This document shows, one piece after another, positions 1 through 64,000 of a stretch of 64,000 nt of DNA. Within the stretch, counting starts at the first letter, position 1. Every line of letters begins with the position of its first letter. This DNA comes from Tessaracoccus sp. MC1865. GTDB taxonomy: Bacteria; Actinomycetota; Actinomycetes; Propionibacteriales; Propionibacteriaceae. The notes beneath the pieces were generated by a model that was not told the origin of the DNA, made no database searches, and saw only the letters and a program-made list of their open reading frames with translations. A program made the position numbers and the translations under genes. The stretch covers positions 2,635,614 through 2,699,613 of the forward strand of contig NZ_CP072596.1 of the NCBI RefSeq assembly GCF_017815535.1, read 5' to 3'.

Positions 1-1349
1 CTGAACGCATACTCCACGTGGTACTGCACGGGGGTCTTGGCGCGCCACAGCGACTGGAGGTCGCCGGGCATGGAGCCGGCCGCGTTGATCACGACGTCGT
101 TCTCGCCCATCATCTCGTTGAGCGCGCCGAAGACCTCGATCTGGGCGGGCTGCGGCTGATGGCCGACGTTGACGCACTCGTCCGTGGTGGTGGCCCACTC
201 GTCACGCAGGCGGGCGACCTCGGCGGAGTACGCCTCGTCGACCCGGTAGCCCTCGAGCGCCTCGCTCAGGGCCACCAGCGCCTCGCGCGCATCGGCCACC
301 ACCATCTCGGCGGCGTGCTTGGCCGCGTCGAAGGCGCCGACGTTGATGTTGACGAACCGGAGGTGCGGGTTGCGGAACGCGGTGTGCGACGCGGTGGTGA
401 AGTCGGAGTAGCGGGTACCGATGCCGATCACCACGTCCGCCCCGCGCGCCAGTTCGTTGGCCGACTCGGCGCCGGTGGAGCCCACGCCGCCCACGGAGCA
501 GTCGTGGTCGGCGTCGATCGCGCCCTTGCCCGCCTGGGTGTCCGACACCGGGATGCCCGTCGCCGAGGCGAAGGCACGCAGCACGTCGCTAGCCCCGGAG
601 TAGATCGTGCCACCCCCGGAGACGATGAGCGGGCGCTTGGCGCCGCGGATGATCTCGGCGGCGCGCTCGATGGCGACCCTTTCCGGCGCAGGACGGCGGA
701 TCCGCCAGACCCGCTTGGCGAAGAACTCCACCGGGAAGTCGTAGGCTTCGGCCTGCACGTCCTGGGGCAGGGCGACGGTGACGGCTCCCGTGTCGGCCGG
801 ATCGGTCAGCACGCGCATGGCCTGCATCAGCGACGGGATGAGTTGTTCGGGGCGTGTGACGCGGTCGAAGAACCGCGACACGGGCCGGAAGGCGTCGGTG
901 GCCGCCGTCAGCGGCGACACCGGGTCCTCGACCTGCTGCAGCACCGGATCCGGCGCGCGGGTGGCGAACTGGTCCGACGGGAACAGCAGCACGGGCAGCC
1001 GGTTGGTGGTGGCGACGGCGGCGCCGGTCACCATGTTCAATGCCCCCGGGCCGATGGACGAGGTGCACATCCATGTCTGCGTGCGGTTGGTGGACTTGGC
1101 GTACGCGGCGGCGGCGTTGACCATGCCCTGCTCGTTGCGGGGCATGATGTAGGGCATCTCACCGCCATCCGGTTCCGGGTCGAGGTCGTTCTGGAGCAGC
1201 GCCTGGCCCATGCCGGCGACATTGCCGTGGCCGAAGATGCCGAAGGCCCCAGCGATCAGGCGGCGCTCGACGCCGTCGGATTCGGAGAACTGGTTGACGA
1301 GGAATCGGACGACAGCCTGCCCGACGGTAAGGCGAACGGTGGTGCTCAT
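1..1349 (-). CDS. iolD: IolD, trihydroxycyclohexane-1,2-dione hydrolase (partial)
   Basis: ThDP-dependent enzyme that hydrolyses the ring of 3D-(3,5/4)-trihydroxycyclohexane-1,2-dione to 5-deoxy-glucuronate in cytosolic myo-inositol breakdown. The minus-strand reading frame starts at the ATG ending at 1349 and stays open to the window edge, so about 449 N-terminal residues are visible and the C-terminus is missing. The N-terminal ThDP-fold domain carries the IolD-like GHGNVAGMGQAL segment near residue 40, followed by the conserved SSIGPGALNMVTGAA stretch. It is the last visible gene of the run iolC-aldolase-iolB-iolD and starts 2 nt after the iolB stop, so translational coupling is likely. 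Identification is firm; only completeness is unknown. Confidence 0.93.
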   Translation of the reverse strand, partial: MSTTVRLTVGQAVVRFLVNQFSESDGVERRLIAGAFGIFGHGNVAGMGQALLQNDLDPEPDGGEMPYIMPRNEQGMVNAAAAYAKSTNRTQTWMCTSSIGPGALNMVTGAAVATTNRLPVLLFPSDQFATRAPDPVLQQVEDPVSPLTAATDAFRPVSRFFDRVTRPEQLIPSLMQAMRVLTDPADTGAVTVALPQDVQAEAYDFPVEFFAKRVWRIRRPAPERVAIERAAEIIRGAKRPLIVSGGGTIYSGASDVLRAFASATGIPVSDTQAGKGAIDADHDCSVGGVGSTGAESANELARGADVVIGIGTRYSDFTTASHTAFRNPHLRFVNINVGAFDAAKHAAEMVVADAREALVALSEALEGYRVDEAYSAEVARLRDEWATTTDECVNVGHQPQPAQIEVFGALNEMMGENDVVINAAGSMPGDLQSLWRAKTPVQYHVEYAF

Positions 1350-1351
1350 GC

Positions 1352-2239
1352 TCACTCCTGGGGATTGAGGGGGGTCATGGGGAGACGGGGGTCGACCTCG
1401 GATTCTTCCCAGGCCTGGCGGATCCACGTGTAATGGGGGTCGTCGGTCATCAGCCAGGTGGAGTCCTCGGAGGGACCGGCCATGACGTTGAGGTAGTACA
1501 GGTCATAGCCGGGGGCGGCGACCGACGGGCCGTGGTAGCCGAACGGCATCACCACGACGTCGCGAGAGTTGACCTCGGTGCACACGTCGATGGGCTTCCC
1601 GGGCGACGGGTAGATGCGCTGGAGCGCCATCCCCTTCGAACCGTCGCGGCCGGGGCGCACCTCGTAGTAGTAGATCTCCTCGAGGACGCGTTCGTCCTGA
1701 GTGTGTTCGTCATGCTTGTGGGGCGGGTAGCTGGACCAGTTGCCGCCGGGCGTGAGCACCTCGCACGCCAGCAGGTGGGACGTCTCCAGCGGGTTGCCCA
1801 GCGCGTAGTTGTTGACCTGCCGCGAGCAGTTGCCGGTACCGCGCAGCGTCGTGATGACCTGCGACGACGGGCAGTACACGACGGGGAGGTCCTTGGTGGC
1901 CTTCGATCCGGGCAGCGCGAACCGGCCGCCCTGCTCGCTGTGGATGACGGCGGTCTTGCCGCGCGGGACGTACAGGTAGTCGGTGATCTCGGTCCAGACC
2001 TCGCCGCGGCCCTCCAAGCGGTGGGTCTCACCGTCGACCTTCACGGTGCAGGATCCGCTGAGCGGCAGCACCAGGATCTCCTCGCCGCCGGTGTCGACGG
2101 TCTGCGCGGCCCCGGCCGGCAGCCCGATCACGCGGATCGAACACCACTCCCAGCCGGCGCGCTGCGCGGTCACGTCCGTCTCGAAGTTGCCATGGGCGGT
2201 TTCCCCCGCAGGGATGACGTACTTGGCGTTGTCGTTCAC
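1352..2239 (-). CDS. iolB: IolB, 5-deoxy-glucuronate isomerase
   Basis: Cupin-fold isomerase that converts 5-deoxy-D-glucuronate, the IolD product, to 2-deoxy-5-keto-D-gluconate. The protein is 295 aa, a normal length for the family. The metal-binding cupin segment PPHKHDEH and the following EEIYYYEV and FGYHGP motifs are present in the C-terminal half. The start is GTG and overlaps the stop of the upstream aldolase by four bases (GTGA), which shows tight operon coupling. The downstream neighbour iolD begins 2 nt after the stop. Confidence 0.95.
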   Translation of the reverse strand: MNDNAKYVIPAGETAHGNFETDVTAQRAGWEWCSIRVIGLPAGAAQTVDTGGEEILVLPLSGSCTVKVDGETHRLEGRGEVWTEITDYLYVPRGKTAVIHSEQGGRFALPGSKATKDLPVVYCPSSQVITTLRGTGNCSRQVNNYALGNPLETSHLLACEVLTPGGNWSSYPPHKHDEHTQDERVLEEIYYYEVRPGRDGSKGMALQRIYPSPGKPIDVCTEVNSRDVVVMPFGYHGPSVAAPGYDLYYLNVMAGPSEDSTWLMTDDPHYTWIRQAWEESEVDPRLPMTPLNPQE

Positions 2240-3102
2240 AGAACCTCCACGAGTCGGTCCACCGCGCCGGCCACATCACCGTCGCGGGGGAAGAGCAGGG
2301 CGCGCCCGATGACGAGCCCCTTCACGCTGGGATTGCGCAGTGAGCTGGCCCAGGCACGGACGGTTTCGTCCATCTGCTCCGGCACCGGGCCGCCCAGCAG
2401 CAGGACCGGCAGCGTGGTGGACTCCAGCACGCGGTCCATGTCCGCCACGCACGGCAGCTTCAGCCAGGTGCGCGCCGAGGTGTGACCCAACGCGGAGGCC
2501 ACGCTGATGGCGCGGATGACTTCGTCGGGAGACAGGTCGTTGGTGAGTTGACCCTCCACGCGGCGGCTGATGAAGGGTTCCAGCATCGCGATGCGCCCCG
2601 CCGCGGCCAGGTCGTCGACGGCGCGCGCGGCCTGTTCCAGCATGGCCGGGGTGGCCGGGTCCTGCAGGTCGATGCGCAGGAGGAGTTTGCCCCCGTCGAG
2701 GCCCGCCTGCTCGATGCCGGGCGCGGTGTAGCCGGTGATGCGGTCGTCCACCTCGAACGTGGAGCCGGCCAGGCCGGAGCGGTTCATGGAGCCGAACACC
2801 AGCTTGCCCTCAAGCGCGCCGAGGAGGGCGAGTTCCTCGATGAGGTCCGGGGTGCCGAGGAACCCGCCGACGCCGGGCCGGGCGATCGCCACGGCGCACC
2901 GTTCGAGGAGTACGCGGCGCGACGCCATGGCCAGCTCGTCGCTACCGGCCTTGAGGGCCCCGCGGCCCGGGTGGTCTGCCGCGATGACCAGCAGCTTCTC
3001 CCCCGGTGCCGGCATGACGCCGGGCGCGCGAGCGGCGAGGGCCGCAGCCACTGCGTCGGGGCGCGTGAAGCGCACGTCAGTGAGGTCGTCGAAGGTGATC
3101 AT
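2236..3102 (-). CDS. Cgl0159-family (beta/alpha)8 aldolase, probable DKGP aldolase
   Basis: A 288-aa class I aldolase-like TIM-barrel protein starting at the ATG ending at 3102, which overlaps the iolC stop (ATGA). It begins MITFDDLTDVR and carries a KLLVIAADHPGRG strand, a KLVFGSMNR segment and a late TWLKLPCV strand that could supply a Schiff-base lysine. It matches the family called Cgl0159-like in corynebacterial inositol loci. Its place between iolC and iolB suggests it performs the IolJ step, cleaving 2-deoxy-5-keto-gluconate 6-phosphate to malonate semialdehyde and DHAP. That role is inferred from context; the fold assignment is stronger than the substrate. Confidence 0.72.
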   Translation of the reverse strand: MITFDDLTDVRFTRPDAVAAALAARAPGVMPAPGEKLLVIAADHPGRGALKAGSDELAMASRRVLLERCAVAIARPGVGGFLGTPDLIEELALLGALEGKLVFGSMNRSGLAGSTFEVDDRITGYTAPGIEQAGLDGGKLLLRIDLQDPATPAMLEQAARAVDDLAAAGRIAMLEPFISRRVEGQLTNDLSPDEVIRAISVASALGHTSARTWLKLPCVADMDRVLESTTLPVLLLGGPVPEQMDETVRAWASSLRNPSVKGLVIGRALLFPRDGDVAGAVDRLVEVL

Positions 3103-4070
3103 GCCTGCCCCCGTGCGTCGGTTTCCACGTGGCGGGCCAGCATGTCCTCGACCTCCGCCTGGTCCGGCATGGCGGGGGCCGTCTCGAGCTTGGACGCCAC
3201 GATGGCGCCGGCCGCGGAGGCGAACCGGATGAGCTGCGGCAGTTCCCAGCCGTTGAGGAGGCCGTGGCACACCGCGCCACCGAACGCGTCGCCGGCGCCG
3301 AGGCCGTTGACGACCTCGATCCGGCTGGCCGGCACGAAGGTGCTCTGGGTGCGGGACTTGGCGAAGGTGCCGACGGGGCCCTGCTTGACGATGGCGATGT
3401 CGACGCCCCGGTCGAGCAGCGCGTCGGCGGCTCGCTCCGGGTCGGTCTCACCCACCGCGATGCGACACTCCTCGAGATTGCCGATCGCGACGTCGGCGTG
3501 TTCCAGCATGGAGCTGATGTGCCCCGAGGCGGTGACCTCGTCGTCCCAGAAACGGGCGCGGTAATCCAGATCGAACACCAGCATTCCGCTGCGCTCCGTG
3601 CGGGCCAGGGTTCGGTGGGTCTGACGTGAAGGCTCAACCGACAGGCCACTGGCGGTCATCCAGAGGATGCGGTAGTCGGCGAGGTCGGCCGGCAGATCTT
3701 CCGGACGCAACTCGAGATCCGGTGCGGTCGGCGCGCGATAGAAGTAGAGCGGGAAGTTGTCCGGCGGGAAGATCTCGCAGAATGTCACAGGTGTGTTGAA
3801 CGCGGGATTGGTCACCACGTGCGAGGCATCCACCCCGCGACGCCCCAGCTCGGCGATGATGAAACGGCCGAACGGGTCGTCGCCCACGCCGGTGAGCGCC
3901 GTGACGTTGCGGCCGTAGCGCGCGGCCGCGACCGCGACGTTGGTGGCGGAACCGCCGAGGAACTTCCGGAAAATGCTCACATCCTCGAGGTGGACCCCGA
4001 CCTCGAGCGGATACACGTCGACGCTGCAGCGCCCCACCACGAGAATCTCGGGCACGTGTTCGCCATCCAC
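3099..4070 (-). CDS. iolC: IolC, 5-dehydro-2-deoxygluconokinase
   Basis: PfkB/ribokinase-family kinase (323 aa) that phosphorylates 2-deoxy-5-keto-D-gluconate. The N-terminal FLGGSATNVAVAAARYG motif and the C-terminal NGLGAGDAFGGAVCHGLL motif, with the catalytic Asp of GAGD, are both intact. I chose the GTG ending at 4070 because an AAGGAGG ribosome site lies about 8 nt upstream. It is the first gene of the minus-strand inositol operon and is divergent from the GntR regulator at 4232, sharing a 161-nt intergenic region. Confidence 0.94.
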   Translation of the reverse strand: MDGEHVPEILVVGRCSVDVYPLEVGVHLEDVSIFRKFLGGSATNVAVAAARYGRNVTALTGVGDDPFGRFIIAELGRRGVDASHVVTNPAFNTPVTFCEIFPPDNFPLYFYRAPTAPDLELRPEDLPADLADYRILWMTASGLSVEPSRQTHRTLARTERSGMLVFDLDYRARFWDDEVTASGHISSMLEHADVAIGNLEECRIAVGETDPERAADALLDRGVDIAIVKQGPVGTFAKSRTQSTFVPASRIEVVNGLGAGDAFGGAVCHGLLNGWELPQLIRFASAAGAIVASKLETAPAMPDQAEVEDMLARHVETDARGQA

Positions 4071-4176
4071 AGTGATGACCTCCTTCGTCGGCCCTCAGTC
4101 TGCCTGACTGGAACAGCGTGGTCAACTCTTTGTGCACACATTCGAGACGCGCGCTTCCGGAGTATGATCTGTCGCA

Positions 4177-4202
4177 ATACCGCTCTGGCGGTTCATACCG
4201 CT
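4177..4202. promoter_or_regulatory. Candidate operator, three alternating ACCGC half-sites
   Basis: ACCGC (4179-4183), GCGGT (4188-4192) and ACCGC (4197-4201) alternate with exactly 4 nt between them. This makes two overlapping inverted repeats; the outer octamers ATACCGCT are also direct repeats 18 bp apart. The site lies 30-55 nt upstream of the GntR start, in the iolC-gntR divergent region. It is a plausible site for the neighbouring regulator. Binding is inferred. Confidence 0.5.
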
Positions 4203-4231
4203 GCCAAAGTCGGCCAGGTCAAGGAGTATGC

Positions 4232-4975
4232 ATGGACGAGACCTACACACCGGACATCACAATCGACCGCCACTCGGATCGTCCCCTGTATGAGCAGATC
4301 GCCCAACCCATCGAGGCGGCGATCCTCTCCGGTGAACTCGCAGCAGGCGCGCGCATCGAGGACGAGGTCTCGATGGCCCAGCGCCTCGACGTCGCCCGCC
4401 CGACGGCGCGCCGCGCTCTCCAGGAACTGGTCGCCAAGGGCCTGCTGACCCGCCGACGCGGCGTCGGCACCCGCGTCGCCCCGCCCCACGTGCACCGCCC
4501 CATGAAGCTCTCCTCTCTCAATGAGGACCTCGTGGAGGCAGGCTTCTCCCCCTCCACCAAAGTGCTCAAGTACCAGGTGCGCGAGGCGGCGCCCGACGAA
4601 GCCGAGAAGCTCGGGATGAAGCCCGGCGAGGGACTGCTCGAAGTCAGCCGCCTGCGCTACGCGGACGACCACCCCCTCGCCATCCTCACCAACCTCATCC
4701 CGCTCGACATCGCCCCCACCTGGCAGGAGCTGGGCGAACACGGCCTCTACCAGTGTCTGCAGAAGCGCGACGTGCTGATCGCGGCGGCGCAGCAGTCGGT
4801 CGGCGCCCGCGGCGCCACGGCCGAAGAGGCAGAGCTCCTCGGCGAGGACAAGGGCGCGCCACTGCTGACGATGCACCGGGTGGGCCGCACAGCCGAGGGC
4901 CGCGCCGTGGAACTGGGCAACCACGTCTACCGCCCCTCGCTGTACTCGTTCCAGTTCACGTTGTTCACGTCCTGA
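4232..4975 (+). CDS. GntR/HutC-family regulator of the inositol locus
   Basis: A 247-aa transcription factor with an N-terminal GntR winged helix-turn-helix (about residues 15-85, including PLYEQIAQPIEAAI and the ARPTARRALQELVAKGLLTR recognition region) and a C-terminal UTRA effector domain (about residues 95-240). The ATG at 4232 follows AAGGAG at 4221-4226; the longer upstream reading frame has no ribosome site. It sits divergently from iolC and upstream of the transaldolase-iolG pair, so it probably controls inositol genes in both directions. A close paralogue lies at 36788. The effector is unknown; an inositol-derived phosphate is a reasonable guess only. Confidence 0.88.
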   Translation: MDETYTPDITIDRHSDRPLYEQIAQPIEAAILSGELAAGARIEDEVSMAQRLDVARPTARRALQELVAKGLLTRRRGVGTRVAPPHVHRPMKLSSLNEDLVEAGFSPSTKVLKYQVREAAPDEAEKLGMKPGEGLLEVSRLRYADDHPLAILTNLIPLDIAPTWQELGEHGLYQCLQKRDVLIAAAQQSVGARGATAEEAELLGEDKGAPLLTMHRVGRTAEGRAVELGNHVYRPSLYSFQFTLFTS

Positions 4976-4989
4976 GTAAATGTTCTGAC

Positions 4990-5024
4990 AATCGCTTGAC
5001 TATGCATAGACAATGCGATTAACT
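4990..5024 (+). promoter_or_regulatory. Promoter with embedded palindromic operator
   Basis: A TTGACT -35-like hexamer (4996-5001) and a weak TTAACT -10-like hexamer (5019-5024) are 17 bp apart. Between and overlapping them is the perfect palindrome CTATGCATAG (5000-5009), flanked by AATCGC (4990-4995) and its inverted copy GCGATT (5015-5020). This looks like a repressor site over the promoter of the transaldolase-iolG operon. Confidence 0.5.
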
Positions 5025-5071
5025 GAGTCACATACGGCGACGCCGCCGCTCTCCGTGAAAGCAGGAGCCAG

Positions 5072-6145
5072 ATGACTGACTACACCCCCGGGCCGCTGCT
5101 GGCCGCAGCGCAGACCACCCCCACGTCCCTGTGGAACGATTCCTCGGATCTCGATGAGCTGAAGCAGTCCATCGCGTTCGGCGGGGTCGGGGCCACATGC
5201 AACCCGGTGATCGCCTACACCACCATCAAGCAGCACCTCGATGAGTGGCGTCCGCGCATCGAGGCCATCGCGGCCGAGCACCCCACCTGGGGCGAGTCGC
5301 AGATCGGTTGGCAGGCCGTGAAGGACATGTCCGTCGAAGCAGCCGCGCTGCTCGAGCCGATCTTCAGGGAGCACAACGGCCGCAACGGTCGCCTGTCGGT
5401 ACAGACCGACCCGCGCCTCCACCGCGACGCCCAGGCGCTCGCGGACCAGGCCGTGGAGTTCCATGAGCTGGCCGACAACATCGTTGTGAAGATCCCGGCC
5501 ACCAAGACGGGCCTGGAGGCCATCGAAGAGGCCAGCTACCGCGGCGTGTCCATCAACGTGACCGTCTCCTTCTCCGTACCCCAGGCGGTGCAGGCGGGCG
5601 AGGCCATCGAGCGCGGCCTGAAGCGCCGCGAGGCCGAGGGTCATGACGTCTCCGAGATGGGCCCCGTCGTCACCATCATGGTGGGACGCCTCGACGACTG
5701 GCTCAAGGAAACCGCCGAGCGCGAGGGGCTCTCAGTGGACCCGGAGGCCCTCGAGTGGGCCGGCGTCGCGTGCATGAAGCGTGCCTACAAGATCTTCCAG
5801 GAGCGCGGGTACCGCTCGCGGGTCCTGTCCGCAGCCTTCCGCAACGTCAACCACTGGGCTGAGTTCGTGGGCGGCGACGTGGTGGTCTCCCCGCCGTTCA
5901 CGTGGCAGAAGACCATCAACGAGTCCGGATATGAGACCGTCCCCCGCATGGACGAGCCCGTCAAGCAGGAGCACCTCCAGGAGTTGCTGAAGATCGAGGA
6001 CTTCCGCCGCGCCTACGAGGTCGACGGGATGACGCCCGAGGAGTTCGAAGACTTCGGCCCCACCCGCAAGACCCTCCGCCAGTTCCTCGCGGCAGACGCC
6101 GATCTCGATGCTCTCGTCCGCGACATCCTCGTTCCAGCCCCCTGA
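5072..6145 (+). CDS. Transaldolase-family protein in the inositol operon
   Basis: A 357-aa transaldolase/Fsa-like TIM barrel. The GATCNPVIAY segment corresponds to the transaldolase TSNPSI region, and VVKIPATKTG carries the expected Schiff-base lysine. The ATG at 5072 follows GCAGGAG. It is 11 nt upstream of iolG and downstream of the HutC regulator, so it is likely co-expressed with inositol catabolism. It differs from housekeeping Tal, and its substrate is unknown. It could cleave a sugar-phosphate arising from inositol, or recycle triose phosphates. The family is clear; the specific reaction is not. Confidence 0.8.
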   Translation: MTDYTPGPLLAAAQTTPTSLWNDSSDLDELKQSIAFGGVGATCNPVIAYTTIKQHLDEWRPRIEAIAAEHPTWGESQIGWQAVKDMSVEAAALLEPIFREHNGRNGRLSVQTDPRLHRDAQALADQAVEFHELADNIVVKIPATKTGLEAIEEASYRGVSINVTVSFSVPQAVQAGEAIERGLKRREAEGHDVSEMGPVVTIMVGRLDDWLKETAEREGLSVDPEALEWAGVACMKRAYKIFQERGYRSRVLSAAFRNVNHWAEFVGGDVVVSPPFTWQKTINESGYETVPRMDEPVKQEHLQELLKIEDFRRAYEVDGMTPEEFEDFGPTRKTLRQFLAADADLDALVRDILVPAP

Positions 6146-6156
6146 GGAGTGGGTAC

Positions 6157-7161
6157 ATGACAGACAAGTTACTCCGCGTAGCCATCATCGGCGCCGGCCG
6201 CATCGGCCGGGTGCACGCCCAGGCGATCGCGTCGCACCCCCGCGCCGAACTCGTGCTCGTGTCGGATCCGTTCGGTACCGCGGCAGAGGATCTCGCCGCC
6301 GCGCATGGCGCACGGGCCGTGAAGGACGCCGCGGAGGTGTTCGCAGATCCTGAGGTGGACGCCGTGATCATCGGCTCGCCCACCCCGCTGCACGCCGAGC
6401 AGGTCCTCGCCGCGGCACGCGCCGGCAAGGCCGTGCTCTGCGAGAAGCCGGTTGCTTCGTCGGTGGCGCAGGCGCGCGAGCTGGAGGCCGATCTGGCCAC
6501 CTTCGAGCACCCGCCGGTGATGGTGGGTTTCCAGCGTCGCTACGACCCGTCGATCAAGAAGGCGCACGATCTCGTCGCCGCCGGAGAGATCGGCCGCGTC
6601 GAGCAGATGACCATCCAATCGCGCGATCCCGCCGCTCCCCCGGCGAGCTACATCGCGTCGTCGGGAGGCATCTTCAAGGACTGCACCATCCACGACTTCG
6701 ACCAGGCCCGGTTCTTCATGGGCGACATCGCCGAGGTCACCGCGTTCGGACAGAGCAACATCCCCGAACTGGCGGGCACCGGTGACTTCGACGGCGCGGT
6801 CGTCGTGCTGCGCAGCGTCGACGGCGCCGTGGCGTCGATCACCAACAACCGTCACTGCGCCGCCGGCTACGACCAGCGGATGGAGGTGCACGGTGCGGAC
6901 GGTTCGCTGTTCGTCGACAACCTGCGCCCCACGTCGTTGACCGTGAACAAGAAGGACTTCAGCGCGGCCCAGGACCCGTACCTGGACTACTTCCTGGAGC
7001 GCTACGCCGACGCGTACCGCGACGAGCTGGCGTCCTTCATCGACGCGATCAACGAGGGCGTCGAGGTGTCGCCGACCATCAGTGACGGCATCGAGGCCCT
7101 GGTGCTGGCCGAGGCGGCCGAGGAATCGGCCCGCAGCGGCCGCCCCGTCAAGGTTCAGTAA
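6157..7161 (+). CDS. iolG: IolG-type inositol 2-dehydrogenase (Gfo/Idh/MocA)
   Basis: A 334-aa NAD-dependent oxidoreductase of the Gfo/Idh/MocA family that probably oxidises myo-inositol to scyllo-inosose, the first step of the pathway. The N-terminal Rossmann motif is AIIGAGRIGRVHAQ. The CEKPVA motif (catalytic Lys) is intact, and the GGIFKDCTIHDFDQARF segment holds the catalytic Asp/His pair typical of inositol dehydrogenases. It follows the transaldolase-family gene by 11 nt and is followed by a strong terminator. Related members act on other cyclitols, so scyllo- or D-chiro-inositol cannot be excluded. Confidence 0.88.
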   Translation: MTDKLLRVAIIGAGRIGRVHAQAIASHPRAELVLVSDPFGTAAEDLAAAHGARAVKDAAEVFADPEVDAVIIGSPTPLHAEQVLAAARAGKAVLCEKPVASSVAQARELEADLATFEHPPVMVGFQRRYDPSIKKAHDLVAAGEIGRVEQMTIQSRDPAAPPASYIASSGGIFKDCTIHDFDQARFFMGDIAEVTAFGQSNIPELAGTGDFDGAVVVLRSVDGAVASITNNRHCAAGYDQRMEVHGADGSLFVDNLRPTSLTVNKKDFSAAQDPYLDYFLERYADAYRDELASFIDAINEGVEVSPTISDGIEALVLAEAAEESARSGRPVKVQ

Positions 7162-7174
7162 CGCAGACCCCGTG

Positions 7175-7211
7175 AACCCGCCGGTTGCCTCCCAGGCACC
7201 CGGCGGGTTTT
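7175..7211 (+). terminator. Rho-independent terminator after iolG
   Basis: Perfect 10-bp inverted repeat AACCCGCCGG (7175-7184) and CCGGCGGGTT (7200-7209) followed by TTTT-type sequence, 14 nt after the iolG stop. Confidence 0.85.
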
Positions 7212-7283
7212 CGCTGCCCGGTGCCTGACGCACGGCGTCGTCCCCCTATGCACCGCCCCTTCGCCACATCTAGTCTCATCCCC

Positions 7284-7976
7284 ATGCTGGAAGACATCCT
7301 CGGGCTGCCGGCCCACCCGCTGTTCGTGCACCTGCCGGTGGTGTTGCTGCCGTTGTCCGCCGTCTCGATCGTGGCGCTGACCCTCCGGCCGGCCTGGCGG
7401 CCGAGGTTCGCCCTGCCGGTGCTGGGGCTCCTCGCCCTCGGCGCCCTGGGGGCGGTTGCCGCCTGGGGAACCGGCGACGACCTGGCCGCGAAAGTGGGCC
7501 TCCCGGTCACCCACTCGGAACTGGGCATGTGGACCGCGCTGGCCTCCGCCGTGCTGCTCGTGGCGGGCGGCGTCTGGTTGTGGCGCGTGCGGCGGGCCGA
7601 CCCGTCGTCGGCGCGTGGCGTGTTCGGCTGGGTGGTGTCGGCGCTGGCTCTCGTGGTGCTCGTGCTCGTGACCCTCACCGGCCACTCGGGCGCGACGGCG
7701 GCCTGGTCCGGCGTGGCGGTAAGGGCTGCGGCACCTGGGCAGAGCGCCTACACGATGGCCGACGTGGCGGCCCACAGCACGCCCGCCGACTGCTGGATCG
7801 CCGTCGACGGCAACGCCTACGACGTCACCAGTTGGATCCCGCAGCACCCGGGCGGCCCCGAGCGGATCGAGCCGCTGTGCGGCACGGACGCGACGGCCCA
7901 GTTCACCGGCGAGCACGGCCAGAGCGAAGTCGCGCAGGCGACGCTGAAGAGCTACCTGCTCGGCCCACTGGCCTGA
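7284..7976 (+). CDS. DUF2231 membrane domain fused to cytochrome b5-like domain
   Basis: A 230-aa protein. Residues about 1-150 hold four hydrophobic segments opening with GLPAHPLFVHLPVVLLPLSA, typical of DUF2231 membrane proteins. Residues about 155-230 form a cytochrome b5-like heme domain with a WIAVDGNAYDVTSWI strand and the heme motif HPGG; a second candidate heme ligand is the His in TGEHGQ. The start is supported by TAGTCT at 7271-7276, 7 nt before the ATG, with no ribosome site (leaderless type). A membrane-anchored electron carrier or redox sensor is likely. No redox partner gene is adjacent. The family assignment is good; the function is unknown. Confidence 0.82.
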   Translation: MLEDILGLPAHPLFVHLPVVLLPLSAVSIVALTLRPAWRPRFALPVLGLLALGALGAVAAWGTGDDLAAKVGLPVTHSELGMWTALASAVLLVAGGVWLWRVRRADPSSARGVFGWVVSALALVVLVLVTLTGHSGATAAWSGVAVRAAAPGQSAYTMADVAAHSTPADCWIAVDGNAYDVTSWIPQHPGGPERIEPLCGTDATAQFTGEHGQSEVAQATLKSYLLGPLA

Positions 7977-8008
7977 CGGCGCTCGCTGACCCGGGTACCG
8001 GTGGCAGG

Positions 8009-8410
8009 TCAAGCCCAGCGGGACCGCGGGCGACCGCGGACCAGCACGGCGGAAGCGGTCAGGACCACCAGCGCAGATACCCAGAGGTTCACCTCGCCCC
8101 AGAGCCAATGAGCGCTGCCGTCCTGCCCGCCTACTGCCTCCACGATTGCTCCGACGGCGAAGGTCAGGACCGCGCCGGCGACCACTACGCCGACGAAGAA
8201 CAGCACGCGGATCCACCTGCGGGCGCCGCCGGTTGCTGCGGCGACGAGTGCGACAACGGCGATGACGAACGCCAGCAGCCCGCCGAAGAAGAGCGGGTCT
8301 TCGAGAGGGCTCCTGCCCGGTCCGCCGGCGATGCCGATCGCAGCAGCCTTGAGTGCCCAGATGATGACGGCCGCGACGGCGGCCCATAGCGCGAGTCGGT
8401 GTGCATTCAT
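8009..8410 (-). CDS. Small four-helix membrane protein
   Basis: A 133-aa hydrophobic protein with four predicted transmembrane segments (about residues 6-28, 42-62, 67-92 and 107-125) ending in a basic RGRPRSRW tail. I do not recognise a family. It is transcribed divergently from the histidine kinase at 8498 and converges on the DUF2231-b5 gene, so it may be a cargo or accessory of that two-component system. That link rests on position only. Confidence 0.65.
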   Translation of the reverse strand: MNAHRLALWAAVAAVIIWALKAAAIGIAGGPGRSPLEDPLFFGGLLAFVIAVVALVAAATGGARRWIRVLFFVGVVVAGAVLTFAVGAIVEAVGGQDGSAHWLWGEVNLWVSALVVLTASAVLVRGRPRSRWA

Positions 8411-8497
8411 GGGTTCAACGCTCGCTCAGGCAGGGCAGTACCGTCATCCCTCCGGAGAGTGACGTGTGATGAGATTGCGGTGACTAAACTCGGTTTC

Positions 8498-10204
8498 GTG
8501 ACACGCAGGGTCATTGCGGCCACACTGTTCGTCTGCTGCGGACCGGTGTCTCTCTTGGCCGCCTGGAACGGCTTCGACTGGTATCTCGACGGGCCCACGC
8601 TCCTCATCGCGATCCTCGCGGGGTACACGGCCGGTGCCTGGTTGCCGCGCCTGGAGGCCGCTGGCAGCGTCGTGCTGAGTACCAGCCTGCTGGTGCTCGC
8701 CAACCAGGCCCTCGGCGACGGGTTCCATTGGCTCGACGACCTCGTGTTCTTCGCGGTACTCGTCGGGGGTCCCGCGCTCGCCGGGGCCGCCGTCAAGGCC
8801 CGCGCGCTGCACGTCGGTCGACTCGCTCGGCTCCAGGCGCAGTTGGAGGAGCAACAGCGCATCGACGTCGAGGCGGCGCGGCTGGACGTGCTCAACGGGG
8901 TGCAAGCCGAGGTGCACGCGGACCTGGCCGAGCGCATCGCCGGGATCGCGCTCAGGGCCGAAGGCGCACTCCGCGGCGGTGACCGCACCGCGTTGCCCGT
9001 GCTCGAGCGCCAGGCGCGCCAAGTACTTGACCTGCTGCGCGACGCGGTCGGTTTCATGCGTGAGGAGGCCCCGACGGCGGCGGCGGACGTGCCGGGGCCG
9101 GAGCCCACGGCGCCCCGGACCGACTGGTCTCCGTCTGACGCCCTGATGGCAGCCGCGCTGGCCGTCGCGATGGGGGTCGAGGTGGCGTTGATCTCCGACG
9201 GGGAGGGTCCCCTCCTCTGGGTAGCTGTCGTGGGGGCCGCCGCCGTTTGCACACCCCTCGTCTGGCGCCGGACCCACCCCATCTTCGCGGCTGCCGCCGC
9301 CTCGGCACTCGGGGTACTGGTGAGCGCGTGGCTGACGCCGATCTCCTCCCTCGTCACGGGCATCGCTCTGCTTTCGGCCCTCTTCTACAGCATCGGCGCA
9401 TGGTGCCCGGCGCGCCGGTGGCTGTTGGGCGGGGCGATCACCGCCGCCGGTGTGGTCGCGATCGAGTTCGTCGGCCCTGGAGAGGGCGTTGGGCCCGTGC
9501 TTCTGTGGTCGCTCAGCGCGCTCCTACTGGGCCGAATCGTCAGCGGATGGCAGGAACGGCTGCGTCGGACACGGGAGGTGGTGGAAGCGCTCGAGAGCGG
9601 GCGGGGCGCGGCGGTCCGGCTCGCTGTCGCGCGGGAGCGCGAGGCGCTGGCCAGCACGCTGCACGACACCGTCGCACATGGGATGACCGTCGTCTGCCTG
9701 CATGCGGGCGCACAGCAGAGGCAGGGGTCCGGCCAGGATGCCACGCTGAGCCTCATCGCACAGGTCGCGGCGCAGAGTCTCGACGAGCTGAAGAACGGCC
9801 TCGAAACCATCGAATCCCGCGCGGCACCCCTGGACCCGGCCCGCCTCGCCGCCATCGGCCGACGAGCCGGCGTCGACGTCACGGTGACCGCGGACCCCGT
9901 GCCCGCCGGCGCCGCCGCCGTCCTCGCGCACCGTATCGTCCGCGAGGCGATCATCAACGTCGCCCGCCACGCCGCCGGAGCGACGGCGCAGGTGCGCGTC
10001 AGGAGACTCCCCGGGGCGATCATGCTCGAGGTCCTCGACGGCGGCGCTGAGCACACCGGCAACGCGCTCCCCGGTACCGGCACGGGCACGGGACTGAAGG
10101 GGCTCGCCGCGGCCATCGCGGCGGCCGGAGGAACGCTCCACACCGGCCCCACCGCCGGGGGCGGCTTTCGCGTCGCGGCCACCATCCCTCAGGAGAACCC
10201 ATGA
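8498..10204 (+). CDS. Sensor histidine kinase, NarL/DesK type
   Basis: A 568-aa membrane kinase. Hydrophobic segments near the N-terminus (about residues 5-110) and again in the middle (about 215-350) surround a coiled linker. The HisKA_3 phospho-acceptor box LASTLHDTVAHG has His near residue 389. A HATPase domain follows, with the N-box REAIINVARHA and a G-rich GTGTGTGLKGL loop. I chose GTG at 8498 because TAAACT lies exactly 7 nt upstream and no ribosome site exists (leaderless); GTG at 8480 is the alternative. Its stop overlaps the response regulator start by four bases, so the two form a cognate pair. The signal is unknown. Confidence 0.88.
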   Translation: MTRRVIAATLFVCCGPVSLLAAWNGFDWYLDGPTLLIAILAGYTAGAWLPRLEAAGSVVLSTSLLVLANQALGDGFHWLDDLVFFAVLVGGPALAGAAVKARALHVGRLARLQAQLEEQQRIDVEAARLDVLNGVQAEVHADLAERIAGIALRAEGALRGGDRTALPVLERQARQVLDLLRDAVGFMREEAPTAAADVPGPEPTAPRTDWSPSDALMAAALAVAMGVEVALISDGEGPLLWVAVVGAAAVCTPLVWRRTHPIFAAAAASALGVLVSAWLTPISSLVTGIALLSALFYSIGAWCPARRWLLGGAITAAGVVAIEFVGPGEGVGPVLLWSLSALLLGRIVSGWQERLRRTREVVEALESGRGAAVRLAVAREREALASTLHDTVAHGMTVVCLHAGAQQRQGSGQDATLSLIAQVAAQSLDELKNGLETIESRAAPLDPARLAAIGRRAGVDVTVTADPVPAGAAAVLAHRIVREAIINVARHAAGATAQVRVRRLPGAIMLEVLDGGAEHTGNALPGTGTGTGLKGLAAAIAAAGGTLHTGPTAGGGFRVAATIPQENP

Positions 10205-10851
10205 CCACCATCCTGCTGGCTGACGACCAGGAACTCGTCCGCACCGGCCTGAGGATGATCCTCTCCGCGGAAGATGACCTCGACGTTGTCGCGGAGGCGG
10301 CGGACGGGCGGGAGGCGATAGACCTGGCGCGCACGCTCCGCCCGGACCTGGTGCTCATGGACATCCGGATGCCGAAGGTCGACGGCATCGACGCAACACG
10401 AGCGATCATCACCTCCACCACGGGCGTCCGCGTCGTCATGCTCACCACCTTCGACCGGTCCCAACTCGTCTACGACTCGCTCGTCGCCGGCGCCAGCGGC
10501 TTCCTGCTCAAGGACGCACCCACAGACCAACTCCTCTCGGGCGTGCGCGCCGTTGCCCGGGGAGAGGAACTCTTGGCGCCCAGCATCACCAGGCGGCTGA
10601 TCGAACAGTTCACGCGCACAGGACACGCGGGCCCGCCGCCGGGGTACCACTTCCTCACCGAGCGGGAGACCGAGGTGCTGACCCTCATCGCCCGGGAGAA
10701 GTCGAATGCGGAAATTGCCGACACGCTGTTCGTCGGCATCCAGACCGTCAAGACGCACGTCGCGCGGGTGTTGCAGAAACTCGGGCTCCGGGATCGCGTC
10801 CAGGCTGTCGTCCTGGCCTATGAGCACGGGATCGTCCGCCCCGGGGAGTGA
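10201..10851 (+). CDS. LuxR/NarL-family response regulator
   Basis: A 216-aa two-domain regulator. The receiver domain has the acidic pair in LLADDQ, phospho-acceptor Asp54 in VLMDIRMP and the conserved Lys in FLLKDAPTD. The C-terminal LuxR helix-turn-helix (about residues 150-210) includes LTEREVEVL-like and NAEIADTLFVGIQTVKTHV segments. The start overlaps the kinase stop (ATGA). Targets are not shown by the sequence. Confidence 0.93.
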   Translation: MTTILLADDQELVRTGLRMILSAEDDLDVVAEAADGREAIDLARTLRPDLVLMDIRMPKVDGIDATRAIITSTTGVRVVMLTTFDRSQLVYDSLVAGASGFLLKDAPTDQLLSGVRAVARGEELLAPSITRRLIEQFTRTGHAGPPPGYHFLTERETEVLTLIAREKSNAEIADTLFVGIQTVKTHVARVLQKLGLRDRVQAVVLAYEHGIVRPGE

Positions 10852-10855
10852 CCAG

Positions 10856-11005
10856 TCAGTACGGGTTCAGGGAGAAGTAGATCCACCCGGCGATCACGAG
10901 GATGAGCACCATCGTCGAGACAATGATCCGCGCCGTCCTGTGCTGGACCACGCCCGTGACGATGCCCCAGATGGCACCCAGGCACAACAGAATTGCGACA
11001 ACCAT
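10856..11005 (-). CDS. 49-aa small membrane protein
   Basis: A short minus-strand frame starting at the ATG ending at 11005, with GGAGG 6 nt upstream. The 49-aa product has two hydrophobic segments (residues 2-20 and 28-46) separated by a short charged turn QHRTAR, and ends SLNPY. It converges on the response regulator gene with only 4 nt between the stops. The good ribosome site and two-helix hairpin support a real gene. No family is recognised. Confidence 0.6.
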   Translation of the reverse strand: MVVAILLCLGAIWGIVTGVVQHRTARIIVSTMVLILVIAGWIYFSLNPY

Positions 11006-11164
11006 GGCGGCCTCCCCAGGACCCCGGGCCGCGCGTCAGCCCGTGGGTTGATTGTCTCATCCCGGGCCCCTCCATGCACCGTTCCGCGCAACGGCCCAGG
11101 ACCGCCCCTGCTACTACGCCGCTGCGTACCCATGCCATCTGTTCAAGGACGACTGCGCCATCCC

Positions 11165-11193
11165 TTGTGTCAGGTTTGTTCAACGTTTACAGT
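11165..11193 (+). promoter_or_regulatory. Promoter of a leaderless PPOX-family gene
   Basis: TTGTGT (11165-11170) and TACAGT (11188-11193) are 17 bp apart, and the ATG at 11200 follows after 6 nt. Transcription would begin at or next to the start codon. Confidence 0.6.
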
Positions 11194-11199
11194 CGCTCC

Positions 11200-11682
11200 A
11201 TGGATAAGCACACGACTCCGGCGGAGCACGCCGCTCATCTCGACGACCTCATCAAGGGCCAGCGCTTCGTGATGGCCACCACGCGCGACGCCGACGGCGC
11301 GCTCATGAGCCGCCCCATGACCATCGCGGAGCGGGAGGAGTCGGTCTTTCGTTTCATCACACAGGGCGACAACGACGTCTCGACCCAGTCCGACGGGCAG
11401 CAGGTGAACCTTTCGATCATGGATGGCAGCGCCTACGTGTCGATGTCGGGCACTGGTCGGGTCGAACGCGACACGGCCAAGAAGCGCGAACTGTGGAACC
11501 GCATCCAGGAGGCGTACGCCGGGGATGCCGAGGACCCGGCCAACGTCATCTTGGAGGTAAACGTCAACACCGCCGAGTATTGGGACGGCGGCAGCCAGGT
11601 GGCGACGCTGATCGGGTTGGCCAAGGCCGCTGTCACGGGTGAGCGGCCAGACCAGGGTGAACACGGCACGGTCCAGCTCTGA
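11200..11682 (+). CDS. Pyridoxamine 5'-phosphate oxidase-family (general stress protein 26-like) protein
   Basis: A 160-aa split-barrel flavin-binding protein of the PPOX/general stress FMN-binding family. It contains the characteristic RFVMATTRDADGALMSRPMTI segment near the N-terminus and a FRFITQGD strand. The C-terminal part has the VNVNTAEYWDGG element common to GSP26-like proteins. These proteins bind FMN or F420 and are usually stress-associated; a catalytic role is not established for this subgroup. The ATG at 11200 is supported by the leaderless promoter just upstream. Confidence 0.82.
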   Translation: MDKHTTPAEHAAHLDDLIKGQRFVMATTRDADGALMSRPMTIAEREESVFRFITQGDNDVSTQSDGQQVNLSIMDGSAYVSMSGTGRVERDTAKKRELWNRIQEAYAGDAEDPANVILEVNVNTAEYWDGGSQVATLIGLAKAAVTGERPDQGEHGTVQL

Positions 11683-11719
11683 CCCTGACCACATCGCGCT
11701 GCGTCGCTACAGACAGGAA

Positions 11720-11748
11720 ATCCCCAGCCGGGGTGACCGGCTGGGGAT
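11720..11748. terminator. Bidirectional terminator hairpin
   Basis: Perfect 12-bp arms ATCCCCAGCCGG (11720-11731) and CCGGCTGGGGAT (11737-11748) with loop GGTGA, between the PPOX gene and the convergent tRNA-Leu. T-richness is weak on either side. Confidence 0.75.
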
Positions 11749-11776
11749 CTCTCACCTGTTGTGGTGGTTGTCGTCG

Positions 11777-11859
11777 TGCGCGCGAGAGGAGTTGAACCTC
11801 CACGCCCTTGCGGGCACCGGCACCTGAAGCCGGCGCGTCTGCCATTCCGCCACGCGCGC
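11777..11859 (-). tRNA. tRNA-Leu (anticodon CAG)
   Basis: 83-nt cloverleaf. Acceptor arms GCGCGCG and CGCGCGC pair over 7 bp with discriminator A. The D-loop region contains GGCGGAATGGCAGA, the anticodon loop is TTCAGGT with CAG at 11824-11826 on the plus strand, a long variable arm of the class II type is present, and the T-arm contains GTTCAACTC. The 3' CCA is not encoded. Confidence 0.95.
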
Positions 11860-11944
11860 ATCCGGGTCTCTCGACCCGACGTCAAACCTTAGCACCCCCT
11901 CACCGCGGCGCACAAAACGACGACAGCCAGGGGCCGCCGCGGCA

Positions 11945-12880
11945 TCACGGGACGAGGTACCCGGCGGCCCTGAACAGCTCGTACCACTCTGGGCGGGAGA
12001 GCTCGACGTCGGCCCCGGCGGCTGCCTTCGTGACGCGCTCTGGAGTGGTCGTGCCCAGTACAACCTGGATGCTGGCAGGGTGGCGGGTGATCCAGGCGGT
12101 GGCGATACCCTCCGGCGCGACCCCGTACTTGGCAGCCAACCAGTCGATGACGGCGTTGAGCTCCGGGTAGTCGGCGTTGCCGAGGAACACGCCGTTGAAG
12201 AATGCAGCCTGGAACGGCGACCACGCCTGGACGGTGATGTCATGGAGGCGGCAGTAGTCGAGGATGCCCAGGTCCAGGCTCACCGACTGCTTCACGTCCA
12301 CCATGTTGGCCGCCACTCCCTGCGCGACGATGGGCGCGTGCGTGATCGACAGCTGCAGCTGGTTCGCGACGAGGGGTTGGCGCACGTATCGCTTCAGCAG
12401 CTCGATCTGGTTCGGGGTGTGGTTGGAGACGCCCACGTGCCGGACCTTGCCGGCGGTCACCGCGTCATCGAGCGCCCGGGCGACCTCCTCGGGTTCCACC
12501 AGCGCGTCGGGACGGTGGAGAAGGAAAACATCGAGGTAGTCGGTGTCCAGCGCCCTGAGCGAGTTGTCGATCTGGCGCACGAGGTGTTCGTAGGAGAAGT
12601 CGAAGAAGGGGCCGTCCTTGTTGATCCCGGCCTTCGTCTGCAGGATGATCTCACCGCGCTCCGCCGCGCTGAGCTGCAGCGCCTCCGCGAACCTCTTCTC
12701 GCACCCGTGGTACGGCGCCGAGCCGTAGATGTCGGCGTGGTCGAAGAAGTTGATCCCCGCCTCGCGGGAGGCGGTGTACAACGCGCGGATCTCGTCGTCG
12801 GTCTTGTCCTGGATGCGCATCACGCCGGTGACGACAGCGGGAACCTCAAGGTCCGTCGTGCCGAGCCGATGAGTCTTCAT
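11945..12880 (-). CDS. Aldo/keto reductase
   Basis: A 311-aa NADPH-dependent aldo/keto reductase with a complete TIM barrel. The NFFDHADIYG motif carries the catalytic Asp and Tyr, QTKAGI the Lys, and DVFLLHRPD the His. VRHVGVSNH and a C-terminal AWITRHPASIQVVLGTTTPERV segment match the cofactor-binding part. The family is close to YdhF-like oxidoreductases. The gene stands alone between tRNA-Leu and a glycosyltransferase; the substrate is unknown. Confidence 0.9.
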   Translation of the reverse strand: MKTHRLGTTDLEVPAVVTGVMRIQDKTDDEIRALYTASREAGINFFDHADIYGSAPYHGCEKRFAEALQLSAAERGEIILQTKAGINKDGPFFDFSYEHLVRQIDNSLRALDTDYLDVFLLHRPDALVEPEEVARALDDAVTAGKVRHVGVSNHTPNQIELLKRYVRQPLVANQLQLSITHAPIVAQGVAANMVDVKQSVSLDLGILDYCRLHDITVQAWSPFQAAFFNGVFLGNADYPELNAVIDWLAAKYGVAPEGIATAWITRHPASIQVVLGTTTPERVTKAAAGADVELSRPEWYELFRAAGYLVP

Positions 12881-12957
12881 GGGGCCCTCCTAGCCGCCCG
12901 TCACCACTGACGGGTTCTCAGCCCCAGCCTATTACCGACGCTCACCGAGCACTCAGG

Positions 12958-14031
12958 TCAGGCACCGATGGCGCGACGGTGGCCCGGGCGTCGCTCGAGC
13001 AGGTCCCGGTGCACCGCAGCAAGGTCCGTGGACACCTCGAGCAGGTCGTGCTGGGCCGCCAGCAACCGCCCGGCCTCGGTCAGGTCCGGCGCCTCGCCGG
13101 AGAGGACGGCCCGCGCCGTCGTCTCGAACTCGCGGGTGGTGGACGCGCGGTGCACGGCCACCTCGTGAAGCCAACCGTCGTACACGGGGATGTCGCGCAC
13201 CAGCACCGGTACGCCGCTGGACAGCGCCTCCAGCACGACGATGCCCTGGGTCTCCTCGTGCGACATGAAGCAGAAGAGGTCCGCCCCCGCGTAGGCGTCG
13301 CGCACCTCGTCCGGCGGGATGTGCCCCAGGAGGTGGAGGTTCGACGGCGGGTGGGCCAACGCCGCCCGCACATCCGGCGTCATCACCGCATTGGGCGCGG
13401 TGCCCGCCCAGTAGAAATCCGCCTCCGGCATGGAGCGGGCGAGATCGATGTATTCGAGGATGCCCTTGCGCACCATCAGGTGCCCGACACTCAGCACCAC
13501 GTGGCGATCCGACGCGATGCGGTGCCGGGCGCGGAACCGCGCGCGGGCCGCGTGGCCGCCGGAGAAGAAGCGGGTGTCGACGCCGTTGGTCAACACCCGG
13601 ATGGGCGCGGTGATCCGGTAATTCTCAATGATGCCGCGCGAATAGGGCGTGGGGGTGACCACGACGTCGCCGCGGCGGTACACGACGCCCAGCCACTTCT
13701 CGAACAGCGGCGCGAAGGTTCGCGCGCCCACCCAGGACTGTTCGAAGTCCTCCCTCGTGGAATGCGCGAACACGACGACGGGGATCCCCAACGCCCTGGC
13801 GAGAACGCCGACGAGCACGGAATCCGGGAAGATGGTGTTGAGCTGCACGATGTCGGGCCGCTTCCACAGCTTCACCAGTTGCGAACCCAGATTGAGCAGC
13901 ATCTTCGCCTGATGCCGCATGGCGGATCCGACGCCGCTGCGTTCCATGAGCCGGCCGGCTCCCGAGTAGAGACAGACCCGCAGACCTGCGTCGGGGTGCG
14001 TCTCCGCTGCTGGCACTAGAGACCCAGCCAT
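12958..14031 (-). CDS. Family 4 glycosyltransferase
   Basis: A 357-aa GT-B glycosyltransferase. The N-terminal part has GVGSAMRHQ and PDIVQLNTIFPDS. The C-terminal nucleotide-sugar domain has VLSVGHLMVRKGI, LHLLGHIPPDEV and the EETQGIVVLEALSSGVPVLV motif, including the E-x7-E pair. I chose the ATG ending at 14031; it overlaps the DedA-like gene by 16 nt, which implies coupling. Lipid or cell-surface glycan glycosylation is likely because its partner is a membrane protein; the acceptor is unknown. Confidence 0.82.
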   Translation of the reverse strand: MAGSLVPAAETHPDAGLRVCLYSGAGRLMERSGVGSAMRHQAKMLLNLGSQLVKLWKRPDIVQLNTIFPDSVLVGVLARALGIPVVVFAHSTREDFEQSWVGARTFAPLFEKWLGVVYRRGDVVVTPTPYSRGIIENYRITAPIRVLTNGVDTRFFSGGHAARARFRARHRIASDRHVVLSVGHLMVRKGILEYIDLARSMPEADFYWAGTAPNAVMTPDVRAALAHPPSNLHLLGHIPPDEVRDAYAGADLFCFMSHEETQGIVVLEALSSGVPVLVRDIPVYDGWLHEVAVHRASTTREFETTARAVLSGEAPDLTEAGRLLAAQHDLLEVSTDLAAVHRDLLERRPGHRRAIGA

Positions 14032-14726
14032 GGGAACACCACCTTCAGAATGGTCATAACGCCTGTTGTGTAGAGCACCACTCCCCACGGCTTGCACAGG
14101 AAGATGATGAGCAGGTAGGTGCGCCACCGCATGTTGGTGAGCCCAGCCATGTAACACAGTACGTCGTCAGGGGCCAGTGGAAGGGCAATCGCGATAGCGA
14201 AATACTTCATGAACTTTGGATGGTCCAGCCATTTGCCGTACCGCTCCAGTGTGCGCTGCGAGAAACGGGCGACGACGATGTCGCGGCCGACGTGGCGCGA
14301 GATGAAGAACACCAGGGTGGAGCCCAGCACGGTGGTGAGGTACGCCCAAAGGGTGCCCTCGATCTGGCCGAAGATGATGGGCGCCGAGATGATGGCGCCG
14401 GAACCCGGGATCACCGGCACGACGGACTCGAGCGACCCGATGAGGATGAAGGCCACGGGGGCGAGCAGGCCGAAGCCGTCGACGAACTCACGCAGCGACG
14501 CCACCGACGTCAGCACCCCACTGGTGAAACCCAGGACGACGAGGGTGACGACGCAGGCGAGACCGATGAAGGTCAGCACGTGGATCAGGGTTTTCAGCCG
14601 TTTGGCGCGCACCGGATCCGACGGCGTTGTTACGTCCTCGTGTTCCAGCGGCTCCATGACCTCCCCTTGCATCGGGACGATTCTCCCCTGCCCAGTGTGC
14701 ACGTCGGAGGCATCAAGAGTGGTCAT
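14016..14726 (-). CDS. DedA/TVP38-TMEM64-like membrane protein
   Basis: A 236-aa polytopic protein with a cytoplasmic acidic N-terminus and a SNARE-associated (VTT) domain: VPVIPGSGAIISAPIIFG, the GSTLVFFISRHVGRD re-entrant helix region and LPLAPDDVLCYMAGLTNM. Proteins of this superfamily act as lipid scramblases or flippases. The ATG ending at 14726 has AAGGA at suitable distance, whereas the ATG nine bases upstream is too close to it. It overlaps the glycosyltransferase, suggesting a lipid-linked glycan role. Confidence 0.8.
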   Translation of the reverse strand: MTTLDASDVHTGQGRIVPMQGEVMEPLEHEDVTTPSDPVRAKRLKTLIHVLTFIGLACVVTLVVLGFTSGVLTSVASLREFVDGFGLLAPVAFILIGSLESVVPVIPGSGAIISAPIIFGQIEGTLWAYLTTVLGSTLVFFISRHVGRDIVVARFSQRTLERYGKWLDHPKFMKYFAIAIALPLAPDDVLCYMAGLTNMRWRTYLLIIFLCKPWGVVLYTTGVMTILKVVFPWLGL

Positions 14727-14787
14727 GGACCCCATCCTTCACCAGAAATCAGCTGAGCCGCATCAGGCCAACGTCTGGTTCCAACCC

Positions 14788-15744
14788 CTACTTCAGTTGG
14801 ATATCCCCGGGGTTTGACTCGGGGTCGGCCGGTACCGGTGAGATGGTGCGCCACGGCGGGGTCGCGGGGAGCAGCGACTCGTATTCGGCCACCAGTGCGT
14901 CCTGGTACTCACCGCGATACGTCCCGCCCAGGAAGCGCGGGAGGGCCTCCTCGCGGAAACGCTGCCAGCTCGCCGCCTCGCTACCGGGCATGATCGGGTA
15001 GAACAGCACCCCTTCGGAGAAGGCGCTGTCCCGGTCGCCCGGGGCGTCACCGATCAGCATGATGTGGTCGTCTTCGTACTTACCCTTGGCGGCCCAGTGC
15101 ACGTGCTGGGCCTTGGAACCCATCTCCTGGCCGGCGATGACCTTCATGTACCCGGCCAGGTCGTGCTCGTGCCATTCGCGCTCGAGCGCCTCCATGGGGG
15201 TGGCGGAGACCGTCATGCAGTCCACCTGCCCGGCCATGGCGTCGAACGCCTCACGCACACCGGGGAACGGGGCGCAGCCGTGCACCATCCACTCGATCAG
15301 CTCGTTGACGCCCTTGCCCCACTCCATGCACTCCTCGATCTCCACCGACGGCTGGGCCGCGGCGAAGTCGGCGATGCCGCGGTCGGAGCGGGGGTAGCCG
15401 GAGTCGAGGAACTTCTGCAGTTCCCGCCCCTCGGGGATCCGCACACCGCGCTCCAGCACCTCCGGGCGCTTCCTCAGCAGCTCGAAGAGCCGGGCCAGCG
15501 CCACCCACCGGTTCTGGCCGCGGGTGGTGGAGTACAGGTTCACGAAGAGGGCGGTCTCCCGCACCAGGGTGGAGGCGGCCTGGAGGTTGAAGTACTTGAT
15601 GTAGGCCGGCGTGAAGCACTCTTGGTGCTTGATGTCCATGGCGTCCATGGCGCAGCCGTCGGAGTCGATCCCAACGAAGAATTCCCTGGTGGGCTTGAAG
15701 TCGACGAGGACCTGGGCCCGCTCCGGCATCTTGGTTTCGGTCAT
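14788..15744 (-). CDS. HAD-superfamily hydrolase
   Basis: A 318-aa HAD-fold protein. Motif I is GIDSDGCAMDAMD, with Asp-x-Asp followed by GC instead of the usual GT; motif II is TVSATP; motif IV is LIGDAPGDRDSAF. The large cap insertion (about residues 50-190) is uncommon and lacks a family I recognise. I chose the ATG ending at 15744 because GGAG is 6 nt upstream. It follows the GH3 gene by 11 nt and is probably in the same operon, so a sugar-phosphate phosphatase is plausible. Confidence 0.75.
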   Translation of the reverse strand: MTETKMPERAQVLVDFKPTREFFVGIDSDGCAMDAMDIKHQECFTPAYIKYFNLQAASTLVRETALFVNLYSTTRGQNRWVALARLFELLRKRPEVLERGVRIPEGRELQKFLDSGYPRSDRGIADFAAAQPSVEIEECMEWGKGVNELIEWMVHGCAPFPGVREAFDAMAGQVDCMTVSATPMEALEREWHEHDLAGYMKVIAGQEMGSKAQHVHWAAKGKYEDDHIMLIGDAPGDRDSAFSEGVLFYPIMPGSEAASWQRFREEALPRFLGGTYRGEYQDALVAEYESLLPATPPWRTISPVPADPESNPGDIQLK

Positions 15745-15755
15745 GAACATCTCCG

Positions 15756-17519
15756 TCAGATTCTGGTGTCGGCGAACGGGAACATCTCGGTGGCGGGGGT
15801 GCCCTTGAACTCGGAGCGGCCCTCCAGCTTGTCGAGCATGATGTCGAGGTTGAAGTCCTTGTCGTCGAAGCCCGCCACGTAGGTCTTCACCTGCGGCATG
15901 TCGGCCAGCAGGTTCGGCGAGGCCGTCGACACGAGGATGGTGGGCAGTTCGTGCACGTACCAGGGCATGTCGAGCGTGCCCTTCGTACCGGGCCAGTAGG
16001 GGCGCTCGATCGGCTGGCCGAGGCCGTAGACGTGGGCCACGGACAGGACCATGTCGTAGTTGTCGGTCAGGTCCGAGACCGGCGACTTGCCGGCGTAGGC
16101 GTTGGCGAGGATCTTCTTGATCTCGTCGGGCTCCTTGCCCTTGACCTTCTCCAGCTGGGATTCGTAGCGGTCCGCCCGGTAACCACGCTCACGCAGCTTC
16201 TCGACGAACCGGTCTGCCGGGCGGCCGCCGCCGTTACCGGCGAGCATCGCGAAGGGGCTGGGCGCGGCGCCGATCGGCACGACGAGGACGCGGGGGTACT
16301 TCTGCGGTGACATCGGCAGGTTCCCGGGCTGCTTGTTCTTGACCAGCGTGATGGCGGCGTCGGCCACCTGCTCGGCGACCTTCTTCGACTCGGGCAGGCC
16401 GATGCGCGCCATGGCCTCCTCCTTGGGAGGGAGGATCTCCTCGCGCTTGCGGTTGTGCAGGCCCAGCATGGCCTTGAGGCCGAGGATGCGGGTCAGGGCG
16501 TCGTGGAGTCGCTCGTCGGACAGCTTGCCGGACTTCCAGCCCTCCATCATCCAGCCGAAGTCCTCGTCGGGGTCGTTGAAGAAGAGGAACAGGTCGCAGC
16601 CGGCCTCGATGGCCGTGGGCAGGATGTCGGAGCGCTTCATGGCGCCCGTCAGGCCCACCATGTGGGACGCGTCGGTGACGACGACGCCGTTGAAGCCCAG
16701 CTTGCCCCGGAGGAGGTCGGTGTTGATCTCCTTCGACAGGGTGGCCGGCAGGATGTCCTCGTCGGTCATGTCGGGGTTGAAGTGCTTCTGGTACGACGGG
16801 AGCGCGATGTGGCCGGTCATGATCGACGGCAGGCCGGCGTCGAAGAGGCCCTGGTACAGCTTGCCGAACGTGGCGTCCCATTCCTCGGTGGACAGCCAGT
16901 TGGGGGCGTGCGAGAGGTGCTGGTCGCGCTCGTCGATGCCGTCGCCGGGCCAGTGCTTCGCGGCCGGGGCGATGCCGGACTCCTGGATGCCCTTCATGTA
17001 GGCGAGGCTCATCTCGAGGACCTTGTCGACGTCGCCGCCGAACGAGCGCAGCGACACGACGGGGTTGCGCCAGTTGCGATACACGTCGACGATGGGCGCG
17101 AACGACCAGTTGCAGCCGATGGCGGCGGCCTCGATGCCGGACACGCGGCCCATCTCGTAGGCCCACCGGGCGTCGTCGGTGTTGCCGATCTTGGCTTCGT
17201 AGCCGATGTACGTGCCGTCGGTGCAGGCCCCGTTGCCGCCGGCCTCGGTGTTGGCGGCGATCAGCATGGGCAGCTTCGACTTCGTCTGGAGGATGTAGTT
17301 CTGCTCCCACACCTCTTCGGCCTTGCCGGGGTTATAGCGCACCGCGCCGATGTGGTAGTTGTCCAGCACCCCGGTGAGGTACTCCTCGGAGCGCTCGGCG
17401 CCCATGTTGACGAACAGCTGACCGATCTTCTCCTCGTCGGTCATCTCCGAAATGGTCTTCTCGACCCAGGCGACCGCCTCGTCGTCCAGATTGAAGGGTT
17501 GCGCTGTGAGATCCACCAT
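15756..17519 (-). CDS. GH3 glycosidase, NagZ/beta-N-acetylhexosaminidase type
   Basis: A 587-aa glycoside hydrolase family 3 enzyme without a signal peptide, so probably cytoplasmic. The catalytic barrel has AAKHWPGDGIDERDQH, the KH-PG-G-...-D-x-H signature of the His/Asp-assisted NagZ-like subgroup. The nucleophile region is GVVVTDASHMVGL. A second domain (about residues 400-587) resembles the GH3 C-terminal domain. It is divergent from 6-phosphogluconate dehydrogenase, across a region with two copies of the motif also found by the glucuronidase operon. Substrate is inferred as a beta-hexosaminide or related glycoside; beta-glucosidase is the alternative. Confidence 0.85.
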   Translation of the reverse strand: MVDLTAQPFNLDDEAVAWVEKTISEMTDEEKIGQLFVNMGAERSEEYLTGVLDNYHIGAVRYNPGKAEEVWEQNYILQTKSKLPMLIAANTEAGGNGACTDGTYIGYEAKIGNTDDARWAYEMGRVSGIEAAAIGCNWSFAPIVDVYRNWRNPVVSLRSFGGDVDKVLEMSLAYMKGIQESGIAPAAKHWPGDGIDERDQHLSHAPNWLSTEEWDATFGKLYQGLFDAGLPSIMTGHIALPSYQKHFNPDMTDEDILPATLSKEINTDLLRGKLGFNGVVVTDASHMVGLTGAMKRSDILPTAIEAGCDLFLFFNDPDEDFGWMMEGWKSGKLSDERLHDALTRILGLKAMLGLHNRKREEILPPKEEAMARIGLPESKKVAEQVADAAITLVKNKQPGNLPMSPQKYPRVLVVPIGAAPSPFAMLAGNGGGRPADRFVEKLRERGYRADRYESQLEKVKGKEPDEIKKILANAYAGKSPVSDLTDNYDMVLSVAHVYGLGQPIERPYWPGTKGTLDMPWYVHELPTILVSTASPNLLADMPQVKTYVAGFDDKDFNLDIMLDKLEGRSEFKGTPATEMFPFADTRI

Positions 17520-17590
17520 GAGTCTGTCCTCGCTCCGTTGCTGTGGGTTACGGTGTCAACTCCACCAGAGTCGTCTTTCGAGACGGCCAA

Positions 17591-17605
17591 GTTTCCATTT
17601 GTTGC
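17591..17605 (+). promoter_or_regulatory. Candidate operator GTTTC-N5-GTTGC
   Basis: Direct-repeat element GTTTC (17591-17595) and GTTGC (17601-17605), one mismatch from the GTTGC-N5-GTTGC consensus, in the GH3/gnd divergent region and preceded by AA as in two other copies. Confidence 0.45.
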
Positions 17606-17681
17606 CACCGACGGCGCGGTCAGCGCCGCTCCCTTCCCAGGCCCCCGAGGCCTCCCGCCATCCCCACGGAGCCGGGCGGTG

Positions 17682-17696
17682 GCAACTTACTGCAAC
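17682..17696 (-). promoter_or_regulatory. Candidate operator GTTGC-N5-GTTGC
   Basis: On the minus strand, a perfect GTTGC-AGTAA-GTTGC element in the GH3/gnd divergent region, 63 nt upstream of gnd. Confidence 0.55.
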
Positions 17697-17758
17697 ACCT
17701 CCGGCGCCACCACCACCTCGCGACATGCTGGAGCCACACAACGTAGAAGGAGAACCCG

Positions 17759-19213
17759 ATGGCACTCGCCACCCCCACCCCGTCCAGCGCTGACATCGGC
17801 GTCACCGGCATGGGCGTCATGGGATCCAACCTGGCGCGCAACCTTGCCCGCCACGGCCACAGGGTGGCCATCCACAACCGCACCGCAGCCAAGACCGAGG
17901 CCGTGATGGCCCAACACGGCGACGAGGGAACGTTCGTCCCCGGCGAGTCGATGGACGACTTCGTGGCCTCCCTCACGTCGCCCCGCGTCGCGATCATCAT
18001 GGTTCAGGCCGGCCCCGCCACCGACGCCGTCATCGAGGAGCTCGCCTCCCGGATGGACGAGGGCGACATCATCGTCGACTGCGGCAACGCCCTGTTCTCG
18101 GACACCCGCCGCCGCGAGGCTGCGCTCCGCGAGCGCGGGCTGCACTTCGTCGGCTGCGGCGTCTCCGGCGGCGAGGAGGGAGCGCTGCTCGGCCCGTCGA
18201 TCATGCCCGGCGGCTCGGAGGAGTCCTACCGTCGCCTCGGCCCCATGCTGGAATCCATCTCCGCACATGTCGACGGCGAACCCTGCTGCACCCATGTCGG
18301 CGCGGACGGCGCCGGCCACTTCGTCAAGATGGTCCACAACGGCATCGAGTACGCCGACATGCAGGTCATCGGCGAGGCCTACGACCTCCTCCGCCGCGCG
18401 CTCAGCCTCAGCCCCGCGGAGATCGCCGACATCTTCGAGGAGTGGAACAAGGGCGACCTCGATTCCTACCTGATGGAGGTCTCCGTCGAGGTGCTGCGCC
18501 AGGTCGACGCCCGCACCGACACGCCGCTGGTTGACGTCATCGTCGACGCGGCGGGTCAGAAGGGCACCGGCGCCTGGACCACCCAGACCGCACTGACGCT
18601 GGGCGTACCCGTCACCGGCATCGGTGAGGCGACCTTCGCCCGCGGATTGTCGTCGTCGCCCGTCCAGCGCGAGGGCGCACACGGCTTCGCGTCCGAGGCC
18701 GCCGGCTGGTACATCGAGGACAGCGACGCCTTCATCGAGGACGTCCGCCAGGCGTTGTACGCGTCGAAGCTGGTGGCCTACAGCCAGGGCTTCAACCTGA
18801 TCCAGGCCGCCGCCGCCGAATATGACTGGGACATCAGCCTCGGCGACATGGCCCGCATCTGGCGCGCCGGCTGCATCATTCGGGCCCGCTTCCTCGGCGA
18901 GGTCACCCGCGCCTACGAGGGCAACCCGGATCTCCCGCTGCTCATCGGCGACAAGTACTTCTACGACAAGGTGGTGGCCGCGCTCCCGTCGTGGCGCCGC
19001 GTGGTGAGCCTCTCGGCCCTCCACGGCGTGCCGGCCCCGGTCTTCTCGTCGTCGCTGTCCTACTACGACGGGGTGCGCAGCCCCCGCCTGCCCGCCGCGC
19101 TCATCCAGGGTCAGCGCGACTACTTCGGCGCCCACACCTACAAGCGCGTCGACGACGAGGGCAGCTTCCACACCCTGTGGGCAACCGACGAGCGTCAGGA
19201 AGTGGTGAGCTGA
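17759..19213 (+). CDS. gnd: 6-phosphogluconate dehydrogenase, decarboxylating
   Basis: A 484-aa enzyme that oxidises 6-phosphogluconate to ribulose 5-phosphate and CO2 with NAD(P). The Rossmann motif is GVTGMGVMGSNLARNLARHG, followed by NRT, which favours NADP. The substrate and catalytic segments VGCGVSGGEEGALLGPSIMPGG and GHFVKMVHNGIEYADMQ (catalytic Lys, His-Asn) are intact, and length is normal. An AGAAGGAG site precedes the ATG. The kinase follows 1 nt after the stop and a LarA homologue comes next, so here it probably ends a sugar-acid catabolic route rather than serving only the pentose phosphate pathway. Confidence 0.95.
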   Translation: MALATPTPSSADIGVTGMGVMGSNLARNLARHGHRVAIHNRTAAKTEAVMAQHGDEGTFVPGESMDDFVASLTSPRVAIIMVQAGPATDAVIEELASRMDEGDIIVDCGNALFSDTRRREAALRERGLHFVGCGVSGGEEGALLGPSIMPGGSEESYRRLGPMLESISAHVDGEPCCTHVGADGAGHFVKMVHNGIEYADMQVIGEAYDLLRRALSLSPAEIADIFEEWNKGDLDSYLMEVSVEVLRQVDARTDTPLVDVIVDAAGQKGTGAWTTQTALTLGVPVTGIGEATFARGLSSSPVQREGAHGFASEAAGWYIEDSDAFIEDVRQALYASKLVAYSQGFNLIQAAAAEYDWDISLGDMARIWRAGCIIRARFLGEVTRAYEGNPDLPLLIGDKYFYDKVVAALPSWRRVVSLSALHGVPAPVFSSSLSYYDGVRSPRLPAALIQGQRDYFGAHTYKRVDDEGSFHTLWATDERQEVVS

Positions 19214-19214
19214 C

Positions 19215-20288
19215 ATGCAGCTACGGGAAGATGCGAAGTGGGCACTTGTGGTGCCAACCTCCATGGGTGTGCGGATCACGCCGGAGAACCGGCAGCCGGT
19301 GCACTCCTCGAGCCGCTACCTGATGCAGGCCACCTCGGCCGAGACCAACGTCGCCTCCGTGGCGTCCCATCTTGGCCTGCCGGTCAAGGTGCTCACCAGG
19401 TTCGTCGACGGCTCCCCCATCTCGGCGTTCATCAAGGCGGATCTGCGCGCCCGCGGCATGGCCTACGAAGGCCCGGAGGTGCCGCAGGGCGACGCCTGGG
19501 GCAACCGCCACCAGTTCAACATCGCCGACGCCGGGTTCGGCGGCCGCGCGCCGCGCGTCTGGAACGACCGCGCCGGCGAGGTGGGACTGGACCTGAAGGT
19601 CGCCGACTACGACCTGGACAAGCTGTTCCGCGACGAGGGCGTGAAGATCCTGCACCTGTCCGGCCTGGTGGCGGCGCTGTCTCCCCAGACCTCGACGTTC
19701 TGCGTGGAGCTGGCCAAGAAGGCCCGCGAGCACGGCACGGCGATCAGCTTCGACCTCAACTTCCGGGCGTCGTTCTGGAAGGGTCGCGAGGACGAACTGC
19801 ACAGGGCCTTCCACGAGATCGCCCAGCTCTGCGACATCCTCTACGGCAATGAGGAGGACTTCCAGCTGTGCCTGGGCATTCCCGGCCCGGAGGCCGGCGG
19901 CGAGGACATCGCCGACGAGATCGGCAGCTTCAAGGCCATGATCGCCCGCATCTCCGAGCGGTACCCCCGCGCCTCGTTCATCGGCACGTCGCTGCGCGAG
20001 GTCATCTCCGCCAACCACCACCGCTGGGGCATGGTGCTCTGGGGCGAGGGTGAGTTCCACGTCGCCCACCTCCGCGACATCGACGTTCTCGACCGCATCG
20101 GCGGCGGCGACGGCTCTATCGGCGGCGTCCTCCACGGCCTGCTGCGCGGTTGGCCCGCGGAGAAGTGCATGCAGTTCGGCTGGGCGACGGGGGCCCTCGC
20201 TGCCACGTCCCTCAACGACTACGGCTCCCCCATGGATGAGGCGCAGGTTTGGTCCATCTGGGAGGGCAACGCGCGTGTCCAGCGATGA
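19215..20288 (+). CDS. PfkB-family sugar (acid) kinase
   Basis: A 357-aa ribokinase-fold kinase resembling 2-keto-3-deoxygluconate kinases. It has an ETNVASVASHLGLPVKVLTRF N-terminal motif, a FDLNFRASFWKG strand and the anion-hole/catalytic segment DRIGGGDGSIGG with Asp retained but GS in place of the usual AF. It starts 1 nt after gnd and is followed by larA. Adjacency to gnd suggests gluconate is phosphorylated to 6-phosphogluconate; KDG phosphorylation is the family-based alternative. The fold is certain and the substrate open. Confidence 0.8.
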   Translation: MQLREDAKWALVVPTSMGVRITPENRQPVHSSSRYLMQATSAETNVASVASHLGLPVKVLTRFVDGSPISAFIKADLRARGMAYEGPEVPQGDAWGNRHQFNIADAGFGGRAPRVWNDRAGEVGLDLKVADYDLDKLFRDEGVKILHLSGLVAALSPQTSTFCVELAKKAREHGTAISFDLNFRASFWKGREDELHRAFHEIAQLCDILYGNEEDFQLCLGIPGPEAGGEDIADEIGSFKAMIARISERYPRASFIGTSLREVISANHHRWGMVLWGEGEFHVAHLRDIDVLDRIGGGDGSIGGVLHGLLRGWPAEKCMQFGWATGALAATSLNDYGSPMDEAQVWSIWEGNARVQR

Positions 20289-20304
20289 ATGAAGCCGCTG
20301 AGCC

Positions 20305-20327
20305 GTCCCGCGCCCCAGGTGCGGGAC
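20305..20327 (+). terminator. Inverted repeat between kinase and larA
   Basis: GTCCCGC (20305-20311) and GCGGGAC (20321-20327) form a 7-bp stem with a 9-nt loop, without a T-run. It may attenuate readthrough into larA. Confidence 0.35.
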
Positions 20328-20340
20328 GACCGGCCGGACG

Positions 20341-20346
20341 TAGGGT
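20341..20346 (+). promoter_or_regulatory. -10 element of leaderless larA promoter
   Basis: TAGGGT lies 6 nt before the larA ATG (20353), and no ribosome site is present, consistent with a separate leaderless transcript for larA. Confidence 0.45.
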
Positions 20347-20352
20347 GGTCCC

Positions 20353-21660
20353 ATGACGAAGCTGTATCCCGGAGTGCCCGACGCTGCAACCGTCGGAGGC
20401 CCAGACCAGGTCCTCACCGAGGAGCAGATCCGCACGTTCGTCCTCGATGAGCTGCGTCGCTACGACTTCGACGGCAAGCGCGTCACCCTCGTCGTGCCGG
20501 ACGGCACGCGCCACGCCCCCGTCGACATGGTGGCCAAGGTCATCCACGAGGCCCTCGGCCAGCGCCCGAAGGACGTCCGCGTGGTCATCGCGCTGGGCAC
20601 CCACGACTACATGGGCGACGAGGCCATCGGCCGGCTCATGGGCTCGGCGCCGGGACGGTTCGAGGAGACCTACCCCGGTTGGGAGATCCACAACCACGAC
20701 TGGCGCAACCACGACACCTTCGCCCACCTCGGCACCATCCCGGCCGCGCGCATCGGCGAGCTGACCGACGGCCGCCTGACTGACCGCGACATGACGGTGC
20801 TGGTCAACAAGATGGTCGTCGACACCGACATCTCGCTGGTGCTCGGCCCTGTCCTTCCCCACGAGGTGGTGGGCATCTCCGGTGGCAACAAGTACTTCTT
20901 CCCCGGACTCTCCGGCCACGACGTCATCGACATGTCCCACTGGGTGGGCGCCCTGATCACCAGCTACGAGATGATCGGATCCGTCGGCATCACCCCCGTG
21001 CGGCAGATGATCGACGCGGCGGCCGCGCTCGTCCCGTCGACGAAGCTGCTGCTCGGCATGATCGTCAAGCCCGGCTCCGACGACCTGCAGTTCATGGCCT
21101 TCGGCGACACCCGCTCCTCCTGGGAGGCCTGCGCCGAGGTGTCCAGCCAGGTGCACGTGAAATACGTGCCGAAGGCGTACAAGCGCGTGGTCTCCGTGAT
21201 CCCGCAGATGTACGAGGACATGTGGACGGGCGCGAAGGGCTTCTACAAGATGGAGCCCGTCGTCGCCGACGGCGGCGAGCTGATCATCTACGCCCCGCAC
21301 ATCAAGGACGTGTCCGTGATGCACCCGGGCATTGAGGAGATCGGCTACCACAACCGGCAGTACTTCGTCGGACAGTGGGAGCGGTTCAAGGACCACCCGT
21401 GGGGCGAGCTGGCGCACTCGACGCACCTGCGCGGCCTGGGCGACTACGACCCGGCCACCGGGGTCGAGACCAACCGCGTGACGGTGACCCTGGCCACCGG
21501 CATACCGCGGGAGGTGGTGGAGAAGATCTCGCTGAACTACCTGGACCCGGCGGATGTGGAGCTGGAGGCGATGTCGGCAGACCCGGACACGCTCGTGGTG
21601 CCCAACGCCGGCGAACTGCTGCACCGGACTGAGGAGCAGAGGGGCAAGCTCCCCGCCTGA
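20353..21660 (+). CDS. LarA-family nickel-pincer racemase/epimerase, probable D-mannonate/D-gluconate 2-epimerase
   Basis: A 435-aa member of the LarA superfamily, which interconverts alpha-hydroxy acid epimers with the nickel-pincer nucleotide cofactor. The L. plantarum LarA active-site residues are matched with near-identical spacing: Asp50-x2-Arg53 (VPDGTRH), His84 (LGTHD), His170 (LPHE), cofactor-binding Lys180 (GGNKYFFPG) and nickel ligand His196 (DMSHW). The 10- and 16-residue gaps between His170, Lys180 and His196 equal those in LarA. It sits beside 6-phosphogluconate dehydrogenase and a sugar kinase, while larE-larB-larC are inside the glucuronidase operon. Members acting on sugar acids are known in this superfamily, as far as I recall. 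A C2 epimerisation of mannonate to gluconate would complete the local pathway; lactate racemisation is the default alternative. Confidence 0.85.
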   Translation: MTKLYPGVPDAATVGGPDQVLTEEQIRTFVLDELRRYDFDGKRVTLVVPDGTRHAPVDMVAKVIHEALGQRPKDVRVVIALGTHDYMGDEAIGRLMGSAPGRFEETYPGWEIHNHDWRNHDTFAHLGTIPAARIGELTDGRLTDRDMTVLVNKMVVDTDISLVLGPVLPHEVVGISGGNKYFFPGLSGHDVIDMSHWVGALITSYEMIGSVGITPVRQMIDAAAALVPSTKLLLGMIVKPGSDDLQFMAFGDTRSSWEACAEVSSQVHVKYVPKAYKRVVSVIPQMYEDMWTGAKGFYKMEPVVADGGELIIYAPHIKDVSVMHPGIEEIGYHNRQYFVGQWERFKDHPWGELAHSTHLRGLGDYDPATGVETNRVTVTLATGIPREVVEKISLNYLDPADVELEAMSADPDTLVVPNAGELLHRTEEQRGKLPA

Positions 21661-21670
21661 GGTGACGCCA

Positions 21671-21701
21671 GATCTGGCCCGCGAAGACGCGGTGCCAGAT
21701 C
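21671..21701 (+). terminator. Hairpin downstream of larA
   Basis: GATCTGGC-CCGCG (21671-21683) pairs with CGCGG-T-GCCAGATC (21688-21701) around an AAGA loop, 10 nt after the larA stop. A second 9-bp hairpin, CGCACTACG (21703-21711) and CGTAGTGCG (21726-21734), follows at once. It is strong in structure but lacks a T-run. Confidence 0.5.
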
Positions 21702-21920
21702 CCGCACTACGGCCCGGACACGTCGCGTAGTGCGAGACCTCGCACCGAAGTCGGTGCTTGAACCGCCACCACGACGGCGGGCCGAGCCGTCTTGCGACTC
21801 TTGCCCCGTCCGAACATCACCGTCAACCCCGGAGCGCCCAACGGCCGCTGCCACCCGCTTCGTCCGCGCATTGCTGCCGTCCACCGCGGCCACGGACGAC
21901 CCGCAGGGGGTCAACGGGTG
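21690..21920 (+). repeat. Intergenic direct repeat, copy 1
   Basis: Repeated as 22063-22295 at an offset of 374-375 bp. The two copies share a 56-nt identical core (here 21823-21878), the GTAGTGCGA and TCGCACCGA blocks, the palindromic GCACCG-AAGT-CGGTGC element and the terminal GTCAACGGGTG block. Confidence 0.8.
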
Positions 21921-22062
21921 ACACCCGACCAGCTGGGGCCGCCGTCGCTCACCCGCTGGAAGCCGAGGCCGAGGATGGTGACGCTGAGCAAGGCAGCCAA
22001 CACGGCAGGTCGGCGCCAACCACGCCCGCCCGGCCAGCTTGGCCGTCCTTGGCGAACGAGCA

Positions 22063-22295
22063 CGGTGCCAGATCTCGCAGTGCCTGCGCAGGCGCGCCGC
22101 GTAGTGCGAAATCTCGCACCGACGTCGGTGCTGGAACCGACACTCCGACGGCGGGTCGAGCCGTCTTGCGACTTCTGCCACCGTCCCGACAGCACAGTCA
22201 ACCCCGGAGCGCCCAACGGCCGCTGCCACCCGCTTCGTCCGCGCATTGCTGCCATCCACCGCAGCCATAGACAACCCGCAGCCCGTCAACGGGTG
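22063..22295 (+). repeat. Intergenic direct repeat, copy 2
   Basis: Second copy of the element at 21690-21920; the 56-nt identical core is 22198-22253. Here the central palindrome is the perfect GCACCGACGTCGGTGC. The spacer between copies (about 140 bp) is not repeated. Confidence 0.8.
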
Positions 22296-22360
22296 CCACC
22301 AGATCAGCCCAGGCCGCCACCACGCGTTGGACGCCCCGCTGGACGGCCAATCAACGCTCG

Positions 22361-22414
22361 AGGTGTTGTCCGAAGCACACCAGGTGTTGTCCGTTTCCAG
22401 TCAGGTGTTGTCCG
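22361..22414 (+). repeat. Three AGGTGTTGTCCG direct repeats, 21-bp period
   Basis: Identical 12-mers at 22361-22372, 22382-22393 and 22403-22414, each separated by 9 unrelated nt, so all lie on one face of the helix. They end 49 nt before the DUF559 gene start and may be a regulator or self-recognition array. Confidence 0.7.
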
Positions 22415-22463
22415 TTGGCCCAGGCCCCTTCCCCGCCCTCGGCTCCCGTTCCAGGCTGGACCC

Positions 22464-23384
22464 GTGTATGCGCGCAAGAACATCCCAGACTCGCTCCTCA
22501 AGCAGATCGGCGAGCAGGCCCAGGTCGTCAGCACCCGGCAACTACTCGAGGGCGGGCTGAGCCGACGCATCATCGCCCGCATGGCGCAGGAGTGGACCCC
22601 GGTTGCGCCCGGTCTCCACCTCCTTGGCCCACCGTCGTTCGCGGCCGCAGCGTGGGCGGGGCTGCTGCGCGGCGGAAGCGAGGCCGTGGTGGGCGGGCTC
22701 GCCTCGGGCCACCTGCACGACGCGGTGCGCGACGCCCCGTCGAAGGTCACCGTCTGGGCGCCCAAGGCCCGGGCCGACTTTGATCTCGACCGATGGCAGA
22801 TCCGGTTCCGCCGCGCCACCCGGCACGGTGTGCTGAGCCTCCGTCGGACCACCGTCGAGGTGACGATGCTGGACATCGCGGACGAGACGACGGAGAACGA
22901 CGCCGTCTCGGCAGTCGCGCGGGCACTGGCGAAAGGGCTGACGACCCCCGAGCGGGTCCTCAAGCAACTGGAGGCGACACCCGGGGTCAGGCACCGGGCT
23001 GTCCTGCGCGAACTGTGCGGCCAGGCGGGCCGCGGAATCGAGAGTGCGCTCGAGTGGCGGTTCCATACCGAGGTGCTCCTACGCCACGGGCTGCCCATCC
23101 CGGAGCGGCAGGTGCAACGCATGGCGGGCCGAGCGGACGCCTACTACCGCGAGTACAACCTCATCATCGAGCTCGACGGGATGCGCGACCATGCGGACGG
23201 CTCGCAAGACATGCTGAGAGACAACGACAACGCCGTCCACCACGACGGCCGGACGCTGCGCTTCGGCTGGAACGGCGTCATGTACGAAAGTTGCCGCGCG
23301 GCCGGACAGGTGGCCTCGCTGCTCTGGAAAGGCGGCTGGCCAGACCTCCCCTCCCGCTGCGCCCGCTGCGTGCCGGCCCGGTGA
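22464..23384 (+). CDS. AbiEi-like/DUF559 protein with Vsr-type nuclease fold
   Basis: A 306-aa protein. The N-terminal part (about 1-90) resembles the AbiEi-type antitoxin winged helix: VVSTRQLLEGGLSRRIIARMAQEW followed by PGLHLL. The C-terminal part (about 190-300) has the DUF559/PD-(D/E)XK-like pattern GIESALEWRFHTEVLLRHGLP and YREYNLIIELDGMRDH. The GTG at 22464 matches the usual N-terminus of the family (VYARKNIP); the frame is open far upstream but without start signals. No partner toxin gene is adjacent. Such orphan proteins are common in actinobacteria and their role is unknown. Confidence 0.75.
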   Translation: MYARKNIPDSLLKQIGEQAQVVSTRQLLEGGLSRRIIARMAQEWTPVAPGLHLLGPPSFAAAAWAGLLRGGSEAVVGGLASGHLHDAVRDAPSKVTVWAPKARADFDLDRWQIRFRRATRHGVLSLRRTTVEVTMLDIADETTENDAVSAVARALAKGLTTPERVLKQLEATPGVRHRAVLRELCGQAGRGIESALEWRFHTEVLLRHGLPIPERQVQRMAGRADAYYREYNLIIELDGMRDHADGSQDMLRDNDNAVHHDGRTLRFGWNGVMYESCRAAGQVASLLWKGGWPDLPSRCARCVPAR

Positions 23385-23424
23385 CCGACGGTCACATAAC
23401 CGACACGTCACCTCGACCCCCCGT

Positions 23425-23472
23425 CGTAGTGACAGATGTGGCACCCGGGACGGTTCCAGAATCGTCACTACG
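23425..23472. repeat. Hairpin related to the upstream repeat
   Basis: CGTAGTGAC (23425-23433) and GTCACTACG (23464-23472) form perfect 9-bp arms. The start resembles the CGTAGTGCG block of the repeats at 21726 and 22100, so similar elements flank the DUF559 gene on both sides. Confidence 0.5.
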
Positions 23473-23520
23473 CGGGCTCCGGAAGCGTTGTGTCGAGTTC
23501 GACACCTGGACAGCAACGAA

Positions 23521-23551
23521 ACGGCCCCCGCACCAGGAGTGCGGGGGCCGT
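23521..23551 (-). terminator. Strong terminator of the transporter gene
   Basis: Perfect 13-bp arms ACGGCCCCCGCAC (23521-23533) and GTGCGGGGGCCGT (23539-23551), loop CAGGA. On the minus strand it is followed by TTTCGTT, placing it 16 nt after the transporter stop. Confidence 0.85.
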
Positions 23552-23567
23552 GCCGTGGGAACAGAGG

Positions 23568-25106
23568 TCACTCGCGCGGATCGTTGGCGATGTTGCCGCG
23601 GCGGGCGCCGGTCTCGCCGTGGGTCACACCGCTGGCGGCCGGGATGACGTCGGCGGCGGCCGGGTCGACCGACTGAGCCGAATCGGGCTCCACAGCGGCG
23701 GCGCGGGCCTGCAGCGTCTGGAAGTTGTCCATGACCTGCCTGCGGCCGAGCGGGTACCAGAAGAGCATGATGGCGGAGGTGATCAGGTACAGGATGCCCG
23801 GCACCAGCAGGAACAGCAGGTAGATGCCGTTCTTGGTCTCCAACGACTGCTGGGCCCCTGCCTGCGCGGCCTCGGAGCTGTAGCCGATGGAGCCCACGGC
23901 CCAGCCGACGACGTAGCCGGCGGCGGCCTGGCCGAGCTTGCGGCTCCAGCTGTAGATGGCGTACACGGTGCCGTCGTCGCGTTCGCCGGTCTTGATCTCC
24001 TGGTAGTCGAGGACGTCGGTGATGACCGCCCAGACGAGGGTGTTGTACATCGCCACGCCGATGGACAGGACGAAGAACAGCGCGATGAACAGCCAAGGGT
24101 TCGAGATCTTCATGATCCACATGACGATCGAGAGCAGCCCGGAGACGGCGAGCATGGTGCCGATCATCTCCTTCTTGCCGAACTTCATGGCCAGGCGGGT
24201 GGCGACCAGCGCGATGATGAAGACAGGGGCGATGGCGACGATCTGCGCGGTCGACATCATGCCGCCGTTGTTGAAGTAGTCCTTCCACAGGTACGCGGTG
24301 GTGGTGGAGGCGATCTGGTTGCCGATGAGGAAGACGATGGCGCCGATGACCAGGGCGATCAGGGGGCGGTTCTTCGTCAGGGTGCCCAGCATCTGACCGA
24401 ACGAGGCCTGCTGGTCCTTGGGCTTGAGGATGGACTGGACGCGCTCCTCGACGTTGAAGTAGCACAGCGCGTAGCAGGCGACTGCGGCGATGGCACAGGC
24501 GACGGCGGCCAGCGCCATCCGGGTGGGGTCGAGCTGGTCGACGCCGTTGGCGTTCTGCACGAACACAACCTGGGGCAGCACGGCCGAGATCAGGAGGAAG
24601 GCGAGTTGGGCGCCCACGGAGCGGAACACGGACAGCGACGCGCGGTGCTCGGGATTGTTGGAGATGACCGCAGCCATGGAGCCGTAGGGGATGTTGATCA
24701 TCGTGTAGAAGACCGAGCCCCACACCACGTAGGTGACGCACATGTAGATCACGCGCACCGCGTAGCTCGCATCGACGGCGAACGGCATGAACATCATCGC
24801 GCCGGCCAGGGCGACTGGGATGGCGATGCGGAGGATCCACGGCTTGAAGCGGCCGCTCGACGAGGGCTTCAGCACGTCGACGAGGCGCCCCATGCCCACA
24901 TCGGTGAAGGCGTCGAGGAGGCGGGCCAGCAGGAACAGCAGACCAACATGGGCCGGGTTGATGCCCATCACGTCGGTGTAGAACACCATGAAGAACATCA
25001 TTTGGAGCATGAAGGTGAAGTCGTTGCCGAAGTCACCGAAGAGGTAGCCGATCTTGTCGCGCCACCCGAAGGGGCGAACTGTCCGGTTCTGAGTGCTGAT
25101 GGACAT
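23568..25106 (-). CDS. GPH-family glycoside/hexuronide:cation symporter
   Basis: A 512-aa inner-membrane transporter of the glycoside-pentoside-hexuronide:cation symporter family, like E. coli UidB. About twelve hydrophobic helices are visible. The family signatures FGWRDKIGYLFGDFGNDFTFML near the N-terminus, the LLDAFTDVGMGRLVD loop, and VLDYQEIKTGERDDGTVYAIYSWSRKLGQA in the middle are all present. The start follows a GGAGACGGAAACA leader. It is divergent from the beta-glucuronidase gene over a 286-nt regulatory region, which makes a glucuronide the likely substrate. Confidence 0.9.
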   Translation of the reverse strand: MSISTQNRTVRPFGWRDKIGYLFGDFGNDFTFMLQMMFFMVFYTDVMGINPAHVGLLFLLARLLDAFTDVGMGRLVDVLKPSSSGRFKPWILRIAIPVALAGAMMFMPFAVDASYAVRVIYMCVTYVVWGSVFYTMINIPYGSMAAVISNNPEHRASLSVFRSVGAQLAFLLISAVLPQVVFVQNANGVDQLDPTRMALAAVACAIAAVACYALCYFNVEERVQSILKPKDQQASFGQMLGTLTKNRPLIALVIGAIVFLIGNQIASTTTAYLWKDYFNNGGMMSTAQIVAIAPVFIIALVATRLAMKFGKKEMIGTMLAVSGLLSIVMWIMKISNPWLFIALFFVLSIGVAMYNTLVWAVITDVLDYQEIKTGERDDGTVYAIYSWSRKLGQAAAGYVVGWAVGSIGYSSEAAQAGAQQSLETKNGIYLLFLLVPGILYLITSAIMLFWYPLGRRQVMDNFQTLQARAAAVEPDSAQSVDPAAADVIPAASGVTHGETGARRGNIANDPRE

Positions 25107-25232
25107 TTGTTTCCGTCTCCTTCGACGAGGCAGCACCCGTGCTGCCGAGGCCAGTGCAGTTCGGTACCGCACCGATCTGCTCCCATAGGTTGATGAAGTA
25201 AATGTCTCATTCGAGTCGCTGGCGACCTCAAA

Positions 25233-25247
25233 GTTGCCGTCTGTTGC
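25233..25247 (+). promoter_or_regulatory. Candidate operator GTTGC-N5-GTTGC
   Basis: Perfect direct repeat GTTGC-CGTCT-GTTGC in the transporter/gusA divergent region, preceded by AAA. Confidence 0.55.
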
Positions 25248-25307
25248 ACCCCGGCCAATTTGACAATTCAACAACGTGTCGGATGCGCCGAGCCATACCG
25301 GGCCACT

Positions 25308-25322
25308 GCAACTTATGGCAAT
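25308..25322 (-). promoter_or_regulatory. Candidate operator ATTGC-N5-GTTGC
   Basis: Minus-strand copy, one mismatch from consensus, in the transporter/gusA divergent region. With the copy at 17682 it shares GCAACTTA on the plus strand. Confidence 0.45.
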
Positions 25323-25337
25323 CTGGGGGAAGGCAAA

Positions 25338-25352
25338 GTTGCCGCGGGTTGA
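25338..25352 (+). promoter_or_regulatory. Candidate operator GTTGC-N5-GTTGA
   Basis: Third copy in this intergenic region, preceded by AAA and 41 nt before the gusA start, one mismatch from consensus. Confidence 0.45.
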
Positions 25353-25392
25353 ATTGAGGCACTGACCCGGACCCTCAAGCAAAGGAGCTCAC

Positions 25393-27198
25393 ATGTTGGG
25401 CGCCCGTACCTCCCTTTCCCGCACCATCACGTCGCTGGACGGTGTGTGGGACTTCTCGGTCGACACGCAGAACAGCGGCATCGAGCAGCGCTGGTTCGCC
25501 GGGCCCCTGGAGCAGCCGCGCCCCATGCCGGTGCCGGCGTCGTACAACGACATCACCACCGAATCCGCGGTCCGCGACCACGTCGGCTGGGTCTGGTACC
25601 AGCGCACCGTCACGGTGCCCCGCCCCGCGGACGGCGAGCGGTTGTTCCTCCGCTTCGGCTCGGCCTCGCACGAGGCCCGCGTCTGGGTCAACGATGACGA
25701 GGTGGCCTCCCACGTGGGCGGCTACCTGCCGTTCGAGGCCGACGTCACGGATCTCGCCGGGCGACAGTTCCGGCTCACCGTCGCCGTCGACAACCGCCTC
25801 AGCTGGCAGAGCATCCCGCCGGGCTTCGTGTCGGTGGACGAGGTGGGCAACGCCACCCAGTACTACTTCCACGACTTCTACAACTACGCCGGCCTGCACC
25901 GCAGTGTGTTGCTCTACACGCGCCCCCAACTGGCGGTGACCGACGTGACCATCACCACGCGGATCGACGGCAGGGCCGGCGTCGTGGACTACGCCGTCGA
26001 GGTCGCGGATGCAACTCAGGGACCGGCGGAAGCGGCGGCCACCCAGGTGTCGGTGCGCGTCCTGGACGCCGCGGGCGTGGAGGTCGGCAGCGCAGCGGGC
26101 GCCGCCGGCCGGGTCCGCGTCGAGGATGCCGAGCTCTGGGAACCCGGCCGCGGCTACCTCTACACGCTGGAGGTCACCGCCGGCGAGGACGTCTACCCCC
26201 AGCCGTTCGGCATCCGCACCGTCGAGGTGAAGGACTCGCAGTTCCTCATCAACGGCCGGCCCTTCTACTTCCGCGGCTACGGCCGGCACGAGGACAACCT
26301 GGTGCGCGGCAAGGGCCACGACGACGCGCTCATGGTGCACGACTTCGAACTCATGACCTGGCAGGGCGCCAACTCCTTCCGCACCTCGCACTACCCGTAC
26401 GCCGAGGAGGTCATGGACCACGCCGACCGGATGGGCTTCGTCGTCATCGACGAGACCGCCGCCGTCGGCATGAACCAGGGCCTCTCGGGCGGCATCTTCG
26501 GCGACGGCAAGCCACGCTCCACGTTCTCCCCCGAGACCATCAACGACGAGACCCGGCGCGTCCACGAGGCGCACATCCGCGAGCTCATCGCGCGCGACAA
26601 GAACCATCCCAGCGTCGTGCTGTGGTCGATCGCCAACGAGCCCGAAACCTGGTCGGACGCGAGCCGCGCCTACTTCGAGCCGCTCGTAGCCGCCACCCGC
26701 GACGCGGACCCCAGCCGCCCCGTCGGCTACGTCAACGTGCAGCTGTCCACGCCGGACAAGGAGAAGGTGGCAGACCTCTACGACGTCGTCATGCTCAACC
26801 GGTACTACGGCTGGTACTGGGACAACGGCAACCTCGAACTCGCGGAGAAGCACCTCCGCGAAGAACTCGACGGGTGGCTCACCCTCGCCCCCGGCAAGCC
26901 CATCCTGTTCACCGAATACGGCCCCGACACCCTCAACGGGTTGCGCGACTTCCACCGCCGCCCTTGGTCCGAGGAGTACCAGGTGGACATGCTCGCCATG
27001 TTCCACCGGGTGTTCGACGACTACCCCGAGGTGGTCGGCGAGCAGATGTGGAACTTCGCCGACTTCCAGACCACCCCCGGCATCATGCGCGTGGGTGGCA
27101 ACAAGAAGGGCATGTTCACCCGCGACCGGCTGCCCAAGTCGGCCGCCTACGACGTGCGCAAGCGCTGGCACCAGCTGCGCTCCGAGCAGGGCAACTGA
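25393..27198 (+). CDS. uidA: Beta-glucuronidase (GH2)
   Basis: A 601-aa cytoplasmic glycoside hydrolase family 2 enzyme that releases glucuronate from glucuronides. It has the N-terminal jelly-roll (GVWDFSVD), Ig-like and TIM-barrel domains. The acid/base Glu416 is in IANEPETW and the nucleophile Glu508 in LFTEYGPD. The Asn570-x-Lys572 pair (GGNKKG) corresponds to the NxK motif that reads the sugar carboxylate and separates glucuronidases from galactosidases. Ribosome site AAGGAG precedes the ATG. It leads an operon larE-larB-larC-lacI-uxaC-uxuB and is divergent from a hexuronide symporter. Confidence 0.95.
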   Translation: MLGARTSLSRTITSLDGVWDFSVDTQNSGIEQRWFAGPLEQPRPMPVPASYNDITTESAVRDHVGWVWYQRTVTVPRPADGERLFLRFGSASHEARVWVNDDEVASHVGGYLPFEADVTDLAGRQFRLTVAVDNRLSWQSIPPGFVSVDEVGNATQYYFHDFYNYAGLHRSVLLYTRPQLAVTDVTITTRIDGRAGVVDYAVEVADATQGPAEAAATQVSVRVLDAAGVEVGSAAGAAGRVRVEDAELWEPGRGYLYTLEVTAGEDVYPQPFGIRTVEVKDSQFLINGRPFYFRGYGRHEDNLVRGKGHDDALMVHDFELMTWQGANSFRTSHYPYAEEVMDHADRMGFVVIDETAAVGMNQGLSGGIFGDGKPRSTFSPETINDETRRVHEAHIRELIARDKNHPSVVLWSIANEPETWSDASRAYFEPLVAATRDADPSRPVGYVNVQLSTPDKEKVADLYDVVMLNRYYGWYWDNGNLELAEKHLREELDGWLTLAPGKPILFTEYGPDTLNGLRDFHRRPWSEEYQVDMLAMFHRVFDDYPEVVGEQMWNFADFQTTPGIMRVGGNKKGMFTRDRLPKSAAYDVRKRWHQLRSEQGN

Positions 27199-27212
27199 CG
27201 GGAAGGACCGCC

Positions 27213-28124
27213 ATGCAACCCATCGACCTCCACGCCCCGCTGTCGGCCGACCTCCAAAGGGTCGCCGACGCGGTCGCGGCCTCGGTCCTGAGCGGTACCG
27301 AGGGGCGGGCGAACGCAGCGCAAGACTCCTCGCCCCGCCTCCGCGTCGGTGTCGCCTACTCGGGCGGAGTCGACTCCACCGTCCTGGCAGCCCTCACCGC
27401 CCGCGCCGTGGGCGAGGCGAACACGGTGCTGCTGCTGGGCGTGTCGCCGTCGTTGGCCAAGCGGGAGCGACGGCTGGCCCACCGCCAGGCGGAGCAGCTC
27501 GGGCTGCCCCTGGTGGAGGTCGCCACCAACGAGCTCGCCAACGCCGACTACGCAGCCAACCCGGTGGACCGCTGCTACCACTGCAAGGACGAGCTCTTCA
27601 CCGTCCTGGACACCCGCGTGGCCGACGAACTGCAACTCACCGCCATCGCCTACGGCGAGAACGCCGACGACGCCTCCCGGCCGGACCGTCCCGGCAGCCG
27701 CGCGGCCGCCGAGCACCGCGTCCTCCATCCCCTCGCCGACGCCGGCGCCGGCAAGGCGGACGTCCGCGCGGTCGCCGTCGAACTCGGTCTGGCCAGCGCG
27801 CTGAAGCCCGCGGCCCCGTGCCTCGCGAGCCGGATCCCGCACGGGGAACCGGTCAGCGCCGAGAAGCTGGCGGCCATCGACCTGGCGGAGGACGCCGTGC
27901 TCGCCGCGGGATTCTCCGACTGCCGGGTGCGTCACCACGGCAGCATCGCCCGCATCGAGGTGCCCGCGGACGAGTTCCACCTCATCGCCGACACCGCCGT
28001 GCGCCAGGAGCTTTTGAGCCGCGTCAAGGCGGCGGGTTTCCAGCACGCCACGCTCGACCTGGGCGGCATCCAGTCCGGGAACTTCACCCTCACCCTGCTC
28101 AACCGGCGCCCGGAGGCCCTGTGA
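27213..28124 (+). CDS. larE: LarE, nickel-pincer cofactor sulfur transferase
   Basis: A 303-aa ATP-dependent enzyme that adds sulfur to the nicotinate-derived precursor of the nickel-pincer nucleotide. The PP-loop motif SGGVDST is at residues 50-56, the conserved RCYHCKDELF at about 120-129, and Cys203 in PCLASR matches the sacrificial cysteine of L. plantarum LarE. I chose the ATG at 27213, preceded by GGAAGGA and 14 nt after the gusA stop; the longer upstream frame only overlaps gusA. Its stop overlaps the larB start (TGATG). Placement inside a glucuronide operon is unusual. Confidence 0.93.
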   Translation: MQPIDLHAPLSADLQRVADAVAASVLSGTEGRANAAQDSSPRLRVGVAYSGGVDSTVLAALTARAVGEANTVLLLGVSPSLAKRERRLAHRQAEQLGLPLVEVATNELANADYAANPVDRCYHCKDELFTVLDTRVADELQLTAIAYGENADDASRPDRPGSRAAAEHRVLHPLADAGAGKADVRAVAVELGLASALKPAAPCLASRIPHGEPVSAEKLAAIDLAEDAVLAAGFSDCRVRHHGSIARIEVPADEFHLIADTAVRQELLSRVKAAGFQHATLDLGGIQSGNFTLTLLNRRPEAL

Positions 28125-28804
28125 TGGACATCGCCACCCTGGACTTCGACCGCTACCGCCGCCGCGGCTACCCGGAGGCCGTGTTCTGCATGGGCAAGAC
28201 ACTGGCCCAGGTGCACGCCATCGCCCGCGCGTGGCGGGAGAAGTCGGAGCAGACCGACCAGGAGCTGGGCACCGTCCTGTTCACCCGCGCCACACCCGAG
28301 CAGCTCACCGCCATCCGCGACGAACTGCCCGGCGTCTTCATCGACGACACCGCCTCCCTCGCCGCCTGGCCGGGCGAACCCCCGGCGCCCAGCGGCGGCC
28401 GCGTCGTCGTCGTGTGCGCCGGCACCTCGGACCTGCCCGTCGCCCGCGAGGCGGCGCTGACCGCCCGCTTCCTCGGGCGCGAGGTCACCGAAGTGGTCGA
28501 CGTCGGCGTGGCGGGCCTGACCAGGGTCGTCGCCCGTCTCGACGAACTGCGCGAGGCCGACGTCATCGTGCTCGCGGCGGGGATGGACGCCGCCCTGGTG
28601 CCCGTCGTGGCCGGTCTGGTGGCCTGCCCCGTCGTCGCGGTGCCGACCTCGGTGGGATACGGGGCCGCGTTCGAGGGAGTCGCGGCGCTGTTGAGCATGT
28701 TGAACTCCTGCGCCCCCGGCGTGGGAGTCGTCAACATCGACAACGGCTACGGGGCGGGCCACTTGGCTGCCCAGATCGCGGCGCCCGGGAGGCATCGTGC
28801 ATGA
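28124..28804 (+). CDS. larB: LarB, nicotinate adenine dinucleotide carboxylase/hydrolase
   Basis: A 226-aa protein that carboxylates and hydrolyses NaAD in the first step of nickel-pincer synthesis. The PurE-like C-terminal domain is evident in VVVVCAGTSDLPVAREAALTA, VDVGVAGLTRV and the PTSVGYGAAFEGVAALLSMLNSC segment. It overlaps larE by one base and larC by eight, so the three are translationally coupled. Confidence 0.93.
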   Translation: MDIATLDFDRYRRRGYPEAVFCMGKTLAQVHAIARAWREKSEQTDQELGTVLFTRATPEQLTAIRDELPGVFIDDTASLAAWPGEPPAPSGGRVVVVCAGTSDLPVAREAALTARFLGREVTEVVDVGVAGLTRVVARLDELREADVIVLAAGMDAALVPVVAGLVACPVVAVPTSVGYGAAFEGVAALLSMLNSCAPGVGVVNIDNGYGAGHLAAQIAAPGRHRA

Positions 28805-30164
28805 CCCCTCGCACCGCCACGATGACCACGGGCATCACCATCCCCACCTGACCACCGCGGACGGCGACTCCGTCCCCTCCGGCACGAGGGTGCAGCCCAC
28901 GCAGGTGGCCCCGTCACGGGAGCGCACCCGTCGCCTGTGGATCGACGCGTCCCAGGGCGCCGCCGGCGACATGCTCCTCGCCGCCCTCATCGACGCCGGG
29001 GCCGACGCCGGCTCGGTCGCCGCGGTCCTCGACCTCGTCGCCCCAGGGAAGCTGCACCTCCAGACCCGACGGGTGCGCCGCGGCCCGTTCGACGCGCTGA
29101 AGGTCGACGTCATCGCCGACGAGCCCGACCCGCCCGCCCGACACCTGAGCGACATCGAGCGCCTGCTCTCCGCCGACGGCATCCCGGCCGTCACCCGCGA
29201 GCTCACCCTCGCCGCGTTCCGCCCCCTGGCCGAGGCCGAGGCCGCCGTGCACGGCACCACCGTCGAGGAGGTCCACTTCCACGAGGTGGGCGCGCTCGAC
29301 TCCATCGGCGACATCGTGGGCGTCGCCGAAGCCGTCCGCACCCTCGGCGTGAGAGACGCCTCCAGCTCCGTCGTCGCGGTGGGCACCGGCACCGTCCGCA
29401 CGCAGCACGGGCTCCTCACCGTGCCGCCGCCCGCCGTGGTGGCACTCGCGAGGGGCTGGCAGGTCGAGGCCGGTGGGCCGCCTGAGGCCGGCGAGCTGAC
29501 CACCCCCACCGGCATGGCGCTGATCCGCGCCCTCTGCAACCAGGTGGAGGCCCTGCCCGCCATGACGCTCGACGGCGTGGGCACCGGCGCCGGGACCCGC
29601 GTCCGCAGGGACCGCCCCGGTGTGGTGCGCGTGCTGCTCGGCACCGCCGTCGGCACCGCACTGCAGGACGAGACGCCGTTCGAGGTGCAGGAGATCGCGG
29701 CCAATGTCGACGACCTGGACCCGCGGCTCTGGCCGGCGGTCCTCGACCGCCTGCTCGACGCGGGCGCCGTCGACGCCTGGCTCACTCCCATCATCATGAA
29801 GAAGGGCCGCCCGGCCCACACCGTGACCGCGTTGGCGTCGAAGGCCGACACCGGCGCCGTCGTCGAAGCCCTTGTCATGCACACGTCGACCATCGGGGTG
29901 CGCATCGCCCACCCGTCGCACCGCCGGGTGCTGCAGCGGACGTGGCGACCGGTCGACATCGATGGCCACCAGGTGCGGATCAAGCTCTCCGGCGACGGGG
30001 AGGGCCGTCCCATCCAGCAGGCCACCGCCGAGTTCGTCGACGTGCAGGCGCTGGCTGAGGCCCTCGGCGTGGCCGAGCGGGTGGCGCTCGGGCGGGCCCA
30101 CGCAGTCGCCTGGGCGCAGGGTCTACACCCCGGGGCCCCCTGGCCGGAGGACGACCATGAGTGA
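28797..30164 (+). CDS. larC: LarC, nickel-inserting cyclometallase
   Basis: A 455-aa enzyme that inserts nickel into the pincer precursor, using CTP in studied homologues. It is one continuous frame, unlike L. plantarum where larC is made through a frameshift. Conserved parts include LWIDASQGAAGDMLLAALIDAG, VEEVHFHEVGALDSIGDIVG and ANVDDLDPRLWPAVLDRLLDAGAVDAWLTPI. The GTG at 28797 (GGGAGG upstream) adds a His-rich N-terminus with 8 His in the first 17 residues (HRHDDHGHHHPH), a possible nickel store. The stop overlaps the LacI start by 8 nt. Confidence 0.93.
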   Translation: MHDPSHRHDDHGHHHPHLTTADGDSVPSGTRVQPTQVAPSRERTRRLWIDASQGAAGDMLLAALIDAGADAGSVAAVLDLVAPGKLHLQTRRVRRGPFDALKVDVIADEPDPPARHLSDIERLLSADGIPAVTRELTLAAFRPLAEAEAAVHGTTVEEVHFHEVGALDSIGDIVGVAEAVRTLGVRDASSSVVAVGTGTVRTQHGLLTVPPPAVVALARGWQVEAGGPPEAGELTTPTGMALIRALCNQVEALPAMTLDGVGTGAGTRVRRDRPGVVRVLLGTAVGTALQDETPFEVQEIAANVDDLDPRLWPAVLDRLLDAGAVDAWLTPIIMKKGRPAHTVTALASKADTGAVVEALVMHTSTIGVRIAHPSHRRVLQRTWRPVDIDGHQVRIKLSGDGEGRPIQQATAEFVDVQALAEALGVAERVALGRAHAVAWAQGLHPGAPWPEDDHE

Positions 30165-31194
30165 GCCGAAGAAGCGCCGCAAGCAGGTCACGATCTACGA
30201 CGTGGCGCTGGAGGCTGGGGTGTCGCCGTCGACGGTGTCGCGCGCGTTCTCCAGGCCCGGCCGCGTCAACGCCGAGACCAGCGAACAGATCCACGCCGCA
30301 GCCACGAAGCTGGGCTACCGCACCAAACCGGTGCAGCACCCGGAGCAGGGCGTCGAGAAGAAGGCCCTCGGCCTGGTCGTGGCGGACGTCACCAACCCCG
30401 TCTACGCCCACATCATGCGCGGCTTCCAGCAGGAGGCGGCGCAGGCCGGCTACACGGTGCTGCTGATGGACTCCCAGGAGGACGGGCACACCGAGTACCA
30501 GGCAATCCAGTCGGTGCTACCGCTGCTCGACGGCCTGGTGTTGTCGGCCTCCCGCCTCACGGATTCGGCGATCACGCAGATCGTGAAGCGGATGCCGGTG
30601 GTGGCCACCAATCGGATCATCGCGGGTCTGCCGTCGGTGGTGCCGGATTCCGCCCGCGGGATCCGGCGCGCAGTCGAGCACCTGGCAGGCCTGGGACACA
30701 CCCGGATCACATATCTGGGCGGCCCGGAGGCGTCGTGGGCCAACGGTGTGCGCTGGCGCGCAGCGACGGAGGCGTGCCACGAACTCAGCCTCCAGTTGCG
30801 CCGGGTGGGCCCATGCACGCCATCGATCCAGGGCGGCGTGAAAGCCGCCAAGCTGTGGCGCGAGCATCCCACCACCGCCGTCATCGCCTTCAACGACATC
30901 ATGGCCATCGGCTTCATGAAGGCGGCGCAGAGTTACGGGCTGAGCCTGCCGCAGGACGTGTCGGTGGTCGGCATCGACAACTCCATCTCCTCGGTGCTCA
31001 CCACTCCCACCCTGACGACGGTGTCGCCGCAGCCCAGCCTCATCGGCGCCCGCGCCGCCCGCGCGCTGCTCAGCCAACTCAAGCACCGCAACGCGCCCAC
31101 CATTGAGACCATCGTGGTGCCGATGGATCTCATCGCGCGCGACTCCACCGGCATCGTGCCGCCCCATCCCCCTGTATTCACCGCCGAAAGGTAA
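30157..31194 (+). CDS. LacI-family regulator of the glucuronide locus
   Basis: A 345-aa repressor-type regulator. The helix-turn-helix TIYDVALEAGVSPSTVSRAF is followed by the hinge and a periplasmic-binding-protein-like effector domain (LGLVVADVTNPVYAHIMRG, IAFNDIMAIG, VVGIDN). It lies between larC and uxaC in the same operon, so it likely senses a glucuronide or uronate and controls this operon, perhaps through the GTTGC-N5-GTTGC sites. LacI proteins normally bind inverted, not direct, repeats, so that assignment is uncertain. Confidence 0.9.
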   Translation: MSEPKKRRKQVTIYDVALEAGVSPSTVSRAFSRPGRVNAETSEQIHAAATKLGYRTKPVQHPEQGVEKKALGLVVADVTNPVYAHIMRGFQQEAAQAGYTVLLMDSQEDGHTEYQAIQSVLPLLDGLVLSASRLTDSAITQIVKRMPVVATNRIIAGLPSVVPDSARGIRRAVEHLAGLGHTRITYLGGPEASWANGVRWRAATEACHELSLQLRRVGPCTPSIQGGVKAAKLWREHPTTAVIAFNDIMAIGFMKAAQSYGLSLPQDVSVVGIDNSISSVLTTPTLTTVSPQPSLIGARAARALLSQLKHRNAPTIETIVVPMDLIARDSTGIVPPHPPVFTAER

Positions 31195-31203
31195 GTAGAA
31201 CCC

Positions 31204-32625
31204 ATGTCCCCCACCCCCCTCGCCCCGCACGCCGACCGGCTCCTCCCGGCGGACCCGGGCACCCGCGACATCGCGCGCGAGCTGTACCGAACCGTCGCCG
31301 ATGCGCCGATCGTCTCCCCCCACGGGCACGTGCCCGCCGAATGGCTGGCCGACGACGAGCCGTTCTCGGACCCGACGTCGCTGTTGCTGACACCCGACCA
31401 CTACACCAACCGGATGCTGCATGCCGCCGGCGGCGTTGACCTCGCGGACCTGGGTGTCCCCGTCGGCACCGAGCTGAGCGAGGAGCAGTCGCGCGGCGCC
31501 TTCCGGAAGCTGTGCGAGAACTGGAAGGTGCTGCGCGGCACCCCCGTGCAGTTCTGGTTCGAGTCCGAGTTCCACGACGTGTTCGACGTCCAGGTGCGGC
31601 CCTCCGCGGAGACGGCTGACGAGATCTACGACCAGATCGCCGGCTGCCTCACGCGCGACGAGTACCGGCCGCGCGCGCTGTACAAGCGGTTCAACATCGA
31701 GGCCATGGCCACCACCGACGACCCGTGCAGCCCGCTCGACGCCCACCAGCGCCTCGCTGCGGACCCCACGTGGGAAGGCCGCGTCGTGCCCACGTTCCGG
31801 CCGGACCAGTACCTCGAGCCGGCGCGCCCCACCTGGCGCACGCTGACGCAGAACCTGGCGGCGGTGACCGACGTCGAGATCGACGGGTACGCCGCGCACG
31901 TCGAAGCCATGCGGGTGCGCCGCCAGTTCTTCAAGGACAACGGGGCGGTCTCCACCGACCACTCGCACGCCGACGCCGGCACCCAGCGCCTCTCCGACGC
32001 CGAGGCCGAGCGGCTCTTCCGCGAGGCGCTGGCCGGGACGATCACCCCGTCCGACGGTGACGCCCTGCGGCGCCACATGGTCAACGACCAAGCCAGGCTC
32101 GCCGTCGACGACGGGCTCGTCATGACCCTGCATCCGGCCGTCCACCGCAACCACGACTCGGCGACCTTCGAGCGCTTCGGCGCCGACGTGGGCGGGGACG
32201 TCCCCCACGCTGTCGAATTCACCCGTGCGCTGCAGCCCATGCTCGACGCCTACGGCAACGCCGAGGGCTTCCACCTGGTGGTCTTCACCATGGACGAGAC
32301 CGCGTTCTCGCGCGAACTCGCGCCGCTCGCCGGCTGGTACCGCGGCCTGTTCGTCGGCGCCCCCTGGTGGTTCATCGACGAGGCCGACGCCATCATGCGG
32401 TTCCGCCGCTCCGTCACCGGCTACGCCGGCTTCGCCAAGACCTCCGGCTTCATCGACGACACCCGAGCGTTCTGTTCCATCCCCGCCCGGCACGACGTCT
32501 CGCGCCGCGTCGACTCCGCCTTCCTCGCCAACCTCGTCGCCGAACATCGGCTGGCGATGGACGAGGCCCTCGAAACCATCGTCGACCTCACCTCGACCCA
32601 GCCCAAGAAGGTGTTCAAGCTGTGA
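31204..32625 (+). CDS. uxaC: UxaC, glucuronate isomerase
   Basis: A 473-aa metal-dependent isomerase that converts D-glucuronate to D-fructuronate. The metal-binding SPHGHVPAEWL segment near residue 38, the RFNIEAMATTDDP segment and the DHSHAD and PWWFIDEADAI regions match the family, and the length is normal. It follows the LacI gene by 9 nt and its stop overlaps the uxuB start. Confidence 0.95.
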   Translation: MSPTPLAPHADRLLPADPGTRDIARELYRTVADAPIVSPHGHVPAEWLADDEPFSDPTSLLLTPDHYTNRMLHAAGGVDLADLGVPVGTELSEEQSRGAFRKLCENWKVLRGTPVQFWFESEFHDVFDVQVRPSAETADEIYDQIAGCLTRDEYRPRALYKRFNIEAMATTDDPCSPLDAHQRLAADPTWEGRVVPTFRPDQYLEPARPTWRTLTQNLAAVTDVEIDGYAAHVEAMRVRRQFFKDNGAVSTDHSHADAGTQRLSDAEAERLFREALAGTITPSDGDALRRHMVNDQARLAVDDGLVMTLHPAVHRNHDSATFERFGADVGGDVPHAVEFTRALQPMLDAYGNAEGFHLVVFTMDETAFSRELAPLAGWYRGLFVGAPWWFIDEADAIMRFRRSVTGYAGFAKTSGFIDDTRAFCSIPARHDVSRRVDSAFLANLVAEHRLAMDEALETIVDLTSTQPKKVFKL

Positions 32626-34022
32626 CCACGCTCACCCGCGCCGATTTCGGCCGCCCCGCCGCCCCCGTCCGCATGGTCCACCTCGGCCTCGGCAACTTCA
32701 CCCGCGCCCACCAGGCCTGGTACACCGAACACGCCTCGGACGCCGCCGAATGGGGCATCGCGGCCTTCACCGGGCGCCGGCCCACGATGTCGGACCTGCT
32801 CACCCCGCAGGACGGGCTCTACACGCTGGTCACCCAGGGCGCCGACGGCGACCACTTCGAGGTCATCTCGTCGGTCGTGGCCGTGCACCCGGCGTCGGAC
32901 TTCCGCGCGCTGATGGACTACTTCGCCTCCCCCGAGCTCGCCGTCGTGACCTCGACGGTGACCGAGGCCGGCTACTACCGGCTCCCGTCCGGGGCCCTCG
33001 ACGTCGCCGATGAGGCCGTGGCCGCCGACCTCGCAGCGCTGAAGACGCTGGTGGAGGAGGGCCGGGTGACCGTCGACTCCATCGCCGGACTGGCCATCTC
33101 CACTCCCCCGGCGCGCATCCTGGCCGGCCTGCTGGGCCGCCGCGCCGCGGGCTCGGGCGCGCTCACCGTGCTGCCCTGTGACAACATCCCCGACAACGGC
33201 ACCGCCTTCGGGCAGGTCGTGCGGGACGCCGCCCATCAGGTGGACCCCACTCTCGTGGGGTGGATGGACGAGAACGTGGCCTGGGCCACCTGCATGGTGG
33301 ACCGCATCACGCCGGCCACGACGGAGGCCGAGGTCCGGCTCGTGGCCGAGACGCAGGGTTACTCCGACGCCTCCCCCGTTCCCACCGAGCCGTTCTCCGA
33401 ATGGGTCATCTCGGGCGAGTTCCCCGCAGGCCGCCCCGACTGGGAGTCGGCCGGTGCGCAACTGGTCCTCGACGTGGAGCCCTACGAGCAGCGCAAGCTG
33501 TGGATGTTGAACGGTTCCCACTCGCTGCTGGCGTACGCGGGCCCCATCCTGGGCGTCGAAACCGTCGCCGAGGGCATCGCGCACCCCGTCCTGCGCGAGT
33601 GGGTGCTGGCGTGGTGGAACGAGGCCGGACCCGGCCTCCAGGTGCCGTGGGAGGAGTACGCCCGCGCCCTGGTCGAGCGCTACGAGAACCCCAACATCCG
33701 GCACCTGCTGGCCCAGATCGCCTCCGACGGCTCGCTGAAGCTGCCCGTGCGGATCGCCCCGACGCTGCGCGCGTGGCGCGGCCGCGGTGAGATGCCGGTG
33801 GCTGCGGTGAAGGCCGTCGCCGCCTGGCTGCTGCATCTGCGGGGCCTCGGCGCCCCAGTGAAGGACGCTCAGGCGGACGTGGTGCTCGCCCTGGCCGCCG
33901 GTGAGCTCACCGAGGCCGCAGCGCGCGTCGTCGGCTTCGTGGCCCCGGACCTGGCCCAGGACCGCGCGCTGATCGACGCGGTGGTCGCCGCCGCGGAGGA
34001 CCTGGGGTCGCGCCGGCAGTAG
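32622..34022 (+). CDS. uxuB: UxuB-type fructuronate reductase (mannitol dehydrogenase family)
   Basis: A 466-aa NAD-dependent polyol dehydrogenase that reduces D-fructuronate to D-mannonate. The Rossmann region is VHLGLGNFTRAHQAWYTE. The PCDNIPDNG segment and the catalytic-Lys helix KLWMLNGSHSLLAYAGPI are intact. The GTG at 32622 overlaps the uxaC stop by 4 nt. Mannitol, arabinitol or tagaturonate activity exists elsewhere in the family, but the neighbours UxaC and beta-glucuronidase favour fructuronate. It ends the operon; no mannonate dehydratase follows. Confidence 0.88.
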   Translation: MTTLTRADFGRPAAPVRMVHLGLGNFTRAHQAWYTEHASDAAEWGIAAFTGRRPTMSDLLTPQDGLYTLVTQGADGDHFEVISSVVAVHPASDFRALMDYFASPELAVVTSTVTEAGYYRLPSGALDVADEAVAADLAALKTLVEEGRVTVDSIAGLAISTPPARILAGLLGRRAAGSGALTVLPCDNIPDNGTAFGQVVRDAAHQVDPTLVGWMDENVAWATCMVDRITPATTEAEVRLVAETQGYSDASPVPTEPFSEWVISGEFPAGRPDWESAGAQLVLDVEPYEQRKLWMLNGSHSLLAYAGPILGVETVAEGIAHPVLREWVLAWWNEAGPGLQVPWEEYARALVERYENPNIRHLLAQIASDGSLKLPVRIAPTLRAWRGRGEMPVAAVKAVAAWLLHLRGLGAPVKDAQADVVLALAAGELTEAAARVVGFVAPDLAQDRALIDAVVAAAEDLGSRRQ

Positions 34023-34031
34023 GCTCAGCCC

Positions 34032-35972
34032 ATGCGGGTCGCCTTCATCTCCATGCACACCTCACCGGCCGAGCGGGCGGGCACCGCGGATGCCGGGGGG
34101 ATGAACGTGCTCATCCGCGCCCTCGCCACGGCCCTGCAGGAGACGACGGGCGTCGACGTCGAGTTCTTCACCCGCCGCTCGTCGGCGGACCAGCCCGACG
34201 TCGACACGCTGGACGACGGCATCATCCTGCACCACGTGACGGCCGGCCCTGCACGGTCGCTGCCCAAGAGCGAGATCGACCAGTACATCGACGCGTTCCG
34301 CAGCAACCTCGAACCCCTCCTGGCCGCAGGTCACTTCGACCTGGTCCACTCACACCACTGGATGTCCGGCGTCGCGGCCATCCCCCTGGCCCGCGCGGCC
34401 GGCATCCCCCACGTGATGACCTACCACTCCGTCGCCGCGCACCCCAACTCCCCGTTGCGCGACGGCGAGCCGCCGGAGTCGCCGGCGCGGCTCGACGGCG
34501 AGGTCCAGTGCGCCCGGGAATCCGACCTGATCCTGGCCGTCTCGCACCACGAGGCCGCCGTGGTCATCGGCCGTTGCCAGGCAGACCCGGAGCGCGTCGC
34601 GATCGTGCAGCCCGGGGTCGACATCGACCTCTTCCACCCCGCCACGCCGGGCGACACCTGGACACCCGCCCCCGGTGTGGACCCGGGCTACCTCCTCTTC
34701 GCCGCCCGGCTCCAGCCCCTCAAGGCGCCGGACATCGCCATCCGCACGCTGGCGCTCCTTCCGGCCGACGAGCGGCCCAGCCTGGTCGTCGTGGGCCAGG
34801 TATCGGCGGATTTCGCCGCCTACGAGGCCGAACTCCACTCGTTGGTGACGGAGCTCGGGTTGGAGAGCAGGGTCACCTTCCTGCCCGGCCAGGACCGCGA
34901 CTCCTTCGCGCAGATCATGCGCCACTCCTCCGTGCTGCTCGTCCCGTCGCACTCCGAAACGTTCGGCCTGGTCGCGTTGGAGGCGTCGGCCTCCGGCATC
35001 CCCGTTCTCGCGGCGGCCGCAGGGGGCCTGACCGAGGCCATCTGCAACACCCACACCGGTCTGCTGCTGCCCACCCACAACCCGCACGACTGGGCTGCCG
35101 CCCTCCGCCCCCTGCTACGCGACGCGGCCGAGCGGGAGAAGCTCGGCCGCACCGGCCGCGAGCGCGCGGAGAAGATGACGTGGGCGCACACGGCCCGGCA
35201 CACCGTCGACAACTACCGCCGGGTGCTGGCCGAACGGTGCGTCAAGCGGGTCACCTTCGTCCACGCCCATCCCGACGACGAGACTCTGGCCTCCGGTGCC
35301 CTCATCGCCCACCTGGCCGACGAAGGGGTCAGGGTCTCCCTGCTCACCGCCACGCGCGGTGAGATGGGTGGCGTGGTGCCCGGCCCGCTGTCCGTCCTGG
35401 CCGGCACGCCGGAACTCGAACGGCGCCGGGAGGCGGAACTGGCCGGCGCGATCGACGAACTCGGTGTGGCCGTGCACGCCTATCTGGGGATGCCGCCCGC
35501 CCGCATGGCGGGGGGAGAGCCGCGCCGCTACCTCGACTCGGGGATGCAGTGGATCAGCGAGACGGTCGCTGGCCCGGGCGACACCGCCGACGACCGCTCG
35601 CTCTTCGCGGCAAACGATGCCGAGGCGGTCGCCGACATCGCCGCGTTCCTGCGCCGCTCCAACGCCGACCTGGCCGTCAGCTACGACGCCGACGGCGGCT
35701 ACGGCCACCCGGACCACGTCCGTCTGCACCACCTCACCAAGGCTGCGGCCGACGAGCTGGGCATCCCCTACGCCTCCCTGACAGCGGACCGGTCGAAGGC
35801 CGACGTCTGGGTCGAGCTCGAGCGCTACCGCCCCCGCGTCGCCACGGCGCTGCGGCACCACCGCACGCAACTGACGGTGCACGACGAGCACCACATCACC
35901 CACAGCGGCGGCCAGGCGGACACGATCCTCACCTCCACCGGCCTGCGGGGCGACGTCCCGCGGCTGCCCTGA
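34032..35972 (+). CDS. MshA-like glycosyltransferase fused to MshB-like deacetylase
   Basis: A single 646-aa protein with two mycothiol-type domains. Residues 1-395 are a family 4 glycosyltransferase with MshA marks: MHTSP, DAGGMN (20-25), VHSHHWMSG, PGVDIDLFHP and RLQPLKAPD. Residues about 400-646 are a PIG-L/LmbE zinc deacetylase with HPDDE (413-417) and HPDH (559-562). MshA joins GlcNAc to inositol 3-phosphate and MshB deacetylates the dephosphorylated product. I see no stop or frame change between the domains. TAGGCT 6 nt before the ATG suggests a leaderless transcript separate from uxuB. Confidence 0.8.
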   Translation: MRVAFISMHTSPAERAGTADAGGMNVLIRALATALQETTGVDVEFFTRRSSADQPDVDTLDDGIILHHVTAGPARSLPKSEIDQYIDAFRSNLEPLLAAGHFDLVHSHHWMSGVAAIPLARAAGIPHVMTYHSVAAHPNSPLRDGEPPESPARLDGEVQCARESDLILAVSHHEAAVVIGRCQADPERVAIVQPGVDIDLFHPATPGDTWTPAPGVDPGYLLFAARLQPLKAPDIAIRTLALLPADERPSLVVVGQVSADFAAYEAELHSLVTELGLESRVTFLPGQDRDSFAQIMRHSSVLLVPSHSETFGLVALEASASGIPVLAAAAGGLTEAICNTHTGLLLPTHNPHDWAAALRPLLRDAAEREKLGRTGRERAEKMTWAHTARHTVDNYRRVLAERCVKRVTFVHAHPDDETLASGALIAHLADEGVRVSLLTATRGEMGGVVPGPLSVLAGTPELERRREAELAGAIDELGVAVHAYLGMPPARMAGGEPRRYLDSGMQWISETVAGPGDTADDRSLFAANDAEAVADIAAFLRRSNADLAVSYDADGGYGHPDHVRLHHLTKAAADELGIPYASLTADRSKADVWVELERYRPRVATALRHHRTQLTVHDEHHITHSGGQADTILTSTGLRGDVPRLP

Positions 35973-36021
35973 CAGCCGCCGCAATTTCAGGGTCACTGCC
36001 AGGCTGGCTAGGCTTCGGGTC

Positions 36022-36621
36022 ATGCGCCTGATCCTGATCCGTCACGGGGAGACCGACTCCAACGTCAACCGTCAACTCGACACCGCCCATCCGGGCGCGC
36101 CGCTGAACGAGACCGGCCTGGCGCAGGCCGAGGCCCTTGTCGAGGCCATCGCCGACGAAGAGATCGACGTGCTGTACGCGTCCACGCTGATCCGCGCGCA
36201 GCAGACCGCCGCACCGTTGGCCGAGGCCAGGGGCCTGGAGCCCATCATCGTCGACGGCATCCATGAGATCGCGGCCGGCGTCGAGGAGATGAACACCGAC
36301 TGGACCGCGTATGTGGGGATCCTCAACACCTGGCACCCGGAGAACATGGACATCGGCCTGGAGGGTGGCGAGACGGCCCGCGAGTTCATGGCCCGCTTCA
36401 GCAACGCCGTCGCGGCGATGGAACAGGCGGGCGACGACCACGTCGCGCTGGTCAGCCACGGTGCCGCCCTGCGCGTGTGGGCGATCTGGCAGGACCCGGA
36501 GTTCGGCTTCGACAACGCACCGCCGCTGAAGAACACCCAGTGGATCGTGCTGAACGGTTCGACGGCGGACGGCTGGCAGATCGAGCGCTGGGGCGACTTC
36601 ACCGTGGGTGCCACCAACTGA
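36022..36621 (+). CDS. Histidine phosphatase-family protein
   Basis: A 199-aa phosphoglycerate-mutase-like phosphatase. The catalytic LIRHGETDSN motif, the second Arg in STLIRAQQTA, and LVSHGAALRVW with the second His are present, so it should be active. It follows the MshA-MshB fusion by 49 nt with its own leaderless-type TAGGCT 7 nt upstream. It is a candidate for the phosphatase (MshA2) that acts between MshA and MshB; I infer this from position only, and it could equally hydrolyse other phosphates. Confidence 0.85.
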   Translation: MRLILIRHGETDSNVNRQLDTAHPGAPLNETGLAQAEALVEAIADEEIDVLYASTLIRAQQTAAPLAEARGLEPIIVDGIHEIAAGVEEMNTDWTAYVGILNTWHPENMDIGLEGGETAREFMARFSNAVAAMEQAGDDHVALVSHGAALRVWAIWQDPEFGFDNAPPLKNTQWIVLNGSTADGWQIERWGDFTVGATN

Positions 36622-36787
36622 CAATGACGGCCCTGAGGCGGTGGACGCAGCCGCGTGGGCGCTCATGTCACCGGACAAAGATCAGCACATATTCGCGTCT
36701 TAATACGTCGGTGCATCTAGACTGTCACCAGCCAGCCCAACGGCGGGCTGCCCCAGGGGAATCACGGGAAGCAGGGTCGGACGCACC

Positions 36788-37534
36788 ATGCCGAGCACCA
36801 AACCATACGTAGTGGACATCACCATCGACCGCGACAGCACGGTCCCACTGCACGCGCAGATCGCCGAACCCCTCGCCAGTCTCATCGAGACGGGCGAGAT
36901 CGCGCCCGGCACCCGCCTGGAGGACGAGGTCTCGATGGCCGCCCGCCTCCGCGTCTCGCGGCCCACCGCCCGCCGCGCGATGGAGACCCTCACCAATCGC
37001 GGCCTCATCGTGCGTCGACGGGGCGCCGGCACCCAGGTCACCCCCATGCGCGTGCACCGCCCCATGTCGCTGACCTCGCTGAACGACGACCTCGAGAAGT
37101 CCGGCGTGGACCCCAGCACCACCGTGCTGTCGTGGCTGCAGGAATCGTCGACGCCCGGGGTCGCGGCCGCGCTCAACCTCGAGCCCGGCGCGGAGGTGGT
37201 CTACTTCAAGCGCCTACGCATGCTCCGAGACGAGCCGCTCGCCGTGATGCAGAACTGGCTGCCCGCCACCATCGCCCCCAACCGCGAGGAACTCGAGGAG
37301 AAGGGTTTCTACGCCTGCCTGCGGGAGCGCGACATCAAGGTGACCGTCGGTTACCAGCAGATCGGCGCCAGGCTCGCCACCGCGGAGGAGGGCCGGCTGC
37401 TGAACGAACCCGCCGGCAGCGCGCTCCTGACGATGCAACGCACGGCCTACGACGAGCAGCACCGCGCCGTCGAATTCGGCATGCACGTCTACCGGGCGTC
37501 GATGTACTCCTACGACCAGACGGTGCTGGCCTAG
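36788..37534 (+). CDS. GntR/HutC-family regulator, paralogue
   Basis: A 248-aa regulator closely resembling the one at 4232: VDITIDRDSTVPLHAQIAEPLASLI, RVSRPTARRAMETL, the RRRGAGTQV turn, VHRPMSLTSLNDDLEKSG and a UTRA domain ending YRASMYSYDQTVL. No obvious target gene is adjacent. The 166-nt upstream region contains an AGCCC/GGGCT inverted repeat and a TAGACT hexamer. It may regulate a distant carbohydrate locus. Confidence 0.85.
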   Translation: MPSTKPYVVDITIDRDSTVPLHAQIAEPLASLIETGEIAPGTRLEDEVSMAARLRVSRPTARRAMETLTNRGLIVRRRGAGTQVTPMRVHRPMSLTSLNDDLEKSGVDPSTTVLSWLQESSTPGVAAALNLEPGAEVVYFKRLRMLRDEPLAVMQNWLPATIAPNREELEEKGFYACLRERDIKVTVGYQQIGARLATAEEGRLLNEPAGSALLTMQRTAYDEQHRAVEFGMHVYRASMYSYDQTVLA

Positions 37535-38046
37535 TCCTTGGGCTCCCCCTCCTTCTCCGGGTAGCCGCGGGACCAGCCGAGCGGCAGCATCAACCACACG
37601 ACGAAGAAGAAGACCGCGGCGACGCCGCCGCTGATCAGGCCCGCCGCCCATCCCGCGACGACGCTGAACACCAGCGCCGACACCAGAGTCAGGGAGAGCG
37701 CCAGCAGCGCCAACCCCAGCTTGGTGACGAACGCGGAGACTCTGATGAGGTTCTGCCGCAGCCGACGGCGGAACAGCGCCCGGTGGAAGGCCACCGGCGC
37801 GATCAGCAGCGCAGCGCTCAGCGTGGCGAACGACACGGCCCCGAGGTAGACCCAGCGTTGCGCCTGGTCGACGGCCTCGAACCGGGCCTGGAACGGCAGC
37901 GTGTAGAGCAGGCCGGCGAGAATCTGCACGCCCCCCTGCGTGACCCGCAACTCCTGGAGAAGCTCGTTCCAGTGCCGGTCCAGCCGCTTGTGGGGCGGTT
38001 CCTGGTCGCGCCCGATGTCGTCGGGCCTGGGCTGCTCGTTCGCCAT
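37531..38046 (-). CDS. DUF6328-like membrane protein
   Basis: A 171-aa protein with a charged N-terminus (RPDDIGRDQEPPHKRLDRHWNELLQELRVTQGGVQILAGLLYTLPF) and four hydrophobic segments (about residues 40-52, 63-83, 106-128 and 133-155). The RHWNELLQELRVTQ-GVQIL stretch matches the actinobacterial DUF6328 family as I know it. Its stop overlaps the convergent HutC regulator by 4 nt. The function is unknown. Confidence 0.7.
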   Translation of the reverse strand: MANEQPRPDDIGRDQEPPHKRLDRHWNELLQELRVTQGGVQILAGLLYTLPFQARFEAVDQAQRWVYLGAVSFATLSAALLIAPVAFHRALFRRRLRQNLIRVSAFVTKLGLALLALSLTLVSALVFSVVAGWAAGLISGGVAAVFFFVVWLMLPLGWSRGYPEKEGEPKD

Positions 38047-38141
38047 CCGAGAAGCGTACTTGGCGCTGGGTCGATCAGGGCCGAGCGCGCGTCCACAAGA
38101 TCCGGAACCGGCAGTTGGGGCGCCACCGTAAAATGTCCGGC

Positions 38142-38567
38142 ATGAGCAAAATCCGCCTCATCGTGACCACGGCCTCCGGCGTCATCGCCGCGACAGCCAC
38201 GCTGCTGTCCGCGCTGCGCGACAACCCCCAGATCTCCGAGAGCATCGACGGTGCGGTGGCCAGGCTGAAGGAGGCCACGAACTCGGAGAACCCGAAGCTC
38301 CGCTTCGAGGCCAAGCTCAACGCGATCGAGGTGGCTGCCGACGCCGTCTCCGAGACCTTCCCGCAGGCGGTGGAGCCCACCGGTTGGCGACGACAGGCCC
38401 AGGCGCTGCGGATGCGCGGCGAACTGGCGTGGCACTCCAACAACGGCGGCGCCCGCCGCAAGGCCATGAAAGCGCTGAACGCGGAGACCGCTGAGGTGCT
38501 GGCGCAGGTCAACGAACGGCTGACTCAGTTGCAGACCTCCCCCACCGAGGTGACGGACGGCCTCTGA
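38142..38567 (+). CDS. Small helical protein of unknown function
   Basis: A 141-aa protein with a short hydrophobic N-terminus (IRLIVTTASGVIAATATLLSALR) followed by a mostly helical, charged body. I chose the ATG at 38142 because TAAAAT lies exactly 7 nt upstream, as for other leaderless genes here; an in-frame ATG at 38133 would overlap that hexamer. The N-terminal helix could be a membrane anchor. No family is recognised. Confidence 0.65.
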   Translation: MSKIRLIVTTASGVIAATATLLSALRDNPQISESIDGAVARLKEATNSENPKLRFEAKLNAIEVAADAVSETFPQAVEPTGWRRQAQALRMRGELAWHSNNGGARRKAMKALNAETAEVLAQVNERLTQLQTSPTEVTDGL

Positions 38568-38596
38568 GCCGGCCGTCTCCAGAGAACCGAAGATCT

Positions 38597-38613
38597 CTTC
38601 GCCCGAAGCGAAG
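38597..38613. terminator. Hairpin between convergent genes
   Basis: CTTCGC (38597-38602) and GCGAAG (38608-38613) with loop CCGAA, between two converging genes; no T-run. Confidence 0.4.
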
Positions 38614-38614
38614 C

Positions 38615-39784
38615 TCAGAGCCGCGCCTCCGCCGAGACGAGCGTGAGCGCCCCGCCCACTGCGGCGATCCCGGTGCCCACCAGCAACATCAGCGGCACCC
38701 CGCTCGCATCCAGCAGCACGCCGCCCAACAGCGAGCCCACCACCGAGCCAGCGGTCGCCGTCATGGTCATGTAGGCCTGACCCTTGATCCGGTCGCGCGC
38801 CGGCAGCATCCGCTCCACGTAGTACACCGAGGCCATGACCATCGCCCCGAAGGCGCCGATCTGAAGCGTCTGTGCCCCGTAGATGCCCAGCACGCTGGGC
38901 GCGAGCCAGGTCAGCGCCGTCTTCACCACGAAGAAGACGCCGGACAACTGCAGGAGGCGTCCCGGCGACCAGCGGCCCATCACCCTGCCCCAGAGCACCA
39001 TCACGGGCAGTTCCATCAGCGCCGCGATCATCACGGCGGTGCCCATCTCGCCGGTGTCACCGCCGTGGTGGCGCATGACCTGCAGCATGTAGTTGTTGAT
39101 CATCGCGTGAGAGGTCATGAGCACCGTGATGCCGGCCAGCAGGACGAAGAAGCGCTGCCACCGGGCGCGCGTCATCGGCTGGGTGGGTGCCGCCACCGGT
39201 TCGTCGGGGGCACCCGACACGACGGCGATCCCACCCCGGTGCACGAAGGTCACCGTCGCCACGAGGAAGGCGATCTGGAACGCGATGATCAGGAGCGGCA
39301 CCATCACGCTTCCGGCCACGGCCACGATCCAGCCGGCGCCCACCGAGACGAGCGCGAAGACGCCGGAGCCCGCCGCCCGCGCCACCCCGAAGTTCAGCTT
39401 CACGCCACGCGCCATCGCCGCGATCCCCAGCGCGTTGACCAGGGGTTGCAGCAGCTGCACGGTCAGCACCAACAGGCCGAAGAACACGGCGGTGAGCAGC
39501 CAGTGCAGCCCAGGGATGAGGAGGATCGCGCCCACAGCCACCATCAACGCGGAAAGGGCAGCGGCCCACACCCGCAGCGGCACGCGGCGCGACCTGTCCG
39601 CGGCCCCGGCCACGACCGGCTGCAGCACCGCCGACAGCGCGCCACCGGCGGCGATCACCAGGCCGATCTGGGAGTTGGTCAGCCCCGCGTCGAGAAGGTA
39701 GGCGCTGGCGAAGAGCAGCACCATGCAGAAGCCGCTCCAGTAGGCGGCCTGGATCACGCCGTAGCGGGTGGTGGGGGCGTGCAT
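38615..39784 (-). CDS. MFS transporter (MFS_1-like/LacY-NupG type)
   Basis: A 389-aa major facilitator with twelve hydrophobic segments. It opens RYGVIQAAYWSGFCMVLLFASAYLLDAGLTNSQIGLVIA, followed by ADRSRRVPLRVW between helices 2 and 3. The pattern fits the LacY/NupG-like MFS_1 group that imports sugars or nucleosides. The start is ATG at 39784, with GTG at 39787 as an alternative. It is divergent from a secreted alpha-amylase, so an alpha-glucan oligosaccharide is possible, but this is only contextual. Confidence 0.82.
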   Translation of the reverse strand: MHAPTTRYGVIQAAYWSGFCMVLLFASAYLLDAGLTNSQIGLVIAAGGALSAVLQPVVAGAADRSRRVPLRVWAAALSALMVAVGAILLIPGLHWLLTAVFFGLLVLTVQLLQPLVNALGIAAMARGVKLNFGVARAAGSGVFALVSVGAGWIVAVAGSVMVPLLIIAFQIAFLVATVTFVHRGGIAVVSGAPDEPVAAPTQPMTRARWQRFFVLLAGITVLMTSHAMINNYMLQVMRHHGGDTGEMGTAVMIAALMELPVMVLWGRVMGRWSPGRLLQLSGVFFVVKTALTWLAPSVLGIYGAQTLQIGAFGAMVMASVYYVERMLPARDRIKGQAYMTMTATAGSVVGSLLGGVLLDASGVPLMLLVGTGIAAVGGALTLVSAEARL

Positions 39785-39878
39785 CACCCTCGCATCCTAC
39801 GGCCGCCGCTCGCCTGAGCTCGCCGTCGCTGCCTGGGACCGGGGTTCGGCGGCGGCAGGGTGGGCGATAATCGACCCC

Positions 39879-41306
39879 ATGCGACGCGTCCTCGGCATCC
39901 TCCTCACGGCGACCCTTGCATTCAGCGCCTGTTCGCCTGCCTCCGAAGCGCCCTCGGACACCACACCGTCGACGACGACCTCGGTGGCTCCGGCGCCGGC
40001 CACACCCCACGTCGGGGTGCAGCTGTTCCAGTGGAACTGGAAGTCGGTCGCCCGCGAGTGCACCGACGTGCTGGGCCCCGGCAAGTTCAGCTTCGTGCTC
40101 CTCTCCCCCGCCCAGGAACACATCGAGGGTGGGCAGTGGTGGACCTCCTACCAGCCGGTGAGCTACCGGATCGAGTCCAAGCTGGGCACCCGCACCGAGT
40201 TCCAGCAGATGGTGACGGACTGCCACAAAGTCGGGGTCAAGGTGATCGCCGACGCGGTCATCAACCACATGGCCGGCATCGACGGCGGCACCGGCGTCGC
40301 CGGCAGCGCGTTCACGCACTACGACTACCCCGGCCTCTACACCGAGCCGGACTTCCACCACTGCGCCACGCCCTCGGGCGACATCGAGAACTACCTCGAC
40401 CAGCAGGAGATCCAGGAGTGCGAACTCAGTAACCTCGCGGACCTTCGGACGGGAGAGCCCGCGGTCCAGCAGAAGATCTCGGCCTACCTCGACGACCTCC
40501 TGAGCCTCGGCGTCGACGGCTTCCGCATCGACGCCGCCAAGCACCTTCCCGCCCGCGACGTGCGGGCCATCGTCGACTCCCTCGACGGCGACCCCCTCAT
40601 CATCTCGGAGGTCATCCGCGGCTCCGGCGAGCCCATCCAGCCGGAGGACTACCTCGACGCCGGCTCGGTGTTCGCGTTCCAGTTCGCCAAGGACATCGCT
40701 GGCATCGTCCCCGGCGGCGCCGTCCACCGCGCCCTCGAGATCCGCGACGGCGAGGTGCCGTCCGAGCAGGTGTACACGTTCGTCACCAACCACGACACCG
40801 AACGCAACCGCCAGACGCTGTCCTACAAGGACCCGAAGAAGTACCACCTGGCCAACATCCTGCTGCTGGCGGTGCCGTACGGCACCCCGGTGCTCTACAG
40901 CGGGTACGCCTTCACGGACCGCGACGCCGGCGCGCCCCAGTCCGACGGCGTGGTCACCGACACCGAGTGCGCCCAGCCGACGCCCACGGACAAGCCAGAA
41001 CCGGGCACCTGGCTCTGCCTCCACCGCAGCTACGCGGGGCTGGTGGAGTGGGCCGCCGTCGTGGGCGATGCAGAGCCGGAGAACCTGTGGCAGGAGGGCT
41101 ACGCCGTCGCCTTCGACCGCGGCGACCTCGGCCTGATCGCCATCAACGGGAACTCCACCAAGGCCATCGAGCCGGAACTGACCACCAACCTCCCCGACGG
41201 CACCTACTGCGACGCCCTGGTTCCCGAGGACTGCACCTTCGAGGTGAAGGACGGGAAGGTGAAGGTCACCGTGGAACCCATGACCGCCGTCGCGCTGCAC
41301 GCCTAG
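39879..41306 (+). CDS. Secreted alpha-amylase lipoprotein (GH13)
   Basis: A 475-aa extracellular alpha-amylase. The N-terminus is a lipoprotein signal (RRVLGILLTATLAFSAC, lipobox Cys at about residue 19) followed by a Ser/Thr/Pro linker. The GH13 barrel has the nucleophile Asp218 in GFRIDAAKH, acid/base Glu244 in ISEVI and Asp306 in TNHDTE, so it should be active. It resembles short animal/Streptomyces-type amylases (VGVQLFQWNWKSVARECTDVLGPGKF). GATAAT 7 nt before the ATG supports a leaderless start. A starch-binding module is not visible. Confidence 0.9.
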   Translation: MRRVLGILLTATLAFSACSPASEAPSDTTPSTTTSVAPAPATPHVGVQLFQWNWKSVARECTDVLGPGKFSFVLLSPAQEHIEGGQWWTSYQPVSYRIESKLGTRTEFQQMVTDCHKVGVKVIADAVINHMAGIDGGTGVAGSAFTHYDYPGLYTEPDFHHCATPSGDIENYLDQQEIQECELSNLADLRTGEPAVQQKISAYLDDLLSLGVDGFRIDAAKHLPARDVRAIVDSLDGDPLIISEVIRGSGEPIQPEDYLDAGSVFAFQFAKDIAGIVPGGAVHRALEIRDGEVPSEQVYTFVTNHDTERNRQTLSYKDPKKYHLANILLLAVPYGTPVLYSGYAFTDRDAGAPQSDGVVTDTECAQPTPTDKPEPGTWLCLHRSYAGLVEWAAVVGDAEPENLWQEGYAVAFDRGDLGLIAINGNSTKAIEPELTTNLPDGTYCDALVPEDCTFEVKDGKVKVTVEPMTAVALHA

Positions 41307-41316
41307 ACTCGGCGCC

Positions 41317-42195
41317 ATGCTCTCTTCGCCTGCGACCCTCGTCCTCGGAGGCCGGCGCTTCGATGCGTCCCGCCCAGCCGTCATGGGCATCATCAACCGC
41401 AACAGCGACTCCTTCTACACCGCCGCCCGCTACGCCGACACCACCGCAGCCGTCGAACGTGCCAAGCAGATGATCGACGAGGGCGTGGACATCATCGACA
41501 TCGGCGGCGTCCGTGCGGGTCAGGAAGGCGAGTGGGTCACCGGCACCGAGGAGATCCAGCGCGTGCTACCGGTGCTCGAGGCGCTGCGTGAACTCCCGGT
41601 GCTCACCTCCGTCGACACCTGGCGCACCGAGGTCGCCCAGGCGTGCGCCGGCCTGGTGGACCTCATCAACGACACCTGGGCGGGGGCCGACGCCGACCTC
41701 GTCCACGTCGCCGCCGAGACCGGCGCCGGCTACGTCATCTCCCACACGGGCGGGCTCCCGCCGCGCACAGATCCCACCAGCATCGACTACGGCCCGGGCG
41801 ACGCCGTCGTCGAGCACGTGCTGGACGGGCTGCAGGAGGGCGCCCGCCGCGCCGAGGAGGCCGGGCTACCCCGGGAGCGCATCCTCATCGACCCCACCCT
41901 CGACTTCGGCAAGACGACGCTCAACTCGCTGGCGCTGGTGGCCAACACCCACCGCATCGTCGCCCTGGGTTACCCCGTCCTCCAGGCGATCTCCCGGAAG
42001 GACTTCGTGGGCGAGACCCTCGACCTGCCCGCCGACGAACGCCTCGAAGGCACGCTGGCGGCAACCGCAATCTCGGCCTGGCAAGGGGCGACGGTGTTCC
42101 GCGCGCACGACGTCCGGGCCACCCGGCGGGTGCTGGACATGGTGGCCTCCATCCGCGGGGACCGCGCCCCGGTCCGCGCCGACCGGGGACGCTGA
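41317..42195 (+). CDS. folP2: Dihydropteroate synthase-like protein, FolP2 type
   Basis: A 292-aa pterin-binding TIM barrel. The loop 1 motif is MGIINRNSDSFYT where classical FolP has N-x-TPDSF, IDIGG lacks the usual GGESTRPG continuation, and the strand 5 motif is VISHTGG in place of a MH-x-(K/R)G signature. DPTLDFGKT and ISRKDFVGE (Lys/Arg for substrate binding) are retained. It resembles mycobacterial FolP2, a paralogue reported to lack DHPS activity. A TAGACT hexamer 7 nt upstream supports the start. No other folate genes are adjacent. Confidence 0.8.
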   Translation: MLSSPATLVLGGRRFDASRPAVMGIINRNSDSFYTAARYADTTAAVERAKQMIDEGVDIIDIGGVRAGQEGEWVTGTEEIQRVLPVLEALRELPVLTSVDTWRTEVAQACAGLVDLINDTWAGADADLVHVAAETGAGYVISHTGGLPPRTDPTSIDYGPGDAVVEHVLDGLQEGARRAEEAGLPRERILIDPTLDFGKTTLNSLALVANTHRIVALGYPVLQAISRKDFVGETLDLPADERLEGTLAATAISAWQGATVFRAHDVRATRRVLDMVASIRGDRAPVRADRGR

Positions 42196-42212
42196 GCCAC
42201 TGGCGCCGCATC

Positions 42213-42241
42213 CGGAGGGAGAATTTTGCCACATCCCTCCG
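42213..42241 (+). terminator. Hairpin after folP2
   Basis: CGGAGGGA (42213-42220) and TCCCTCCG (42234-42241), 8-bp arms with a 13-nt loop, 18 nt after the folP2 stop. No T-run. Confidence 0.45.
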
Positions 42242-42339
42242 CAGCCGCGCCGATCCGGCAGAAAAGTCCCTGCAATTTTAGCCGCACCGATTTTCGTTCA
42301 ATCTCTGGCCTCGGGTTATGAGTGAAAAGCGCTGGTCTA

Positions 42340-42363
42340 GGGTTGAAACGTGGGTTTCACCCC
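42340..42363 (+). promoter_or_regulatory. Inverted repeat in the mutA leader
   Basis: TGAAAC (42344-42349) and GTTTCA (42354-42359) around GTGG, extended by GGG/CCC. It overlaps a TAGGGT -10-like hexamer (42338-42343) and lies about 20 nt before mutA, so it could be a repressor site or leader hairpin. Confidence 0.4.
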
Positions 42364-42381
42364 CTAGAAAGACGGAGAGCT

Positions 42382-44259
42382 ATGAGCGATCAAGCCACCA
42401 GTGCGGCCGATCTCAGCCTGGCCGCGGACTTCGATACTCCTTCCCAGGCGGACTGGGAGAAGGAGGTCCTGAAGGTCCTCAACCGCAGGCGCCCCGAAGG
42501 GACGGAGCTGAACATTGAACAGGCGTACAAGCGTCTGACCAGCACCACCGTCGACGGCCTGACCATCAAGCCGCTGTACGTGAAGAGCGACGGCACGGAC
42601 GACCTGGGCTTCCCCGGCGTCGCCCCGTTCGTGCGTGGCACGACCGTGCGAGACGGAAGCATGGATGCCTGGCACGTCGCCCAGCTCCACGAGGACCCCG
42701 ACGCGGCGGAGACCCGCCGCTTCATCTTGCAGGACCTGGAGCGCGGTGGCACCGCCGTCTACCTCCGCGTCGACCCCGACGCGATCCAGCCTGAAGACCT
42801 CTCAGCCGTGCTCTCCGACGTCCTCCTGGACCTCGCGCCGGTCTACCTCACCTCGAAGACCCGACAGCTGGAGGCGGCCAGGGCGCTGGCCGCCGTGTTC
42901 GAGGCGTCCGACAAGGACAACTCCTCCTTCACCGGTAACTTCGGCATCGATCCCATCGGTGCGGCCGCCCTGGCCGGCACCGAGCCCGACCTCAGTGTCC
43001 TCAAGGACGCCGTCGAGCTGGCCGAGCCGTTCCCGGGCGTGCGCCCGGTGGTCGTGGACGCCACCATCTACCACAATGCCGGGGCCGGCGACGTGCATGA
43101 GCTGGCCTATGCGGCCGCGGTGGGCGTCGAGTACGTCCGCGCGCTGACCGACGCCGGGCTCACCGTCGACGATGCCTTCGACGCCATCCTCTTCCGCGTC
43201 TCGGCGACCACGGACCAGTTCGCGACCATCTCGCGGCTGCGGGCCCTCCGCGGCGTGTGGAACCGCGTCGGCGAGGTGCTCGGCGTGACCGACACCAAGC
43301 GCGGCGCCGTCCAGCACGCCGTCACGTCGGAGCGTCAGCTGTCCCGCGACGACGCCTACGTCAACCTGCTGCGCGGCACCATGTCGTCGTTCGCGGCGGC
43401 TGTCGGTGGCGCCGAGGTGCAGACGGTCCAGCCGTTCGACACCGCATGGGGCCTCCCGTCGGAGTTCTCCCGCCGGACCGCCCGCAACACGCAGATCCTC
43501 CTCGCCGAGGAATCCAACGTGGGCCGCGTCAACGACCCGGCCGGCGGCGCCTGGTTCGTCGAGTCGATGACCCGCCAGATGAGCGAGAAGGCCTGGGCCG
43601 TCTTCCAGGCGCTCGAGGCCGACGGCTTCGCCCAGGCCCTGGCCGATGGCACGGTGGCGGCGCAGCTCGACGAGCTCAACGCGTCCCGCAAGAAGCTGCT
43701 CGCCACCCGCAAGCTCCCGCTGACCGGTGTGTCGATGTTCCCCAACCACGCGGAGAAGCCGGTCGAGGCCAAGCCCCGCCCTGCCGCCCCCGAGTTGGGC
43801 GGCCTGAAGCTGGTGCGCGACTCGCAGGACTTCGAGAACCTCCGCGACCGCGCCAACAAGGCCCGCGAAGCGGGCAACGCCCCCAAGGTCCTGTTGGCCT
43901 GCCTGGGCCAGCGTCGCGACTTCGGCGCCCGTGAGGGTTTCACCGGCAACCTGTTCCACGTCGGCGGCATCGACACGCCGCTGGCCGAGGGCAGCTCGCC
44001 GGAGGACTTCGCGCGTCAGTTGAAGGAGCAGGGCACCACCGTTGCGGTGCTGTGTTCCTCCGCCAAGGTCTACGCCGATCAGGGTGTCGCCGTCGCTGAG
44101 GCCCTCCGGGCCGCCGGCGCGCAGACGGTGCTCGTCGCAGGACAGATCAAGGAGCTGGGCGAGGGCGGAGAGACCGCCGTCGACGGCAACGTGTTCGACG
44201 GCATGAACGTGGTCGAGCTGCTCACCACCACCCTCGACCAGTTGGGAGCTGAGAAGTGA
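42382..44259 (+). CDS. mutA: Methylmalonyl-CoA mutase small subunit
   Basis: A 625-aa non-catalytic subunit of the B12-dependent mutase that interconverts methylmalonyl-CoA and succinyl-CoA in propionate metabolism. It has a degenerate mutase barrel with [12 protein letters not shown] and [24 protein letters not shown]. The C-terminal B12-like domain is degenerate: the position of the cobalt-ligand DxHxxG motif reads LGQRRDFGA. The ATG at 42382 follows GGAGAG. Its stop overlaps mutB by four bases (GTGA). Confidence 0.95.
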
Positions 44260-46436
44260 CTATCCCCCGCTTTACCGATATCGACTTCGCGTCGGCCGTG
44301 CCGGCCAACGCGGAGGAGACCTTTGACGCGATCAACCACGAGGTCGGCCACTCCGCCGGATGGCAGACGCCGGAGCACATCCTGGTGCCGCCGCTGTTCC
44401 GCGGCGCGGACCTGGACCAGCTCGACTTCCTCGAGACCGCGCCGGGCATCCCGCCGTTCCTGCGCGGGCCCTACGCGACGATGTACGTCAACCAGCCCTG
44501 GACCGTGCGCCAGTACGCGGGCTTCTCCACCGCTGAGGAGTCCAACGCCTTCTACCGCCGCAACCTCGCGGCCGGCCAGAAGGGCCTGTCCATCGCGTTC
44601 GACCTCGCCACCCACCGTGGCTACGACTCCGACCACCCGCGCGTGGCCGGCGACGTGGGCATGGCCGGTGTCGCCGTCGACTCGATCCTCGACATGCGGC
44701 AGCTGTTCGACGGCATCCCGCTGGACCAGATGTCGGTGTCGATGACGATGAACGGTGCGGTGCTTCCCGTGCTGGCGCTGTACGTCGTCGCCGCCGAGGA
44801 GCAGGGCGTCAAGCCCGAGCAGCTGGCCGGAACCATTCAGAACGACATTCTGAAGGAGTTCATGGTCCGCAACACCTACATCTACCCGCCGTCGCCGTCG
44901 ATGCAGATCATCGCCGACATCTTCGCCTACACCTCCAACAACATGCCGCGGTTCAACTCGATCTCCATTTCGGGTTACCACATGCAGGAGGCCGGCGCGA
45001 CGGCCGACATCGAGATGGCCTACACCCTGGCCGACGGCGTGGAGTACATCCGCGCCGGCGAATCGGTGGGCCTCAACGTGGACCAGTTCGCACCCCGCCT
45101 GTCCTTCTTCTGGGCAGTGGGCATGAACTTCTTCATGGAGGTCGCCAAGATGCGCGCCGCCCGCATGCTGTGGGCGCGTCTGGTGCGCGACTTCGGGCCG
45201 AAGAACCCGAAGTCGATGTCGCTGCGCACGCACTCGCAGACCTCCGGCTGGTCGCTGACCGCGCAGGACGTGTACAACAACGTGGGCCGCACCTGCATCG
45301 AGGCCATGGCCGCGACGCAGGGCCACACCCAGTCGCTGCACACCAACGCGCTCGACGAGGCCATCGCGCTGCCGACGGACTTCTCCGCCCGCATCGCCCG
45401 CAACACCCAGCTGTTCCTCCAGCAGGAATCCAAGACCACCCAGACGGTCGACCCGTGGGCCGGCTCCGCGTACGTCGAGAAGCTCACCGAGCAGCTCGCG
45501 CGTCGCGCCTGGGAGCGGATCCAGGAGGTGGAGCAGGCCGGCGGTATGGCCAAGGCCATCGAGCAGGGCATCCCGAAGATGCGCATCGAGGAGGCGGCTG
45601 CCCGCACCCAGGCGCGCATCGATTCCGGCCGCCAGCCGGTCATCGGCGTCAACAAGTACAACCTCGACACCGAGGACGCGCTTGAGGTGCTGAAGGTCGA
45701 CAACCGTGCGGTGCGTGGTGCGCAGATCGCCAAGCTCGAGCAGCTACGCGCCGAGCGCGACGAGACTGTCACGCAGGAGATGCTGGAGCGCCTCACCTGG
45801 GTCGCAGCCAACCCGGATTCGACGGACCCTGATCGCAACCTGCTGAAGGTGGCGATCGACGCGGCCCGCGCCAAGGCGTCGCTGGGCGAGATCTCCGACG
45901 CGCTGGAGAAGGTTTACGGGCGCTACACCGCGCAGATCCGTACGATCTCTGGTGTGTACAGCAAGGAAACCGGCAACAACGAGGCGGTGGAGAAGGCGCG
46001 CGCCCTGGTCGAGGAGTTCGAGACCAAGGAAGGCCGACGCCCGCGCATCCTCATCGCGAAGATGGGCCAGGACGGCCACGACCGTGGCCAGAAGGTCATC
46101 GCCACCGCCTATGCCGATCTCGGCATGGACGTCGACGTAGGCCCGCTGTTCCAGACCCCCGAGGAGACCGCACGCCAGGCCGTCGAGTCCGACGTCCACG
46201 TGGTGGGCGCCTCCTCGCTGGCAGCCGGCCACCTCACCCTGGTGCCTGAGCTGCGCAAGGAGCTGGACAAGCTGGGCCGCAGCGACATCATGGTGGTCGT
46301 CGGTGGCGTGATCCCCGCGCAGGACTTCGACGAGCTCCGCGAAAGCGGCGCCGACGCGATCTACCCGCCCGGCACGATCATCCCCGAGGCAGCGATCGAC
46401 CTGCTGACGAAGCTGAACGAGCGCCTCGCAGACTGA
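44256..46436 (+). CDS. mutB: Methylmalonyl-CoA mutase large subunit
   Basis: A 726-aa catalytic subunit. The substrate barrel has [35 protein letters not shown] with the active-site Tyr, and [11 protein letters not shown]. The C-terminal cobalamin domain has the intact cobalt-ligand motif [11 protein letters not shown], then [10 protein letters not shown] and [11 protein letters not shown]. The GTG start overlaps mutA, so 1:1 subunit synthesis is expected. A strong terminator follows, and the G-protein chaperone MeaB is encoded 4.3 kb downstream. Confidence 0.97.
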
Positions 46437-46444
46437 GCACAGCG

Positions 46445-46474
46445 AACCCCCCGAGCACCACGCTCGGGGGGTTT
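46445..46474 (+). terminator. Terminator after mutB
   Basis: Perfect 12-bp arms AACCCCCCGAGC (46445-46456) and GCTCGGGGGGTT (46462-46473), loop ACCAC, ending in TTT. Confidence 0.88.
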
Positions 46475-46490
46475 CGTGCTGCCTGGACGA

Positions 46491-48247
<1,757 letters not shown>

Positions 48248-48254
48248 CGGCGCC

Positions 48255-50672
48255 TCACCAGCTGCTGCCACTGGTGCCGCCGCCTCCACCGCCGCCGCTG
48301 CTGCCCGACGAGAAGCCGGAGGATCCCCCCGAGCCACCACTCGACGCCGGCGGGGCGGAGGCGCTGGTGACCTCGCGGCTGAAGCGGCTCATCTCCCTGT
48401 CGAAATCCGCGAACGACGCGGAGCCCACCCAGAACGACGTGTCGACCTCGTCGATCCTGCCCTGCGCAGCCCACTCGCGGCACACGGCGGTCCACCTCTC
48501 CGTGAGTCCCAACACCACCGCCCAGGGCAGGTAGCGGCGGTAGATGTCGCGGTCCGCCTCGAAGTTGAGCTGCTTGGCCTCGGCGGTGTTGATGTACTTC
48601 CGGAAGCCCTCCACCTGGTCGCGGAGCGCGGTGCCGTCCGCCGACAGGATCGCCTTGGGCAGCAGCCTCTTCCCGAGGATCGCGCCCGCCACGCCGCCGA
48701 TGAACAGCCCCAGCCCGATGCGGAAGCCGCCGTCGGGCAGCGGATTGTCCACGAGCAGTGCGTACGCGGTGAACAGCACCGCCGGCAACAACGGCAGGAA
48801 GAACACCAGCAGACCCCGCTTGGTGGGCGCATAGGGCTGGAACCATCCCGACGTCGCAATCTCGTGCTCGGCGGCCTCCTCCATGATCTGGCGCATCTGC
48901 CGGGCATTGTTGGCCGGCAACTTCTCCCGGCTGTCCGTCGCGTGGAGGAGGACCCGCCACTCCGTTCCTGAGGCTCCCTCGCCGGAGCCGTCGACGCGCT
49001 GCACGATGAGCGGCTTCGAGTCGAGCACCACCAGGTTCCGCACCGCCAACTGCACCAGCGTGGCGGCCAGGTGCACGGGCTTGAACTGGCGGTCCAGCAG
49101 GAGGCCCGCCTGGCGCGGCTGGATCTCCGGTGGGTGGAAGCGGACCGGGACGTCCTCGTTGCGTCGCACAGCGCGGACGACGCCGGGCGCGCCGACGAGG
49201 CCGGGCGCCACCGTCGCGTACCTCTCATCGCGGCGACGTCCGACCAGCGCGGCCGCTGCCCCCGCCGCGATCACCGCGCCCCCGCCGCCCAGACCGAGCA
49301 GCGTGCCGGCGGCGCGGCGCTCGTTCCGGGCGGCGTCCAGGCTGGGCTCCAGCGGCACCGTCGAGGTGAAGGCAGCGGCCGGGAGCGCGAAGTCGGTGAC
49401 CAGCGGCGGGTACTCGTTGCCGAGCAGGTCGAGGCCGGCTGTCACCGTGGCGCCGTCGACCTGCGCAGAGAACTCGCAGGGGCGGCCGGGACCCTCCCGG
49501 TAGTAGCTCAGATCCAGGCAGGCGGTCCCCTCGGGGGCGGCCGGGAGGCGCCACACGGCGGTGGCGCCGGTGAGGTCGTACGTGCCGGTGTGGACGATGG
49601 GCACGCGGAGGCGGGCGGTGTCGCCCTCGACGGCGACCGCCCCGGCGATCCGGTACGAGAGGTGGAAGGTCCTGAGCACCTGCTGGGCGCCCGGGTTGTC
49701 GGCCCGGAACGTGAGCCAGCCCACGAGCGTGCTCTGCGCCGAATCCGAGCGCCAGACCTCGGGGGTCACCTCCCCGCCCTGTTCGTCCCGGATGCGCACG
49801 TCGGAGATGTCGATGACCTGGTCGAGGTCCTCAGACCACGGCGCCCTGACCACGAAGTCCAGCTGGATCCGCTCCGAGGCGTCGGCGGGGAACATGAACT
49901 CGAGGCGCTGCTGCACCTCGGCGGAGCCGTCGGGGAGCACCTCCACGGTGCTGTACAGCCCACGCAGTTCGTGGCCGATGAGGCGCTTCGGCTCCAGCAC
50001 CGGTTCCGCGCGGGTCACGGACCCGGGTGGGAGCTCGGCGACCACGCTGGTCACGCCCGGCCCACCGTCGTGCGAGAAGCTGGCCACCCCGTCGTCGACG
50101 GCGGACTGGCACTCCTCGCTACCGACGAGGCACCGCGCCCGCGCGACACCCTCGGGGCCGGTGACCGTCGCCGTGAACTTCCGCACCTGCGGGAGGTCCG
50201 GGCTGTTGACGTCCCAGAACAGTTGGGGCGCACCCTCGAAGGTGCGCAGCGCGCCGGCCATCGTGTACTCGACGACGTAGGTGGCGTCCCTGGTGCCGAG
50301 CTCGACGTCGGGGTCGCCGATGCGCAGGCTCACCGCCTCGGTGGAACCTGCGCCCCGCGTCGTCTGGGTGAAGCCGGCGGGGGCCCCGCTGGGGCTCGAC
50401 ACGGAGACGTCGGTGATGTCGTAGAGCACGTCCTGGCTGTAGTCCTGATCCCATGGTTCGCGGGTGGCGAAGTCGAGGATGATGCCGTGGCGGTCCTTCT
50501 CCGGGAAGTGCCACTGCACCTCGTAGCGGACGTCCACGGTGCCGTCGCGCTGGATGTCGTAGGTGACGTCGAGATGGCTGATGTATTCGTCATCGGCCCA
50601 GGCGGGGGTCGCCCAGAGCATCGGGAGGCAGACGAGAGTCAGCACGGCCAGCATGCGTCCGAGGCGTTTCAT
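48255..50672 (-). CDS. DUF2207 membrane protein
   Basis: An 805-aa exported membrane protein. It has a Sec signal peptide (KRLGRMLAVLTLVCLPMLWATPAWA) and two extracellular beta-rich repeats (YISHLDVTYDIQRDGTVDVRYEVQWHFP and LRGLYSTVEVLPDGSAEVQQRLEFMFP). A transmembrane helix follows near residue 455 (LLGLGGGGAVIAAGAAAALVG), then a cytoplasmic domain, two more helices near 610-655, and a Gly/Ser-rich tail. I chose the ATG ending at 50672 because it begins the signal peptide. DUF2207 proteins have unknown roles. It converges with the RmlB-like gene and is divergent from meaB. Confidence 0.85.
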   Translation of the reverse strand: MKRLGRMLAVLTLVCLPMLWATPAWADDEYISHLDVTYDIQRDGTVDVRYEVQWHFPEKDRHGIILDFATREPWDQDYSQDVLYDITDVSVSSPSGAPAGFTQTTRGAGSTEAVSLRIGDPDVELGTRDATYVVEYTMAGALRTFEGAPQLFWDVNSPDLPQVRKFTATVTGPEGVARARCLVGSEECQSAVDDGVASFSHDGGPGVTSVVAELPPGSVTRAEPVLEPKRLIGHELRGLYSTVEVLPDGSAEVQQRLEFMFPADASERIQLDFVVRAPWSEDLDQVIDISDVRIRDEQGGEVTPEVWRSDSAQSTLVGWLTFRADNPGAQQVLRTFHLSYRIAGAVAVEGDTARLRVPIVHTGTYDLTGATAVWRLPAAPEGTACLDLSYYREGPGRPCEFSAQVDGATVTAGLDLLGNEYPPLVTDFALPAAAFTSTVPLEPSLDAARNERRAAGTLLGLGGGGAVIAAGAAAALVGRRRDERYATVAPGLVGAPGVVRAVRRNEDVPVRFHPPEIQPRQAGLLLDRQFKPVHLAATLVQLAVRNLVVLDSKPLIVQRVDGSGEGASGTEWRVLLHATDSREKLPANNARQMRQIMEEAAEHEIATSGWFQPYAPTKRGLLVFFLPLLPAVLFTAYALLVDNPLPDGGFRIGLGLFIGGVAGAILGKRLLPKAILSADGTALRDQVEGFRKYINTAEAKQLNFEADRDIYRRYLPWAVVLGLTERWTAVCREWAAQGRIDEVDTSFWVGSASFADFDREMSRFSREVTSASAPPASSGGSGGSSGFSSGSSGGGGGGGTSGSSW

Positions 50673-50774
50673 GGGGGTGACGGTAACAAAGGGCGGGTTC
50701 GCGGCACAGCCACCGGGGCCCCGATCCCCGGAGGCACCCGGAAGCGGGAAACCCCACGCGATAGGGTCAGCATC

Positions 50775-51797
50775 ATGCGCAAGGTGAGTGTCGAAGATCT
50801 GGCTCAGGGCATCGTCGAAGGGTCCCGCGGGCACATCGCGCGGGCGATCACGCTCGTCGAGTCACTCAAGCCCGCGCACCGCGAACAGGCCCATGAGCTG
50901 CTGCAGAAGATCGCGCCCCTGACAGGTCGTGCGTTCCGCGTCGGCATCTCCGGCGTACCCGGCGCCGGGAAGTCGACGTTCATCAACGCCATGGGCGTCA
51001 AACTCATCGAGGAGCGGGAGCACAAGGTGGCGGTGCTGGCGGTGGACCCGTCGTCGTCGCGCACCGGCGGCTCCATCCTGGGTGACCGCACCCGGATGGC
51101 GGAGCTGGCCCAACACGACAACACCTTCATCCGGCCCTCGCCCTCGGCCGGGCACCTGGGCGGCGTCGCGCGGGCCACCCGCGAATCGATGCTGGTGCTC
51201 GAGGCGGCCGGCTACGACGTGGTGCTGGTCGAGACGGTGGGCGTGGGGCAGAGCGAGGTGGCCGTGCACGGCATGGTCGACACCTTCCTCATGCTGCAGG
51301 TGGCGCGCACCGGAGACCAGTTGCAGGGCATCAAGCGCGGCATCCTGGAGCTGGCCGACGTGATCGCCATCACGAAGGCCGACGGCGACAACGAGCAGGC
51401 CGCGAGGGTCGCCGCGCGGGAACTCAGCATCGCGATGAAGCTCATCACCAGCGACAACGAGAAGCGCCGGGCTCCGGTGCTGACCTGTTCGTCGTACACC
51501 GGGGAAGGCCTGGACGGGGTCTGGGACGCGGTGGTCGCGCACCGCAACGAGCTGGAGGAGGGGGGCTCGCTGCAGGCGCGGCGCCTCGACCAACAGCGCG
51601 ACTGGCTGTGGAACATGGTGCGCGACGAGCTGATGGAATCGCTGCGCACCTCGCCCGAGGTGCGGGCGGTGGCAGACCGCGTGGAATCGCGGATCGCCCA
51701 CGAGTCGCTGTCCGCCCTGGAGGGGTCTGCGGCCATCCTGCGCGCCTTCGGCCAGCACATCGACACGTTCGCCTGGGCCCGTCCGGCCGGCGCGTGA
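50775..51797 (+). CDS. meaB: MeaB/ArgK G-protein chaperone of methylmalonyl-CoA mutase
   Basis: A 340-aa SIMIBI-class GTPase that protects and reactivates methylmalonyl-CoA mutase. The Walker A motif is GVPGAGKST, followed by VAVLAVDPSSSRTGGSILGDRTRM, the VETVGVGQSE switch region and the base-recognition ITKADGDN. The ATG at 50775 has TAGGGT 7 nt upstream (leaderless). mutA-mutB lie 4.3 kb away, which supports the functional link. Confidence 0.95.
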   Translation: MRKVSVEDLAQGIVEGSRGHIARAITLVESLKPAHREQAHELLQKIAPLTGRAFRVGISGVPGAGKSTFINAMGVKLIEEREHKVAVLAVDPSSSRTGGSILGDRTRMAELAQHDNTFIRPSPSAGHLGGVARATRESMLVLEAAGYDVVLVETVGVGQSEVAVHGMVDTFLMLQVARTGDQLQGIKRGILELADVIAITKADGDNEQAARVAARELSIAMKLITSDNEKRRAPVLTCSSYTGEGLDGVWDAVVAHRNELEEGGSLQARRLDQQRDWLWNMVRDELMESLRTSPEVRAVADRVESRIAHESLSALEGSAAILRAFGQHIDTFAWARPAGA

Positions 51798-51937
51798 CCC
51801 GAACCACCGGCGGCCACCGCCGCGGGGCAGGAAAGAAGCGAGCGGCGGCAAACACCCTGCGCAAATCGAAGTGGCCTCATCCCTGAGGGTAGACTGCGCG
51901 GGTACCGTTGCGTCCGGACGACTCGGGAAGGAGGCGC

Positions 51938-52633
51938 ATGGGAGTCTTCGACAAGGCTGAGAAGCGGATCGAATCCGCCGTCGGTAAGGTCTTCGCACGG
52001 GCCTTCAAGGGCTACGTGCACCCCGTCGAGATCGTCGCGGGGATCCAGCGCGAGCTGGACGCCGAAGCCAAGCTCCTCTCCCGCGACAAGCGCCTGGTGC
52101 CCAACGCCTTCACCATCGGCCTGTCCCAGGGCGACTACGACAGGCTCGCGCCCTACTCCAAGACCCTCAACGCTGAGATCCTGCCCTCCATCCGCGACCA
52201 CGCGGCAGACAGGCAGTACGTCTTCAACGGCCCCATCTCCATCGACTACGAACTGGACACGTCCCTGCCGACGGGCCAGTTCACCGTCGCCTCCGAAGCC
52301 ATCGCACCGGAGACCCGCAAGGAATCGCCGCGCCCCGGCCGCCTCGTGCTGGAGGTCAACGGCGTGCGCCACCCCCTGATCGCCCCCGGCATCCTCATCG
52401 GCCGCGGGAACGAGGCGGACCTGCGCCTCAACGACCCAGGAGTCTCCCGCCGCCACGCGCTCATCAGCGTCGCCGGAGACCCGCAGCACCCCGTCATCAC
52501 CATCGAAGACCTGGGTTCCACCAACGGCGTGCACGTCAACGGCAGCCGCATCAGTAAGACGAGGATCGGAGAAGGCACCCGCATCGAGATCGGGAACACC
52601 AGAATGTTGGTCCACACGCCTTCGGAGACGTGA
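51938..52633 (+). CDS. fhaA: FhaA, DUF3662 and FHA-domain protein
   Basis: A 231-aa cytoplasmic protein with an N-terminal DUF3662 domain (FDKAEKRIESAVGKVFARAFKGYVHPVEI) and a C-terminal FHA domain (about residues 140-225; LIGRGNEADLRLNDPGVSRRHA, STNGVHVNGSR). It binds phosphothreonine in cell-wall regulators such as MviN in mycobacteria. The linker is much shorter than in mycobacterial FhaA. The ATG follows AAGGAGG. It is the first gene of the fhaA-fhaB-pstP-rodA-pbpA run. Confidence 0.94.
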   Translation: MGVFDKAEKRIESAVGKVFARAFKGYVHPVEIVAGIQRELDAEAKLLSRDKRLVPNAFTIGLSQGDYDRLAPYSKTLNAEILPSIRDHAADRQYVFNGPISIDYELDTSLPTGQFTVASEAIAPETRKESPRPGRLVLEVNGVRHPLIAPGILIGRGNEADLRLNDPGVSRRHALISVAGDPQHPVITIEDLGSTNGVHVNGSRISKTRIGEGTRIEIGNTRMLVHTPSET

Positions 52634-53095
52634 GTGTCGGATCTCGTGATCGCGGCGATCAAGATCGCCTTCCTCGGCCTGCTCTGGCTGTTCATCCTCT
52701 TCGTGGCCAACGTGGTGCGCACGGACATGTTCGGCCGTCGCGTGCCCGTGTCCTCACTGAGCGCCATCCCCGCAGACCGGGGCCGCGGCAAGAACCGCTC
52801 CAAGCTGCCCACCCGCTTCGCGGTCACGGCGGGCCCGCAGCAGGGCACCTCGGTGCCGGTGGAGCCCACGATCAACCTCGGGCGGGCCGCGGATTCCACG
52901 CTGCTGCTCGACGACGACTACGCCTCCGCCCGGCACGCGCAACTGGTGCAGAAGGACGCCACCACGTGGGTGATCTCGGATCTGCAGTCCACCAACGGCA
53001 CCTATGTGAACGGCAAGCTCGTCACTGAGCCCACCAAGGTCACCGTCGGCGATGTGGTGCGCATCGGCAAGACCCTCATGCGACTGGAGATCTAG
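52634..53095 (+). CDS. fhaB: FhaB/FipA, membrane-anchored FHA protein
   Basis: A 153-aa protein with one N-terminal transmembrane helix (IKIAFLGLLWLFILFVANVV) and a C-terminal FHA domain (about 65-150; INLGRAADSTLLLDDDYASARHA, LQSTNGTYVNGK). GTG start directly abuts the fhaA stop. It is part of the septation machinery in mycobacteria. Confidence 0.94.
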   Translation: MSDLVIAAIKIAFLGLLWLFILFVANVVRTDMFGRRVPVSSLSAIPADRGRGKNRSKLPTRFAVTAGPQQGTSVPVEPTINLGRAADSTLLLDDDYASARHAQLVQKDATTWVISDLQSTNGTYVNGKLVTEPTKVTVGDVVRIGKTLMRLEI

Positions 53096-54618
53096 TGACC
53101 TTCAGCCTCCGCTTCACCGCCCACTCCGAGGTGGGCCGCATCCGGAAGAACAACCAGGATGCCGGCTACGCCTCCCCCACCATGCTGTTGGTGGCAGACG
53201 GCATGGGCGGCGCGGCAGCGGGGGACCTGGCTTCCGCCGTGGCCTCCACGGAGGCGGCCCGCTCGGATGTGCACGACGAGGTGCGCGCGGCGGACGGCGA
53301 GGAGCTGCTCGCCCGGATCGCCGGCATGATCGCCCGGTCCAACACCAAACTCACAGACCTCATCGAGTCCAACCTCGAACTCGACGGCATGGGCACCACC
53401 TTCTGCGGCGCGCTGTTCAACGGCACAGAGTTCGGGCTGGCCCACATCGGCGACTCCCGCGGCTACCTCCTCCGCGACGGCACCCTCACCCAGCTGACGC
53501 ACGACCACTCCTGGGTGCAGTCGCTGATCGACGAGGGCAAGATCACGCCCGAACAGGCGGCCACCCACCCCCACCGCTCCCTCATCCTCAAGGTGCTCAA
53601 CGGGCAGGTCCACTTCGAACCGGACCTCATGGTGCACGAGGCGCAGCTGGGTGACCGCCTCATGTTCTGTTCCGACGGGCTCAGCGGCCTCGTCGACGAC
53701 GACGTCATCGAGGAGGTGCTGCGGGGCCAGGACCTCGACGACGCGGTGGCCACGCTGGCCCGTTTCGCCAACGACAACGGCGGCCACGACAACATCACCA
53801 TCGTCCTGGGCGAGGTCGTCGAGGCCGATCCGGAACTCGACGCCACCCCGGCCCTGCTGGTGGGCTCCGCCGTCGAGGTGGAGATCCCCCGCACCGGCGG
53901 CCCCGCGGCGCTGCACACTGGTCACGGCTACCCCACCACGCCGTCGGACGTCCTGGTGGAGCACGACGCCGAAGAGGCCGCGCGCTACGCCCCCACGGAG
54001 GACAAGCCCCGCTGGCCGGGCATCATCGCCACCTTCCTCGCGATCGCGCTGGTGGTGGCCGGCGGCTGGTGGGCCACCTCCTCGTACGTCTCCAGCCGGT
54101 ATTTCGTCTCCGCCGACGACGGGCAGGTCGCCGTCTTCAACGGCGTGCCCGGCAACGTGTTGGGCGTCGAGCTGCACAACCTGGTGGAACGCACCGACAT
54201 CCCGGTGGACAACCTGCCGCGCTTCTTCCGCGGCGAGGTCGAGGCATCCATCACCGTGGGCTCCGTCGAGGCGGCAGAGCGCACCGTCGGCACCCTGCGG
54301 GAGCTGGCGGACAACTGCGTGGCCATCCGCGAGGAGCGCCGCCAGGAGCGCGAGAACCCGCCCGCAACGCCGTCGCCAGAGCCTCTGGAGTCAGAGTCGC
54401 CGGGGCCGGCCGATGAGTCACCTGAGCCCGTCGAAGAGGGGCCGGGCCTGCCCGGGGACCCGTTGCAGACCACGTCGCCCGGGTCGCCGATCACGGCGCA
54501 CGTCCCCCCGCTGCTGGTGCCGCACACCCCTGAGCCCCTGGAGACGCCCACCCTCGGCGAGGAGCTGGCCACGCTGGAGCCGGCCCCGGGCGAAGAGGCC
54601 GACCTGGAGGACTGCTGA
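53095..54618 (+). CDS. pstP: PstP, PP2C-family Ser/Thr phosphatase
   Basis: A 507-aa membrane phosphatase that reverses Pkn kinase phosphorylation. The PP2C domain (about 1-240) has HSEVGRIRKNNQDAG, LLVADGMGGAAAGD, THDHSW and GGHDNITIV, giving the metal-binding Asp residues. A helix at about 306-331 anchors it, and the C-terminal outer part is rich in Pro, Glu and Ser. GTG start overlaps the fhaB stop by one base, and the stop overlaps rodA by one. Confidence 0.95.
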   Translation: MTFSLRFTAHSEVGRIRKNNQDAGYASPTMLLVADGMGGAAAGDLASAVASTEAARSDVHDEVRAADGEELLARIAGMIARSNTKLTDLIESNLELDGMGTTFCGALFNGTEFGLAHIGDSRGYLLRDGTLTQLTHDHSWVQSLIDEGKITPEQAATHPHRSLILKVLNGQVHFEPDLMVHEAQLGDRLMFCSDGLSGLVDDDVIEEVLRGQDLDDAVATLARFANDNGGHDNITIVLGEVVEADPELDATPALLVGSAVEVEIPRTGGPAALHTGHGYPTTPSDVLVEHDAEEAARYAPTEDKPRWPGIIATFLAIALVVAGGWWATSSYVSSRYFVSADDGQVAVFNGVPGNVLGVELHNLVERTDIPVDNLPRFFRGEVEASITVGSVEAAERTVGTLRELADNCVAIREERRQERENPPATPSPEPLESESPGPADESPEPVEEGPGLPGDPLQTTSPGSPITAHVPPLLVPHTPEPLETPTLGEELATLEPAPGEEADLEDC

Positions 54619-56033
54619 TGTCCGCGCAGGCGCAGGTGATGCCCCAGGTCGCCGATGAGGTCATCGTCTACAAGAAACGGCGCAACGTCGAGCTGCTGCT
54701 GCTGGTGCTGGCGCAGAGCTTCGGGTTCGCGGGCTGGGTCATCACCAATCTCAACCTCTACGGCGAGCTACCCACCACCATGCCGGCGACGGCCGCCCTC
54801 TGGTACGGCCTGGGGCTGGTGACGCACCTGGTGGTGCGCTTCAAGCTGCCCTACGCAGACCCGGTGATCCTGCCCACGGTGTTCCTCCTCAACGGCCTCG
54901 GCCTGGCGATGATCTACCGCATCGACCAGATCCCCGAACCGGTCCGCACGGATTCCTCGATGCAACTGGTCTGGACGACACTCGGGCTGGTGCTCTTCAC
55001 GCTGGTCGTCTTCCTGCTGCGTGACCACCGCCGCCTCCAGCGCTACCCGTACCTGCTGTTCATCGGCGGCCTGATCCTGCTGCTGCTGCCGCTGGCGCCG
55101 TTCATCGGCCACGCGTCGGGCGGCGCGCGGATCTGGATCCGCGTGTTCGGCTACTCGTTCCAGCCGGCCGAGATCGCCAAGATCATGCTGGCCATCGCGT
55201 TCGCCGCCTACTTCTACGAGAAGCGCGACCTCCTGGCCCTGGCCGGCAAGCGCTTCCTCGGCATCGATTTCCCGCGCGCCAGAGACCTCGGCCCCATCGC
55301 CGTGATGTGGCTCGCGTCGCTGGCCGTCATGGTGTTCCAGAACGACCTGGGCACCTCGCTGCTGTTCTTCGGCCTGTTCACCGTGATGATCTACATCGCG
55401 ACGGAGCGGCCGGCGTGGCCGATCATCGCCGGGCTCGCGTTCGTCGCCGCCGGCATCGCGGCCTACAACTTCACCAGCCACGTGCCGCGCCGCGTCAACG
55501 CGTGGCTGGACCCGTTCTCCGACTACGACCGGAACCTGCAGATCATCTCCGCCCAGTTCGGCCTGGGCTGGGGCGGGCTGTTCGGCCGCGGCTGGGGGCT
55601 CGGCCGCCCCGGGCTCACCCCGCTGGCGAAGTCGGACATGATCGCCGCCGCAATCGGCGAGGAACTGGGCGTGCTCGGCCTGATGGCCGTCATCCTGGCC
55701 TACGCGCTCCTGATCGCCCGCGGCTTCAAGACCGCCGTGACCTCGCCGGACGGGTTCGGCAAGATGCTCGCCGCCGGCCTCAGCTTCGTGTTCGCGCTGC
55801 AGGTCTTCGTCATCATCGGAGGCGTCACGCGCCTGCTGCCGCTGACCGGTCTCACCACGCCGTTCATGTCGCAGGGCGGCTCATCGCTGATCGCCAACTG
55901 GATCATCATCGGCATCCTGATGGTCATCTCGCACCGGAGCCGGCAGCCCCAGGCCGCCACTGCGGCGCCGCAGGATGTCGCCCAGCTCGACGCCTCGTCA
56001 CTCGATGACGCGACGGCGGTGATCCACCGGTGA
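54618..56033 (+). CDS. rodA: RodA/FtsW-family SEDS glycosyltransferase
   Basis: A 471-aa polytopic peptidoglycan polymerase of the SEDS family. Conserved features are the FQPAEIAKIMLAI helix, the QNDLGTSLLFFGLF loop (catalytic Asp region), AQFGLGWGGLFGRGWGLGRPGLTPLAKSDMIAAAIGEELG and the PFMSQGGSSLIANW segment. It overlaps pstP and pbpA, its partner transpeptidase. Confidence 0.95.
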   Translation: MSAQAQVMPQVADEVIVYKKRRNVELLLLVLAQSFGFAGWVITNLNLYGELPTTMPATAALWYGLGLVTHLVVRFKLPYADPVILPTVFLLNGLGLAMIYRIDQIPEPVRTDSSMQLVWTTLGLVLFTLVVFLLRDHRRLQRYPYLLFIGGLILLLLPLAPFIGHASGGARIWIRVFGYSFQPAEIAKIMLAIAFAAYFYEKRDLLALAGKRFLGIDFPRARDLGPIAVMWLASLAVMVFQNDLGTSLLFFGLFTVMIYIATERPAWPIIAGLAFVAAGIAAYNFTSHVPRRVNAWLDPFSDYDRNLQIISAQFGLGWGGLFGRGWGLGRPGLTPLAKSDMIAAAIGEELGVLGLMAVILAYALLIARGFKTAVTSPDGFGKMLAAGLSFVFALQVFVIIGGVTRLLPLTGLTTPFMSQGGSSLIANWIIIGILMVISHRSRQPQAATAAPQDVAQLDASSLDDATAVIHR

Positions 56034-57457
56034 ACGGACCCATTCGCAAGGTCGCCTCCTTCGTGGCACTCCTGCTGGCCGCGCTGTTGGTCAACCTCAC
56101 CTGGATCTCCGTGGTGCGGACGGACTCGCTCAATGAGGACGGCCGCAACCGCCGCGTCCGCGACGCGGAGTTCTCCCGCAACCGCGGCACCATCCTGGTG
56201 GGCAACACGCCCATCGCGCAGTCGGTGGAGCGCTCCGGCCGGTTCCCCTACGTGCGCACCTACCCCGCCCCTGAACTGTGGAGCTCGGTGACCGGGTGGT
56301 ACTCCTACGACTACGCCCGTTCCGGGCTCGAGCAGAGCTACAACCAGCAGCTCGCCGGCACGTCGACGTCACAGGCGGCGAGCCGGGTGGTCGACATCCT
56401 CAGCGGCAGGCAGGGGCGCGGCGCGAACCTGTCCACCACGCTGAACCCCGCCGCCCAGGCCGCGGCGGTGGCCGCGCTCGGCAACCAGCGCGGCGCCGTC
56501 GTCGCCATGGACTACACCACCGGCGCCATCCTGGCCCTGGTCTCCACGCCCACCTACGACCCCAACAGCCTCGCGACAGTGGACCTCGCCGCGGAGCGCG
56601 ACGCCTGGTCAGCACTGCTCAACGCCCCCGAGGAACCGCTGAAGAACCGGGCAACGCGCGAGGTCTACCCCCCGGGGTCGACCTTCAAGCTGATCACCGC
56701 GGCGGCCGCCCTCGAGGACGGCATGGTGCCCTCCACGGAGGTCGACGCGCCCGCGTCGCTGCGGCTTCCCAACTCCTCGCGGTCGATGGGCAACTCCACC
56801 AACTGCGGCGGCACCACGGTCACCCTCGAGCAGGCCATGAAGACGTCGTGCAACACCGCCTTCGGCAACATCGGGCTGGAGCTGGGCGCCGAGAAGATGA
56901 TCGAGATGGCGGAGAAGTTCGGGTTCAACCAGGACCAGACCATCGACATCTCCGCAGCCACCTCCCGCTTCCCCACGGAGATCGACGAGGCCCAGACCGC
57001 GCTGACCGCCATCGGCCAGTTCGACGTGGCCGCCTCCCCGCTACAGATCGTGCAGGTGGCGGCCGCCATCGCCAACGGCGGCGAGATGATGCGCCCCCAC
57101 CTGGTCTCCACCGTCACCAACCGCGACCTCACCGTGCTCACCGCCACCCAGCCGTCGTCGCTGGGCCGCCCCATCTCGGAGTCCACGGCCCAGCACCTGC
57201 GCGACATGATGGTGGCCACCGTGGAGGACGGCACCGGACGGCCCGCGCAGATCGACGGCGTCGTCGTGGGCGGCAAGACGGGCACCGCCCAGACGTCCCC
57301 GGACCGCCCGCCGTACGCCTGGTTCGTGGGGTACGCCGAAGACCCGAAGGTCGCCGTCGTCTCGTTCATCGAGAACGCCGACGTAGAGCGCGACGACATC
57401 TCCGGCGGCCGCCTGGCCGCCCCCATCTTCAAGGCTGTTGTGGAGGCCCTGCGGTGA
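56030..57457 (+). CDS. pbpA: PbpA, class B penicillin-binding protein
   Basis: A 475-aa bitopic transpeptidase with an N-terminal helix (FVALLLAALLVNLTW). The penicillin-binding motifs are STFK (Ser at about residue 222), SCN and KTGT. The GTG start overlaps rodA (GTGA). It crosslinks peptidoglycan with RodA in elongation or division. Confidence 0.95.
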   Translation: MNGPIRKVASFVALLLAALLVNLTWISVVRTDSLNEDGRNRRVRDAEFSRNRGTILVGNTPIAQSVERSGRFPYVRTYPAPELWSSVTGWYSYDYARSGLEQSYNQQLAGTSTSQAASRVVDILSGRQGRGANLSTTLNPAAQAAAVAALGNQRGAVVAMDYTTGAILALVSTPTYDPNSLATVDLAAERDAWSALLNAPEEPLKNRATREVYPPGSTFKLITAAAALEDGMVPSTEVDAPASLRLPNSSRSMGNSTNCGGTTVTLEQAMKTSCNTAFGNIGLELGAEKMIEMAEKFGFNQDQTIDISAATSRFPTEIDEAQTALTAIGQFDVAASPLQIVQVAAAIANGGEMMRPHLVSTVTNRDLTVLTATQPSSLGRPISESTAQHLRDMMVATVEDGTGRPAQIDGVVVGGKTGTAQTSPDRPPYAWFVGYAEDPKVAVVSFIENADVERDDISGGRLAAPIFKAVVEALR

Positions 57458-57524
57458 ACTTCTCAGACTTCTCTCATGTGCATGCTTCAAGATGGTGCGT
57501 GACAAACCGAAAGGACCGGGTGCG

Positions 57525-59441
57525 ATGACAGAGCGAGGAGCCCTGCTCGGCAACCGCTACGAACTCGATCAAGTCATTGGTCGAGGTGGCATGGCCGAGG
57601 TGTGGCGCGCGCGGGACGTGCGGCTGGAACGTGACGTCGCGATCAAGCGGCTACGCGTCGACCTGGCCAGCGACCCGACGTTCCAGGCCCGGTTCCGTCG
57701 GGAGGCCCAGTCGGCCGCGGGGCTGAACCACCCCAACATCGTCGCCGTCTACGACACCGGCGAGCAGCTCGACACCGTCTCGAACGTGTCGGTGCCCTAC
57801 ATCGTGATGGAACTCGTGGAGGGCGTCACGCTGCGTGACGTGCTGCGCGGAGGGCGCAAACTCGTACCCGAGCGCGCGTTGGAGTTCACCGCCGGCGTGC
57901 TGGACGCACTGGCGTACTCGCACCGCGCCGGGATCATCCACCGCGACATCAAGCCGGCCAACGTCATGATGACGTCCAACGGCACCGTCAAGGTGATGGA
58001 CTTCGGCATCGCGCGCGCCGTGGCGGACACGTCCGCCACCATGACGCAGACCGCCGCCGTGATCGGCACCGCCCAGTACCTGTCGCCGGAGCAGGCGCGC
58101 GGCGAGAAGGTCGACAACCGCTCCGACATCTACTCCGTCGGTTGCCTCCTCTACGAACTGCTGACCTCGCAGCCGTTGTTCAAGGGCGACTCGCCCGTGA
58201 GCGTCGCCTACCAGCACGTCCGCGAACAGCCCGTCCCGCCATCGCAGATCGACCCTGAAGTCACGCCGGAGATGGACGCCATCGTCCTGAAGTCGCTGTC
58301 GAAGGACCCCAGGGACCGGTACCAGGACGCGTCGGAGATGCGCGAGGACATCCTGCGCTCCCTCAGCGGCCAGCCGGTGTTGGCCGCCGCTCCAGCGGAC
58401 GTGCCCACGCAGGTGATCCCGTCTGACCCCATGACGACGACCGCCCGCCGCGGCGTGATGCCCGCAGACCCCACCGTCGCCTCCACGAACTCGCCGGTGG
58501 TGCCACCGCCGATGGTGCCCATCGAGCACCTCGCCGACGAAGAGGACGAGCCCCGCTCCCGCACCGGCATGATCGTGCTGGCCGTCGTGGGCGGGCTCGT
58601 GGTCATCGGCCTGATCATCGGCCTCCTGATGCTGCTCAACCCGCCCGGCCCCACGGAGACCACGCCGTCGCCCACGCCGTCGGTGTCGCTCTCGCCGTCG
58701 CCGTCGCCGTCGCCCAGCACCGAGTCGCCCACGCCCAGCCCGTCGCCCTCGCCGTCGGAGAGCCCGACGGTGGAACTGGCGCTCATGCCGGACGTGATCG
58801 GCATGAACCGCGCCCAGGCGGAGAACGTGGTACGCAACGCCGAACTCCAGCCCGTCGTCGAGGAGCGCCCCGGCACCGCCGACGACCGTGGACAGGTCGT
58901 GGAGACCGACCCTGTCGCCGATGTGGAACTGGAACCCGGCTCCGAGGTGACGCTGTTCGTGTCCACCGGCGTCGAGACCCGCACCATCCCGGAGACGGTC
59001 ACGGGTATCAACTACGACGCCGCCGTGGACCTGCTGACCGCCAGCGGTTTCACCAACATCCAGGAGGCCGTGCAGGCCGATCCCAGGGAGGAGGGCCCGC
59101 AGGCCAACCTGGGCGACGTCATCAAGACCGAACCGGCCCCGGGCACCGCAGTCGCCATCGACACGCCCATCACGCTGTATGTGGCGACGGGCAACTCGAT
59201 CGTGCCGCGCCTGACCGGCCTGAACCAGGCCGACGCCACCGCCGCCGCCGCGGAACGTGGCTTCACCATCACAGTGGTGGAGGAGGAGTCGACTGCGCAG
59301 GTGCCCGGAGTCGTCTTCGAGCAGGAGGCCGTGTGGGATGAGCCGTGGCCGCGGAACCAGCCCTTCGAGGTGAAGGTCGCCAAGGCCCCCGCCTCGGAGC
59401 CCCCGGCAGCCTCCAGCCCGGCGGCATCACCGACGCCGTAG
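57525..59441 (+). CDS. pknB: PknB, PASTA-domain Ser/Thr kinase
   Basis: A 638-aa receptor kinase. The kinase domain (about 12-275) has the glycine loop IGRGGMAEVWRA, DVAIKRL, HRDIKPANV and DFGIARA. A helix at about 345-372 leads into a Pro/Ser/Thr linker with about 40 residues of SPSP-like repeats, then three PASTA repeats that bind muropeptides. I chose the ATG at 57525; the frame upstream overlaps pbpA. No separate pknA lies between pbpA and this gene, unlike mycobacteria. Confidence 0.95.
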   Translation: MTERGALLGNRYELDQVIGRGGMAEVWRARDVRLERDVAIKRLRVDLASDPTFQARFRREAQSAAGLNHPNIVAVYDTGEQLDTVSNVSVPYIVMELVEGVTLRDVLRGGRKLVPERALEFTAGVLDALAYSHRAGIIHRDIKPANVMMTSNGTVKVMDFGIARAVADTSATMTQTAAVIGTAQYLSPEQARGEKVDNRSDIYSVGCLLYELLTSQPLFKGDSPVSVAYQHVREQPVPPSQIDPEVTPEMDAIVLKSLSKDPRDRYQDASEMREDILRSLSGQPVLAAAPADVPTQVIPSDPMTTTARRGVMPADPTVASTNSPVVPPPMVPIEHLADEEDEPRSRTGMIVLAVVGGLVVIGLIIGLLMLLNPPGPTETTPSPTPSVSLSPSPSPSPSTESPTPSPSPSPSESPTVELALMPDVIGMNRAQAENVVRNAELQPVVEERPGTADDRGQVVETDPVADVELEPGSEVTLFVSTGVETRTIPETVTGINYDAAVDLLTASGFTNIQEAVQADPREEGPQANLGDVIKTEPAPGTAVAIDTPITLYVATGNSIVPRLTGLNQADATAAAAERGFTITVVEEESTAQVPGVVFEQEAVWDEPWPRNQPFEVKVAKAPASEPPAASSPAASPTP

Positions 59442-59477
59442 CCGGCCGCACCCGATAGACGTCCGCCAGATGCAGGT

Positions 59478-59500
59478 ACCCCCCTCGAAAAGAGGGGGGT
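59478..59500 (+). terminator. Hairpin after pknB
   Basis: ACCCCCCTC (59478-59486) and GAGGGGGGT (59492-59500), 9-bp stem with loop GAAAA, about 36 nt after the pknB stop; no T-run. Confidence 0.6.
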
Positions 59501-59595
59501 CACTCCACCTGGTGGCCGTTTACCGTTCTCCTGCCGTGGGTACGTGCCGGTGGAGCGGCGGGGCCACACCGCGCCCGCGGTGGCACAATGGCTCA

Positions 59596-60237
59596 GTGGC
59601 CCGCATCCTCGTCATCGACAATTACGATTCGTTCGTCTACAACATCGTGTCCTACCTCGCCCAGATCGGCGCGGAGGTCGAGGTGTGGCGCAACGACGAC
59701 CCCCGCTTCGCGGATGAGCGCTGGCACGAAAGCTTCGACGGCATCCTGATCTCCCCCGGCCCCGGCACTCCGGAGGCCGCCGGCGTCTGCATCGACGTGG
59801 TGCGCACCCTCAGCGGCGTGAAGCCCATCTTCGGCGTCTGCCTGGGTCTGCAGGCCATCGGCGTCGCGTTCGGCGGCGTCGTGGACCGGGCGCCCGAGCA
59901 GCTCCACGGCAAGACTTCGCCCGTGTTCCATGAGGGCACGGGCGTGTTCAAGGGACTGCCCTCGCCCGTCACCACCACCCGCTACCACTCGCTGGCCATC
60001 ATGGAGGACTCGGTTCCCGAGGTCCTGGAGGTCACCGCGCGGACCGAGAGCGGCGTCATCATGGCGGTACGGCACCGCGAGCTCGCCGTCGAGGCCGTGC
60101 AGTTCCACCCGGAGTCGGTCCTCACCGAGGGCGGTTACCAGATGCTGGCCAACTGGCTCACGGAGTGCGGCGACACCGACGCCCCCGCCCGCGCCGCGGG
60201 GCTCTCGCCCCTGGTCACGGCGGACCTGAGCCGCTGA
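59596..60237 (+). CDS. Aminodeoxychorismate/anthranilate synthase component II
   Basis: A 213-aa glutamine amidotransferase (PabA/TrpG) that supplies ammonia for aminodeoxychorismate or anthranilate. The catalytic triad is Cys in FGVCLGLQAIG and His-Glu in VQFHPESV, and ILVIDNYDSFVYN is the family N-terminus. The GTG at 59596 is the start that begins this N-terminus. The same gene lies next to pknB in mycobacteria. A synthase subunit I is not nearby, so it could serve both pathways. Confidence 0.92.
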   Translation: MARILVIDNYDSFVYNIVSYLAQIGAEVEVWRNDDPRFADERWHESFDGILISPGPGTPEAAGVCIDVVRTLSGVKPIFGVCLGLQAIGVAFGGVVDRAPEQLHGKTSPVFHEGTGVFKGLPSPVTTTRYHSLAIMEDSVPEVLEVTARTESGVIMAVRHRELAVEAVQFHPESVLTEGGYQMLANWLTECGDTDAPARAAGLSPLVTADLSR

Positions 60238-60251
60238 CCAAGAGCACGCGG

Positions 60252-60285
60252 AAGCCGCCCGGATCCTGACGGATCCGGGCGGCTT
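60252..60285. terminator. Strong terminator after pabA/trpG
   Basis: Perfect 15-bp arms AAGCCGCCCGGATCC (60252-60266) and GGATCCGGGCGGCTT (60271-60285), loop TGAC. Confidence 0.88.
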
Positions 60286-60336
60286 CTCCCATTCAGTCGA
60301 GCGGCCACGAGGCGCGGCCGACTCTCACGAGTCTGG

Positions 60337-61482
60337 TCAGGCCAGGTTGTCCTCGAAGAGCTTCATGCGGTCAGCGTCGTTGGCGAAGACCTCGGCGGCG
60401 TTAGCCTTGGTGACGACGACGGGGTCGAGCTGGTAGATGTCGACGTCCTTGGTGCCGTTGTTCTCCTGGGTATCGGCGGCAGGGAGGCCTGCTCCCGACT
60501 GGAGGGCCTTGATCAGCTCGACCGTCTTGGCGACCAACGCGTCGGTCGGCTTGGCAACGGTGGAGTACTGCTCGCCCTTGGCGATGGAGACGATCGACTC
60601 GTTCTCGGCATCCAGGCCGTCGACCACCGGGATCCTCGACTGACCGGCCTGCTTCACCGAGGTCAGGATGGCGCGGGCGATGCCGTCATTCGGGGAGAGG
60701 ACGCCGTGGATCTCCTTGTCGGAGTAGAAGCCCGAGAGCAGGGAATCCATGCGCGACTGCGCCTTGGCGTTGTCCCAGTCCTGCGTGGCGACCTGGGTGA
60801 AGTCGGTCTGGCCGGACACGACGACGAGCGTCCCGTCGTCGATCTTGGGCTGCAGCACGCTCATGGCGCCCTTGAAGAAGTTCGGGGCATTGGGATCGGC
60901 CGGACCGCCGCCGAAGAGTTCGATGTTGTAGGGGCCGGGGCCAGTGGCCTCGAGTCCCTCGAGGAGCGACTCGCCCTGCAGTTCACCGGTGCGGACGGAG
61001 CCGAACTGCACGACCGCGTCGACGGCGGTGGTGTTCTCGATGAGTCGGTCGTAGCCGATGACGGCGACTCCAGCGTCGTGCGCCGTGGTCAGCACGGAGC
61101 CCAGCTGGGTGCCGTCGACCGGGCCGACGACGATGACCTTGGCGCCCTGCTCGATGAGCGCCTCGATCTGCTGCTGCTGCTGCGGCACCTTCTGGTCGGC
61201 GCTCTGGATGAGGGGCGTGAACCCGGCCTCCGTGAGCTGCGCCTCGAACATGGTCTCGGCTTCCTTCCAGTTCTGGGTGCCCAGCCACGGGAGGGCCACG
61301 CCGATGGTGGCGTCGGCCGGGAAGCCACCCTCGCTGCCGGCGGTGCTGGCCTCGCCGGCGGCCGGAGTGGTGCCGTCGCCGGCCACCGTGGCGTCGCCGC
61401 CCCGTCCGCCGCCGCAGGCCGTCAGGCTGAGGGAGGAGATCAGAAGTGCTGCCACGACTGCGGCTGTGCGCTTCAACTTCAT
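60337..61482 (-). CDS. Sugar ABC transporter substrate-binding lipoprotein (ChvE type)
   Basis: A 381-aa exported lipoprotein with signal and lipobox SSLSLTAC. The mature protein has the ChvE/Peripla_BP_4 fold: IGVALPWLGTQNWKEAETMFEAQL, VIVVGPVDGTQLGSVL, VIGYDRLIENT and GVLSPNDGIARAIL. I chose the ATG ending at 61482, with an AAAGGAACACC leader. It is the last gene of the ABC cluster and should bind a monosaccharide such as xylose, glucose or galactose; the exact sugar is not shown. Confidence 0.92.
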   Translation of the reverse strand: MKLKRTAAVVAALLISSLSLTACGGGRGGDATVAGDGTTPAAGEASTAGSEGGFPADATIGVALPWLGTQNWKEAETMFEAQLTEAGFTPLIQSADQKVPQQQQQIEALIEQGAKVIVVGPVDGTQLGSVLTTAHDAGVAVIGYDRLIENTTAVDAVVQFGSVRTGELQGESLLEGLEATGPGPYNIELFGGGPADPNAPNFFKGAMSVLQPKIDDGTLVVVSGQTDFTQVATQDWDNAKAQSRMDSLLSGFYSDKEIHGVLSPNDGIARAILTSVKQAGQSRIPVVDGLDAENESIVSIAKGEQYSTVAKPTDALVAKTVELIKALQSGAGLPAADTQENNGTKDVDIYQLDPVVVTKANAAEVFANDADRMKLFEDNLA

Positions 61483-61581
61483 GGTGGTGTTCCTTTCGGA
61501 GATTTTGGGCAGCATCGCCCAGGGGTGGGGTGGCGGAATGCCGTTAAAGGGGGTGTGACAAGGGTGCCGGTGTCGGCGGGA

Positions 61582-62922
61582 TCAGGACGGAATGGTGGCC
61601 TTGTTGTCGGTCGCCGGGCCTTCGACGGGGACCTCGGGGGTACCTGCCAGGTGCTGGGCCTCGGGAGTCCCTGCGGGGACCTCCGCGACGTCGGGCTTCT
61701 TTCCGACGTTGCGCATCAGCGTGCCGATGATCGACGGCTTGCCCTGGTTCTTGTTGTGCACGTCGAAGGCGACGGCGGCCAGCAGGACGAGGCCCTTGAT
61801 GACCTGCGTCTGGTCCGCGCCCACCCCCATCAGCATGAGCCCGGAGTTCAGGACGGCCATGACCAGGCCACCCACCATCGAGCCGACGACGGTGCCGATA
61901 CCACCGGAGACCGCGGCCCCGCCGATGAAGACCGCGGCGATGGCGTCGAGCTCCCACATGGTTCCGTCGGAGGGGCCCGCGGCGGTGGAGCGGCCGATGA
62001 AGAGGATGCCCGCGACGGCAGCGAGGAAGCTCATGTTGGTCATGACGAGGAAGTAGGTGCGCTGGGTGTTGACGCCCGAGAGCGCGGCCGCGGCCTTGTT
62101 GCCGCCGACGGCGTAGATGTGGCGGCCGAAGCGGGTGCGCTGCGTGATGGTGTGGTAGATGATCACGAGCACGACGAGGATCAGGCCGGGGATGGGGAAC
62201 GACGTGCCGGGGCGGCCGCTGCCGAACAGCCACGTGACGTAGCCGATGACGCCCGCGATCAGCACCACGCGGGTGCCGGTGACCCACAGCGGGATCTCGG
62301 AGCCGCGGGCCTTGGCCTGGCGACGTCGGTTGATCTCGCTGTACGCGAACCAGGCCAGCGCGAGGAGCCCGAGCAGCAGCGTCGAGTTGTTCAGACCGGT
62401 CCAGGCGGGCCCCCACTCGGGCAGGTAGCCGGCGCCGAGGTAGGAGAACTGCGTGGGCACGGGCACGGAGATGGAGTGCGACATCCAGATCACCAGACCG
62501 CGGAAGATCATCATGCCCGCCAAGGTGGTGATGAACCCCGGGATGCCCATCTTGGCCAGCCAGAAGCCGTGCCACATGCCCACGAGCACGCCGAGGACGA
62601 GGCCGAGCAGGAGGCCCGCCCACCAGGGGAAGCCGTACTGGGCGATGGAGATGGCCACGCTCATCCCGACGAAGCCGGCCACCGAGCCGACCGACAGGTC
62701 GATCTGCCCGATGACGATGACCATGACCATGCCGATGGCCAGGATCAGCACATAGGCGTTGCCCGAGATGAGGTTCTGGAAGTTGGACGACGTCAGCATC
62801 CGGCCGCCGGAGATGACGTTGAAGACGACGACGAGCGCGATCAGCGCCAACGCCATCGTGTACTGCTGGAGCTTGCCTCCAAAGACCTGCTTGAGAGCTT
62901 TCATGATGGTTCGATCTTCCAT
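61582..62922 (-). CDS. Sugar ABC transporter permease
   Basis: A 446-aa membrane permease of the ribose/xylose/ChvE (BPD_transp_2) group with about ten helices. It contains GQIDLSVGSVAGFVGM, KMGIPGFITTLAGMM, GRHIYAVGGNKAAAALSGVNTQRT and AVFIGGAAVSGGIGTVVGSMVGGLVMAVLNSGLML. The ATG at 62922 lacks an obvious ribosome site; the in-frame ATG at 62904 is the alternative. The hydrophilic C-terminal tail (about residues 410-446) is Pro/Ala/Glu-rich. Confidence 0.92.
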   Translation of the reverse strand: MEDRTIMKALKQVFGGKLQQYTMALALIALVVVFNVISGGRMLTSSNFQNLISGNAYVLILAIGMVMVIVIGQIDLSVGSVAGFVGMSVAISIAQYGFPWWAGLLLGLVLGVLVGMWHGFWLAKMGIPGFITTLAGMMIFRGLVIWMSHSISVPVPTQFSYLGAGYLPEWGPAWTGLNNSTLLLGLLALAWFAYSEINRRRQAKARGSEIPLWVTGTRVVLIAGVIGYVTWLFGSGRPGTSFPIPGLILVVLVIIYHTITQRTRFGRHIYAVGGNKAAAALSGVNTQRTYFLVMTNMSFLAAVAGILFIGRSTAAGPSDGTMWELDAIAAVFIGGAAVSGGIGTVVGSMVGGLVMAVLNSGLMLMGVGADQTQVIKGLVLLAAVAFDVHNKNQGKPSIIGTLMRNVGKKPDVAEVPAGTPEAQHLAGTPEVPVEGPATDNKATIPS

Positions 62923-62935
62923 GGTGACTGCGCCG

Positions 62936-64000
62936 TCAGGCGGAGAGAGCCGGGGCCGCCGGCGCGGTGGACGTGGTGGTCATCCGGCGCATCAGGGTTT
63001 CCTGATCCGCCTCGGACGCCGGGAGGTCGCCGGTGATCCGGCCTTCGCAGATCGTGTAGATCCGGTCGCAGATGCCGAGCAGCTCGGGGAGCTCAGAGGA
63101 GATGACGATCACGCCCTTGCCGTCATCGGCGAGTTGGTGGATGAGTTTGTAGATCTCGTACTTGGCGCCGACGTCGATGCCCCGCGTCGGTTCGTCGAGG
63201 ATGAGCAGCTCGGGTGAGGAGTACATCCACTTGCTGAGCACCACCTTCTGCTGGTTGCCGCCCGAAAGCGTGGCCACGCCGACGTCGACGGAAGAGCTCT
63301 TGATCCGCAACTCGCGCCGGTACCGTTCAGCCACCTCGGCCTCGAGTCGCGGCTGCAGCAGGAACCGTCGCACGATGCCCTTCAGGTTCGCCGAGACGAC
63401 GGTGGCCTTGATGTCGTCGATGAGGTTGAGACCCAGGTTCTTGCGGTCCTCGGTGACGTAGGCGATGCCGGCGGCGATCGCCTTCTGGACGGTGTTGGCG
63501 TGCACCGGCCTGCCCCCGATGAGCAGTTCGCCGGAGCGGTAGGTGCCGTAGGAGTGGCCGAAGATGCTGCGCGCCAGCTCGGTACGTCCGGCGCCCATGA
63601 GGCCGGCGAAGCCCACCACCTCGCCACGGGCCACCGTGAAGTTCGCGTCCCTGACGACGAGGCGGCCGGGGACGTTGGGGTGTTCGACGTTCCAACCGCG
63701 TACCTCGGCGAGGGTCTCACCGATCTTCGGGGTCCGGTGCGGGTAGCGGTTCTCGAGCGAGCGACCCACCATGGCGCGGATGATGCGGTCCTCGTCGACC
63801 TGCCCGGCCACCACGTCGTAGGTCTCGACGGTGCGGCCGTCCCGGATGACGGTGACGGCGTCGGCGACCGCCGCGATCTCGTTGAGCTTGTGGGAGATCA
63901 TCAGGCAGGTGATGCCGCGGGCTTTGAGCCCGCGCATGAGGTCCAGGAGGTGGGCGGAGTCGTCCTCGTTGAGCGCCGAGGTGGGCTCGTCGAGGATGAG
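62936..64000 (-). CDS. Sugar ABC transporter ATPase, two-domain (partial)
   Basis: Carbohydrate-import ATPase with two ABC domains in tandem; the N-terminal part lies outside the window, and 354 codons plus stop are visible. The first visible residues are LILDEPTSALNEDD, the Walker B of domain 1. Domain 2 has GLMGAGRTEL in the Walker A position (degenerate, with no Gly-Lys-Ser/Thr), the signature LSGGNQQKVVLSKW, and Walker B LLILDEPTRGIDVG. It precedes the permease by 13 nt. Confidence 0.92.
   Translation of the reverse strand, partial: LILDEPTSALNEDDSAHLLDLMRGLKARGITCLMISHKLNEIAAVADAVTVIRDGRTVETYDVVAGQVDEDRIIRAMVGRSLENRYPHRTPKIGETLAEVRGWNVEHPNVPGRLVVRDANFTVARGEVVGFAGLMGAGRTELARSIFGHSYGTYRSGELLIGGRPVHANTVQKAIAAGIAYVTEDRKNLGLNLIDDIKATVVSANLKGIVRRFLLQPRLEAEVAERYRRELRIKSSSVDVGVATLSGGNQQKVVLSKWMYSSPELLILDEPTRGIDVGAKYEIYKLIHQLADDGKGVIVISSELPELLGICDRIYTICEGRITGDLPASEADQETLMRRMTTTSTAPAAPALSA

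Follow-up and report, generated by a model that had tools for sequence, protein, structure and literature searches.

The locus studied here raises the question of what a relative of lactate racemase (LarA) is doing among genes for glucuronide breakdown, in a bacterium whose genome shows no UxuA-type mannonate dehydratase. The window, i.e. the whole stretch of DNA analysed (64,000 nucleotides from Tessaracoccus sp. MC1865), carries this larA homologue at 20353–21660 on the forward strand, an open reading frame of 435 amino acids beginning with ATG. Its product is probably a GntE-type C2-epimerase of hexonates that stands in for mannonate dehydratase in a glucuronide pathway lacking UxuA. The sequence itself directly shows the full set of catalytic residues, a specificity signature, genes for the cofactor, a conserved gene order and a shared DNA motif.

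Gene order and candidate control sites

Two genes precede larA on the forward strand: gnd (17759–19213), whose product passes the curated cut-off for decarboxylating 6-phosphogluconate dehydrogenase, and the gene of a PfkB-family kinase (19215–20288), which is related to 2-keto-3-deoxygluconate (KDG) kinases and is predicted to phosphorylate O6 of gluconate (or mannonate). Beyond larA, the gene of a hexuronide-type symporter of the GPH family (MFS_2; 23568–25106, reverse strand, the methionine of MSISTQN being taken as start) is divergent from a beta-glucuronidase gene (GUS, GH2; 25393–27198, forward, above the curated cut-off). Further forward-strand genes are larE (27219–28124), larB (28124–28804) and larC (28797–30164), encoding respectively the sulfur transferase, a biosynthesis protein and the nickel insertion protein of the nickel-pincer-nucleotide (NPN) cofactor, all three above their NCBIfam cut-offs; a LacI-family regulator gene (30160–31194), a candidate for control of the cluster; uxaC (31204–32625), for glucuronate isomerase, above the curated cut-off; and a uxuB-type mannonate/fructuronate oxidoreductase gene of the mannitol dehydrogenase family (32622–34022). 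UxuB scores 251.4 against a curated NCBIfam cut-off of 603, so its role is assigned by family and context. The original prediction had put 4.7–6.9 kb between larA and its maturation genes, a range that needs correction: larE, larB and larC lie 5.6, 6.5 and 7.1 kb past the end of larA.

Several other features of the locus were recorded. The reverse strand at 14788–17519 encodes a protein of HAD-like type, with a DSDG motif and no Pfam match, and a GH3 glycosidase in which a KHWPGDG..RDQH segment occurs; many related loci retain this divergent pair next to gnd. Directly after uxuB, a single forward open reading frame (34032–35972) fuses a GT4-type glycosyltransferase with a PIG-L deacetylase domain; it is matched as two overlapping pieces in locus L059 of Tessaracoccus massiliensis. 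Between larA and the next open reading frame, 21690–22318 holds directly repeated segments (94 and 145 nt long, 84–86% alike, spaced by about 375) together with an inverted repeat with 22-nt arms. The gap between the kinase gene and larA contains an inverted repeat whose arms, GTCCCGC and GCGGGAC, enclose a 9-nt loop (20305–20327); it has no T run and is thus not a classical terminator.

A candidate -10 hexamer of leaderless type, TAGGGT (20341..20346, forward), is separated from the larA ATG by exactly 6 nt, and no Shine-Dalgarno sequence precedes this ATG. TAGCCT occurs at identical spacing in three related loci (L043, L044, L059), giving a hexamer at that spacing in 4 of 13 larA upstream regions, window included; the other nine are without the exact form. 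A sigma-70 scan of 17400–25500 returned no site, a type of scan that does not cover leaderless-type promoters. It is plausible from these sequences that larA has a promoter of this kind, and also plausible that it is expressed separately from gnd and the kinase gene.

Two candidate operators of common pattern were detected, GCAACTTACTGCAA (17682..17695, forward), which begins 77 nt upstream of gnd, and GCAACTTATGGCAA (25308..25321, forward), which lies between the divergent symporter and beta-glucuronidase genes. Allowing at most one mismatch, GCAACTTANNGCAA has two copies in the 64 kb of the window, one preceding gnd and one in the symporter/beta-glucuronidase gap, with 0.01 expected, and AAGTTNCCNNNNGTTGC has three copies at those same two places, one of them mismatched, with 0.05 expected. 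In all 12 gnd upstream regions scored (L060 excluded), the best match to a 15-base consensus starts 75–90 nt before gnd. The match reaches at least 13 of 15 bases in eight of the 12, as compared with 60 of 3000 random windows; the score is partly circular, since the consensus was derived from the same upstream regions, and the random windows come from the same loci with real sites included and are not G+C-matched. We infer that the LacI-family protein may bind this shared candidate operator. Before the window larA the consensus reaches only 7 of 15 bases at best, and the lack of an operator site there is consistent with a separate start.

Catalytic residues and substrate specificity

The Lar_N domain (PF09861) of the window protein scores 76.9 bits against a gathering cut-off of 23.3, and the E-value of 3.5e-59 to PDB entry 4nar excludes a chance match. 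The catalytic set of LarA has been given as D72, R75, H108, H174, K184 and H200 (PMC7583248). As the original prediction held, these residues have counterparts in D50, R53, H84, H170, K180 and H196, with spacings of 10 and 16 residues between the last three; all six are invariant in 31 of 31 aligned LarA rows, the window included, the other 30 rows being 29–89% identical to the window protein. The "full catalytic set" claimed at that time was correct for the six residues listed and overlooked a seventh, K295, the equivalent of K298 of LarA, which is invariant in the 31 rows as well. By its Lar_N domain, its complete catalytic and NPN-binding set and the presence of larB, larC and larE, the window LarA is, at the level of sequence, an NPN enzyme of the LarA superfamily.

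The best PDB sequence match is 4nar (204 bits), with 37 bits for LarA (2yjg) and 29 bits for the malate racemase Mar2; a profile of the 31 rows gives 425.9, 76.6 and 70.1, respectively. An AlphaFold2 model of the window protein (mean pLDDT 84.1, below 50 at 172–175 and 351–354, which adjoin the specificity residues) has 4nar as its closest fold, with TM scores of 0.83/0.85 and 29% identity in the Foldseek alignment. This entry is GntE2 of Thermotoga maritima, for which epimerisation of D-mannonate to D-gluconate has been measured, and LarAH groups 18–20 are marked by E-V/S after the second catalytic His, a Trp in alpha-11 and small residues in alpha-14 (PMC7583248). In the alignment the window protein carries these features as H170-E171-V172, W291 and G351, the FF loop and W358 of LarA being replaced by EV and G. 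A tree of 24 rows puts it on the same side as GntE2 and separates it from two LarA proteins and Mar2, with support of 100/99; the tree is midpoint-rooted, has long branches and partial PDB stretches, and lacks characterised members of groups 18 and 19. Neither grouping with a lactate-specific clade nor lactate-type specificity residues, the outcome that the original prediction had named as telling against it, was found in the 24-row tree, the EV loop, W291 or G351. Its expectation of a likely active enzyme is supported. Its view of a sugar-acid rather than a lactate context agrees with the GntE2-side placement, the GntE-like residues and the glucuronate genes of the locus, and its choice of mannonate as a test substrate appears apt, as GntE2 is the closest solved relative and the specificity residues are GntE-like.

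Among NCBIfam models the top match is NF052594 (LarAH18 hexonate epimerase) at 169.1 bits, missing its cut-off of 500; this model matches 31/31 alignment rows, but so do four racemase models. With a score so far under the cut-off, the protein is called GntE-type here and is not filed as LarAH18. In addition, LarAH10, which is outside the GntE groups, epimerises D-gluconate/D-mannonate too (PMC11770544), so that the signature does not map uniquely onto the activity. The window LarA is likely to be a GntE-type D-mannonate/D-gluconate 2-epimerase acting on the free acids.

Competing enzymes, distribution and the PfkB kinase

The genome of Tessaracoccus sp. MC1865 is a single contig of 3,035,218 bases with an estimated completeness of 99.89%. 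A search for UxuA (PF03786) returned no match in it, the identical search being positive in 5 of 14 control genomes, and the ordinary UxuA (Ashwell) pathway was therefore dropped for this genome. The Entner–Doudoroff exit via Edd was also set aside, since both PF00920 (IlvD/Edd) proteins are dihydroxy-acid dehydratases above cut-off. The lone Eda-family match is barely over the Pfam cut-off (29.9 versus 27.8 bits) and scores 47.6 against 156.05 with the eda model. This protein of 206 amino acids, encoded beside an MFS-like transporter gene (L080 1465–2085 in G000), reads LLYPAD at the place of the Eda lysine motif, which we take to be KFFPAE; possibly it is not an aldolase. In the complete genome, no protein exceeds the cut-off of either gluconokinase model tried: GntK-like matches of 28.7 and 21 bits were rejected against a cut-off of 113.75, and the FGGY matches were rejected as the glycerol kinase GlpK and a XylB-like protein (376.1 versus 380.25 on a trimmed query). 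Of four enolase-superfamily matches, three are over cut-off; L082 and L083 score 112.6 and 90.1 bits, far below the ManD cut-off of 550, and may have a mannonate or gluconate dehydratase role, while L084 looks like menC from a reading of its sequence. Two gnd copies, 58% identical to each other, are present, and the window copy is 73% identical to gnd of the Arachnia cluster. In L069 and L077, the gnd next to larA shares 64–65% identity with the other gnd of the MC1865 genome and 58% with the window copy, indicating that the pathway-dedicated gnd is not one old lineage.

Judged by larA, near relatives are T. massiliensis (95% in its best-matching segment), T. oleiagri (87%) and Arachnia propionica (78%). 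A sample of 197 family genomes, taken evenly from a larger group, contains 82 with a LarA match at E 1e-20 or better, 74 of these matches being strong (44% identity or more); eight with 28–30% identity (G397, G416, G435, G438, G455, G540, G544, G574) were left out of the strong class. The phylum sample has LarA in 8 of 396 genomes. Strong LarA and UxaC occur together in 68 of the 197 genomes, LarA alone in 6, UxaC alone in 36 and neither in 87. Within the 104 genomes with UxaC, 60 have strong LarA only, 19 full UxuA only, eight both and 17 neither, a split with a Fisher p of 1.2e-5 that is uncorrected for relatedness and, the genomes not being independent, is descriptive. UxuA matches at or below the cut-off were dropped (G524, G546, G573, G587, G456, G591), including the one in G591 that the tool marked as passing together with its neighbours (24.6 versus 23.7), and eleven divergent two-piece matches were kept apart from full UxuA. 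When the divergent matches are included, the counts become 13 both, 55 LarA only, 23 UxuA only and 13 neither. Six of the 17 genomes with neither hold only a distant LarA and four a divergent UxuA-like match. In genera g1, g245, g258 and g259 both genes occur, but no single genome combines strong LarA with full UxuA; the clear exception is genus g253, in which 7 of the 8 LarA genomes have both.

The order gnd–kinase–larA, co-directional, was seen in 15 of 37 loci (L043–L079); these correspond to 12 distinct loci, three being present in duplicate. Several other genera have larA next to uxaC–uxuB and/or gnd, often with a LacI-like gene, the latter being called by reading the starts of open reading frames. 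None of the query genes is near larA in L056/L065 and L076. Two further genomes of the class with neither strong LarA nor full UxuA were read. In G569 (L108), uxaC–uxuB are 79–83% identical to those of the window, and no gnd, kinase or larA match lies within the 15 kb read. In G515 (L109 1–8021), larE, larB and larC adjoin uxaC–uxuB and larA is absent from the 15 kb; this genome has no LarA match at E 1e-20, and its larA may be lost, divergent or unassembled. The larA match of T. massiliensis (L059 10001–11332; G507) is broken up across several frames, with gnd and the kinase gene still present. No symporter, beta-glucuronidase, larE, larB, larC, uxaC or uxuB match was found in the 21.3 kb read of this locus, where the next gene seen after larA is the GT/PIG-L gene, and UxaC was not found in G507. 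Unless a sequencing fault is responsible, this pattern suggests that larA decayed as the pathway was lost. Two gnd–kinase–larA blocks are present in G546 (L060, L061), the gnd of L060 being matched in two overlapping pieces.

The PfkB kinase misses the cut-offs of the NCBIfam KDG kinase models tried (29.3/400, 34.5/400 and 85.9/440), as do two UxuA-linked kinases. Among the solved chains nearest to it are the KDG kinases 2afb and 1v19. In the kinase tree, which has long branches and weak deep forks, it belongs to a clade of its own on a long stem of 3.07 changes per site. In the N-aromatic-R motif, Asn (VWNDR) is found in 11 of 11 clade rows and Tyr in four PDB rows (VVYDR, VVYDR, VTYQNR, VFYYR), where Tyr103 is presumably a functional residue of KDG kinases. 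The two UxuA-linked kinases (L106, L111) read GVSDR, so that Tyr cannot be relied on to identify KDG kinases; they fall in a different clade and are 38% and 32% identical to the window kinase over the matched part. At E 1e-80 or better, the kinase occurs in 55 of the 197 family genomes, 43 of them with strong LarA, and in none of the 18 genomes in which UxaC and full UxuA are present without a LarA match. Of the 12 kinase genomes without strong LarA, six hold a distant LarA; conversely, 31 strong-LarA genomes have no PfkB kinase at this threshold. The distant LarA proteins read in two of those six genomes, both of genus g258 (L102 6846–7973 and L103 6997–8043), are 27–28% identical; they adjoin larB/larE with no uxaC within 15 kb, in genomes that carry the PfkB kinase.

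The slot directly 3' of uxuB is occupied by a PfkB kinase in L070 and by FGGY kinases in L068, L071 and L072. For the FGGY kinases the best NCBIfam model is gluconokinase, at 330–361 bits with the cut-off of 648.55 missed, and the genome of L072 (G466) also has a PfkB kinase elsewhere (L112). This exchange of PfkB and FGGY kinases after uxuB is the strongest hint that the window kinase may be an aldonate kinase.

Proposed route, alternatives and known systems

In the proposed pathway, beta-glucuronidase would free glucuronate from a glucuronide, UxaC would convert it to fructuronate and UxuB would reduce fructuronate to D-mannonate. LarA would then transiently oxidise C2, moving the hydride to the nickel-pincer cofactor and returning it to the other face to give D-gluconate, which the adjoining PfkB kinase would convert to 6-phosphogluconate and the adjoining second gnd product to ribulose-5-phosphate and CO2. 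As mannonate would be made by the upstream genes and 6-phosphogluconate consumed by gnd, the series mannonate, gluconate, 6-phosphogluconate, ribulose-5-phosphate is the simplest complete chain. We infer from the locus the substrate of LarA, the specificity of the kinase, the order of kinase and epimerase, and the regulation.

The kinase might instead act first, making 6-phosphomannonate that LarA would epimerise to 6-phosphogluconate. Both activities have been shown in extracts of Lactobacillus suebicus, in which phosphorylation came first, the genes being unidentified in that paper (PMC6978723). The high KM for free mannonate, 120 mM in GntE1 and 17 mM in GntE2 (PMC7583248), points in the same direction, as does the relation of the window kinase to kinases that phosphorylate a six-carbon acid. 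Nevertheless, GntE1 and GntE2 do turn over unphosphorylated mannonate (PMC7583248), and a gluconokinase-like FGGY kinase fills the kinase slot in three loci; phosphorylation before epimerisation is thus considered unlikely. It can also be proposed, tentatively at most, that the PfkB clade of this family, for which no function has been described so far, comprises mannonate 6-kinases which, with LarA acting on 6-phosphomannonate, form the sole glucuronate route into central metabolism in UxuA-less species. If this were true, the PfkB/LarA pair would supply genes for a chemistry found described only from L. suebicus extracts.

Other substrates were weighed as well. LarA could epimerise C2 of another hexonate, for instance altronate or an L-hexonate, and mannonate would then go to an unrecognised dehydratase of this genome, for which the enolase-superfamily proteins L082 and L083 are at hand; a different native substrate was also suspected for group 19 by the authors of PMC7583248. 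However, the local genes would make mannonate and consume 6-phosphogluconate, and gnd and the kinase would lack an explanation, which renders such an activity improbable. A lactate racemase placed by chance in a glucuronide locus would share the superfamily, the catalytic set and the nearby larB, larC and larE, but the lactate racemase model Ni_dep_LarA (NF033504) scores 60.9 against a cut-off of 460, the equivalents of the FF loop and W358 are EV and G351, and the tree separates the protein from LarA at 100/99. This identity was dropped as very improbable indeed.

Epimerisation of free mannonate to gluconate by a GntE-type LarA, if right, would place a nickel cofactor enzyme at the committed step by which many Propionibacteriaceae use glucuronate, in this case within a locus that includes a beta-glucuronidase gene, and the fate of the sugar released from glucuronides would hinge on nickel and NPN synthesis. 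It would fill the missing step in UxuA-less genomes, caution against the names "lactate racemase" or "KDG kinase" for such genes and provide a concrete kinase/epimerase pair for deciding between epimerisation before and after phosphorylation.

The kind of enzyme, the idea of the route and, from Thermotoga, the gnd–gntE–gntK operon are already known; the use of a PfkB kinase, the lack of UxuA, the glucuronidase setting in an actinobacterium and the spread of the route in this family appear little described. Among the matches listed in literature searches, there was no PfkB-family gluconate or mannonate kinase, nothing on topic for Tessaracoccus and glucuronate, and "mannonate kinase" or "6-phosphomannonate" appeared in PMC6978723 only. 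Nor did the matches listed include a published account of this route as the sole one in UxuA-less actinobacteria, or a link of such a route to a PfkB kinase or beta-glucuronidase.

KDG kinases (2afb, 1v19) resemble the window kinase in the PfkB fold and the N-aromatic-R motif, whereas the window kinase differs by its separate long-stem clade and Asn in place of Tyr. The route of L. suebicus likewise joins the upper isomerase pathway to 6-phosphogluconate, and UxuA, KdgK and KdgA are reported as not detected in its proteome; it differs in that the kinase candidates are gluconate-kinase homologues and that phosphoketolase is used (PMC6978723). Epimerisation of D-mannonate/D-gluconate has been reported for GntE1, GntE2, a Phytophthora enzyme (LarAH15) and LarAH10 (PMC7583248, PMC11770544). 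The nearest known system is that of T. maritima, with the operon gnd-uxaRED-gntEK and also kdgAK-uxuBA; most of these genes are up 2- to 5-fold on pectin, and the strain is reported not to have grown on gluconate or glucuronate alone (PMC3750489). Its GntE2 (4nar, LarAH group 20) is like the window LarA in fold, in catalytic and NPN residues, in the Glu after the second catalytic His and in the Trp and Lys of alpha-11; its gene, too, belongs to a uronate locus that includes gnd and a gene for a gluconate kinase (PMC3750489). The alpha-14 segments differ, LAHSTHLRG in the window LarA versus AAHVINVRG in 4nar. Furthermore, T. maritima has UxuA, both in the control search and in the published account (PMC3750489), whereas the genome of Tessaracoccus sp. 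MC1865 shows none, and the kinase beside the window LarA is, unlike that of T. maritima, of the PfkB family.
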